Positions 1 through 38,988 of a stretch of 38,988 nucleotides of DNA are shown here, piece by piece. Numbering within the stretch: position 1 is the first letter of the stretch; every line of letters begins with the position of its first letter. The stretch spans positions 1 through 38,988 of the forward strand of contig REBP01000227.1 of assembly GCA_007692665.1 (NCBI GenBank). Direction: 5' to 3'. The translations under genes and the position numbers were made by a program. Source of the stretch: Gemmatimonadales bacterium (GTDB lineage: Bacteria; Gemmatimonadota; Gemmatimonadetes; Longimicrobiales; Gaopeijiaceae). Under the pieces are notes generated by a model that was not told the origin of the DNA, did no database searches, and saw only the letters and a program-made list of their open reading frames with translations.

Positions 1-2
1 CG

Positions 3-260
3 CACCGCCAGGAAGCCAACATCGAGGCGATGCACAACCTCTACGAGAACCTGGCCGCCTACCGGATCGATCCCGACACGATTCCCTTCGCGATCCAGTA
101 CAACAAGAGGGACCTGGACAACGTCCTTCCCGTCGAGGAGCTGCGGCGTGAACTGAACCCCGGTGGTGTTCCGGACTTCGAGGCCGTCGCCATCGAGGGC
201 ACCGGGGTGTTCGAAACCCTTCGTGCCGTGAGCAAGCTTGTCGTAAAGACGCTCAGCTGA
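3..260 (+). CDS. mglA: MglA-type small Ras-like GTPase, C-terminal part (5' end outside window)
   Basis: The reading frame is already open at the window edge and ends with TGA at 258-260. The visible 85 residues contain the guanine-specificity motif NKRD and the pattern FEAVAIEGTGVFETLR, which matches the G5 region and C-terminal helix of bacterial MglA GTPases. MglA proteins are cytoplasmic polarity switches that set the leading pole for gliding or twitching motility, with MglB as their GTPase-activating partner. The P-loop and switch regions lie upstream and are not visible, so catalytic competence cannot be judged. The stop is only 11 bases before the first possible pgsA start, so co-transcription is plausible. 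The family assignment is firm from the G4 motif and the conserved tail; a role in motility in this organism is inference. Confidence 0.85.
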   Translation, partial: HRQEANIEAMHNLYENLAAYRIDPDTIPFAIQYNKRDLDNVLPVEELRRELNPGGVPDFEAVAIEGTGVFETLRAVSKLVVKTLS

Positions 261-271
261 GCCTCCGGGTC

Positions 272-925
272 ATGGCGCCTCCCTCACGGATGAATCTGGC
301 CAACGTCATCACGGTGGCGCGCATCCTGGCGTGCCCCGGGGTTTTCGTCCTGGCACTTTCGCAGGAGCCCACGCACCTGTTCGTGGCCTTCGTGCTGTTC
401 ACGGCTGCGGCGGTCTCCGACCTCTGGGACGGATACCTGGCCCGGAAGCATGGGTGGATCACGAACATGGGGAAGCTTCTCGATCCCCTGGCCGACAAGC
501 TCCTCCTGGCCTCCACCTTCATCCCGTTCTACCTGGTCTCGCAGGGCCCGGACCCCCTCGCCCGGATCCCCTGGTGGGGGGTCATGCCCCTGTGGGTCAT
601 CATCGTCATCTTCGGGCGGGAACTCCTGGTGACGATCCTCAGGAGCTGGGCGGCGCGGCGGGGCTCGGTCATCGCGGCGGGCATGTCGGGAAAGATCAAG
701 GCCTTCATCCAGAACGTCTTCTCGGGAAGCCTCCTGCTCTGGTACGCGCTGGTGCGGGTCGCCGATGATCGCGGCTGGGAGGGATCGCCCGTCTGGGATG
801 CCTGGGCTCCGTTTCACGGCGCGGTCACGGCGCTGACGCTCCTCGTGGCACTGGTTCTCACCGTGTACTCGATGGGCGTGTACTTCCACCAGAACCGGGC
901 CGTCTTCCGGTCGGCCAAAGGGTAG
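272..925 (+). CDS. pgsA: CDP-diacylglycerol--glycerol-3-phosphate 3-phosphatidyltransferase
   Basis: This integral membrane enzyme makes phosphatidylglycerol phosphate from CDP-diacylglycerol and glycerol-3-phosphate, the committed step to phosphatidylglycerol and cardiolipin. The complete CDP-alcohol phosphotransferase signature is present: D50, D53, G54, A57, R58, G67, D71 and D75, in the expected DxxDGxxAR-G-xxxD-xxxD order. Several hydrophobic helices follow (roughly residues 77-91, 101-118 and 187-206). Length (217 residues) is a little above the usual 180-200. No convincing ribosome binding site precedes ATG 272. An internal ATG at 290 (MNLANVIT) aligns better with the usual family start (MNxPNxIT), so the true protein may be 211 residues. 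It sits between mglA and cinA in a same-strand run. PgsA is favoured over phosphatidylcholine or cardiolipin synthase relatives because of the short size and N-terminal pattern. Confidence 0.88.
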   Translation: MAPPSRMNLANVITVARILACPGVFVLALSQEPTHLFVAFVLFTAAAVSDLWDGYLARKHGWITNMGKLLDPLADKLLLASTFIPFYLVSQGPDPLARIPWWGVMPLWVIIVIFGRELLVTILRSWAARRGSVIAAGMSGKIKAFIQNVFSGSLLLWYALVRVADDRGWEGSPVWDAWAPFHGAVTALTLLVALVLTVYSMGVYFHQNRAVFRSAKG

Positions 926-938
926 GCGACGCCGGTCC

Positions 939-2294
939 ATGGGGACGTCGACCCGCCTCCGCCCCCCGGCGGTCCTGCTGACCATCGGCGACGAGCTCCT
1001 CACGGGAGAGCGTGTCGACACGAATGCCGGATGGCTCGCCGAGGCCCTGACGGACCTCTCGTTCGACGTGCGGGAGATCCTCTCGGTGGGCGACGAGGAG
1101 GAGGAGATTCGAAACGCCCTGGTCCGAGCCGAGATCCGGGCGGCGGGCGGGGTGGCCATCCTGACGGGCGGACTGGGCCCGACGCTGGACGACCGCACGA
1201 GGGAGGCCGTGGCACGCCACCGCGACGTGGAGCTCCAGGAGGACCCCGCCGTCCTCGAAGTGCTCGCCGCCCGGTTTCGGGACCGGGGGTACGCCGACCT
1301 GCCTCCCCTCAATCGCAGGATCGCCCGGGTGCCCCGGGGAGCCCGGGTGCTCCCGAACCCGGAGGGGTCGGCACCCGGACTCGAGCTGCCGGGCTCCGGT
1401 TCCGGGAGCGGGAGCGGGAGCGGGAGCGGGGCCGTGCTCTTCCTTCTTCCCGGGGTTCCCGCCGAGATGAGGGCCATCTTCAGGGGATCGGTCCGGGAGC
1501 GGCTGGACATCCTCTTTCCCGAACGGCTGGCGCCCCCGGCGGTGGAGATCGTTCGGACCAGCGGCATTCCCGAGTCGGAGCTGGCGGGTGAACTCGAGGC
1601 TTGCCTCGAACCACTTCCCGGAGTGAAGGTTCAGTACCGGCCTTCCGTAGAAGGAGTCGAACTCCGGTTCTCCGTCGAGGGCACGGCCGCCCCGGCGCGG
1701 CTGGCGGAGGCACTCGCCGCAGCGAAGGATGCTCTCTCTCCGTGGAGGTTCGGGGGACGGGGCACCTCCGCTGCAGAGGCGGCACTCGAGGCGTGTCGCC
1801 AGGCGGGATGGCGGCTGGCCGTGGCCGAGAGCTGCACCGGGGGGATGCTGGGAGCCCGTCTCACGGCGGTTCCCGGCAGCTCCGACGTCGTGGTGGGAGG
1901 GGTGATCGCCTACGACAACCGTCTCAAGACGGACCTCCTTGGCGTGCCCGGGTCCCTGCTCGAGGCCCACGGCGCGGTCTCGGAGCCCGTGGCCTGTTCC
2001 ATGGCCGCGGGTGCATGCAGTCGCCTGGGTGCGGACATCGCCGTCTCCATCACGGGGGTGGCGGGTCCCGGGGGCGGGAGCGAGACTCGGCCGGTGGGGA
2101 CGGTATGGTTCGGCCTCTGTCGGCCCGGCGCACCGGTCCGGGGCCGGACGGAGCGTTTTCCGGGAACCCGGGAGGAGATCCGGCGAAGGGCGGTCCAGTT
2201 TGCCCTGCGCTGGGTACGAATGGAGGCCCTCGAAGCCGGCGCCGGGACCGGGCCGGGGGATCACGTTGATTCAGGTAGCGACTCACCCAGGTGA
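939..2294 (+). CDS. cinA: CinA family protein: MoCF-binding-like domain plus NMN amidohydrolase (PncC) domain
   Basis: Two-domain CinA. The N-terminal domain (about residues 8-175) has the molybdopterin-binding-like fold signature, including TIGDELLTGERVDTN and GGLGPTLDD. This domain in the family is linked to ADP-ribose pyrophosphatase activity. The C-terminal domain (about 275-435) carries the PncC signature AVAESCTGG and the run SITGVAGPGGGS; PncC deamidates nicotinamide mononucleotide in pyridine nucleotide salvage. The length of 451 residues is slightly above the usual 410-430, partly because of a low-complexity Gly-Ser run near residues 150-165 encoded by tandem GGGAGC hexamers. pgsA-cinA adjacency is common in bacteria. 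The TGA stop at 2292-2294 overlaps the ribosome binding region of grpE, suggesting translational coupling. Historical links to competence do not prove a competence role here. Confidence 0.92.
   Translation: MGTSTRLRPPAVLLTIGDELLTGERVDTNAGWLAEALTDLSFDVREILSVGDEEEEIRNALVRAEIRAAGGVAILTGGLGPTLDDRTREAVARHRDVELQEDPAVLEVLAARFRDRGYADLPPLNRRIARVPRGARVLPNPEGSAPGLELPGSGSGSGSGSGSGAVLFLLPGVPAEMRAIFRGSVRERLDILFPERLAPPAVEIVRTSGIPESELAGELEACLEPLPGVKVQYRPSVEGVELRFSVEGTAAPARLAEALAAAKDALSPWRFGGRGTSAAEAALEACRQAGWRLAVAESCTGGMLGARLTAVPGSSDVVVGGVIAYDNRLKTDLLGVPGSLLEAHGAVSEPVACSMAAGACSRLGADIAVSITGVAGPGGGSETRPVGTVWFGLCRPGAPVRGRTERFPGTREEIRRRAVQFALRWVRMEALEAGAGTGPGDHVDSGSDSPR
1404..1427 (+). repeat. In-frame hexanucleotide microsatellite (GGGAGC x4) in cinA
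   Basis: Four exact copies of GGGAGC occur back to back, preceded by degenerate Gly-Ser codons (GGCTCCGGTTCC). Each unit adds one Gly-Ser dipeptide, so copy-number change would lengthen or shorten a flexible loop without a frameshift. The run lies in the N-terminal domain just before the segment FLLPGVPAEM. Confidence 0.9.
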
Positions 2295-2298
2295 ATTC

Positions 2299-2940
2299 AT
2301 GAAAGACAGCGATCGAGACATCCACCACGACCACGACAGCTCGGGCGAGATCGTCCAGGAGCCTCGGGAACGCGGAGCCGGGAGGGCCGATCCCGAGGAC
2401 GGCGCGGGAGAACCTGCCCACCGGGTTCCGGACGACATGGCGGCCGGCGAAGGGGAGCCATCCGATGACCATGATCTCCATGGGGGGGCCGGGCGACCCG
2501 AACTGGCGGAACTTGCGGAACTCCGGGATCGCCACCTGCGGCTCGGCGCCGAGTTCGAGAACTACCGGAAGCGGACCCGCGAGGAAATGGGGTCGTCGAC
2601 CACGCGAGCGAAGGCCGCGCTCATCGGCTCCCTCCTGGACGTCTTCGACGACTTCGAGCGAATGCACCAGGTGAATCCGGAGACCTCCACCGCCCAGTCC
2701 GTGCTCGAGGGGATCGCCCTCGTGGACCGGAAGCTGCACCGGGTACTGGCCGACGTCGGTCTCGAGATCATCGACCCCGCCGGCGAGTTCTTCGACCCGG
2801 AGGTCATGGAGGCGGTCGTCCGCGTCCCGACGGAGGACCCGGAGGAGGACGACCTGGTCGACCAGGTCCTTCAGCGCGGGGCGATATTCAAGGGCCACCT
2901 GGTCCGCCCGGCCCGGGTCGCCGTGCGAAAGGTGGACTGA
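2299..2940 (+). CDS. grpE: Nucleotide exchange factor GrpE
   Basis: GrpE drives ADP release from DnaK in the Hsp70 cycle, acting as a cytoplasmic dimer. The 213-residue product has a disordered, strongly acidic N-terminus rich in Asp, Glu and His. A long helix follows (about 80-115, ELAELRDRHLRLGAEFENYRKRTREE in outline). The conserved C-terminal beta domain contains the DxVMEAVV-like segment, GAIFKGHLVRPARVAVRK. Start choice: ATG 2299 has an AGGTG ribosome binding site at 2289-2293 inside the cinA stop region. The upstream open frame lies in another frame of cinA and is not part of grpE. dnaJ follows after 53 bases. dnaK does not lie between them, unlike the classic grpE-dnaK-dnaJ order. Confidence 0.93.
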   Translation: MKDSDRDIHHDHDSSGEIVQEPRERGAGRADPEDGAGEPAHRVPDDMAAGEGEPSDDHDLHGGAGRPELAELAELRDRHLRLGAEFENYRKRTREEMGSSTTRAKAALIGSLLDVFDDFERMHQVNPETSTAQSVLEGIALVDRKLHRVLADVGLEIIDPAGEFFDPEVMEAVVRVPTEDPEEDDLVDQVLQRGAIFKGHLVRPARVAVRKVD

Positions 2941-2993
2941 GCCTTGCGAGCCTGTGTGAGCGTCCCGGGACCGGCTGAATCGGGAGAGGTCCG

Positions 2994-4151
2994 ATGAGCG
3001 GAACGACAAAGGATTACTACAGGACCCTCGGGGTCTCCGAGAAGGCCGATGCGGCCGAGATCCGGAAGGCCTACCGGAAGCTCGCGAAGCAGTTTCATCC
3101 CGACGCCAACCAGGGGGATCCGGCTGCCTCCGAGCGCTTCAAGGAAGTGGGTGAAGCCTACGGCGTCCTTTCCAGCGAGGAGAAGCGGAAGCAGTACGAC
3201 CGCATGCGGAAGCTCGGCGCCTTCGGGTTCCCCGGCGGCAGCGCTGCAGGGCGTCCGCGGCCCGGCGCAGGTCGGCCCGGGGGCACCGCGGGCCGCTCCG
3301 GCCCGGGCACCGAGGAGTTCTCCTTCGAGGACATTGGCGGACTCGGGGGGCTGGGGGACCTCTTCTCGACGCTCTTCGACCGCGGGGCCCGAAGGGGGCC
3401 CGGCGACACGGCCCGGACGGGCGGACCCACTCCGGGCGGTGATGTGGAGGTTCCCGTGGAGGTCTCCTTCGAAATGGCCGTGCGGGGCGGAAAGCTGAAC
3501 CTCAGGATCCCTGTCACCGAACCCTGCGCGACCTGCTCCGGCATGGGGGCCGCCCCCGGCTCCTCCCTCCGGCGATGCGACGAGTGCAGGGGCTCGGGCA
3601 CGGTCTCCTTCGGGCAGGGCGGCTTCGCCGTGAACCGGCCCTGTCCCGCCTGCATGGGGCGGGGCAGAATCCCCGAAACCCCGTGCGCATCCTGCCAGGG
3701 GACGGGCTCGGTGAGGCAGACCCGGAAGCTCCAGGTGACGGTTCCGCCCGGGGTGGAGGACGGGGCCCGACTCCGCCTGGCGGGCCAGGGTGAGCGCGGC
3801 TCCGGGGGCGGTCCCCCCGGGGACGTGTTCCTCTCCTTCCAGGTCCGGCCCCACCGCTTCTTCCGTCGCGAGGGGCTCGACATCCACGTGTCCGTGCCCC
3901 TGAACGTGGCGCAGGCGGTCCTGGGATCCCGGGTTCGCGTCCGGACCGTGGACGGCAAGCAGGTGGTCCTGAGGATCCCGCCCGGGACGCAGAGCGGGAC
4001 CCGGTTCCGGATCCGGGGGCAGGGGGTTTCCAGGGGCGACCGGACCGGAGATCAGTACGTCGAGGTCACGATCAATGTCCCGGAGACCGTTACCGAGGAT
4101 GCGCGGAAGGCGATGGAGGCCTTCGCAGAGGCGAGCGGGATGCGGCACTGA
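2994..4151 (+). CDS. dnaJ: Chaperone protein DnaJ (type I Hsp40)
   Basis: Full type I DnaJ of 385 residues. The J domain (about 6-70) has the invariant HPD at 35-37, which stimulates DnaK ATPase. A Gly/Phe/Pro/Arg-rich linker follows (about 72-130). Four zinc-binding CxxCxGxG repeats (CATCSGMG, CDECRGSG, CPACMGRG, CASCQGTG, about 178-243) come next, then the C-terminal substrate-binding beta domain. ATG 2994 is preceded by AGAGG about five bases upstream. The last 62 bases overlap, tail to tail, the 3' end of mnmA on the minus strand, and there is no room for a terminator between them. The partner DnaK is not encoded in this window. Because the Gly-rich linker also contains many Arg and Pro residues, CbpA-like assignment was considered, but the zinc domain makes it type I DnaJ. 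Confidence 0.95.
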   Translation: MSGTTKDYYRTLGVSEKADAAEIRKAYRKLAKQFHPDANQGDPAASERFKEVGEAYGVLSSEEKRKQYDRMRKLGAFGFPGGSAAGRPRPGAGRPGGTAGRSGPGTEEFSFEDIGGLGGLGDLFSTLFDRGARRGPGDTARTGGPTPGGDVEVPVEVSFEMAVRGGKLNLRIPVTEPCATCSGMGAAPGSSLRRCDECRGSGTVSFGQGGFAVNRPCPACMGRGRIPETPCASCQGTGSVRQTRKLQVTVPPGVEDGARLRLAGQGERGSGGGPPGDVFLSFQVRPHRFFRREGLDIHVSVPLNVAQAVLGSRVRVRTVDGKQVVLRIPPGTQSGTRFRIRGQGVSRGDRTGDQYVEVTINVPETVTEDARKAMEAFAEASGMRH

Positions 4152-5292
4152 TCCGCCCTCCGCCGAGCACACGGTCTCCGTCGAAGAACACGGCGGACTG
4201 ACCGGGCGTCACGGCGGACTGGGGCGCCTCGAACTCCACGCGTACCCTCGACGGCGGTGCGGCACCGGCTTCCGGAGCCGCCGCGCCCGCCTCGGCCGCG
4301 AAGAGGCGGGCGGGAACGCTTCCCGCCCGGTGCCGGATCTGAACGCCCACCGGGGCGCCGGAGGGTCCCGAGCCCTCGAAGGGCGCCAGCCACCTCACCT
4401 CCTCGACGACCATGCTGCCGGCATCCAGTGCCTCGCGGGGGCCCACGACGACTTCCCTCGTTTCGGGACGGACCTCCACCACGAAGAGGCGCTCCGGGAA
4501 CCCGCCGCCCAGCCCCCTTCGCTGGCCCACGGTGAAGCCGGCGTATCCCCGGTGCTCCCCCAGCTGCTCGCCCTCGAGGCTCACGATGGTGCCGGGCTCG
4601 AGGGCCGGGTGCCTGGGGGCCAGCCGCTTTCCGAGAAACCCCCGGTAGTCCCCCGTGGGAACGAAGCAGATCTCCTGCGACTCGGGCTTTTCCGCCGTGA
4701 CCAGATCCCGGGCCCGGGCGAGTTCCCGGACCGCGGGCTTGTCGAGGCTGCCCAGGGGGAACCGGAGGAGGGGAAGGAGTTCAGGGGGAAGGCCCCACAG
4801 GAAGTACGCCTGGTCCTTCTGGTGGTCGGCGCCCCGGAGGAGGCGGGACGGGCCTCCGGCCGGGTCGGCCGGGTGCTCCACGCGCACGTAGTGCCCCGTC
4901 GCAATGGCGTCGCACCCCAGTGCGCGCCCCCGCTTCATCAGGTCCCGGAACTTGGTGTTCGAATTGCAGCGAACGCAGGGATTCGGCGTGCGCCCCCGGG
5001 CGTACTCGTCCACGAAGTCGTCGATGACGTCCCGCGTGAACTCCTCCTCCACGTCGAACACGTAGTGCGCGATCCCGAGGCGCGAGGCCACCGCCTTCGC
5101 GTCCATGATCCCGTCGAGTCCGCAGCAGGTCCGGGTGGGACCCTGGTTCTCGTCGTAGCAGAAGGTCTTCATCGTGACCCCCACCACCTCGTGGCCGGCC
5201 TCCACCAGCAGGGCTGCGGCCACCGAGGAGTCCACTCCCCCCGACATGGCGACAAGCACCCTTTCGCGTCCCCCGTTTCGCCCACCGTCCAT
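4090..5292 (-). CDS. mnmA: tRNA-specific 2-thiouridylase MnmA
   Basis: MnmA installs sulfur at position 2 of the wobble uridine in tRNA-Lys, -Glu and -Gln, activating the base with ATP and receiving sulfur as a persulfide. The 400-residue protein has the PP-loop SGGVDSS at 17-23, the first catalytic cysteine C106 in NPCVRCN (with C109), and the second, persulfide-bearing C209 in SQEICFVPTGDY. The conserved end FFDGDRVLGGGRI is followed by about 20 extra residues encoded antisense to the dnaJ 3' end. The frame stays open to 5514, but ATG 5292 is preceded by a good GGGGAGG ribosome binding site and begins just before the family N-terminus. It lies 35 bases downstream of the cysteine desulfurase gene, so sulfur donor and acceptor are probably made from one transcript. 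Confidence 0.95.
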   Translation of the reverse strand: MDGGRNGGRERVLVAMSGGVDSSVAAALLVEAGHEVVGVTMKTFCYDENQGPTRTCCGLDGIMDAKAVASRLGIAHYVFDVEEEFTRDVIDDFVDEYARGRTPNPCVRCNSNTKFRDLMKRGRALGCDAIATGHYVRVEHPADPAGGPSRLLRGADHQKDQAYFLWGLPPELLPLLRFPLGSLDKPAVRELARARDLVTAEKPESQEICFVPTGDYRGFLGKRLAPRHPALEPGTIVSLEGEQLGEHRGYAGFTVGQRRGLGGGFPERLFVVEVRPETREVVVGPREALDAGSMVVEEVRWLAPFEGSGPSGAPVGVQIRHRAGSVPARLFAAEAGAAAPEAGAAPPSRVRVEFEAPQSAVTPGQSAVFFDGDRVLGGGRISAASRSPLRRPPSPSAHPR

Positions 5293-5327
5293 GCTGCTGC
5301 CTCCCCTCTGGTTCCCGCGGTTCGTCC

Positions 5328-6476
5328 TCACCCGGCACCCGCGAATCCTGCCCGAACCCGTTCGAATACCCCGAGGATGCGGGGAATTGCCTCCTCGATC
5401 CCTTCGGCGGTGGTTCCCCGGCCCAGCGAGAGCCGAACCGGCGCCACGGCGGCCGCGCCCTCGCCGTAAAGCGCGAGAAGGGTCGGGCTGGGCTCCGTGG
5501 TTCCGCTCCGGCACGCGGATCCTGCGGAGGCTGCCACCCCCTCCAGGTCCAGCGCCCCGGGAAGGAGGTCCCCGGGGATGCCCGGCAGGCCCACCCCCAG
5601 GATGTGCGGCGCCCTCGCCCCCTCGCTTCCATGGATGCGGAGGCCCGGAACGGAGCCGAGCAGCGCCGTCTCGAGCCTCTGTCTCAACGCCCCGAGCCTC
5701 GCGGCCTCGTGGGGACGCTCTTCCTCGGCAGCCTCGATGGCCTCGGCAGACCCCACGGCTCCGGCAACGTTTTCCGTCCCCGGACGGAGCCCGGACTCCT
5801 GGCTCCCCCCGTGGTGCAGCGGATGGAGGGCCACCGACGGATCCCGCACCAGGACCCCCATCCCCCGGGGGCCACCCACCTTGTGCGCGGAAAGCGAGAG
5901 GAGCGCGACACCCTCCGGGAGGGGGATTCTCCCCAGGGCCTGCACCGCGTCCACATGGACCGGAACCCCCCGGGCCGTCGCCCGCTCGAGGACGGGGCCG
6001 AGTTCCAGGACCAGGCCGGTCTCGGAGTTGACGGCCTGAACCGAGACCAGGGCGGGAGGTACGGGAGCGGCCAGGGCCTCCGACAGGGCGCCGGGGTCGA
6101 TTTCGCCGGAGGGAAGCACGGGGAGCACGATGACACGGTGTCCGGTTCCCGCGAGGTGCGCTGCCGTTTCCCGCACTGCCGAATGCTCCACGGCCGAGAT
6201 CACGATGGCGCCGCGGGGTTCGGCGCGGGCTCGGCCCTCGACGGCGAGGTTGTCCGACTCCGTCCCGCCGTGGGTAAAGTGGACCCAGCCCGGCGGCACC
6301 CCCAGCACGTCCGCCAGTCGCCTCCGTGCGGCCTCGAGGGCCCCCCTGGCCATTCGACCCTCGTGATGGGGCGACGAGGGGTTGCCCGGCGTCTCCAGGG
6401 CGACCTGTGCCATGACCCGGGCCACCGAGGGGCGGAGCGGGGTCGTGGCGGCGTGGTCGAGGTAGATCCGGTTCAT
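5328..6476 (-). CDS. Cysteine desulfurase (NifS/IscS family, class V aminotransferase fold)
   Basis: PLP enzyme that takes sulfur from cysteine as an active-site persulfide and gives alanine. Visible residues are H98 in VEHSA, D176 and Q179 in HVDAVQA, the PLP lysine K199 in SAHKVGGP, and catalytic cysteine C322 in SAGSACRSG. The SACxSG loop is typical of group I (NifS/IscS) enzymes. At 382 residues it is normal length. The frame continues upstream to 6665, but the family N-terminus (MNRIYLDHAATTP) starts exactly at ATG 6476. It precedes mnmA by 35 bases on the same strand, which points to a dedicated or main role in tRNA thiolation, although Fe-S cluster supply is also possible since no iscU gene is seen nearby. 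The gene diverges from the HIRAN-like gene. Confidence 0.92.
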   Translation of the reverse strand: MNRIYLDHAATTPLRPSVARVMAQVALETPGNPSSPHHEGRMARGALEAARRRLADVLGVPPGWVHFTHGGTESDNLAVEGRARAEPRGAIVISAVEHSAVRETAAHLAGTGHRVIVLPVLPSGEIDPGALSEALAAPVPPALVSVQAVNSETGLVLELGPVLERATARGVPVHVDAVQALGRIPLPEGVALLSLSAHKVGGPRGMGVLVRDPSVALHPLHHGGSQESGLRPGTENVAGAVGSAEAIEAAEEERPHEAARLGALRQRLETALLGSVPGLRIHGSEGARAPHILGVGLPGIPGDLLPGALDLEGVAASAGSACRSGTTEPSPTLLALYGEGAAAVAPVRLSLGRGTTAEGIEEAIPRILGVFERVRAGFAGAG

Positions 6477-6525
6477 GGAGTGGCGGCGGAGAGCGTGTGG
6501 GGGGCAGAGGTGGTGGCTCGGCGAC

Positions 6526-6540
6526 TTGATGGGTAATTTA
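6526..6540 (-). promoter_or_regulatory. AT-rich island, candidate promoter for the desulfurase-mnmA unit
   Basis: A short AT-rich stretch in otherwise GC-rich DNA, about 50-65 bases upstream of the desulfurase ATG. Read on the minus strand it gives TAAATT, a 4/6 match to the -10 consensus, with TTCTGC 16 bases further upstream as a weak -35. The same bases read on the plus strand would contain the proposed ATG of the HIRAN-like gene, so one of the two assignments may need revision. This is pattern inference only. Confidence 0.3.
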
Positions 6541-6996
6541 GCCCGGAGGGTCCGTGGCAGAAGGCGGACCCCCGTTTCTGCTCCTCCGACCCGCACCCCT
6601 GCCGTGACTTCCGACACCCCGCCAGCCCCGGGATCTCCGCCACCCGATCCGCCCCCGGGGCGCACTCCTCCGCCCCTCCCCGAGGACCGGCCGGCGCGCT
6701 TCCGAGCTACCGTTCACGGCACCGTCTTCGCCGACCGGCCGGCGTCGGTGGGTCGCCTGGAGAAGGGCGACGGCCTCACGCTGATCCCGGATCCTCCCAT
6801 GGAGGAGGCGCCCCGGGTCTGGGTTCACCTTGCCACCGGGGAACCGGTCGGATACCTCCCCACGGAGATCGGCGACTGGCTGGCTCCGTGGCTCCTCCAG
6901 GGCGGCGGTGCCCGCGCGCGGGTCCTCCGGGTGTCCGGTCCCGATACCCCCAGCTGGCGCCGGCTCCTGGTGGAGGTGGCCTGCAGGGAGCCCTGA
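6529..6996 (+). CDS. Small HIRAN-domain-like protein
   Basis: The product of about 155 residues has an Arg-rich, then Pro-rich, probably disordered N-terminus (to about residue 55) and one folded domain. The domain pattern is VHGTVFADR, GDGLTLIPDPP, APRVWVHLATGEPVGYLPTEIGDWLAPWL, then a hydrophobic end. That order of a G-x-x-F strand, a G-x-x-L-x-L strand, an A/P-x-x-V-x-V strand with GYLP, and a terminal helix resembles HIRAN domains. These bind DNA 3' ends in HLTF/Rad5-type helicases and also occur alone or fused to nucleases in bacteria. No helicase or nuclease is fused here. The start is uncertain: ATG 6529 lacks a ribosome binding site, an in-frame ATG at 6475 is possible, and a GTG near 6602 would remove the Arg-rich part. 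The domain call is by eye. Confidence 0.6.
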   Translation: MGNLARRVRGRRRTPVSAPPTRTPAVTSDTPPAPGSPPPDPPPGRTPPPLPEDRPARFRATVHGTVFADRPASVGRLEKGDGLTLIPDPPMEEAPRVWVHLATGEPVGYLPTEIGDWLAPWLLQGGGARARVLRVSGPDTPSWRRLLVEVACREP

Positions 6997-7036
6997 TGCC
7001 GGGAGCTGCGGCCGCGTGGGCAGGGACCGGGGGGTG

Positions 7037-7050
7037 GCGGGATCTCCCGC
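7037..7050. terminator. GC hairpin between convergent genes
   Basis: GCGGG (7037-7041) pairs with CCCGC (7046-7050) around an ATCT loop, in the 81-base gap between the convergent HIRAN-like gene and bshB1. There is no T-tract on either strand, so intrinsic termination is uncertain; position is the main support. Confidence 0.35.
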
Positions 7051-7077
7051 GGGCCCGCCCCGCCGGCCTCCCGGCCG

Positions 7078-7809
7078 TCAGAAGGTCGACACCCCCAGCT
7101 CCCCCAGCGAGGCCGCGGCGGTGGTTTCCATGGTGACGAAGGGCTCGCCGGCCCGGACGCGGATCCGTCCGCCTTCCACGGCGAGGTGCGCACGAATCTG
7201 ATCGAACAGGGGACGATCGCCGGCAGGGTAGACCTCTCCGGCCCCGGCGTTGCCCTCGAACTGGGAACGGTAGCACGCCAGCGCCGCCATCTTTCGTTCC
7301 ACCACGGCACTCACGTCCACCACCAGGGACGGGGGAGGGGCGTCCTCGCGGAAGGCGGTGGCGTACACCAGCTTGGTCGGACGAAAGGGTGCGCCCTCCG
7401 CATCCAGCTTCCGCAGGCCGGACAGGAAGACAGCCGAAGTGACCAGTGCCGAAGCCGCCCCGTGATCCGGGTGGCGCCCTTCCCGCCAGTGGGTGACCAC
7501 GACGCGCGGACGAAGCGCCCTCAGGTGCCCGGCCAGGACCCGGCGAGCCTCGTGGCTGTCGGCCAGGCGACCATCGGGGAGCCCGACATTCCGGCGGAGC
7601 TCGACGCCCAGGATCTCCGCTGCTGCGGCGGCCTCCGCGGCCCGGAGCTCAGGCGACCCCCGGCTTCCCGATTCCCCGCGGGTCAGGTCCAGGATCCCCA
7701 CCCGTTCGCCCCGGTCCACGCCGGCGGCCAGCGCGCCGCCGCAGAGGAGTTCGGCGTCGTCGGGGTGGGCGAAGACCGCCAGAACATCGAGGTCGTGGGT
7801 CGAATCCAT
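7078..7809 (-). CDS. bshB1: Bacillithiol biosynthesis deacetylase BshB1-like (LmbE/PIG-L family)
   Basis: Zinc-dependent deacetylase of the LmbE family, 243 residues. Metal-binding and catalytic elements are visible: AHPDDAE at 14-20 and HPDH with H113 and H116. The strings DLTRGESGSRGSPELR (41-56) and RRNVGLPDGRL fit BshB1 enzymes, which remove acetate from GlcNAc-malate to give GlcN-malate, the second step of bacillithiol synthesis. Start ATG 7809 has a GGAGGA ribosome binding site eight bases upstream. It lies 81 bases after the second permease on the same strand and may be the last gene of that unit. bshA and bshC are not in the window. A mycothiol deacetylase or general LmbE function is the alternative, but the LTRGE-GTRG-type string favours BshB1. 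Confidence 0.85.
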   Translation of the reverse strand: MDSTHDLDVLAVFAHPDDAELLCGGALAAGVDRGERVGILDLTRGESGSRGSPELRAAEAAAAAEILGVELRRNVGLPDGRLADSHEARRVLAGHLRALRPRVVVTHWREGRHPDHGAASALVTSAVFLSGLRKLDAEGAPFRPTKLVYATAFREDAPPPSLVVDVSAVVERKMAALACYRSQFEGNAGAGEVYPAGDRPLFDQIRAHLAVEGGRIRVRAGEPFVTMETTAAASLGELGVSTF

Positions 7810-7890
7810 CAGCGTCGATCCTCCGGGAAAGGGTGCGCGAACGGCGCCGGCTCGTCCGGGGCTTCCGGGGGGGGCGAGGCGCCGGAGTGG

Positions 7891-9243
7891 TCATTCATGA
7901 CGAAGGGCCTCGACCGGGGCCATGCGAGCGGCCCGAAGCGCGGGGAAGAGACCGAAGAGCATGCCGGTGATGGCAGCGGCGGCGAGGGAGACGGCCACGG
8001 CCCACAGCGGAATCGACGCGGGAACCGGCGTCAGACGGGCCACGAGCGCCGCGAAGCCCCCTCCGAGGAGGAGGCCGGTGGCACCTCCCAGCAGGGTCAG
8101 GACGCCGGCTTCCACGAGGAACTGCCAGAGAATTTCCCCCCGGGTGGCCCCCAGCGCCTTCCGGATCCCGATCTCCCGCGTCCGTTCGGTCACGGAGATG
8201 AGCATCATCCCCACCACCCCGACCCCGCCCACCAGGAGCCCCACCGACGACAGCGCGATCATGACGATGAAGAAGACCCCGGTGAAGCGGTCGAAGATTT
8301 CGAGAAGCTGGGTGGACCGCACGATGGAAAAGTTGTTGGGTTCACCCGGGGGGAGCCCCCGAACCGTGCGGAGCGCCGCGATGACCGCGTCCTCCACCTC
8401 GCCCTGGTCCCGTGCCTCCGAGGGCACGACCACCAGTTCGTTCACGCTGGGAGAGGCCTTGAACCGGCGTATGGCCGTGCTCTGGGGAACGATGGCCTGG
8501 AAGGCGGAGTTGTCCGAGAAGGGGTTCTCCTGGGGCTCGAAGACGCCGATCACCGTCACGGGAAGACCCCCGGACGGCCCGGCCCGGATGTGCATTCTCG
8601 CACCCGTTGCCGGCCCCTCTCCCAGCAGTTCCTCCGCCAGCCGGCGCGAGATGATGACAACGGTGCGGGCGTCGATGAACTCGGCGTCCACGAAGTCCCG
8701 GCCCTCCAGGAGCTCTGCGCCCCGGGGGGTGGCCCACCCCGGGCCTTCCCCCGTGGTCTGGACCCCCTGGACCTCGACGCTTCCCATCCTGAAGGTGGCG
8801 CCGCCGGCCTCGCCGCGGGGGTCCCTGATGGGGTAGGAGACGAGGATGTCCTCCACACCGTCGACGCGCCCCAGGCGATCCGCCTCCGCGAGGGTCAGCA
8901 TGGGACGGCGAAGCCAGGCCGGGGTGCTGCCGTCCCCCACGAACTGGATGTCGTCGGGATCCATGCGCATGACCATGAAGTTCCGCGGCCCTGCAGCCTC
9001 GATCCCCTCCTGGATGGAGCCCCGGATCCCGGTGATGAGCCCCGCCATCAGGACCACGACACAGACGCCGATTCCCACGCCCAGGACCGTCAGTCCCGAC
9101 CGGAAGGGGTTGGCCCGGATCGACTCCATGGCGATCCGCACGCCTTCCCTGGCTCCGAAGAGAAATCGCAGGAACACCCGGGTTCGGGACATGCGGGGCG
9201 GGGGGCCGCCGGGAGCGGGGGTGCTCCGTCGGCGTTCATTCAT
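7891..9243 (-). CDS. MacB/FtsX-type ABC transporter permease (second of pair)
   Basis: Protein of about 450 residues with the MacB topology: an N-terminal transmembrane helix (about 50-72), a large periplasmic MacB core domain, and three C-terminal helices. The FtsX cytoplasmic coupling segment RTREIGIRKALGAT and the end PVEALRHE are conserved. Such permeases do not move substrate through the membrane but transmit ATPase motion to a periplasmic adaptor and outer-membrane channel. ATG 9243 overlaps the stop of the preceding permease gene (ATGAATGA), a sign of translational coupling; a later ATG at 9192 (MSRTRVF) is also possible. No nucleotide-binding domain is fused and no ATPase gene is adjacent. 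The paralogue next to it suggests a heterodimer. Confidence 0.88.
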   Translation of the reverse strand: MNERRRSTPAPGGPPPRMSRTRVFLRFLFGAREGVRIAMESIRANPFRSGLTVLGVGIGVCVVVLMAGLITGIRGSIQEGIEAAGPRNFMVMRMDPDDIQFVGDGSTPAWLRRPMLTLAEADRLGRVDGVEDILVSYPIRDPRGEAGGATFRMGSVEVQGVQTTGEGPGWATPRGAELLEGRDFVDAEFIDARTVVIISRRLAEELLGEGPATGARMHIRAGPSGGLPVTVIGVFEPQENPFSDNSAFQAIVPQSTAIRRFKASPSVNELVVVPSEARDQGEVEDAVIAALRTVRGLPPGEPNNFSIVRSTQLLEIFDRFTGVFFIVMIALSSVGLLVGGVGVVGMMLISVTERTREIGIRKALGATRGEILWQFLVEAGVLTLLGGATGLLLGGGFAALVARLTPVPASIPLWAVAVSLAAAAITGMLFGLFPALRAARMAPVEALRHE

Positions 9244-10477
9244 GGCGAAGCGCCACGACGGGATCCAGGGCCGACGCGCGGATCGCCGGATAGACACCCG
9301 CAGCAACCCCCACGGTCATCCCGAGCAGGACGCTCAGTGCCACCCACTGGGGCGCCACCGCTGCCGGCAGCGGGGTGAACGCCCGCACGGCCCCCGCGAG
9401 CCCGATGCCCACCGCGACGCCGATGACGGCGCCGGCGGCCGACAGCGTCGTGGCTTCCACGAGAAACTGCCCGACAATGTCCTTCCGGCGCGCGCCCAGG
9501 GCCTTCCGGATTCCGATTTCCCGGGTGCGCTCCATCACCGAGACGAGCATGATGTTCATGATGACGATGCCGCCCACCACGAGAGAGATGCCGACGAGCC
9601 CGGGAAGGGCCACGAAGAGGATCGTGGAGATCCGGTCCCAGAAGGCCAGGGACGATTCGGCGGTCTCGAGCTCGAAGTTGTTGGCTTCGGCGGGGCGAAG
9701 CCGCCGGTGGACTCGAAGCGCGGCCTCCGCGTCCATCATGGCGACCGGCAGGTCCCCGGGGTTGTCGACCTGGATGATGATGTTCCCCACCGCGCCCCGC
9801 TCCGGAAGGATGCGACCGGCCCGGGATCGCTCGGGGATGAGGACCCGGCTGTTCAGGGAGATCCCGAGAATCGATCCCTGGTCCTCCAGAACGCCCACCA
9901 CACGGTAGGGAAATCCCCGGATGCGCACGCGCTCGCCCAGCGCTCCGCCATCGGGAAAGAGCGCCTCCGCCACGCTCAGCCCGAGGATGGCCACCGGTAC
10001 GCCCCGACCGGCTTCCTGCGAGGAAAACGGGCGTCCTTCCTCCACACGGAGGGTCCGGATCTCCAGGACCTCCTCCGACATCGCCGTGAGCTGGATCTGG
10101 CTGGCGGTGAGCCCCGCATCGGTGCGGACGTCGGTGGTACTCGAGGTTTCCACACCCACGCGGCCGGGGACAGTAAGTCCGCGGCGGATGGATTCGGCGT
10201 CGCTGATCGTCGCGCGGGGGCGCCGGGCCAGCTCCCGGGCCTGCTGCGCGGAAAAGCTCACCTGGACCGACGGTGTCCGCCGCACCTGGACCGTGTTCAT
10301 TCCGAAGACTTCCTGGGCGAAGTCCTCCTGGATGTAGCGATCCATGCCCTCCACGACGCTCACCACCACGATGAGAAACATGACGCCGATGATGACGCCG
10401 AGGAGGCTGAAGGCGCTCTTCAGCTTCTCCTGACGCAGCTGCATCAGCGCGAGTCGGATTCCCTCGTGGAAGTGCAT
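9236..10477 (-). CDS. MacB/FtsX-type ABC transporter permease (first of pair)
   Basis: A 413-residue permease with a short cytoplasmic N-terminus (MHFHEGIRLALMQLRQEKLKSA in outline), one helix (about 22-45), the periplasmic MacB core domain (about 50-280), and three C-terminal helices from about 285. The coupling-helix motif ERTREIGIRKALGARRKDI and the end DPVVALRHE are diagnostic of the FtsX/MacB superfamily. It lies 71 bases downstream of the MacA-type adaptor and overlaps the second permease gene by 8 bases. Together with the adaptor it would form the membrane part of a MacAB-like exporter or mechanotransmission complex for lipids, peptides or envelope components. The required ATPase is missing from this cluster and must come from elsewhere if the complex is active. 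Confidence 0.88.
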   Translation of the reverse strand: MHFHEGIRLALMQLRQEKLKSAFSLLGVIIGVMFLIVVVSVVEGMDRYIQEDFAQEVFGMNTVQVRRTPSVQVSFSAQQARELARRPRATISDAESIRRGLTVPGRVGVETSSTTDVRTDAGLTASQIQLTAMSEEVLEIRTLRVEEGRPFSSQEAGRGVPVAILGLSVAEALFPDGGALGERVRIRGFPYRVVGVLEDQGSILGISLNSRVLIPERSRAGRILPERGAVGNIIIQVDNPGDLPVAMMDAEAALRVHRRLRPAEANNFELETAESSLAFWDRISTILFVALPGLVGISLVVGGIVIMNIMLVSVMERTREIGIRKALGARRKDIVGQFLVEATTLSAAGAVIGVAVGIGLAGAVRAFTPLPAAVAPQWVALSVLLGMTVGVAAGVYPAIRASALDPVVALRHE

Positions 10478-10548
10478 GGGCCGGGATTCGGGGCCTGGGG
10501 TGGGGAGGGGGAGCGCGGGGTGGGTGGCTCAGCGCGGGATGGGGCGGC

Positions 10549-11826
10549 TCAGCGCGGCCTCGGCCTGCCGGATGCCTCCACCGTGACCGCCGCCCCGTCG
10601 GAGAGTTCCTGGATGCGCTGGTACGGCCCGCTCACCACCACATCTCCCGGAGAGAGTCCGGAGACGATCTCGAAGTGCTCCTCGCCCGTGATGCCGAGTT
10701 CCACGGGGGTCCAGTGGGCTCGCCCGTCGCGGACCACGAACACCCCTTCCTGGCGTCGACTCGCGGCGGCGGATCTCGCGGCCGAGGAGCGGGGGTTCCC
10801 CGTGGCGTCCCCGGGGGCAGCGGCTGTCCGCACCAGCGCGGAATCCTCGCGCACGGTGACGGCGATGATGGGAACGGAGAGGACGGACGGTCGCCGGTCC
10901 ACGATGATGTCGGCGGTGGCGGAGAGATCCGGGCGGAGGGCCTCGGGGGGATCCAGGAGGGTGAGGACGACCTCGAAGTCCACCGAGGTCCGGGACTGTC
11001 CCTGGGCAGGCTGAATCGCCGAATTGCCGATGCGGGAAACCCGGCCTGCGAACGGCTGGCCCGGGAACGCATCGATCTCGACGACGGCCGAATCTCCCAG
11101 CGAGATGCGGGGAACATCGGTCTCGTCCACCGTGAGGACCGCCTCGATCACCGAGAGGTCGCTGACCGTGAGCAGGAGACTCCCGGGATTGTTCATCGTT
11201 CCGATGACCACGGTCTCCCCCTCCTCGATGTTCAGGCGGGTGACGCGCCCGGAGATGGGCGAGACGATCGTGGTCCGGGAACGCTGTTCCTCGGACTCCT
11301 CGAGCTGGGCGCGGGTCTGGGCGGCGCCGAATTCGGCGGATTCCAGCGTGGACTCCTGGATCTGGAGCCGGGTCCGCGCCTCCTCCAGCGCCTGCAGGCT
11401 CACCAGGTTGGGATCCCGCTGGCTCAGGTTCAGCAGCCGATCGAGGTCGCGCCGGGCCTGCTCGAGGTTGGCAAGGGCCTGGGAGACCTGCGCCTGGGAC
11501 TGGGAGAGAGCGGCCCGGGCCCGGGCGACCTGGGCCTCCGACGTGGTAGGGTCGATCCGCAGCAGGAGAACTCCCCGCTCGACCTCGTCGCCCTCCTCCA
11601 CGTTCAGCTCCACCACCCGGCCCATGACGTCGGAGGAGATGTTTACCTGGCGGCGGGGCCGAATGCTTCCGGTTGCCGTGATGGTGGCCGCCAGGTCACG
11701 GCTCTCCGCGACCTCGGTCCGCACCTCCACCGCCCGGTCTCCGGCGCCCCGCACAGCGAGCCAGACCCCCACGCCGAGAAGGACCACGATGCCCAGCCCG
11801 ATCCAGATCCTTCGATTTCCCGGCAT
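10549..11826 (-). CDS. MacA-type periplasmic adaptor (HlyD/RND membrane fusion protein family)
   Basis: The 425-residue product has an N-terminal membrane anchor (about 7-26). The biotinyl-lipoyl-like half motif GRVVELNVEEGDEVERG is near residue 70. A long alpha-helical hairpin rich in Ala, Gln, Leu and Arg spans about 95-185. The second lipoyl half SPISGRVTRLNIEEGETV, beta-barrel and membrane-proximal domains follow. This order is typical of adaptors that bridge an inner-membrane transporter and a TolC-like channel. Position before two MacB/FtsX permeases makes MacA the best comparison. An insertion rich in Ala, Arg and Ser (about residues 335-360, near RSSAARSAAASRR) interrupts the beta-barrel/membrane-proximal junction. 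The substrate cannot be inferred. Confidence 0.88.
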   Translation of the reverse strand: MPGNRRIWIGLGIVVLLGVGVWLAVRGAGDRAVEVRTEVAESRDLAATITATGSIRPRRQVNISSDVMGRVVELNVEEGDEVERGVLLLRIDPTTSEAQVARARAALSQSQAQVSQALANLEQARRDLDRLLNLSQRDPNLVSLQALEEARTRLQIQESTLESAEFGAAQTRAQLEESEEQRSRTTIVSPISGRVTRLNIEEGETVVIGTMNNPGSLLLTVSDLSVIEAVLTVDETDVPRISLGDSAVVEIDAFPGQPFAGRVSRIGNSAIQPAQGQSRTSVDFEVVLTLLDPPEALRPDLSATADIIVDRRPSVLSVPIIAVTVREDSALVRTAAAPGDATGNPRSSAARSAAASRRQEGVFVVRDGRAHWTPVELGITGEEHFEIVSGLSPGDVVVSGPYQRIQELSDGAAVTVEASGRPRPR

Positions 11827-11885
11827 GAACTCACTCTGTGTGGGGTGCAGGACGTGGGGCCCGGGCTCCCGGGGGCACCGCCGCC

Positions 11886-11930
11886 CCCCTTACCTACGAG
11901 CGGACCGGTGCAAATTCTTCAATGGCGGAT
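11886..11930 (-). promoter_or_regulatory. Weak promoter-like region upstream of the adaptor gene
   Basis: In the 165-base gap before the adaptor, the minus strand holds TTGAAG followed 20 bases later by TAGGTA, within a locally AT-enriched segment. The spacing is longer than the ideal 17, so this is a tentative candidate for an internal promoter. Confidence 0.2.
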
Positions 11931-11991
11931 TCTGCCGGTCGCCCGTGGGGCCGGGGTGGCCCGGGGGGGAGGTTTGCGGCGAGGGTCCGGA

Positions 11992-12708
11992 TCAGGGCGC
12001 GCGCCGGCGGATCGCGGTGAATCCGCGGTCCGGATCCTCGACCCGGAGGACCTGTCCGTCGGGGGCGACCCACAGATTCCGGACACGGCCGTCGCCCTCG
12101 AGACGCAGGTGGCGGCCCTGGGTGGACCCTTCCACGAGGGCCACCGAGGTGGAGGCCGACACGGTCGTGACCCTCAGTTCGAACTGACGGCCCTCCCGGG
12201 GCGAGATCACGGGGATCGTCGCTTCTCCGTTCACCAGTCGAGCCGCCACGAAGTAGTACTGGTGCGCCACGCCGGGGTCGAGGAGGATGGTTCCGGAGGC
12301 GGCGCGGTATTCCCGTTCCCGCTCGCCCCGCTCGGAGCGGACCCGGCTCAGGTAGCGGCCGGGACCCAGTTCGATGGTGACCTCCTCCTGGGTGGCACCC
12401 GACACCTTGAGCTGGTAGCCCGAAACCGCCATGTCCCCCCCCGAGGTCTGGAGGAGCGGAACCATGCTGGTGTTCCCCTCGGGGACCCTCAGCTGGATCT
12501 CGGCGGTTGCGATGACCTGCAGGGCCGCGCCGGAACCGGTTCGCCGGATCGCGAACTCCTCCGTTCCGACGTCCGTGCCGTTGGACAGGATTCTGAAGGT
12601 CCCCTGGTCCACGGGAACGCTCTGTGCGACCAGGGCTTCCGGAGAGGGGAGGACAAGGAGAAGTCCCAGGGCCAGAACGGGACCGGATGCGAAGCGGGAA
12701 GGGCTCAT
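11992..12708 (-). CDS. Exported protein of unknown function
   Basis: The 238-residue product starts with a clear Sec signal peptide (basic MSPSRFASG, hydrophobic core, likely cleavage after LVAQ-type Ala-Gln near residue 29). The mature part is predicted mainly beta: repeated alternating strands such as QVIATAEIQLRVPE, YQLKVSGATQEEVTIELG and FELRVTTVSASTSVALVE. There are no cysteines and no catalytic motif that I recognise. It could be a lipocalin-like or beta-sandwich periplasmic protein. It is the first gene of the minus-strand run that continues with the MacA-type adaptor (165 bases downstream), so an accessory role in that export system is possible but unproven. The short upstream region shared with the giant kinase holds a palindrome and tandem repeat. 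I do not recognise the family. Confidence 0.65.
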   Translation of the reverse strand: MSPSRFASGPVLALGLLLVLPSPEALVAQSVPVDQGTFRILSNGTDVGTEEFAIRRTGSGAALQVIATAEIQLRVPEGNTSMVPLLQTSGGDMAVSGYQLKVSGATQEEVTIELGPGRYLSRVRSERGEREREYRAASGTILLDPGVAHQYYFVAARLVNGEATIPVISPREGRQFELRVTTVSASTSVALVEGSTQGRHLRLEGDGRVRNLWVAPDGQVLRVEDPDRGFTAIRRRAP

Positions 12709-12775
12709 GCTGGGGTACTCCGGGAAAGGAGCTGGAGGGAGCGGCGTGGCGGCAGGGAGCTTCGGCGGAAGCCGG

Positions 12776-12819
12776 CATGGACCGGAGCCTCACCCGCCAT
12801 GGACCGGAGCCTCACCCGC
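12776..12819 (+). repeat. 22-bp perfect tandem repeat (2 copies)
   Basis: Two exact head-to-tail copies of a 22-bp unit beginning CATGGACCGGAGCC (12776-12797 and 12798-12819), followed directly by a third partial ATGG. It lies in the 251-base gap between divergent genes and abuts a palindrome. The frame of the downstream kinase happens to be open through it, but an exact 22-bp repeat (not a multiple of three) is unlikely to be coding. Confidence 0.9.
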
Positions 12820-12822
12820 ATG

Positions 12823-12836
12823 GTACTGTACAGTAC
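12823..12836. promoter_or_regulatory. 14-bp palindrome built from three phased GTAC blocks, candidate operator
   Basis: GTACTGTACAGTAC is a perfect palindrome. It consists of three GTAC tetramers starting at 12823, 12828 and 12833, one every five bases, and also contains the overlapping inverted repeat TGTAC-A-GTACA (12828-12838 region). In DNA this GC-rich it stands out as AT-rich and symmetrical. It sits between the divergent exported-protein gene (12708) and the giant kinase (start near 12960), so it could control either or both. No regulator gene is next to it. Confidence 0.5.
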
Positions 12837-12959
12837 ACGGCGAGATGGCTGCCGGTCCCCCACCTCCGCTCCGGGGTCTGGAGTGAAGTCGGGGAACGAG
12901 TCCCCCCCCAGGTCATCCTCCGAATCTCCCTGCCTCCCGGCCCAGGCGCAACCCGAATC

Positions 12960-15900
12960 GTGATTCCCCTGCCTCCCGCCGCGCCACTCCTCCTCGGAGG
13001 TGCCTCCTTCGTGGCGCTCTGGGTCGGAACCGGAAACGCCTGGCTCCTTGTCGCGGCTGCCACCTGTCTCCTGGGTTCGGCCGTGCTCCGGCGTCCGGAC
13101 GAGGTCCCCGTTCAACGGTGGACGCTCCTTGCTCTCGGACTGGCGGTCATCGCCGGCGGCGCGGCAGAGTTCCACACGACCCGGATTTCGGCCACCTGGG
13201 ACGACCGGGCCCGGCTCCGCGAGGCGCAGGTCCGTGACCAGCTCTCCCAGGACCTCGATGCCCTGCTTCTCGCGGGGGAGGGTGCGGTCGCGCGGCTCCT
13301 GGCGCTGTACGATCCCGGTCTGCGGGCGCCGCGGGCGGTCCTTTCCCAGGATCTCCTGACCGACGGGGTCGACGCGGTGGCGATCTTCGGGCCGGGAGGT
13401 GAGCTGCTCGCGTGGGAGGGCGGACACCAGGGCCCGGTCCCCCGGAATGCCCGCCTCGGGCTGTCCCCCTACATCTATGCCGAGTCCGCCCTGTTCGGGT
13501 ACCTGTACGTGACCCGCCCGCTCCCGGAAGGGACGGGGACGGCGGTGGCGGTCAGCCTCCTCAGGGCCGACCTCCCCGCGACGCTGGAGGACGCCTCGGC
13601 AGACTTCGTTTCGCGCTTCCTGGCCCGTTCCGGCGCACGGATCCAGGTGGGCCGGGAGGACCGGGTCGAGGGAGAGGTGGCGTGGGGGCTGACCTGGGAG
13701 AGGGAAGTCCTCTTCTCGGTCGCCGTCGTGCCGGCGTCGGAAGCCGAGGTGCGGAGTCGCGTGGAACTCCGATGGAGCTGGCTCGTGGCCCTTCTCCTCG
13801 CGGCCGTCTGGATCGGTGTTGCAAGGGGCATGCGGGGCGCACGGGGCGGCCGGATCCTTTCGGGTGCCGGGCTGGTGCTCATCCTCCTGGGTCTCCCCCT
13901 GGGCCGGCTCTCCGGCAACACCCGGCTCTTCTCTCCGGCGGACCTCTACGTCCCCCTGCCCCTCACCCTGACCCTCGGGGACCTGCTCGTCCTCGCCGCT
14001 GCCGGCGTGCTGCTCCTGGGGTTCGCCTCCCCCTTTCGCCTTCCCCGCCCCCCCCGCATCCCGGCGGCGCTGGCCGCGGTCGGCGGGATCCTGCTCGCCG
14101 CGCTTCTGCTGGGCCTGTTCCGGCAGGGAGCCTCGCGGGACCTGCTCTCGGGCCCGGAACTCCTGTGGTCCCTCTACCACGGGGCCGCCTTCCTTTCCGT
14201 ATCGCTCGTGGTCGCCCTCGCGATCCAGGCGGGACGCGGGGCCCACGGCAACACGCGGGTGCGCTGGGTGGTCGCCGCGTCCGTGCTGGCCTGCGTCCTC
14301 GGGGTGGTGGCAGCCTGGCTGGTCCGCACGGAAGCCGCCTTCCCGGTGTGGATGATCCTTCCGTGGTTCCTCCCTCTCCTGGCGCTGATCCGGGCCTTCG
14401 GCGTGGAGGAGTCGTGGGGAGGATCCATGCTCCGGTGGGTGGGGGTCGGCGTGGTCAGTGCGACCCTCGTGCTGCCCTGGGCATGGGGGAGCCGTGTGGA
14501 GGCCCGCATCGCGGGAGCGGAGGACCGCATCGAGCGCCTGGGCACCCGTCCGGACCCCTTCCTGGAGTTCCTTCTCCTTCGCACCGGCGAGGAGGCCCGA
14601 GCGCTTTCGCTCTCCGGACGGAACCCGGTGGAGGTCCTCTACGGTGCGTGGGCCGGGAGCGGACTGGCACGGGAGGGCGTCCCGGTCTGGCTCACCTGGT
14701 GGTCTCCGGACGGGTTCGCCCAGGAGGAACTCCGCATCGGCGTCGCCACGCCGAGGCCGCAGATCCCGGCCGACCTGCGCATGGCGGCGCTCATGGAGGG
14801 AGACGTCCGCCTCGTCCGATCCGACCAGGCGGAGACCCACTACGTCGTTGCCGCGCCTCTCGCCCAGGGGGCCACCCTCACGGCCGTGGTCCCGCCCCGG
14901 CGGGGGTTCGCCGGTGACTCGCCGCTCGGTCCGCTCTTCTCGCCGGCCCGCTTCGACCCGGATCCCGTGTCGCTGATCCCCCTGCTGCCGGAAGAGGCCC
15001 TGGTTCCCACCGCCCCCGGCGTGGCCGGGACCCCGACGACGGAGGCCATCCGGTGGACCCTCACGCCGGAAGGGTGGCGGGGAGAGACCGCCCTCGCCTT
15101 TCCGGACCAGATCTACCTGGCCCAGTATCATGTGGCCCTCCCGCGGCCGCTTCTCGTGCTCGCGAGGGGCACACTCCTCCTCATCGGTTCCGTGGGCCTG
15201 CTCCTCCTCCTCTGGACCGGAGGGCGACGGCTCGCCGCTCCCACCCGTCTCCCGTGGAAGCGGGGTGCGGCCTCCATGACATCGTTCCGGGGGCGGGTCA
15301 CCCTCGCGCTGTTCGGGTTCTTTCTCCTCCCCACCATTCTCTTCGGGATGCTGGCGTACCGGACCCTCTCCAGCGCATCGGTCCGCACGGCGGAAACCCT
15401 CGCGGCCCGGGCTGCGGAAGATGCCGCGGCGGGGTTTGCGGACACGGGCGGTGCCATGGATCTGCTGGCGGCCCGGGTCGGCTCGGACCTCCTGCTCTAC
15501 GAAGGGGGGCAGCTGGTGGGGGGCTCCCAGCGGGAACTCGTGGAACTCGGGCTCTACCAGGGGTGGCTGCCCCCGGCAGTTCACCGGACGATGACGGGGG
15601 GATCGGAACTGCTCACGACGACCATCGCCACGCTGGGCGGGTGGGATTACGTGGTCGCCTACCGCCGCATCCCCGGCGGACGCGTGCTCGCGGCCCCGGC
15701 GGCGCTCCAGGCCGGTGCGACCGCGGTTCGCCAGCGCGAGGTTGCGGATCTGCTGGCCTTCACGCTGGTGCTGGGGGCCGGGCTGTCCGTCCTTCTGGCT
15801 CTGCTGGTGGGGAGGGCGCTGGCCCGCCCGATCCAGACCCTCCAGGTCGCATCGGAGCGCGTCGGGTCCGGCAACATGGGGGTCCATCTCCCTTCCGATC

Positions 15901-17102
15901 GGACCGACGAGTTCGGCGCCGTGTTCGAGGCCTTCAACCGGATGGTGGACCGCCTGGCCAGAACGCGCCGCGCCCTCGTGCGGAGTTCCCGGCGAACCCG
16001 GGCCATCGTGGAGGAGGTGGCAACGGGGGTGATCGCACTGGATCCGCAGGGGAGGGTGACGCTCGCCAACCCCCGGGCGGAAGCCCTCCTGGGGAGCCGT
16101 CTCCCACGCAGCCAGTCCATCCGGGAGGTGGGAGCCGAGGGCACCGGGCGTCGGGAAGTGGGGCGGTGGGTGACCGAATACCTCCGCGACGGCGTCGCCG
16201 AGGCCTCGGCGGAGTTCACGCTGGAGGGCCGCCGGATCCGATTTCGGGTGCGCCGGATCTCGGGGGGCGGGTCGCCCTCGGGTGCCGTGATCGCCCTCGA
16301 GGATGTGACGGATGAACTGAGAACCGAGCGAATTCTCGCGTGGGGCGAGATGGCGCAGCAGGTCGCCCACGAGGTCAAGAACCCGCTGACGCCGATCAAG
16401 CTCGGGATCCAGCACATCCGGCGGGCCTGGGTGGACCGGAGCCCGGACTACGATGCGATCCTCGACCGGAACGTCACCGCCATCCTGGGAGAGATCGACC
16501 GCCTGGCGGCCATCTCCACCTCGTTCTCCCGGTTCGGTGCTCCGGGCCCGGTGGCGCAGGGGCCCCTGGACGTCGTGGACGTGAATGAAGTCGTCGCGGA
16601 GGTCATGGTGCTGTACGCTGCCGGAAACGGCGTTCTTCGTTTCGAGGCGTCTCTCGATCCCGACCTGCCGGCCGTGTGGTCCCGATCGGACGAACTCAAG
16701 GAGGTGCTCGTGAATCTCCTCGAGAACGCCCGGGCCGCCCTCCCCGAGGGAGGAAGGGTGGAGGTCCTCGGAGGGGTCGAAGGGGACGGGGTTTGCATCC
16801 GGGTTGTCGACGACGGGGTGGGGATCCCGGAGGACCTGGTTGCACGCGTCTTCGAGCCCCATTTCTCCACCCGGAGCTCGGGTTCCGGGCTTGGACTCGC
16901 CATCGTTCGCCGCCTGGTGGAATCGTGGGGGGGGCGCGTCCATGCCGACAGCGAGGAGGGGAAGGGGACCACAATCCAGCTCTTCCTGCGCCGGTCGGAT
17001 GACGCCGATGCGGCGGACCCCCGGGCCGAAGAGCCCGGAGAGACGCCCACTTCGGCATGGGAAGTGTCCGGGGGGGGTGCCGGTTCGGGTCCTTCGTCCT
17101 AA
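12960..17102 (+). CDS. Giant membrane sensor histidine kinase, NtrY-like core
   Basis: About 1380 residues from GTG 12960, far above the 700-750 of NtrY. Order by eye: two N-terminal helices (about 8-60); an extracytoplasmic segment; about eight helices between 270 and 510; a second extracytoplasmic segment (511-725); helices near 731-756 and 779-803; a third extracytoplasmic domain; a helix at 930-950; HAMP (about 950-1005); PAS (about 1010-1100); then the kinase core. The phospho-acceptor is H1137 in AHEVKNPLTPIK, the N box has N1256, G1 is DDGVGIP (about 1284-1290), and G2 is GSGLGLAIV. The HEVKNPLTPIK string is typical of NtrY. The start is uncertain: the frame is open to 12624, but that extension crosses the tandem repeat. 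No response regulator is adjacent; an NtrX-like regulator lies at 36602. The core call is firm and the ligand unknown. Confidence 0.88.
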   Translation: MIPLPPAAPLLLGGASFVALWVGTGNAWLLVAAATCLLGSAVLRRPDEVPVQRWTLLALGLAVIAGGAAEFHTTRISATWDDRARLREAQVRDQLSQDLDALLLAGEGAVARLLALYDPGLRAPRAVLSQDLLTDGVDAVAIFGPGGELLAWEGGHQGPVPRNARLGLSPYIYAESALFGYLYVTRPLPEGTGTAVAVSLLRADLPATLEDASADFVSRFLARSGARIQVGREDRVEGEVAWGLTWEREVLFSVAVVPASEAEVRSRVELRWSWLVALLLAAVWIGVARGMRGARGGRILSGAGLVLILLGLPLGRLSGNTRLFSPADLYVPLPLTLTLGDLLVLAAAGVLLLGFASPFRLPRPPRIPAALAAVGGILLAALLLGLFRQGASRDLLSGPELLWSLYHGAAFLSVSLVVALAIQAGRGAHGNTRVRWVVAASVLACVLGVVAAWLVRTEAAFPVWMILPWFLPLLALIRAFGVEESWGGSMLRWVGVGVVSATLVLPWAWGSRVEARIAGAEDRIERLGTRPDPFLEFLLLRTGEEARALSLSGRNPVEVLYGAWAGSGLAREGVPVWLTWWSPDGFAQEELRIGVATPRPQIPADLRMAALMEGDVRLVRSDQAETHYVVAAPLAQGATLTAVVPPRRGFAGDSPLGPLFSPARFDPDPVSLIPLLPEEALVPTAPGVAGTPTTEAIRWTLTPEGWRGETALAFPDQIYLAQYHVALPRPLLVLARGTLLLIGSVGLLLLLWTGGRRLAAPTRLPWKRGAASMTSFRGRVTLALFGFFLLPTILFGMLAYRTLSSASVRTAETLAARAAEDAAAGFADTGGAMDLLAARVGSDLLLYEGGQLVGGSQRELVELGLYQGWLPPAVHRTMTGGSELLTTTIATLGGWDYVVAYRRIPGGRVLAAPAALQAGATAVRQREVADLLAFTLVLGAGLSVLLALLVGRALARPIQTLQVASERVGSGNMGVHLPSDRTDEFGAVFEAFNRMVDRLARTRRALVRSSRRTRAIVEEVATGVIALDPQGRVTLANPRAEALLGSRLPRSQSIREVGAEGTGRREVGRWVTEYLRDGVAEASAEFTLEGRRIRFRVRRISGGGSPSGAVIALEDVTDELRTERILAWGEMAQQVAHEVKNPLTPIKLGIQHIRRAWVDRSPDYDAILDRNVTAILGEIDRLAAISTSFSRFGAPGPVAQGPLDVVDVNEVVAEVMVLYAAGNGVLRFEASLDPDLPAVWSRSDELKEVLVNLLENARAALPEGGRVEVLGGVEGDGVCIRVVDDGVGIPEDLVARVFEPHFSTRSSGSGLGLAIVRRLVESWGGRVHADSEEGKGTTIQLFLRRSDDADAADPRAEEPGETPTSAWEVSGGGAGSGPSS

Positions 17103-17135
17103 ATTCAGGGGACCATTGGCCCCAAGGATCCGCCC

Positions 17136-17789
17136 ATGCTTTCTTTCCAGCGCGAAGCCATCGGAGGGAGTTCCGCGGCTCATCCCCCGGAGGAACCGCC
17201 GTTGTCGAGGACCCTCAGTGAACGCGAACTCTGTGACTGGCTGGAAGCCCAGGCGCCGGAACTGGCGCGCCGGTGGAGCCTGGAACTCCGGGCGAGGTCG
17301 GGAAGGGATGAAGGGGAGCTCGAACCGCTCAGGGATGCGATCCTGGCCGGGATCGTCAGGTTCCTGTCCCCCGCCGTGGGCCCATGGCGCGACCAGGTGG
17401 AGCCGCTCCTGCAGCAGGTGGCGGCCCTCTACGGCAACGTGGCCTGTCTGAGGGGCCTCGCCGCCGGCGACGTGGTCGAGGAGATCCAGCTCCTGCGCGA
17501 GATCCTCTTCCGGTTCCTGTTCCGGGAGTCCTCGCCGGAGGAGCCGGCAAACGGTGTCGGCATTCGCGAGCTTCTCCGCCTGAGCCGGGTGGTCGATCAC
17601 GTCGTGACCCATGCCAACGTGGGCCACATCGATGGTCTCTTCTTCAATCTTCTCCACGGGAGCGGCGTGACGAGTCTCCCGGGAGAGGAGAAGATCGGCG
17701 AACTCGCCTCCGAGCTCTCCCAGCTGCAGGAGGAGCTGGACCAGATGCGTCCAGTCGTCGCCCCCCGTTCCCAGCCCCCCCGGAACTGA
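17136..17789 (+). CDS. Helical protein possibly related to RsbRD N-terminal domains
   Basis: The 217-residue product is cytoplasmic, without signal or membrane segments, and predicted nearly all helical. Features include WLEAQAPELARRWSLELR near the start, the central LAAGDVVEEIQLLREILFRFLF, and LSRVVDHVVTHANVGHIDGLFFNLL. A Glu-rich terminal coiled segment (about 188-206) and a Pro/Arg tail follow. This pattern loosely resembles the RsbRD N-terminal domain found in stressosome-type proteins and at the front of some histidine kinases, but I cannot confirm the family by eye. It follows the giant kinase after 33 bases on the same strand, so it may be co-expressed and act as a signalling partner. 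No STAS, kinase or DNA-binding domain is present. An alternative is a simple conserved protein of unknown function. Confidence 0.6.
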   Translation: MLSFQREAIGGSSAAHPPEEPPLSRTLSERELCDWLEAQAPELARRWSLELRARSGRDEGELEPLRDAILAGIVRFLSPAVGPWRDQVEPLLQQVAALYGNVACLRGLAAGDVVEEIQLLREILFRFLFRESSPEEPANGVGIRELLRLSRVVDHVVTHANVGHIDGLFFNLLHGSGVTSLPGEEKIGELASELSQLQEELDQMRPVVAPRSQPPRN

Positions 17790-17912
17790 CGCCGGCGGGG
17801 TCTCCCCTGCGCGCTCCCTGTCTCCATCCATCCCGACCGAACCGGGCCCCCGCCTCCCGGCGGGAGCGGGTCCGCCTTCGGGGGATGTCCTCCATGTCCT
17901 CCAGGATTCTCC

Positions 17913-19484
17913 ATGTCCGCTGATTTCGATGCACCCGACGCCTCTCCCGCGACGCACGCCGACCTTCCTCCCGAAACCACGGTCGTGGCCCCCCGCCCCG
18001 AGGGTGCATCCACCGGGGATCTCCCCCCGGAGGAGTTTCGCGTGCTGGCCCGCGCCGCCGTGGACTGGATGGCCGACTACCTTGCCGGCGTGGAACACTA
18101 CCCGGTCCTGGCCCGGGTCCGCCCCGGTGACGTGAAGGGGAGCCTGCCTGCGTCCATGCCCGAGCAGGGGGAGGACATGGCCGCGGTGCTTCAGGACTTC
18201 GAGGACCTGGTCGTCCCGGGGATCACCCACTGGAACCACCCGTCCTTCCACGGATACTTCGCCGTCACCGGGTCGGCGCCGGGGATCCTGGGCGAGATGC
18301 TGGCCTCCACGCTGAACGTGAACGCCATGGTGTGGCGGAGTTCACCGGCCGGGACCGAACTCGAGGAGCATGTCCTCGGGTGGATCCGGGACTTCCTGGG
18401 ACTTCCCGAGGCCTTCTTCGGCGTGATCCAGGACACCGCGTCCAGCTCCTCGCTGGTGGCCCTGGCCGCCGCCCGCCACCGTGCGTACCCCGAGGTCCGC
18501 GAGGCCGGCCTCTTCGGGCTGCCCCGGGGGCGGATCTATGCCTCGGTGGAGGCCCACTCGTCCATCGACAAGGCCGGGGTGACGCTGGGGTTCGGGCTCG
18601 AGGGGGTCCGGAAGATCCCGGCCGACGATCTGTTCCGAATGGATCCGGAGGCCCTGCGGGCGGCCATCGAGGAGGACCTGGCCGCCGGGATCCGGCCGGT
18701 GGCGGTGGTGGCCACGGTGGGAACCACCTCCACCTCCAGCCCCGACCCGGTCCGGGCCATCGCCCGGGTGGCCCGGGAGTTCGGTCTCTGGCTCCACGTG
18801 GACTCGGCCTACGCCGGCGCGGCCGCGTCGGTGCCCGAACTGCGGCCACTCTTCGCGGGGTGGGAGGAGGCGGACTCCATCGTCTTCAACCCGCACAAGT
18901 GGCTCTTCACCCCGGTGGACTGCTCGGTGCTCTACACGCGGCACCCGGCCGTGGTGAAGGAGGCCTTTTCGGTCATGCCCGAGTACCTCCGCACGCCGGA
19001 GGAGGGCGAGAGCATCAACCTGATGGACTACGGGGTGGCGCTGGGCCGCCGGTTCCGGGCGCTCAAGCTCTGGTTCGTGGTGCGGTGCTTCGGCGCCGAG
19101 GGGATTCGCGAGCGGATCCGGGAGCACGTGCGGCTGGCCCGTGAGGTGGCGCGGAAGGTGGAGGAGGGGGAGGCGTGGGAACTCGTGGCGCCGGTGCCCT
19201 TTTCCACCGTGGTCTTCCGGCGGACTCCGGCGGGGCTGGATCCGGAGGCGCAGGATGGGCTGAACATGGCGCTGATGCACGCCGTGAACGAGACCGGGGA
19301 GGTCTTCCTCTCGCACACCCGGCTTCGGGGGCGGATCTCGCTCCGCCTGTCGGTGGGGAACCTCCGCACCGAGGCTCGCCACCTGGACCGCAGCTGGGAG
19401 CTCCTGCAGGAACACGCCGAGCGCCTCGAGAAGGAGGCCGGTCTGGTCGCCGCCGCCCCCGCCGGGTTCGCCACGGCGCAGTGA
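17913..19484 (+). CDS. Aromatic L-amino-acid decarboxylase (PLP group II decarboxylase)
   Basis: The 523-residue protein has the group II decarboxylase fold. Visible motifs are the N-terminal HWNHPSFHGYF (106-116), the PLP-contacting TASSSS (175-180), HVDSAYAGAA (295-304) with the PLP-ring aspartate D297, and the Schiff-base lysine K329 in FNPHKWLF. The catalytic-loop tyrosine Y373 in MDYGVALGRRFR is retained; in this family Tyr favours decarboxylation over aldehyde synthesis. Likely substrates are tryptophan, phenylalanine, tyrosine or DOPA, giving aryl-ethylamines. An extra N-terminal stretch of about 35 residues (Asp, Ala, Pro rich) precedes the family start. The ribosome binding site is probably AGGA about eight bases before ATG 17913. 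It is separated by 123 bases from the helical gene upstream and converges with pntB. The exact amine made cannot be read from sequence. Confidence 0.9.
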   Translation: MSADFDAPDASPATHADLPPETTVVAPRPEGASTGDLPPEEFRVLARAAVDWMADYLAGVEHYPVLARVRPGDVKGSLPASMPEQGEDMAAVLQDFEDLVVPGITHWNHPSFHGYFAVTGSAPGILGEMLASTLNVNAMVWRSSPAGTELEEHVLGWIRDFLGLPEAFFGVIQDTASSSSLVALAAARHRAYPEVREAGLFGLPRGRIYASVEAHSSIDKAGVTLGFGLEGVRKIPADDLFRMDPEALRAAIEEDLAAGIRPVAVVATVGTTSTSSPDPVRAIARVAREFGLWLHVDSAYAGAAASVPELRPLFAGWEEADSIVFNPHKWLFTPVDCSVLYTRHPAVVKEAFSVMPEYLRTPEEGESINLMDYGVALGRRFRALKLWFVVRCFGAEGIRERIREHVRLAREVARKVEEGEAWELVAPVPFSTVVFRRTPAGLDPEAQDGLNMALMHAVNETGEVFLSHTRLRGRISLRLSVGNLRTEARHLDRSWELLQEHAERLEKEAGLVAAAPAGFATAQ

Positions 19485-19496
19485 GCCCCGGGGCGC

Positions 19497-19521
19497 GCGG
19501 CGCCAGCGTGACCTGCGCCGC
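19497..19521. terminator. Hairpin between convergent decarboxylase and pntB
   Basis: GCGGCGC (19497-19503) pairs perfectly with GCGCCGC (19515-19521) across an 11-base loop, in the 74-base gap between two convergent stops. It could serve both strands. No T-tract follows. Confidence 0.45.
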
Positions 19522-19558
19522 TCGTCACCGCTCGCCGGGGGCAGGACGGATTCCGGCG

Positions 19559-21025
19559 TCAGGCCTCCTTCACCTCCCGGGCCAGCGACGAGACCGCCTC
19601 CTTCGCATCCATGAAGAGCATGAAGGTGTTCTCGTTGTAGAAGAGCGGATTGTCGATCCCGGCAAAGCCCGGGCTCAGGCTGCGCTTGATGACGACGACG
19701 CTCCGGGCCCGGTCCACGTCCAGGATGGGCATGCCGGCGATGGGACTTCCCGGATCGCGGGCCACCGGGTTCACGACGTCGTTGGCGCCCACCACCACGA
19801 CGACGTCGGTGCGGGGGAATTCCGGGTTGGCGTCGTCCATGTCCACGAGGAGGTCGTAGGGGATGTCGGCTTCGGCCAGCAGCACGTTCATGTGCCCCGG
19901 CATGCGGCCGGCCACGGGGTGGATGGCGAACCGCACCTGGACGTCGCGCGCCTGGAGGAGGTCCATGAGCTTCCGGACCTCGTGCTGGGCCTGCGCCACC
20001 GCGAGCCCGTAGCCCGGCACGATGATGACGGACTGGGCGTAGGCGAGGAGGAGCGCGGCCTCTTCCGGCGTGGTCCGGCGCACCGGGCGGTCCCCGGTAT
20101 CGGCGCCGGCCTGGACCCCCGTTCCCCCGAAGGCCCCGAAGGCGACGTTCGCCAGCGACCGGTTCATGGCCCGGCACATGAGCTGGGTCAGGATCAGTCC
20201 CGACGCGCCCACCAGGGCACCGGCGATGATGAGCAGGGGATTGCCCACGACGAACCCCGCGGCGGAGGCGGCGAGGCCGGAGTAGGAGTTCAGGAGCGAG
20301 ATGACCACCGGCATGTCGGCGCCGCCGATGGGAAGGACGAGGAAGATGCCCAGGAGGAGGGCGATGCCCGCCAGTGCCGCCAGGAGGACGGTGGGGGCGC
20401 CGAGGTCGATGACGCCGCCGGCCCCGGCAGCCAGGACCGCGGAGATGCCCACGGCCGAAAGGAAGAGGATCAGGTTGAGGGTCTTCTGGAGCGGCCAGAC
20501 CACGGGACGACCGGGAAGAAAGCCCTTGAGCTTCCCGAAGGCGATGAAGCTTCCGGACAGGGTGACGGTGCCCACGAGCACGCCCAGGGCGACGGAGGCG
20601 GCGCCGGGGGCTCCGAGGCCGGGCCCGCCCCCCATGGCCCTGGCGGCCACCAGCAGGGCCGATTCGCCGATCATCTCGATCTCCCACGTGAACTGGAAGG
20701 TCCGGAAGAACTCCGCCGAGGCCACGAGGGCCGATGCGCCTCCGCCCAGGCCATTGAAGACCCCCACGAGCTCGGGCATGGCGGTCATCTTCACCGTGCG
20801 CGCCAGCAGGGCGCCGATGATGGCCCCGGCCAGGAGGCCGCCAGCGATGCCCGTCCAGCTCACGATCCCGCGATCGAGAAGGGTGACGACCACGGCCAGG
20901 AGCATGGCCAGGGCGGCCAGGGCGTTGCCGGAGCGGGCGGTGGCCGGGGATCCGAGGCGCCGGAGCCCCCAGACGAAGAGCGCCGCCGAGAGGAGGTAGA
21001 CGAGGTACTGGGCGCTTTCCACCAC
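19559..21025 (-). CDS. pntB: NAD(P) transhydrogenase subunit beta
   Basis: PntB carries the membrane domain II helices and the NADP(H)-binding domain III of proton-translocating transhydrogenase, which uses the proton gradient to reduce NADP+ with NADH. The 488-residue product has about eight or nine helices in residues 1-260. Domain III follows with the conserved VIIVPGYGLAVAQAQHEVRKL (about 338-358), HPVAGRMPGHMNVLLAEA, the NADP-binding VVVVGANDVVNP, and the end KRSLSPGFAGIDNPLFY. Translation begins at one of two adjacent GTG codons (21025 or 21022), and no ATG is available close by. The gap to the upstream alpha-2 gene is only four bases, so coupling is likely. Assignment is unambiguous. 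Confidence 0.96.
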   Translation of the reverse strand: MVESAQYLVYLLSAALFVWGLRRLGSPATARSGNALAALAMLLAVVVTLLDRGIVSWTGIAGGLLAGAIIGALLARTVKMTAMPELVGVFNGLGGGASALVASAEFFRTFQFTWEIEMIGESALLVAARAMGGGPGLGAPGAASVALGVLVGTVTLSGSFIAFGKLKGFLPGRPVVWPLQKTLNLILFLSAVGISAVLAAGAGGVIDLGAPTVLLAALAGIALLLGIFLVLPIGGADMPVVISLLNSYSGLAASAAGFVVGNPLLIIAGALVGASGLILTQLMCRAMNRSLANVAFGAFGGTGVQAGADTGDRPVRRTTPEEAALLLAYAQSVIIVPGYGLAVAQAQHEVRKLMDLLQARDVQVRFAIHPVAGRMPGHMNVLLAEADIPYDLLVDMDDANPEFPRTDVVVVVGANDVVNPVARDPGSPIAGMPILDVDRARSVVVIKRSLSPGFAGIDNPLFYNENTFMLFMDAKEAVSSLAREVKEA

Positions 21026-21029
21026 CGGG

Positions 21030-21311
21030 TCAGTCCCGCTTCCGGAACATGCGGAGCATGCGATCGGTGACGAGAAATCCGCCGACGACGTTCACGGTGG
21101 CGAGCACCACCGCGCCGATGGCCAGCCCGACGGCCAGGCGGCCCGATCCGCTTCCCGCCACCACCAGGGCCCCCAGCAGGGTGATCCCCGAAATGGCGTT
21201 GGCCCCGGACATGAGGGGGGTGTGGAGGGTCGGCGGGACCTTGGTGATGACCTCGAATCCCACCAGCATGGCCAGGACGAACACGTAGAGGCCCAGCATC
21301 CATTCACCCAT
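21030..21311 (-). CDS. pntAB: NAD(P) transhydrogenase subunit alpha, membrane part (alpha-2)
   Basis: A 93-residue membrane protein with three helices, corresponding to the C-terminal membrane segment of the E. coli alpha subunit. The family string TKVPPTLHTPLMSGANAISGIT is present in outline, and the end is FLVTDRMLRMFRK. ATG 21311 overlaps the stop of pntAA by 8 bases (ATGGGTGA). Splitting alpha into two genes is the arrangement known from Rhodospirillum rubrum and many other bacteria. It completes the pntAA-pntAB-pntB operon. Confidence 0.95.
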   Translation of the reverse strand: MGEWMLGLYVFVLAMLVGFEVITKVPPTLHTPLMSGANAISGITLLGALVVAGSGSGRLAVGLAIGAVVLATVNVVGGFLVTDRMLRMFRKRD

Positions 21312-22434
21312 CGGTGACGGCTCCTTGGGAAGGGGGGGGGCGGGTGACGGCCATGGCCCCGGTGATCTCGTCCTCCAGGTCCAGTTCGAGGACACCGTCG
21401 GACACGAGGTGCTGGAGAAGCGCGGTGATGTTCCGGCCGAACATCTCGCTGGCGTGCCAGGGGAGTTCGGCCGGAAGCGCCAGCGGGGCGTCCACCGTGA
21501 CCCCGTGGTGGTGCACCGTCCGTCCGGCTTCGGAGAGCTCGCAGTTGCCGCCGGTTTCGGCGGCGAGGTCCATGATTACCGATCCGGGGCCCATGGAGGC
21601 GACCATGTCGGCGGTGATGAGGCGCGGAGCCGGCTTGCCGGGGATCTGAGCCGTGGTGACCACCACGTCGAACGGCCGGATGTGATGGGCCAGGAAGGCA
21701 AGCTGGTGCTCCTGCTCCGAGGCCGAAAGCGCGCGGGCGTAGCCGCCCTCCGCTTCGCCGGCCACGTCCTCCTCCAGGGCCTTCGCCCCGAGGCTCCGGA
21801 TCTGCTCCAGCGCGGCGGGGCGGACATCATAGCCGGTGACGGCGGCGCCAAGGCGGCGGGCGGTTGCGATGGCCTGGAGCCCGGCGACCCCCGCACCCAG
21901 GACGAGGACCCGGGCCGGGGGAATGGTGCCGGCTGCCGTGGTGAGCATGGGGAAGAAACGGGGAAGGAGCCCCGCGGCCCGGAGGACCGCGCGGTAGCCG
22001 GCGACGGTGGCCTGCGACGAGAGCACGTCCATGCGCTGGGCGCGGGTCGTGCGTGGGACGCGCTCCAGGGCCAGGGCCGTGATCCCCCTCGCGGAAAGGG
22101 CTTCGAGAAGCCCCTCCTCGGCACCGGGAGACAGATGGCAGACGAGGACGGAACCCTCGGGAAGGACGGTCACCTCGTCCGGACCATGCTGCCCTCCCAG
22201 CGTCGGCGGACGAATGCGGAGGACCAGCGCCGCTCCCCCGGCAGCGTCGGCGGACGAGGCATGGAGGCTTGCGCCCTGGGCTGCGTAGGCCTGGTCGGTG
22301 AAGCCCGCCCCGGCGCCGGCGCCCCGTTCGACGCGAACCGTGATTCCCGAAGCCGACAGTGCCGGGAGATGCGCGGGCGTGAGGGCAACCCGGCGTTCCA
22401 GCGGGTGGGATTCACGGAGGAGGGCGATGTCCAA
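21304..22434 (-). CDS. pntAA: NAD(P) transhydrogenase subunit alpha, NAD(H)-binding part (alpha-1)
   Basis: A soluble domain I protein of 376 residues that binds NAD(H). The N-terminus has the family string DIALLRESHPLERRVALTP, and a central Rossmann fold carries VLVLGAGVAGLQAIATARRLGA followed by YDVRP. Further conserved parts are PGKPAPRLITADMVASMGPGSVIMDLAAETGGNCE and PLALPAELPWHASEMFGRNI, split across the domain. The start is a TTG at 22434: it gives the expected first residues, and GAGG lies six bases upstream. Earlier ATG codons at 22668 and near 22580 would add a Pro/Arg-rich, non-homologous extension and are not favoured. Alanine dehydrogenase is a relative, but the adjacent pntAB and pntB settle the call. 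Confidence 0.94.
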   Translation of the reverse strand: MDIALLRESHPLERRVALTPAHLPALSASGITVRVERGAGAGAGFTDQAYAAQGASLHASSADAAGGAALVLRIRPPTLGGQHGPDEVTVLPEGSVLVCHLSPGAEEGLLEALSARGITALALERVPRTTRAQRMDVLSSQATVAGYRAVLRAAGLLPRFFPMLTTAAGTIPPARVLVLGAGVAGLQAIATARRLGAAVTGYDVRPAALEQIRSLGAKALEEDVAGEAEGGYARALSASEQEHQLAFLAHHIRPFDVVVTTAQIPGKPAPRLITADMVASMGPGSVIMDLAAETGGNCELSEAGRTVHHHGVTVDAPLALPAELPWHASEMFGRNITALLQHLVSDGVLELDLEDEITGAMAVTRPPPSQGAVTDG

Positions 22435-22935
22435 CGCAGACCTCGGACGAGGAGGGTGGAGGATGCGTTTCCGTGGCCGACGAGGCCGGCGGGGATCGGA
22501 CCCGGGATGTCGGGGACCCGCGAACGGCTGGGGAGTTCCCGGGGCCTGGGGCGGAAATCGTGATGCACCGCTGCGGATCATCGACCTGCAGGCTGGGTAC
22601 GCCCCAACGGATCGAATGCCCGAAGGGCAGCGGTCCTTCCCGGGTGCGCGACGAGCTCGCACGATCACGGGAAACCTAACACTTCACCCGGCTGCCGCGT
22701 CTTCACCTTTGACGGGTGGCAACCCGGATGCCATTGGCATGGCCCGGGATGCTTGACGCGTCATCTGTTCGTGGGACCGTGCTCCGGTTTTTCCCTGCAG
22801 CGCGCGATCCCCTCACATCCGAATGACCCGAGATTCCGTGATCGTCGGGCTAGGCGTTCGAGAGGTCCTGACGTGGTACCAGTGACAGACACCGACGGCT
22901 GCATCCGGGAAATCCCGGGAGTCCACCGGCGCCCC
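22435..22935. promoter_or_regulatory. 501-base divergent intergenic region between pntAA and the efflux operon
   Basis: No supported gene lies here; the open frames are upstream extensions of pntAA and tolC with atypical composition. It should hold promoters for both divergent operons. Two inverted repeats stand out: ATGCCA-T-TGGCAT at 22728-22740 and CCGGGA-AA-TCCCGG at 22905-22918, the latter 17 bases before the tolC start. A TTGACG at 22709-22714 could act as a -35 for the plus strand, placing the first repeat over the -10 position, but no good -10 is seen. Confidence 0.5.
22728..22740. promoter_or_regulatory. Inverted repeat ATGCCA-T-TGGCAT, candidate operator
   Basis: Perfect 6-bp arms around a single central T. 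It lies about 290 bases upstream of pntAA and 195 bases upstream of the tolC-like gene. A regulator for it is not identifiable in the window. Confidence 0.3.
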
Positions 22936-24426
22936 ATGATGCGGGGGCTGGTGCTCCTCGCGGGCGTCCTCCTCGCCCTTCCGGCTTCCGCGCAGGTCTC
23001 CGTGGAATCCGGCCCGGCACAGCTATCTCTCCAGGAAGCCATCCGTCTGGCCGAGCGCAACAATCCGGACTTCAGGATCCAGGCCACGCAGATGGAGACC
23101 GCCGACCGGCAGATCCGGGCGGCGCGGGGGGAGTTCCTTCCCTCGATGAATGTCTCGAACTCCTACGGATACCAGGCGTCCGGAGAGCGGAGGGCGGGCT
23201 CGGTGGTCCTTGGAACCCAGCCCCAGTTCTACAATTCCTCCTATTCGGTCAACGTGTCCTATTCCATGAACGGAGCCACGCTTCTCCGTCCTGGCCAGGC
23301 GCGGACGGAGGCCGAGGCGGCGGAGGCGCGCGTGATGGGTGCCGCCCAGGGACTCAGGGCCGAGGTCACGAATGCCTACCTCTCGGTTCTCCAGGCCGAT
23401 GCCGAGGTGGAGCAGGCCCTGACGGCGCTGGAACGCACCGGGCTCACCGTGCGGCAGGCCACCGCCCAGGTGGAAGTCGGCGCAGCAACGCCTCTCGACA
23501 TCCGACGGGCCGAGGTGCAGGAGGGGCAGGCCGAGGTCCAGGTCATCCAGACCCGGAACCAGGCCCGGTCCACGCGCCTCGAGCTGGCGCGGCTTCTCGG
23601 CGTCAGCCTTTCCGAAGAAGTCGAGCTCACGACGTCGTTCGACGAGGACGCCCTCGCCCTGGATGCCGACGAGCTGCTTGTCCGGGCGCTGGAGGCGAAC
23701 CCGGTGGTACGGGCGACTCGCTTCGGGGTCGAGGCGGCCAGGGCAGGCGCGCGCTCGGCGCGCACCGCCTACTTCCCGAACCTCTCGCTTTCCGCCGGCG
23801 TCTCCGGATCCGTCTTCGTGGCCGGCGACCTCGACCCCCTGATCTCCCAGGAACTGACGTCGCAGGCGGGCCGGTTTTCCAGTTGCCAGGAGGAGAACCG
23901 GTTGCGGGAGCTTCTCGGGGATCCGCCGCGGGACTGTGCGGCCCTGAACCCGGCGCTCCCCGGCGTGGAGTCGGATATCCGGAACCGGATCGAAGCCGAC
24001 AACGACGGGTTTCCCTTCAGCTACCGCCGCCAGCCGCTCAGCCTCTCCATGTCGCTCTCCGTCCCGGTCTTTACCGGCGGCCAGCGTCGCCGGAGCGTGG
24101 AGCAGGCGGAGCTCGAGGCTTCGAACGCGATGGAGCAGCTTCGCGCCGAGGAACTACGGCTGCGAACTCAGGTAACCACCGCCGTTCGTTCCGTGGAGAC
24201 ATCGAGACAGATCGTGCAGCTCCAGGAACGGATCCGTGCCACGTCGGCGGAGGAGCTTCGCCTGGCCCAGGAGCGGTTCCGGCTCGGCCTCGCGTCCTCC
24301 ATCGAAGTCGCCGACGCGCAGGCAAGTCTTTCCCAGGTCGAGCGGGACGAGATCACGGCGCGGTACGAGCTTCAGCGCTCCCTTGCGGCACTGGAATCCC
24401 TGATCGGTGGACCGATCCGGCCCTGA
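22936..24426 (+). CDS. TolC-family outer-membrane efflux channel
   Basis: The 496-residue product begins with a signal peptide (MMRGLVLLAGVLLALPASAQ; cleavage after ASA). Two repeats of the outer-membrane efflux protein fold follow: long Ala/Glu/Arg/Gln-rich coiled helices (for example around QATAQVEVGAATPLDIRRAEVQ and the later VETSRQIVQLQERI) separated by beta segments such as FPFSYRRQPLSLSMSLSVPVF. The motif AxPL/SSIEVxDAQxxL near each helix end is typical of TolC channels. The two adjacent ATG codons 22936 and 22939 are the only starts that leave an intact signal peptide. It is followed after 64 bases by an RND adaptor and two RND pumps, so it is almost certainly their exit duct. A Cys pair in the central insertion (SCQEEN and RDCAA, about 40 bp apart) might form a disulfide. 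Confidence 0.93.
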   Translation: MMRGLVLLAGVLLALPASAQVSVESGPAQLSLQEAIRLAERNNPDFRIQATQMETADRQIRAARGEFLPSMNVSNSYGYQASGERRAGSVVLGTQPQFYNSSYSVNVSYSMNGATLLRPGQARTEAEAAEARVMGAAQGLRAEVTNAYLSVLQADAEVEQALTALERTGLTVRQATAQVEVGAATPLDIRRAEVQEGQAEVQVIQTRNQARSTRLELARLLGVSLSEEVELTTSFDEDALALDADELLVRALEANPVVRATRFGVEAARAGARSARTAYFPNLSLSAGVSGSVFVAGDLDPLISQELTSQAGRFSSCQEENRLRELLGDPPRDCAALNPALPGVESDIRNRIEADNDGFPFSYRRQPLSLSMSLSVPVFTGGQRRRSVEQAELEASNAMEQLRAEELRLRTQVTTAVRSVETSRQIVQLQERIRATSAEELRLAQERFRLGLASSIEVADAQASLSQVERDEITARYELQRSLAALESLIGGPIRP

Positions 24427-24490
24427 CTTTCCCGAAGTACCTGCCCGGCGCGAGCCGGACGGGGCTCTACATACATTCGAGGACTTGAAA

Positions 24491-25651
24491 ATGAAGCGAT
24501 GGAACGGAAGGGTGCCCACCTGGTCCCGGACCCTGATGGCGGTGGCGGCCGTGGGTGGAACGATCCTTCTGGCATCGGGATGCGGGGGGGATGCGGAGTC
24601 GGGGGAAGCCATGGCACGTGCGCCGGGTGGTCCGGGAGGCGCCGGAGGTCCCCCGGGGCTCGCGGGAGGGCGGGCGACGCCCGTATCGGTCCGGGTCGTC
24701 GAATCCGGTGATCTCCAGGTGACCCTCCGGGCTTCGACGAACCTTCGCGCCAGGGAGCAGGTCGACGTGATCCCCAAGCAGGGAGGGCTCCTCGCACGGG
24801 TGCTGGTGGAGGAGGGCGCAAGGGTTTCCGCAGGACAGGAACTCGGAAGACTCGATGACGCCGAGTGGGTCCTCCAGGCCGAGCAGTCGGAGGCCCGGTC
24901 CCGGGCCGCGCTGGACGCCGTGGAGCGGGCACGGGCTCTCGCAGAGCTGGACCTGATTTCGCAGCAGGAGGTGGAACGGCTCGCGTCCGAGGCCCGGGTG
25001 GCGGAGGCCGAGGTCGGGCTGGCCCGCCTCCGGGTGGAAAACGCCGTGATTCGCGCGCCCTTCTCCGGCACGATCACCCATCGGTACGTCGAGCGCGGGC
25101 AGCAGGTGACGACGTCGGCGCCGGCCTTCGGCATCGCCGACCTGGACCGCCTCGAGGCCCAGATCGCGATTCCGGAGCGGGAGGCCGCCCGGATCCAGGT
25201 GGGCCAGATCGCTCGGGTCATCCTGCAGGAGGGCGCCGCCCCCGTCGCCACGGGCCGGGTGGAGCGTATCCGTCCGGTCGTCGACGCGGCCAGCGGAACC
25301 GTCCAGGTCACCGTGGCCGTGGCCGCCAATGCCGGTGAGGTGGCCCTGCGTCCCGGCCAGTTCGTGAACGTGGACGTCATCACCGAAACGCTCCAGGACC
25401 GGATCACCCTTCCCCGCACGGCCGTGCTCGTGGACGGTGCGGCGCCGCGGGTGTTCATCATCCAGCAGGACGTCGCCATCGAGCGCGAGGTCACGCTCGG
25501 GTATTCCCGGGGCGACCAGGTCGAGATCCAGACCGGGATCGAGCCCGGCGACACGGTGGTGGTGGTAGGGCAGGACAACCTGCGTCCCATGGCTGCCGTC
25601 CGGGTCATGCAGCGCAATGGGCAGCCCGTGACCGGAGGAGAGCAGCAGTGA
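24491..25651 (+). CDS. RND efflux periplasmic adaptor, probable lipoprotein
   Basis: The 386-residue membrane fusion protein has a short signal ending LLASGC, with C31 as the likely lipidated cysteine. A Gly/Ala/Pro-rich linker follows, then lipoyl half motif KQGGLLARVLVEEGARVSAGQ, a rather short alpha-helical hairpin (about 115-180), the second lipoyl half IRAPFSGTITHRYVERGQQV, beta-barrel, and membrane-proximal domain ending in QDNLRPMAAVRVM. ATG 24491 has GAGG about nine bases upstream. The stop TGA overlaps the GTG start of the first RND gene (GTGA), so adaptor and pump are translationally coupled. By gene order it corresponds to MdtA. It is distinct from the MacA-type adaptor at 10549. 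Confidence 0.93.
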   Translation: MKRWNGRVPTWSRTLMAVAAVGGTILLASGCGGDAESGEAMARAPGGPGGAGGPPGLAGGRATPVSVRVVESGDLQVTLRASTNLRAREQVDVIPKQGGLLARVLVEEGARVSAGQELGRLDDAEWVLQAEQSEARSRAALDAVERARALAELDLISQQEVERLASEARVAEAEVGLARLRVENAVIRAPFSGTITHRYVERGQQVTTSAPAFGIADLDRLEAQIAIPEREAARIQVGQIARVILQEGAAPVATGRVERIRPVVDAASGTVQVTVAVAANAGEVALRPGQFVNVDVITETLQDRITLPRTAVLVDGAAPRVFIIQQDVAIEREVTLGYSRGDQVEIQTGIEPGDTVVVVGQDNLRPMAAVRVMQRNGQPVTGGEQQ

Positions 25652-28600
25652 AGGTTGTTGACTTCTCGGTAGCCCGGCCGGTTGCCGTTTCGATGGCCTT
25701 CATCGCCGTCCTCGTCTTCGGGGCGGTGTCCTTCTCCCGGCTGCAGGTGGACCTCCTCCCGGATCTGTCCTTCCCGACCATCTCCATCGAGACCGAGTAT
25801 GGAGGCGTGGGACCCCGGGAGATCGAGAACCTGATTTCCCGACCCGTCGAGGAGGCGATCTCGGTGGTGCAGGGGGTGCAGCAGGTCACGTCCCGCTCCC
25901 GGCCCGGACGATCGGACATCACGATCCAGTTCCGCTGGGGGACGGACATGGACTTTGCCGCCCTGGACCTCCGGGAGCGGCTGGACCTGATCAACCTGCC
26001 TCCGGCCGCAGGGAGGCCCACGCTGGCCCGGTACGACCCGTCGTCCGAACCGGTGATCCGGTTCGCACTGGTGGCCGACCGGGCGCTGGATCCCCGGCTC
26101 CCCGGGGACCGGACCGAGCTCATCGCCCTCCGCTGGCTCGCGGAGGAACAGGTGCGCCGTGCGCTCGAAGGGGTGGAGGGGGTGGCAGCCGTCCGGGTCA
26201 CCGGCGGGCTCGAGGAGGAGATCCTCGTGGAGGTGGACGAGAGTCGACTGGCCGCGCTCGGGATCCCCTTTGCGCAGGTCGCTCGACGGCTGGAATCGGA
26301 GAACATCAACCTCGCCGGTGGTGTCCTCGAGGAGGGGGACGCCCAGTACGTCGTCCGGACGGTGAACGAGTTCACCGATGTGGAGGAGATGCTTCGCGTC
26401 GTCGTGGGAAGTGCCGGCGGGGAGCCGATCCTCCTGCTGGATGTCGCCAGCGTGCGCCGCGCCGCCCGCGAGCGCGAGACCGTGACCCTCGTGAACGGCA
26501 ACGAGGCGGTGGAGATCTCGGTCCTGCGCGAATCCACCGCCAACATCGTCGCCCTCTCCCGCCTGATCCGGGAGAGGATCGAGACCGTCGAGTCGGATCT
26601 CCCCCGCGGCATCACGACGACGCTGATCAGCGACCAGGCCACGTTCATCGAGAGCGCAGTGGGAGACGTGGGGAAGGCCGCGGTCTTCGGCGGCATCTTC
26701 GCCATGCTCGTCCTGCTCCTCTTCCTGAGGCATCTTCCCACGACGCTCATCGTGGTCACCGCAATCCCCATCTCGGTGATCGCCACCTTCGTGCTGATGT
26801 TCTCCCGCGACATCACCCTGAACATCATGTCGCTGGGCGGGCTCGCCCTGGGGATCGGCATGCTGGTGGACAGTGCCATTGTGGTGCTCGAGTCCATCGC
26901 CAGGGAACGGGACCGCGGGGCAACGCCCCGCGAGGCGGCCAGGAAGGGCACCTCCGTCGTGGGCCGGGCGGTCGTGGCGTCCACCCTCACCACGGTGGCG
27001 GTCTTCCTTCCCATCGTCTTCGTGGAGGGGATCGCCGGCCAGCTCTTCGGGGACCAGGCGTGGACCGTGTCCTTCGCGCTCCTCGCTTCGCTCGTGGTAT
27101 CCCTGACCCTGATCCCCATGCTTGCCGGGCGGGGCGGCGGGGTCCAGGCACGCACAGGCGCCGCAGGGGGTGGCGGCGGTGTCCATTCACCCCCGACCCC
27201 CGGCAGGATCGGCGAAGCCGTCGCCAGGGGGACCGGTTCGGTGATGCGGGTGGGGAAGAGCGCCGGCAAGGGTCCGGGGCGGGTGTCGAACGCCTTCTTC
27301 GACGGCTTCGACAACCTCTACCAGCGGGTCGAGAACCGGTATCCGAAGATCCTCGCGGCGTCGATCCGGCGCCCCTGGGTCATCATCGGGGTCTGCCTGC
27401 TGCTGCTGGCGGGAGGCGGCATCCTGCTGCCCCGTGTCGGCGTCTCGCTGGTCCCCGAGCTTTCCCAGGGCGAGCTCGTCGTCGAGCTGGAGGCAGCCCC
27501 GGGCACCAGCCTCGTGCGCATGGAGCAGCTGGCGCGACAGGCCGAGGCCATCATCGAAGCCGAATTTCCGGAGGCCATCGAGATCTTCACGAACGTGGGG
27601 GTTCGGGGCGGGGCGGGAACGCTGGGCCGCACCGGCGAACGGGAGCGGCACGCCGCCACCCTTCTGGTGCGACTGGACGGCCTCTCCCGGGGGGAGGACC
27701 GACTTGCCGGCAGGATGACGGAGCGCCTCGGGGATCTCCCGGGTCTGCAGATCCGGGTGGATCGCCCCCGCCTCTTTACCGTGAACGCCCCGGTGGAGGT
27801 AGAGGTGAGGGGGTTCGACCTCCGGGCCCTCTCGGAGGTTGCGGGGGACGTCCGCGACGTCATGCGCGCCATGCCCGGCGTCACGGGCGTGGAGGAAGAG
27901 CGGCGCCAGGGAACACCCGAGATCTCGATTCGGTTCGACCGCGAACGGCTGGCCCGCCTCGGGCTGACGGTTGGAGACGCGGCAGAGGCGATCCAGTCCC
28001 GCGTCCGGGGTGCCCCGGCCACGGAGTTCACGGAGCGGGACCGGGACCTGACCGTGCTCGTCCGGGCGCTGGAGGAACAGAGGGCCACGCTGTCCGACCT
28101 TGCCAACCTCCGGCTGGACGTTCCCGGCGGAGGAAGCACGGCGCTTTCGGCCGTGGCCGATCTCGGATTCCAGGACGGTCCGGCCGAGATCGTGCGCCGC
28201 GGTGGCTCCCGGGTGGTCCTCGTGGAAGCGCGACCGGCGGGGAGTGACCTTGCGGGCGTGATCTCGAGGATCGAGACCGAGGTTCGCTCGATCCCGGTCC
28301 CGGAAGGCATCAACATCGCGGTGGCCGGGCAGTCCAGGGATCTCCAGCAGTCCGTGGAGTCCATGCAGCTGGCGCTTCTCCTCGCCGTCTTCCTCGTCTA
28401 TCTCGTCATGGCGAGCCAGTTCGAGTCGTTCAAGCTTCCCGGTGTCATTCTGGTCTCCGTGCCGCTTGCCCTCCCCGGGGCCCTTGCAGCGCTGTGGATC
28501 ACGGGGAACTCCATCTCGGTGGTGGCCCTCATCGGGATGGTGATGCTCGTGGGAATTGTGGTGAACAACGCCATTGTGCTCGTCGACTTCATCAACGTCC

Positions 28601-28935
28601 TGCGCAGGCAGGAGGGGATGCCGCTGGACGAGGCGGTCGTGGAGGCCGGCCGGATCCGGCTGCGCCCCATCCTGATGTCGACGCTGACCACGATTCTGGG
28701 CCTGCTCCCCCTCGCCCTCATCCCCGGGGAGGGCGCGGAACTTCGTGTCCCTCTCGCCATACCGGTGATCGGGGGACTCATCGTTTCCACGCTGCTTACG
28801 CTCATCATCGTGCCCGTCCTGTACCGCATCTTCGAGGTCCGAGGGGAACGGGCTCGACTCGAGGCGATGGAGGGAGCCCCGGCGGGAGCCGGCGTGGTTC
28901 CGGCGGCCGGTGCGCCGGCTCCGGGGACCGCCTGA
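25648..28935 (+). CDS. RND efflux pump, inner-membrane transporter (first of tandem pair)
   Basis: The 1095-residue transporter has the duplicated RND layout: TM1, a large periplasmic porter/docking loop, TM2-6, TM7, second loop, TM8-12. RND strings include VDLLPDLSFPTISIETEYGGVGPREIENLI near the start in outline, IPISVIATFVLM, GMLVDSAIVVLES and GIVVNNAIVLVDFIN. GTG 25648 overlaps the adaptor stop, with GGAGG upstream. In TM4 the first relay aspartate (D408) is kept but the neighbouring position is Ser, and the TM10 position equivalent to AcrB K940 is Asn (N973). A cytoplasmic Gly/Arg/Lys-rich insertion of about 60 residues (about 492-555) joins the two halves and makes it longer than AcrB (1049). 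Multidrug or other hydrophobic substrates are likely; not a CusA-type metal pump, as no Met relay is evident. Confidence 0.93.
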   Translation: MKVVDFSVARPVAVSMAFIAVLVFGAVSFSRLQVDLLPDLSFPTISIETEYGGVGPREIENLISRPVEEAISVVQGVQQVTSRSRPGRSDITIQFRWGTDMDFAALDLRERLDLINLPPAAGRPTLARYDPSSEPVIRFALVADRALDPRLPGDRTELIALRWLAEEQVRRALEGVEGVAAVRVTGGLEEEILVEVDESRLAALGIPFAQVARRLESENINLAGGVLEEGDAQYVVRTVNEFTDVEEMLRVVVGSAGGEPILLLDVASVRRAARERETVTLVNGNEAVEISVLRESTANIVALSRLIRERIETVESDLPRGITTTLISDQATFIESAVGDVGKAAVFGGIFAMLVLLLFLRHLPTTLIVVTAIPISVIATFVLMFSRDITLNIMSLGGLALGIGMLVDSAIVVLESIARERDRGATPREAARKGTSVVGRAVVASTLTTVAVFLPIVFVEGIAGQLFGDQAWTVSFALLASLVVSLTLIPMLAGRGGGVQARTGAAGGGGGVHSPPTPGRIGEAVARGTGSVMRVGKSAGKGPGRVSNAFFDGFDNLYQRVENRYPKILAASIRRPWVIIGVCLLLLAGGGILLPRVGVSLVPELSQGELVVELEAAPGTSLVRMEQLARQAEAIIEAEFPEAIEIFTNVGVRGGAGTLGRTGERERHAATLLVRLDGLSRGEDRLAGRMTERLGDLPGLQIRVDRPRLFTVNAPVEVEVRGFDLRALSEVAGDVRDVMRAMPGVTGVEEERRQGTPEISIRFDRERLARLGLTVGDAAEAIQSRVRGAPATEFTERDRDLTVLVRALEEQRATLSDLANLRLDVPGGGSTALSAVADLGFQDGPAEIVRRGGSRVVLVEARPAGSDLAGVISRIETEVRSIPVPEGINIAVAGQSRDLQQSVESMQLALLLAVFLVYLVMASQFESFKLPGVILVSVPLALPGALAALWITGNSISVVALIGMVMLVGIVVNNAIVLVDFINVLRRQEGMPLDEAVVEAGRIRLRPILMSTLTTILGLLPLALIPGEGAELRVPLAIPVIGGLIVSTLLTLIIVPVLYRIFEVRGERARLEAMEGAPAGAGVVPAAGAPAPGTA

Positions 28936-28966
28936 TGCGCCGCGACCACCTGCCCGAGCCGTCGGG

Positions 28967-29000
28967 CCTGATTCACCTGACCTGATTCACTTGACCTGAT
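28967..29000 (+). repeat. 14-bp tandem repeat between the two RND genes
   Basis: CCTGATTCACCTGA is followed by CCTGATTCACTTGA (one mismatch) and a partial CCTGAT. The repeat fills much of the 82-base gap before the second pump gene, and ends 17 bases before its ATG. The unit holds TGA in several frames, so it is non-coding spacer. Confidence 0.85.
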
Positions 29001-29017
29001 CCTGGGGGTCGTTCGAC

Positions 29018-32000
29018 ATGTCGCTTCCACGCTTTTCGGTCCGGAACCCCGTGACCACGGGAATGCTCGTGGTCACCGTCGTGGTCATGGGACTGCTTTC
29101 GCTGACGCGAATCTCCCTGGACATGTTCCCGTCCTTCGAGCGACCGGTTCTCCAGGTCACGGTGCCCTACCCGGATGCGTCGCCGGCCGAAGTCGAGCGG
29201 AGGATCGTGCGGCCCCTGGAGGAAGCGCTGGGGACCGTTCGCCGCCTCGAGACCATTCGTGCCACGGCATCACAGAACCGGGGGAGGATCGAGCTCGAGT
29301 TCCAGGCCGGCACGAACATGGACCTCGCCGCCCTGGAGGTCAGGGAGCGGGTGGAACAGGTGCGGCGCGACCTTCCGTCCGACGTGCAGCGCATCGACAT
29401 GAGGCGGTTCTCCTCGGATGAACAGCCTGTCCTCCGGGCGGCCGTCTCATGGGACGGCGACCCGGCCCGTCTGACCGAGCTGGTGGAACGGCGCATCGAA
29501 CCCGCGCTCCTCCAGGTGTCGGGGGTGGCCCAGGTCGAGTTCTCGGGGCTCGAGTCCAGGGAGGTCGCCATCGAACTGGACCAGGACCGGATGCGGGCCC
29601 AGGGCGTCACCATCGCGATGATCTCGCAGGCGCTCAGCCGCGGGAACCAGGACTACTCCGCCGGCGAACTCGAGATCGACGGGACACGGTTCCTGGTCCG
29701 GGCCGAGGGGCAGCTGACCTCGGTGGAGGCCATCGAGCGCCTCCCCCTCACCGCCGCAGGCGTGCGCCTCGCCGATGTGGCGAGCGTCACCTACGACTTC
29801 CCGGAGCGGGACTTCTTCTTCCGGCAGAACGGGGCCACGGCGCGGCAGGCCGAGATCTACAAGGAGTCGGATGCGAACATCGTGGAGGTCTCCCGGGCGG
29901 TGAAGGCCACGCTGGAGGAGATCTCCGGCCAGGCCGGTCTCGAGGGTGTCCAGTTCCGCACCTGGCAGGACCAGTCCGACGGGATCCTCGAGGTCCTCAA
30001 GCTGCTGGGCCAGGCGGGTGCCGTGGGAGGGGCACTGGCGGTCTTCATGCTCTTCATCTTCCTGCGCCGCATCACGCCAACCTTCATCGTGGCGGCCGCG
30101 ATCCCCGTATCGCTGATCTTCGCGGTCATCATCCTGTACCTGACCGGGGATTCGCTGAACATCATCACCCTGTCGGGGCTGATGCTCGCGGTGGGGATGC
30201 TCATCGACAACGCGGTGGTGGTGGTCGAGAACATCTTCCGGCACCGGGAGATGGGATCCGATTCGGAGAAGGCGGCCATGGACGGCGCCAACGAGGTGGG
30301 GCTCGCGATCCTCTCCGGGACACTGACCACGATCATCGTGTTCACCCCCCTCTTCTTCCTGCCCCCGAACCAGATGGGGACGCAGTTCCGCGCGTTCGGG
30401 ACCAGCATCTCGTTCACGATGATCGGCTCCCTCGTCATTGCCTTCACCCTCGTGCCGCTGCTGGCGGTCCGTCTCCTCCGGCGCGAGATGCCCGCCCCGG
30501 GGAAGGCCATGGAATGGCTCAACTCGCGGTACCGGGGGCTCCTGGACCGCGTTCTGGACCACCGCATGGCCACGGCGGCATTCGGGCTCGCCGTGTTCGC
30601 GGCCGGCGGATGGGTTCTCATGGAACTCCCCCGGGAGCTCATGCCGGAGGAGGACAACCGGTTCATCCGGATGGGGATCTCCACGCCCCGGGGAATCTCC
30701 GTCGAGGAACGAAGCGACATCCTGGAGCAGGCGGAGCGAATTCTTCTCGACCGGCGGGAGGAGTTCGAGATCACGAACATCTCGGCGTTCTCCCGGGGGA
30801 ACTTCTCGAACCTGTTCATGACGCTCGAGCCCTTCTCCGAGGGGGGTACCCGGTCCACGGCGGAGATCTCGGAAGCCATCCAGGAGGTTCTTCCGGTCAT
30901 CCCCGGCGTGGAGTGGCGCCAGCGGCGAGGGTTCGGACGGGTGTCCGGCGTCCAGGTGCGCCTGGTCGGCGAGAGCACCTCCGAACTCGCCCGCCTGGCA
31001 GAAGCCGTGGAACTGCATCTCGAGGCCAATGTCTCCGGGCTCTCCGATCTCGACAACAGCCTGGAATCGGGGGCCGAGGAAATCCGTGTAAGGGTGGACC
31101 GAAGGGCCGCAGAGCGTCAGGGACTGACTTCCGAGGAGGTCGCCCAGGCCGTTTCCGGGGCCCTTCGGGGGCAGGTCGCGACGCGGTTCCGTTCCGGCGA
31201 ACGGGAGGTCGATGTCCAGCTTGCCCTTCGGGACGAGGACCGCGTCTCCATCTCCCAGATGGGGAACCTGGCGGTGGGAACCGTGGACGGGGCGAGCGTC
31301 CCCCTGGGCACGGTGGCCGACATCGTGGTCGTGGGAGGACCCCAGGACATCCAGCGCGAGAATCGGCAGACCGCGGTCACCGTGTCCGGCGAGATCTCCT
31401 CCGGCGCGAACCGGGAGGACGTCATTGCCGAAGTGCAGGCCGCCATGGCAGTCTTCGAACTGCCGCCCGGGTACCGTTGGGATCTTGGCCGAGGCTTCGC
31501 CGAGGAACAGGAGCAGTTCGGAGACATGGCCATGGCCGGCGGCCTGGCGCTGATCCTCATCTACCTGATCCTGGCCGCTCTCTTCGAGAGTCTCCTCCTC
31601 CCCCTGATCATCTACTTCTCGATCTTCTTCGCCGTGCCCGGCCTGGGTCTCATCTTCCTGCTCACCGGCTCCACCTTCTCGATCCTGTCATTCCTGGGTG
31701 TGCTGATCACGGTGGGGATCGTGGTGAACAATTCCATCGTCATGATCGACCTGGTGAACCAGCTTCGAAGTCGAGGGATGGAACGAAGGGAAGCACTCCT
31801 CACCGGGTGTACGGCCCGACTCCGTCCGATCCTGATGACGAGCCTGACGACGCTCTTCGGACTCGTGCCGATGGCCTTCCTCGCCACCGAGGGGATGGGG
31901 CAGATGTTCGCACCCATCGGCCAGGCCGTCATCGGGGGGCTCACGACCTCGACGATCCTGACCCTCGCCCTCACTCCCACCCTCTACGCGTGGTTCGACG

Positions 32001-32122
32001 ACATGGGGCTCTGGACCCGGGCGGTTCGGGACCGGGCCCTCGAGGTGGCACGCGGAGGCGCCTCCGGATCTCCCGATCCGGTGGTGGAGGGCGCCGTGAC
32101 CGCACGATCCCCGGTGAGTTGA
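29018..32122 (+). CDS. RND efflux pump, inner-membrane transporter (second of tandem pair)
   Basis: A 1034-residue RND transporter with full duplicated topology. Conserved strings include LDMFPSFERPVLQVTVPYP, IPVSLIFAVIILYLTG, GMLIDNAVVVVENIF and GIVVNNSIVMIDLVNQL. ATG 29018 has a GGGGG-type ribosome binding sequence about nine bases upstream. D397 in TM4 is kept, the next residue is Asn rather than Asp, and the TM10 lysine position is Asn (N904). It lacks the long central insertion of its neighbour, and the two proteins differ throughout, so they are not a recent duplication. One TolC, one adaptor and two distinct RND proteins recall MdtABC, where the two pumps form a heterotrimer; whether that happens here is inference. 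Confidence 0.93.
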   Translation: MSLPRFSVRNPVTTGMLVVTVVVMGLLSLTRISLDMFPSFERPVLQVTVPYPDASPAEVERRIVRPLEEALGTVRRLETIRATASQNRGRIELEFQAGTNMDLAALEVRERVEQVRRDLPSDVQRIDMRRFSSDEQPVLRAAVSWDGDPARLTELVERRIEPALLQVSGVAQVEFSGLESREVAIELDQDRMRAQGVTIAMISQALSRGNQDYSAGELEIDGTRFLVRAEGQLTSVEAIERLPLTAAGVRLADVASVTYDFPERDFFFRQNGATARQAEIYKESDANIVEVSRAVKATLEEISGQAGLEGVQFRTWQDQSDGILEVLKLLGQAGAVGGALAVFMLFIFLRRITPTFIVAAAIPVSLIFAVIILYLTGDSLNIITLSGLMLAVGMLIDNAVVVVENIFRHREMGSDSEKAAMDGANEVGLAILSGTLTTIIVFTPLFFLPPNQMGTQFRAFGTSISFTMIGSLVIAFTLVPLLAVRLLRREMPAPGKAMEWLNSRYRGLLDRVLDHRMATAAFGLAVFAAGGWVLMELPRELMPEEDNRFIRMGISTPRGISVEERSDILEQAERILLDRREEFEITNISAFSRGNFSNLFMTLEPFSEGGTRSTAEISEAIQEVLPVIPGVEWRQRRGFGRVSGVQVRLVGESTSELARLAEAVELHLEANVSGLSDLDNSLESGAEEIRVRVDRRAAERQGLTSEEVAQAVSGALRGQVATRFRSGEREVDVQLALRDEDRVSISQMGNLAVGTVDGASVPLGTVADIVVVGGPQDIQRENRQTAVTVSGEISSGANREDVIAEVQAAMAVFELPPGYRWDLGRGFAEEQEQFGDMAMAGGLALILIYLILAALFESLLLPLIIYFSIFFAVPGLGLIFLLTGSTFSILSFLGVLITVGIVVNNSIVMIDLVNQLRSRGMERREALLTGCTARLRPILMTSLTTLFGLVPMAFLATEGMGQMFAPIGQAVIGGLTTSTILTLALTPTLYAWFDDMGLWTRAVRDRALEVARGGASGSPDPVVEGAVTARSPVS

Positions 32123-32192
32123 CGCGGGCCTTCCACGGTCGGAAGACGCCCCAGCCGGGGACGTCGCGTACCGCCATGTCCCCGCCCCGGCC

Positions 32193-32215
32193 AACGGATC
32201 ATTCTTGGATCCGTT
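32193..32215. terminator. Stem-loop after the efflux operon
   Basis: AACGGATC (32193-32200) pairs perfectly with GATCCGTT (32208-32215) around a 7-base loop ATTCTTG, 70 bases after the second RND stop and 66 bases before comM. No T-tract follows, so it may be a terminator, an mRNA-stabilising stem, or an operator. Confidence 0.4.
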
Positions 32216-32281
32216 CACGGTCCACGACCTCGGGAGCGCGGGCCCTTCCGGCCCCGGGGAGGACCATTCCGGAAGTTGCGT

Positions 32282-33874
32282 ATGCTGGGCCAGGCCTGGT
32301 CCGCCTCGCTGCAGGGCGTGGAGGGGGTCCCCATCCGGGTGGAGGCCCAGGTGGTTACGGGGATTCCGGGTCTCTTCATCGTGGGTCTGCCCCGGGGCGC
32401 GGTGCGCGAGGGCAGGGACCGGATCCAGTCCGCGCTCCGGAACCTTCCCGGTGCCTCTGATGCGCTGAGGGTCACGATCAACCTGGCGCCAGCCGACCTG
32501 ATGAAGGATGGATCGGCGCTGGACCTTGCCATGGCCGTGGCTCTCGTGGCTGGGGCGGGGCTGGTGCCGGCCCCGAGTCTGCACGGGACGGCCTTCGTCG
32601 GGGAGCTCGGGCTGGATGGCCGTCTTCACCCGGTAAGGGGGGTCCTTCCCCTGGCGCTGGGATGCGTTCACGCCGGCCTCGCTCGCCTCGTGGTCCCGGA
32701 GCAGAACCTCCCGGAGGCGGAGAGCCTCGCCGACGAGATCGAGCTTCTCGGGGCAGCATCCCTGCAGCAGGTGGTCGGATTCCTGCGGGGCGAAACCGCT
32801 CTCGCCCACCCGGCGGCACCCGGGTTCGATGGTGCGGACGGCTTCGGAGCGCCCATCCCGGGTCCACGTCAGGGGAGGCCCGGGGCAACGGGGGACCTGA
32901 GGGCGTCGGGCGGCGATCTCGCCTCGATCCGCGGGCAGGCCCTGGGCAGACGGGCCCTGGAAATCGCGGCTGCGGGCAGTCATCCGCTTCTCCTCGCCGG
33001 TCCTCCCGGCGCGGGAAAGACGATGCTCGCCCGAGCGCTCCCGGGGCTTCTCCCGGACCTGGACCGCAGGTGCGCGCTGGAGGTCACTGCCATCCACTCG
33101 GTGGCGGGCCTCCTTCCCGCCGGCGTCGGACTCCTCTCCCGGCCTCCCTTCCGGGCCCCCCATCACGGGGCTTCCCAGGGTGCGCTCGTCGGAGGCGGGA
33201 CGCCCCTCCGCCCGGGGGAGGTGACGCTTGCTCACCGGGGCGTGCTTTTCCTCGATGAACTGGCGCACTGGATTGCACCCGCCCTCGACGCGCTTCGGGA
33301 GCCCCTCGAGACCGGTTTCGTGGATGTCATCCGCACCGGGCAGCGGGCCCGTTTCCCGGCCTCGTTCCTGCTGGTGGCGGCAATGAACCCGTGCCCCTGC
33401 GGGCGGCTCGGGTCCACCGGTCCCGAGTGCACCTGCGATCCTTCCGTCGTGCGGAGGTACCAGTCGCGGGTTTCGGGTCCACTCCTGGACCGGGTGGATC
33501 TGAGGGTGCGGCTGGACCCTCCACCGGCCGCCCTGCTCCTCCGGGCCGGACCGGGGGAGACGTCGTCGGCCGTGCGGTCCCGGGTTGCGGCGGCACGAGC
33601 GATGGGGGCGGGGCAGCGCAATGGGGGTGCCCTGGGCGCCGGCGCAGGGCCGGCGGCCGCGGCAGGGTACCGGTCCGGGGCCGGAGGCACGCACCTCCCG
33701 CCGCACACCAGGGCCGCCGGGCAGGCCCTCGAGGCGGCCGCCGTGTCGCTGAGGCTCTCGGCCCGCGGGGTTGTCCGCGTGCTCGAGGTGGCACGGACGA
33801 TTTCCTGCCTGGCCGGACGGGACGTCGTGGAAGAGGACCATGTGGCGGAGGCGCTTCACTTCCGGCAGCTCTGA
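32282..33874 (+). CDS. comM: ComM/YifB-family AAA+ ATPase (Mg-chelatase-like)
   Basis: The 530-residue protein has the N-terminal ChlI-like/Lon-protease-like domain (about 1-170, with VVTGIPGLFIVGLP and VTINLAPADLMKDGSALDLAMA in outline). A Mg-chelatase AAA+ domain follows, with Walker A GPPGAGKTML near residue 241 and Walker B GVLFLDEL. The signature AAMNPCPCG with a further cysteine pair (ECTC) and a C-terminal helical lid are also present. ComM is a hexameric branch-migration helicase that extends recombination of incoming single-stranded DNA in natural transformation. ATG 32282 is favoured over the in-frame TTG 32276 because GGAAG sits six bases before it. After Walker B the usual PEF is AHW, a local divergence. 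A Gly/Ala-rich insertion occurs near 445-465. A role in transformation is inferred from the family only. Confidence 0.92.
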   Translation: MLGQAWSASLQGVEGVPIRVEAQVVTGIPGLFIVGLPRGAVREGRDRIQSALRNLPGASDALRVTINLAPADLMKDGSALDLAMAVALVAGAGLVPAPSLHGTAFVGELGLDGRLHPVRGVLPLALGCVHAGLARLVVPEQNLPEAESLADEIELLGAASLQQVVGFLRGETALAHPAAPGFDGADGFGAPIPGPRQGRPGATGDLRASGGDLASIRGQALGRRALEIAAAGSHPLLLAGPPGAGKTMLARALPGLLPDLDRRCALEVTAIHSVAGLLPAGVGLLSRPPFRAPHHGASQGALVGGGTPLRPGEVTLAHRGVLFLDELAHWIAPALDALREPLETGFVDVIRTGQRARFPASFLLVAAMNPCPCGRLGSTGPECTCDPSVVRRYQSRVSGPLLDRVDLRVRLDPPPAALLLRAGPGETSSAVRSRVAAARAMGAGQRNGGALGAGAGPAAAAGYRSGAGGTHLPPHTRAAGQALEAAAVSLRLSARGVVRVLEVARTISCLAGRDVVEEDHVAEALHFRQL

Positions 33875-33931
33875 GAGGGGCGGATCCCGCGAAGCGAGAG
33901 CCTCTCGCGCCGCCCGACCCGGCCCGGGAGG

Positions 33932-33960
33932 TTGTCGGAAGGGCGCGGATTGCGTACTCT
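33932..33960 (+). promoter_or_regulatory. Sigma-70-like promoter candidate upstream of the class V aminotransferase
   Basis: TTGTCG (33932-33937; 4/6 to -35) is followed by a 17-base spacer and TACTCT (33955-33960; 3/6 to -10), about 40 bases before the ATG at 34002. A tight inverted repeat GCGAGAG-C-CTCTCGC (33894-33908) lies just upstream and might end comM transcription. Confidence 0.35.
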
Positions 33961-34001
33961 TTCCCGCGCCTGGAAGCCTGGGTTCCCTCTCCCCGAGTGC
34001 C

Positions 34002-35174
34002 ATGCACTACCTGGACTACGCTGCAACCTCCGCTGTGCGACCCGAGAGCGTCGCCGGGGCGGTCCACGATTTCCTCGTCAATGTCGGCGCCTCTCCCGGC
34101 CGGGGTGGATACGCCCCTTCCGTGGAATCGGGCCGAATCGCCCTCCGCTGCCGGCGCCAGGTAGCCCGCGTGATGGGGCTTCCCGGGGACCCGGGGCGGA
34201 TCGCATTCATGATGAACGCCACGCATGCGCTCAACACCGCGATCCACGGGGTCGTGGGCCAGGGTGACCCCGTCGTCATCACCCCGTTCGACCACAACGC
34301 CGTGCTCCGTCCGGTTCACGCCCTCTCGACCACGCGCGGCGTCGAGATCCGCGAAATCCCCGGAGCACCGGACGGAACCCTCGACCTCGAAGCCGCCGCG
34401 ACGCTCCTGGAGGGCGCGCGACTTCTCGTGGTGAACGCCGTTTCCAATGTCCTGGGGACCATTCTGCCCTTGCCCGAGCTGGCATCGCTCGCCAGGGAGC
34501 GGGGGGTCCTGGTGCTCGTGGACGCGGCACAGTCCGCAGGCCACCTTCCCCATCATCCGGCTTCGATGGGCGCCCACATGGTGGCCTTCACGGGCCACAA
34601 GGGGCTTCTGGGCCCCCAGGGAACGGGGGGGCTCTGGGTCGAGGAGGGGACCGAGGTGCTGCCCTTCTGCACCGGTGGCACGGGGGGCAATTCGCGACTC
34701 CGCGAGATGCCCGCGACCTACCCGGACCACCTCGAGGCCGGAACTCCGAACGCGCCCGGCATCGCGGGCCTCCTTGCCGGCTGTCAGTACGTGCTGAACG
34801 AGGGGGTGGAGGTGATCCATGCTCGCGAGGCGGCCCTGAAGGCACGGTTGCACGACGGACTCTCAGGGATGAAGGGGGTGCGTGTCCTGTCGCCTGCGGC
34901 GCCGGAGGGAGCGGCGCTGGTGACGCTGACCCTGGACGGGATGGAACCCGCCGAGGTCGCCAGGCGGCTGGAAGACCAGTGGGGCGTGCTGGCCCGTGCC
35001 GGACTCCACTGTGCTCCCGAGGCGCACCGTCTCCTCGGCTCCCGGGACAGTGGCGCCCTCAGGCTCTCGCTTGGATGGGCCTCGAGCGACGCCGATGTCG
35101 ATCAGGCCCTCGCCGGAGTGGACGCGATCTCGTTGTCCCTCCGCACCGGTGTTCCGGGCGGCATCCCGGCTTGA
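34002..35174 (+). CDS. Class V aminotransferase, cysteine desulfurase-like
   Basis: A 390-residue PLP enzyme. Visible features are the N-terminus MHYLDYAATS, the PLP-stacking region with FDHNAVLRP (H98), LVDAAQSAGH (PLP aspartate D174, Q177), the Schiff-base lysine K200 in FTGHKGLLGPQGTGGL, and the cysteine C337 in RAGLHCAPEAH. The RxGxHCAP loop differs from the SACxSG loop of the desulfurase at 5328 and is typical of a separate, group II-like subfamily annotated as cysteine desulfurase family protein. Its physiological sulfur acceptor is unknown. The frame is open further upstream inside comM, but ATG 34002 matches the family start. Neighbours are comM upstream and thpR downstream, neither a known sulfur gene. 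It could be a desulfurase, selenocysteine lyase or a related lyase. Confidence 0.85.
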   Translation: MHYLDYAATSAVRPESVAGAVHDFLVNVGASPGRGGYAPSVESGRIALRCRRQVARVMGLPGDPGRIAFMMNATHALNTAIHGVVGQGDPVVITPFDHNAVLRPVHALSTTRGVEIREIPGAPDGTLDLEAAATLLEGARLLVVNAVSNVLGTILPLPELASLARERGVLVLVDAAQSAGHLPHHPASMGAHMVAFTGHKGLLGPQGTGGLWVEEGTEVLPFCTGGTGGNSRLREMPATYPDHLEAGTPNAPGIAGLLAGCQYVLNEGVEVIHAREAALKARLHDGLSGMKGVRVLSPAAPEGAALVTLTLDGMEPAEVARRLEDQWGVLARAGLHCAPEAHRLLGSRDSGALRLSLGWASSDADVDQALAGVDAISLSLRTGVPGGIPA

Positions 35175-35210
35175 GGAAGGGCCCCGCCCCCTGATCCGGG
35201 CAGGCTGATC

Positions 35211-35232
35211 GCGGCGCACCAGGGCGCGCCGC
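35211..35232. terminator. Hairpin after the class V aminotransferase
   Basis: GCGGCGC (35211-35217) pairs with GCGCCGC (35226-35232), eight-base loop, in the 106-base gap before thpR. No T-tract. A small inverted repeat TCGAA-T-TTCGA follows at 35261-35271, just before the thpR start. Confidence 0.35.
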
Positions 35233-35280
35233 AGGTACCGGTTTCCCCCGTTTGACCGACTCGAATTTCGATGGTGCTTC

Positions 35281-35856
35281 ATGCGTCTCTTCCTCGCCCT
35301 GACCTTCCCGGACCACGCTCGCGCCCGCATTCACGAGGCGGCGGGTCCGCTGCGGGCATCGGGTGTTCCCATCCAGTGGCTCGAGCCGGACCGATACCAT
35401 CTCACCCTGAAGTTCCTCGGAGACGTCCGGACGGACCGCCTCCCTCCTCTCGAGAAGGCCGTAGCCAGAGTCGCAGGAGCCACGCGGGCCTTTCCGCTCT
35501 CGCTGGGGGGCTTCGGCGCCTTCCCCACCATCCGTCGCCCGGACGTGCTCTGGCTCGGGGCGGACCCAACCCCCGCGCTGCGGTGTCTCAAGCAGGATCT
35601 GGAATGGGGGCTCGCCCCCCATGGGTTCGAACGTGAATCCCGGGCGTTCCACCCCCATGTGACCCTCGGCCGGGCGCCGGTCGAGGAGGGAGCCGGGGCG
35701 TTCCGTGGCCTTGATGAACTCGCCGCGGGACTCGATTTCCGGCTGGAACTCCCCATTACCACCGTGGACGTCGTCCGGTCCCATCTCAAGAAGCAGGGGG
35801 AGCGCTACTCCATCCTGCGGAGCATTCCCCTGCGAAGCGTCCCTCCGCGGGATTGA
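35281..35856 (+). CDS. thpR: RNA 2',3'-cyclic phosphodiesterase (ThpR / LigT family)
   Basis: The 191-residue member of the 2H phosphoesterase superfamily has both HxTx motifs: HLTL with H40 and T42, and HVTL with H126 and T128. MRLFLALTFP at the start and the 86-residue spacing between motifs fit ThpR. The enzyme opens 2',3'-cyclic phosphate RNA ends to 2'-phosphates and was first described as a 2'-5' RNA ligase; the in vivo role is unclear. ThpR genes often lie near cinA/pgsA/recA-type genes in other bacteria; here it sits between a PLP enzyme and an anchored unknown protein instead. Size and start are normal for the family. Confidence 0.92.
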   Translation: MRLFLALTFPDHARARIHEAAGPLRASGVPIQWLEPDRYHLTLKFLGDVRTDRLPPLEKAVARVAGATRAFPLSLGGFGAFPTIRRPDVLWLGADPTPALRCLKQDLEWGLAPHGFERESRAFHPHVTLGRAPVEEGAGAFRGLDELAAGLDFRLELPITTVDVVRSHLKKQGERYSILRSIPLRSVPPRD

Positions 35857-35899
35857 GCGATTCGCCGCAAACGGGGTTGCCCCACATGGAATCTTCAAC

Positions 35900-36574
35900 A
35901 TGAACGGATGCCTGGGTGGGTGCATGGGCCGCATTCTCGCAGTCGTTCTCCTGGCTGGTCTCGTCTTCGCGGCCTGGAAATGGGGACCGGACCTGCTCGA
36001 GGGGGTTCGGTCCGGGTCCTTTCCGACGAGTGCCGTGGAATCGGAGTCACCGTCCGAGGCGCTGGCCGCCCGGGCCGAGGGAGAGCTTCAGGGGCTCCTC
36101 GACGGCCGGGAAGAGGTGGTGAGGCTCTCCGCGGCGGAACTGGAGAGTCTGCTGCTCTTCCGGTTTCCCATGAACTGGCCGGACGGGGTCTCTCACCCGT
36201 CGGTCCGGATGCGGGACGGGGAAATGGCGCTGGAGCTCCGCCTTGCCCGCGAGCGCATCCCCGCCCTCCCCGAGCTGGAAGGCATCCTCGATTTCCTCCC
36301 GGACACCGTCCCCGTTCAGCTCCGCGGTCGTGTTCTCGCCGTCGGAGGAGGGAACGCGGCCCTCCTGGTGCACCGGATCGATGCTTCCTCCATCCCCATT
36401 CCCCGGCGCTTCTTCCCCCGCATCCTCGAGAGTATCCGGGGCGGGGGCGCGCCTGCCGATCTTCCCCCCGAGGCCCTCTTCCTTCCCCTCCCCCCCGGGA
36501 TCGAATCCATCCGGGTCGAGGGGGACCACCTGGTGCTGACCCGCACGTCCTGCAACGGTGCCCTTCCGTGCTGA
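35900..36574 (+). CDS. Membrane-anchored or exported protein of unknown function
   Basis: The 224-residue product has a short N-terminal hydrophobic helix (about 11-25, RILAVVLLAGLVFAAW), likely an uncleaved anchor, then a hydrophilic domain outside the membrane. The domain begins with an Ala/Glu-rich helix (SEALAARAEGELQGLLDG) and the string VRLSAAELESLLLFRF. Beta-rich segments follow (MALELRLARERIP, VPVQLRGRVLAVGGGNAALLVHRI), then a Pro-rich end and two C-terminal cysteines. The overall pattern of an anchor plus lipid-transfer-like beta domain is only suggestive. ATG 35900 is 43 bases after thpR; an ATG at 35924 directly before the helix is an alternative. The NtrX-like regulator gene follows after 27 bases. 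I do not recognise the family. Confidence 0.65.
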   Translation: MNGCLGGCMGRILAVVLLAGLVFAAWKWGPDLLEGVRSGSFPTSAVESESPSEALAARAEGELQGLLDGREEVVRLSAAELESLLLFRFPMNWPDGVSHPSVRMRDGEMALELRLARERIPALPELEGILDFLPDTVPVQLRGRVLAVGGGNAALLVHRIDASSIPIPRRFFPRILESIRGGGAPADLPPEALFLPLPPGIESIRVEGDHLVLTRTSCNGALPC

Positions 36575-36601
36575 CCCGAACCCGAACCTCCGGAATCCTT
36601 C

Positions 36602-37963
36602 GTGGCGCGAATTCTCGTCGTTGACGACGAAGCCTCGGTGCGCAGTGTCCTGCGCCAGCTCTTCGCGTACGAGGGGCACACCGTGGAGGTCGCTGCCTCC
36701 GGGAGGGAGGCCCTCCGCATCCTCGCGGACCAGGGAGCCGATGCCGTATTCCTCGACGTGAAGATGCCGGGTGAGGATGGTCTCGATGCCCTGGCCGAGA
36801 TCCGGGAGCGGCACCCGGCGCTCCAGGTGGTGATGATCTCGGGTCACGGGACCATCGATACCGCGGTGGAGGCGACCCGGCGGGGGGCCTTCGATTTTCT
36901 CCAGAAGCCCCTGGACACGGACCGTCTCCTGGTCACGCTCCGGAACATGCTGGACCGGAAGGGTCTCGAGGAATCCGTGGAGGCCCTGCGGTCGGAGGTC
37001 GAGTCCCGGCACCGGATCGTCGGTCGCTCGCCGCTGATTCGCGGGGTCCTCGACCGCATCGAGAAGGTGGCCCCCACCGACGCGCGGGTCCTCATCACCG
37101 GTGAGAACGGAACGGGCAAGGAACTCGTGGCCCGGGCTCTCCACCGTCTCTCCCGGAGGAGCGACAAGGCGTTCGTGGAAGTGAACTGTGCGGCGATCCC
37201 CTCGGAACTCATCGAATCCGAACTCTTCGGGCACATGAAGGGGTCCTTCACCGGGGCGGTGCAGGATCGGGCCGGCACCTTCGAGCAGGCAGACGGCGGC
37301 ACGCTCTTTCTCGACGAGATCGGCGACATGTCGCTTGCGGCCCAGGCCAAGGTCCTCCGGGCCCTCGAGGAAGGAAAGGTGATGCGGGTCGGGGGTCAGA
37401 AGGTCCACGCGGTGGATGTGCGAATCATTGCCGCCACGAACAAGGACCTCTCGCTGGAGATCGAGGAAAACCGCTTCCGGGAAGACCTCTTCTACCGGCT
37501 GAACGTGGTCCCCATCGAGGTTCCGGCTCTTCGGGAGAGACGCGAGGACATTCCTCTGCTGGTCCGATATTTCGCCGACCAGATGGCCGCCCGGGAGCGC
37601 ATCCCGACGCGGACCTTCACGGAGGGGGCCGTAGCCCTCCTCGCCCAGCGCGACTGGCCCGGAAACGTGCGGGAACTGAGGAACACGGTGGAGCGCCTCC
37701 TGATCCTCGCGGCCGAAGACACCGTGACCGAGGCGGACGTCTCCCTCCTCACCTCCGGCGGGACCCAGTCCTCCGGGGTCGGCACGGAGATCATGAAGGC
37801 CGGAACGTTCCAGGATTTCCGGGACCAGGCGGAGCGGGCCTTCCTCCTCCAGCGGCTTCGGGATCACGACTGGAATGTGTCCGAGACGGCTCGGGCCATC
37901 GAGATGCCGCGGTCGAACCTCTACAAGCGAATCGAGCGGTTCGGCCTGACGCGCGAGGAATGA
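36602..37963 (+). CDS. Sigma-54-dependent response regulator, NtrX-like
   Basis: The 453-residue regulator starts at GTG 36602. The receiver domain (1-120) has the acidic pair in VVDDE, phospho-acceptor D52 in VFLDVKMPG, and K103-type lysine in FLQKPLDTDRL. The AAA+ sigma-54 activation domain (about 140-370) has Walker A GENGTGKE (about 167-174), the sigma-54 contact loop as GSFTGA (about 214-219; usual form GAFTGA), Walker B GGTLFLDEIGD, and WPGNVRELRN. A Fis-type helix-turn-helix (NVSETARAIEMPRSNLYKRI, about 425-444) closes the protein. The GHGTIDTAVEATRRGAFDFLQKPL pattern and GENGTGKE fit NtrX better than NtrC. No kinase is adjacent; the NtrY-like kinase core of the protein at 12960 is the obvious candidate partner. 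Its targets are unknown. Confidence 0.92.
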   Translation: MARILVVDDEASVRSVLRQLFAYEGHTVEVAASGREALRILADQGADAVFLDVKMPGEDGLDALAEIRERHPALQVVMISGHGTIDTAVEATRRGAFDFLQKPLDTDRLLVTLRNMLDRKGLEESVEALRSEVESRHRIVGRSPLIRGVLDRIEKVAPTDARVLITGENGTGKELVARALHRLSRRSDKAFVEVNCAAIPSELIESELFGHMKGSFTGAVQDRAGTFEQADGGTLFLDEIGDMSLAAQAKVLRALEEGKVMRVGGQKVHAVDVRIIAATNKDLSLEIEENRFREDLFYRLNVVPIEVPALRERREDIPLLVRYFADQMAARERIPTRTFTEGAVALLAQRDWPGNVRELRNTVERLLILAAEDTVTEADVSLLTSGGTQSSGVGTEIMKAGTFQDFRDQAERAFLLQRLRDHDWNVSETARAIEMPRSNLYKRIERFGLTREE

Positions 37964-37983
37964 CGGGGACGGGAGAAGGAGGT

Positions 37984-38005
37984 GGCCCGCGGCAGGAGGC
38001 GGGCC
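37984..38005. terminator. Hairpin between convergent NtrX-like and matrixin genes
   Basis: GGCCCGC (37984-37990) pairs perfectly with GCGGGCC (37999-38005) across an eight-base loop. It lies in the 61-base gap between two convergent stops and could terminate both strands, although it lacks a T-tract. Confidence 0.5.
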
Positions 38006-38024
38006 GGGTCGACAGGCTGCCGGG

Positions 38025-38819
38025 TCAGTCGCGATCCCCGGGTCCGACGCGCCCTCCCGCCGGTAGCCGGTAGAGGGCCTCCACCGTCCTGTAGTCCCGC
38101 GGGGAAAGGGCCCGGGCCGTGTTGACGGGGTACATCAGGTCGCCGGGTTCGTCACTGTGGCCGAGCCCCAGCGCGTGCCCCATCTCGTGTGCTGCCACCC
38201 GCTCCAGGTCGTCCGGTCCGAGGGTCAAGGTCTCTCCGGATCCCGGGTCCCGGACCTGGAGGGCGAGGTCGAATTCCGCCACCGCGAACACGTACGCGTC
38301 CCCGAGGATCTCCCAGCGGGTCCTGACCCGCCCTGCCTGTCCCGGCTCCAGGGCGGTGATCCAGTTCACGACGATGTCGGCGGGGGTGCCCGGGCCCACA
38401 TCCCGGTCCAGGACCTGGATGTGGATGGGCTGCCCGTCCCATGCAAGGAGTCCCCGGAGGACCGCTCGCTGGAGTTCCCTGGCCCGATCCGCATCCGCGA
38501 TGGGGGGCAGCGGGAGGGCGATGCGGAGGATCCTGACCTCGTCGGGCCACCTGGCCACCCTCGGGTACGCGGCGGAGTCCTCCGGCGAGCTGCCTCGACC
38601 TCCGAGCGAGCCGTCTCCGGTGCCGGCACAGAGGTAACCGGAGTCGGCACAGAAATCGGCGGGGTCGAGAACCGGGAAGGGGTCGAGGTGTCCCTCGGCT
38701 GGGAACGCCCCGCTGTCCAGGAGTTCGACGTCCGGCTCGGGCGTCGTGCAGCCCCATGCGAGGAGGCCGCAGCAGATGGCGGCCCACAGGGCGGGAGTTC
38801 GGCGGCTCCAGCGAGTCAT
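38025..38819 (-). CDS. Exported matrixin-type zinc metalloprotease
   Basis: The 264-residue product has an N-terminal export signal with a lipobox-like end (CCGLLAWGC; C24 could be lipidated, though the -3/-2 residues are not ideal). A spacer of about 65 residues contains two cysteines (C57, C64), and a compact metzincin domain follows. The zinc motif HEMGHALGLGH gives H211, E212, H215 and H221, and the Met-turn follows as DLMYP with M229, the M10/matrixin pattern. The N-terminal third of the catalytic domain shows the strand and helix order of matrixins (IRILRIALPLPP, RELQRAVLRGLLAWDG, IVVNWI). It is probably a surface or secreted protease; the substrate is unknown. It converges with the NtrX-like gene. 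Confidence 0.88.
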   Translation of the reverse strand: MTRWSRRTPALWAAICCGLLAWGCTTPEPDVELLDSGAFPAEGHLDPFPVLDPADFCADSGYLCAGTGDGSLGGRGSSPEDSAAYPRVARWPDEVRILRIALPLPPIADADRARELQRAVLRGLLAWDGQPIHIQVLDRDVGPGTPADIVVNWITALEPGQAGRVRTRWEILGDAYVFAVAEFDLALQVRDPGSGETLTLGPDDLERVAAHEMGHALGLGHSDEPGDLMYPVNTARALSPRDYRTVEALYRLPAGGRVGPGDRD

Positions 38820-38988
38820 GGGCGAATCCCGGGAAGGCGATGGCTTGCCACTGGCGGCGCGCCCCCGTTCGGGGCCGTCCGATTCCGGGAAAGGCCCGGC
38901 GAGGAGGGGAACGGCATCAACTTGGCACGGGTACAGTGCAGGAGTCCAGTCCCGGACTTCCCATGCCGACCCGCCACGGTCGACGTTC
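38820..38988 (+). other. Terminal intergenic stretch with possible start of a further plus-strand gene
   Basis: After the matrixin start there are about 140 bases without a supported gene. An ATG at 38963 opens a frame (MPTRHGRR) that is cut by the window end. TACAGT at 38932-38937 might be a -10 element for it, but no matching -35 or ribosome binding site is clear, so the gene is only a possibility. Confidence 0.25.

Follow-up and report, generated by a model that had tools for sequence, protein, structure and literature searches.

A giant sensor kinase with an NtrY-type H-box and three Cache-like domains in Gemmatimonadota and a non-adjacent response regulator as its candidate partner

The window, i.e. 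the whole stretch of 38,988 nucleotides analysed here, contains the gene of a giant sensor histidine kinase, a divergently oriented cluster of exporter genes and, 19.5 kb downstream of the kinase, the gene of an orphan NtrC-family response regulator (Table 1). Both the regulator and the conserved exporter genes had been passed over in the original prediction made for this DNA.

Table 1 Features of the window (residue numbers refer to the kinase)
Feature	Coordinates	Strand	Basis and remarks
Second MacB-like permease	7891..9306	-	Domain match, locus survey
MacB-like permease (MacB_PCD + FtsX)	9236..10477	-	Domain match, locus survey
MacA-like periplasmic adaptor	10549..11826	-	Pfam/NCBIfam, locus survey
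DUF6134-like exported protein (signal peptide seen by eye); gene adjacent and divergent to that of the kinase	11992..12708	-	Pfam, locus survey
Giant sensor histidine kinase	12960..17102	+	1380 aa from GTG at 12960; ORF read, Pfam, relatives
Extracytoplasmic domain 1, Cache/PDC-like fold	13212..13736	+	Residues 85-259; AlphaFold2 and VIA-align
Eight-helix membrane module	13740..14483	+	Residues 261-508; separate AlphaFold2 model
Extracytoplasmic domain 2, about 530-649 Cache-like	14541..15140	+	Residues 528-727; AlphaFold2 and VIA-align
Extracytoplasmic domain 3, single-Cache-like	15375..15710	+	Residues 806-917; AlphaFold2 and VIA-align
HAMP domain	15804..15959	+	Pfam, residues 949-1000
PAS domain, matched part (PAS_8)	15993..16115	+	Pfam, residues 1012-1052
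HisKA with H1137, NtrY-type H-box	16341..16514	+	Pfam, residues 1128-1185
HATPase_c	16686..16994	+	Pfam, residues 1243-1345
Small protein without recognised domain	17136..17789	+	Directly downstream of the kinase; family in 16/41 loci
TolC-like outer-membrane factor	22753..24426	+	Domain match, locus survey
Membrane-anchored, predicted periplasmic protein (by eye), possible accessory	35900..36574	+	Directly upstream of the regulator
NtrX-like response regulator of the NtrC family, an orphan and the kinase's proposed partner	36602..37963	+	Profile scores, co-occurrence, linkage

The reading frame of the kinase is open over its whole length (12624 to 17102, plus strand); the position of the start codon is uncertain within some tens of codons, the relatives start near the same place and no Shine-Dalgarno sequence was evident upstream on inspection by eye. 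The predicted protein of about 1380 residues with HAMP, PAS, HisKA and ATPase domains was borne out by Pfam, which places the four domains in the NtrY order ahead of the C terminus, with HisKA (22.7 bits) just under the cut-off of 26.9; residues 1-948 gave no Pfam match. Histidine H1137 lies within AHEVKNPLTPI (1136-1146), an NtrY-type H-box AHE[IV]KNPLTPI, which reads AHEIKNPLTPI in the annotated NtrY of S. meliloti and in NtrY-like kinases encoded at loci of A. brasilense and Sphingomonas. The box HE[IVM][KR]NPLTP is unbroken in 40 of 41 kinase sequences and in 63/63 of a second, partly overlapping set, the window sequence being included in both. Judged by these motifs, the HisKA/HATPase core may be expected to autophosphorylate H1137. 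The best NCBIfam model for the core is AtoS and its best solved relative is ZraS. Among its top eight matches in plasmid records five (four Azospirillum, one Sphingomonas) adjoin a listed regulator match, the NtrY-like matches being just 28-29% identical. The NtrY_N domain (PF19312), matched by S. meliloti NtrY with 136 bits and by the Sphingomonas NtrY-like kinase with 266 bits, went undetected by Pfam in the window kinase at E values up to 1, as it did at up to 0.5 in 27 N-terminal sequences that include the window kinase's own.

An AlphaFold2 model of the kinase (pTM 0.85) contains 14 transmembrane (TM) helices and three extracytoplasmic Cache-like domains, in agreement with the 'roughly a dozen' hydrophobic segments and at least three extracytoplasmic stretches proposed originally. 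The family-average hydropathy profile has 13 clear peaks, helix 1 falling at its trimmed edge, and in 61 sequences Lys and Arg make up 12-24% of the seven cytoplasmic segments vs 1-10% of the seven outside ones; the three residues preceding helix 1 include no Lys or Arg. In comparisons by VIA-align, a tool that by its own account typically gives a best Z of 7-8 where no clear match exists, domains 1 and 3 match the fold of Cache/PDC sensor domains: domain 1 that of KinD and LuxQ (Z 10.4, 152 residues, rmsd 3.0) and domain 3 that of 4zr7 (Z 9.9, 104 residues, rmsd 2.9). The match of domain 2 to Tlp3 (Z 9.2) comprises 101 residues inside 532-647, with PctA, PctB and PctC matched as well, and the sole row covering 517-727 (6iop) has an rmsd of 8.2. 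The predicted fold and the TM-flanked periplasmic position are those of Cache/PDC sensors (KinD, LuxQ, DctB, Tlp3, WalK), from which the window kinase differs in having three such domains in one protein, mutually dissimilar by profile and without a Pfam match. An origin of the three domains by internal duplication was rejected, no profile similarity being found besides shared overlap residues. The eight-helix central module, also foreseen originally, is modelled confidently on its own (residues 257-513, pLDDT 93.5, pTM 0.88). VIA-align against PDB structures gave it no convincing match and no nameable fold family, although it may belong to a family outside the listing; the top Z of 6.6 concerns 60 residues only, and among the leading rows the longest alignment is to a chain of the Mrp complex (Z 5.9, 170 residues, rmsd 6.6). 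Foldseek with the whole kinase model returned no match with E below 0.001.

A survey of related genomes, as had been suggested, located the kinase in 165 of the 200 genomes of Gemmatimonadota sampled: a single-sequence search found 152 and a profile search a further 13. It is encoded by 54 of 59 relatives (24/24 order-level relatives outside the family, G035-G058, and 30/35 family members), usually in a single copy, and is present in most other families sampled and absent from one (f7). Since the gene occurs in nearly all relatives and most families, no recent fusion is visible in it and it is not idiosyncratic. The original idea of modules fused to an NtrY-type kinase therefore holds for the H-box, the eight-helix module and the three sensor-like domains, and fails as a fusion peculiar to this genome; nor was NtrY_N detected. 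The window comes from a single draft contig, so that two neighbouring genes might have been joined by sequencing or assembly error, as the original prediction had allowed; many independent assemblies, single-contig genomes among them, encode relatives of full length whose N termini are 31-76% identical, which excludes this for all practical purposes. In one scan for relatives outside the phylum, restricted to two peptide patterns and compatible with distant relatives elsewhere, 72 of 73 loci carry Gemmatimonadota-type titles. A 4-kb contig titled Gammaproteobacteria (L164), 48% identical to the kinase, is probably misbinned. Among the open-licence papers listed by literature searches, no title or abstract start concerned this kinase architecture or its regulator, and none of those listed for signalling in Gemmatimonadota names histidine kinase or two-component in its title, so signalling in this phylum looks little studied.

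The regulator is matched best by the NCBIfam NtrX model (452 bits, below the equivalog cut-off of 600; ntrC 448). Against S. meliloti proteins it scores 331 bits with NtrX and 320 with NtrC, and among solved structures two chains named as NtrC-family outscore the best nitrogen-assimilation chain of NtrX length; the label NtrX-like is weakly suggested by these scores. It retains the sigma-54 contact loop GSFTGA, so it probably activates sigma-54 promoters, and rpoN is present in the genome. The same loop is missing in S. meliloti NtrX, and in the available part of one report Caulobacter NtrX is described as lacking it (PMC10274813). With the NtrY-NtrX family (NtrYX of S. meliloti and R. sphaeroides, PlrSR of Bordetella) the window kinase shares the HAMP/HisKA/HATPase core and the H-box, and the window also encodes an NtrC-family regulator with NtrX as its best model. 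It differs in its length (1380 residues vs 771 in S. meliloti NtrY), its 14 TM helices, its three Cache-like domains and the lack of an NtrY_N match, and, unlike in an NtrYX operon, kinase and regulator are not adjacent.

The two genes nevertheless usually occur together. A regulator orthologue is present in 55 of the 59 relatives (52 at >=535 bits, 3 partial at 68-74% identity); the same four genomes lack both genes, and one (G016) has the regulator alone. Single-sequence searches of the 200 genomes found the kinase in 152 and the regulator in 168: both in 148, kinase only in 4, regulator only in 20 and neither in 28 (Fisher p 3e-17, the counts not being phylogenetically independent). After the profile search for the kinase the numbers were 161, 4, 7 and 28, respectively. 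Three of the seven regulator-only genomes (f9) may owe their matches to paralogues, since the best paralogues score above the 1e-118 used as cut-off, and one of the four with kinase alone (G039) contains a partial regulator. When both genes lie on the same contig, the regulator is within 40 kb of the kinase in 77 of 85 cases, always downstream and on the same strand (77/77; median 15.6 kb, range 7-33 kb); the other eight lie farther, including G123 and G231 with gaps of 684 kb and 336 kb. In two genera in which the kinase is mostly or wholly lost the regulator is broken as well: G174 keeps kinase residues 15-134 and a frameshifted regulator, and G028 has no kinase and about 55 regulator residues.

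We consider it rather likely that the kinase is the sensor of a split, sensor-expanded two-component system of the NtrYX type with this regulator as its partner. It is unlikely, to a degree approaching improbable, that the true partner is another response regulator, or that several are served, the NtrX-like gene being linked through a generally conserved chromosomal block. The genome does contain 16 sigma-54-activator matches above 200 bits, and the block includes a ComM-type gene in 19/21 loci. Such an explanation is at odds with G174, where kinase and regulator are broken and ComM and the transhydrogenase-type neighbour are near-full-length, and with G028, which lost kinase and regulator and kept the exporter and 17136-type genes, although in that genome the stretch retrieved yielded no ComM and a larger deletion or block loss is possible. 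It is also opposed by the pattern HE-x-[KR]NPLTP, whose single occurrence in this genome is in the giant kinase, as searched in the draft with one DNA pattern omitting AAA lysine codons. The contig stops 1 kb past the regulator, leaving room for a kinase beyond, and one locus (L248) has a further kinase/regulator-type pair near the regulator.

The exporter cluster offers a different connection. Its MacA-like, MacB-like, TolC-like and DUF6134-like genes are divergent from the kinase in 37, 35, 34 and 30 of 41 loci, respectively, the TolC-like gene lying downstream of the kinase in the window; all four are minimum counts, because contigs break off early at some loci and the locus survey missed the DUF6134-like gene of G025, which a separate search found. 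The MacB_PCD-FtsX permeases and the adaptor are those of MacAB-TolC-type exporters, with the difference that no adjacent ABC ATPase gene was seen: in the part of the window ORFs and of the own contig covered, neither permease ORF has an ATPase match and no F6-type gene is clustered beside them (19/41 loci have one). The kinase could be a dedicated regulator of this exporter through transporter-coupled sensing, as in BceS with its exporter, with the DUF6134-like protein perhaps a periplasmic ligand carrier and the NtrX-like regulator linked incidentally. HssS, a kinase with the HrtBA exporter in the available text of PMC11237747, is a further example. The conservation of the divergent genes agrees with this proposal, which we nonetheless hold to be unlikely. 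The DUF6134-like gene is frequent in genomes negative for kinase and regulator (14/17 tested vs 10/13 kinase-bearing) and so its presence is not tied to that of the kinase; near-full-length matches to the adaptor, permease and TolC-like genes exist in G174 and G028, where the kinase is lost; and why kinase and regulator decayed together is left unexplained. Nor is any sigma-54 (-24/-12) site prominent in the shared upstream region or found near kinase or exporter: the window has one two-mismatch match vs 2.9 expected, and 58 upstream regions (window included) have sites with <=1 mismatch in 3 loci (shuffle mean 0.6, maximum 3) and <=2 in 8 (shuffle mean 7.6). A 14-bp perfect palindrome between the divergent genes (12823-12836) was rejected as an operator, being absent from 58 other upstream regions.

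As to signal, phosphotransfer and target genes of the proposed kinase-regulator system, we infer that the three periplasmic Cache-like domains, joined by the 14 TM helices, would sense, that the signal would pass via the last TM-HAMP-PAS relay into the HisKA/HATPase core, and that the core would autophosphorylate H1137. The phosphoryl group would most likely be transferred to D52 of the regulator, which would then probably activate sigma-54 promoters. Given the topology of the sensor and the conservation of exporter genes divergent to it, an envelope state is the most likely signal, and R. sphaeroides NtrYX is reported, in the available part of PMC7240162, to control envelope genes. A bolder version, tentative and on the whole doubtful, is an envelope-integrating receptor found class-wide in Gemmatimonadota, in which the eight-helix module between the Cache domains, undescribed and possibly transporter-like or lipid-sensing, would gate an NtrYX-type relay, and the regulator encoded elsewhere would control envelope homeostasis and the divergent exporter.

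In the phylum the kinase is widely conserved; its sensors are laid out unusually, and its putative partner is invisible to annotation by adjacency. The order of the two genes is usually conserved and the pair is common to most sampled families of the class; if the pairing is true, it offers a way into envelope control in Gemmatimonadota that can be tested, and means that the members of an NtrYX-type pair can remain coupled throughout a class, their order on the chromosome fixed, though not adjacent. Some NtrYX systems have a third component, PlrP (DUF4390), according to the available part of PMC13001219. A parallel to it by position only is the small periplasmic protein, apparently anchored in the membrane, whose gene comes immediately before that of the regulator: it has no DUF4390 or other Pfam match and precedes the regulator instead of the kinase as judged from that part; a member of its family (C10/C18) occupies this place in 12/21 loci.

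The large, multi-module membrane kinase of the original prediction proved to be real. Its reading frame, closed by the stop at 17102, is open from 12624, and a GTG start at 12960 gives a product of 1380 residues. Pfam recognized HAMP, PAS, HisKA and HATPase domains, all from residue 949 onward, and no domain before that residue; among 27 N-terminal sequences of the family, the window's included, each of five Pfam families matched just a single sequence (lowest E 0.0006, for DUF5337). The AlphaFold2 model of residues 12-1005, made with 61 sequences (pLDDT 87.7, pTM 0.85), contains 14 transmembrane (TM) helices: three at the N-terminus, the third leading into a Cache-like domain 1, then a block of eight, the last of which runs into Cache-like domain 2, two more helices, Cache-like domain 3 and a final helix entering HAMP. 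Hydropathy averaged over the family gave 13 peaks (the first helix is at the trimmed edge). With segment borders taken from the model, Lys/Arg content was 12-24% in cytoplasmic loops versus 1-10% in outside segments.

In VIA-align comparisons, where a best Z of 7-8 is typical for models without a clear match, domain 1 resembled the sensor domains of KinD and LuxQ (Z 10.4), domain 2 gave a partial match to Tlp3 (Z 9.2), and domain 3 matched 4zr7 (Z 9.9) and formate chemoreceptors (Z 9.5). Foldseek returned no match with E < 0.001 for the whole kinase model. The eight-helix module (residues 261-508), folded alone, reached pLDDT 93.5 and pTM 0.88, and comparison with solved structures gave no convincing relative.

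The kinase is widely conserved. With residues 1-949 as query it was matched in 54 of 59 relatives and in 152 of 200 genomes of the phylum sample, whose listed genomes belong to one class, mostly once per genome, the match being fragmented in some. When 40 genomes, among them 37 of this sample's 48 without a kinase match, were searched with a profile, 15 matches came back: 13 kinases, some of them partial, in genomes that had seemed regulator-only, a remnant in genome G174 and a weak 57-position match in G033. The same search found no kinase in the retested genomes of three families (f7, 9/9; f8, 2/2; f9, 3/3). Among 73 loci from named species genomes, 72 had titles of Gemmatimonadota or its orders or genera; the other (L164), titled Gammaproteobacteria, holds part of the kinase N-terminus at 48% identity and is probably a misbinned Gemmatimonadota contig. 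No description of the kinase was found in the literature searched.

The best sigma-54-activator match of the genome, which also has a sigma-54 gene, lies in the same window and is a complete NtrC-type response regulator. Its loop reads GSFTGA in 59 of 61 sequences and GAFTGA in two. The NtrX model ranked first in NCBIfam (452 bits, under its cut-off; ntrC 448), and S. meliloti NtrX and NtrC scored 331 and 320 bits; because these values are nearly equal and two solved chains named NtrC family outscore the best nitrogen-assimilation regulator chain, we lean towards calling it NtrX-like without regarding the name as settled. No second kinase was found on the contig, which ends 1 kb past the regulator; in one of 21 loci compared (L248), a further kinase/regulator-type pair lies near the regulator. 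A Matrixin (M10) peptidase gene, lipoprotein-like by eye, is convergent with the regulator gene.

Features of the window
Feature	Position	Strand	Basis
Two MacB-like permeases	7891-10477	-	
Palindrome	12823-12836		
Giant kinase	12960-17102	+	
TolC-like, adaptor-like and two RND-type genes	22753-32122	+	
First RND-type gene	25648-28935	+	by eye
Second RND-type gene	29018-32122	+	Pfam
NtrC-type regulator	36602-37963	+	
Matrixin (M10) peptidase	38025-38819	-	

A regulator orthologue occurs in 55 of the 59 relatives (three partial); four relatives lack both genes, and in G016 the regulator occurs without the kinase. At E 1e-118, a cut-off that may let in a few paralogues, the regulator was matched in 168 of the 200 genomes. 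Single-sequence kinase searches gave 148 genomes with both genes, 4 with just the kinase, 20 with just the regulator and 28 with neither; after the profile search these became 161, 4, 7 and 28. Both positions were listed for 137 genomes, 85 of which carry the genes on one contig. They lie within 40 kb in 77 of these 85, the regulator always downstream on the same strand (77/77), and in six further pairs it has this arrangement at 44-77 kb; in G123 and G231 the two are far apart. The interval keeps a Pfam Mg_chelatase gene, which we take to be ComM-type, in 19 of 21 loci; a presumably ThpR-like gene is kept in 10 of the 21, and an aminotransferase-V gene is kept in 7. The predicted pairing is well supported by genomics.

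In G174 the kinase is reduced to residues 15-134, interrupted by a stop and adjoining the DUF6134-like gene, and the regulator carries a frameshift; the ComM, adaptor, TolC-like and permease genes are near-full-length matches, and G034, of the same genus, has both kinase and regulator. The frameshift could be an assembly error in a draft genome, but the truncation of the kinase as well makes this less likely. In G028 no kinase stands between its normal neighbours, and the regulator is reduced to about 55 C-terminal residues; exporter genes are present, and ComM was not found within the 19.9 kb fetched. Since both genes decayed in both genomes, they probably act together, joint decay being the best evidence short of biochemistry. 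The G174 stretch (L262, 10865-12830) also holds a different kinase-like and receiver-like stretch between the DUF6134-like and TolC-like genes, within the usual exporter cluster.

The proposed NtrY-like core held in part. The kinase's H-box is AHEVKNPLTPI. S. meliloti NtrY and the NtrY-like kinases at the A. brasilense and Sphingomonas loci have a similar one, AHEIKNPLTPI; the NtrB-type boxes found beside them, AHEIKNPLSGI or GHEVKNPLSGI, differ from it. At the DNA level, the HE-x-[KR]NPLTP pattern has a single occurrence in the genome, at the giant kinase, and one to three in each of 11 others. NtrY_N, carried by S. meliloti NtrY and the Sphingomonas kinase, was not detected in the giant-kinase family, and the regulator keeps the GSFTGA loop, whereas S. 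meliloti NtrX has lost it. For the core, AtoS is the closest NCBIfam model and ZraS the closest solved structure. In plasmid records, 5 of the best 8 core matches (28-29% identity) adjoin a listed regulator match; the regulator's own best plasmid matches are other NtrC-type proteins. Because the NtrY-type H-box is present and NtrY_N is unmatched, the core looks NtrYX-like yet departs from NtrY proper in one tested feature, and we judge the system to be a putative split, sensor-expanded relative of NtrYX. In one relative, a second NtrY-type H-box (G005:C1, near 3086847-3088827) stands beside an NtrC-type regulator that shares 50% identity with the one in the window, apparently an adjacent NtrYX-like pair.

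Some NtrYX systems reportedly have a periplasmic third component (PMC13001219); the small, apparently membrane-anchored protein (C10/C18) upstream of the regulator in 12 of 21 loci parallels it in position only. Envelope genes are reportedly under NtrYX control in R. sphaeroides (PMC7240162). In 41 loci (the window and 40 picked for family spread and contig size before neighbours were inspected), genes divergent from the kinase encode, as lower bounds, a MacA-like adaptor (37), MacB-like permeases (35), a TolC-like protein (34) and a DUF6134-like exported protein (30). Because the DUF6134-like gene is about as common without kinase and regulator (14 of 17 tested genomes) as in kinase-bearing genomes (10 of 13), the exporter counts as a neighbour, possibly a target, rather than an obligate partner. 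In the window a MacA-like adaptor lies alongside the permeases, and no ABC ATPase gene was seen beside them; one (family F6) occurs in 19 of the 41 loci. A tandem 'catggaccggagcctcacccg' repeat in the divergent intergenic region adjoins a perfect palindrome, GTACTGTACAGTAC; none of 58 other upstream regions contains the palindrome. The TolC-like gene lies downstream of the kinase in the window, in a row with the adaptor-like and the two RND-type genes, and within the divergent cluster in most relatives.
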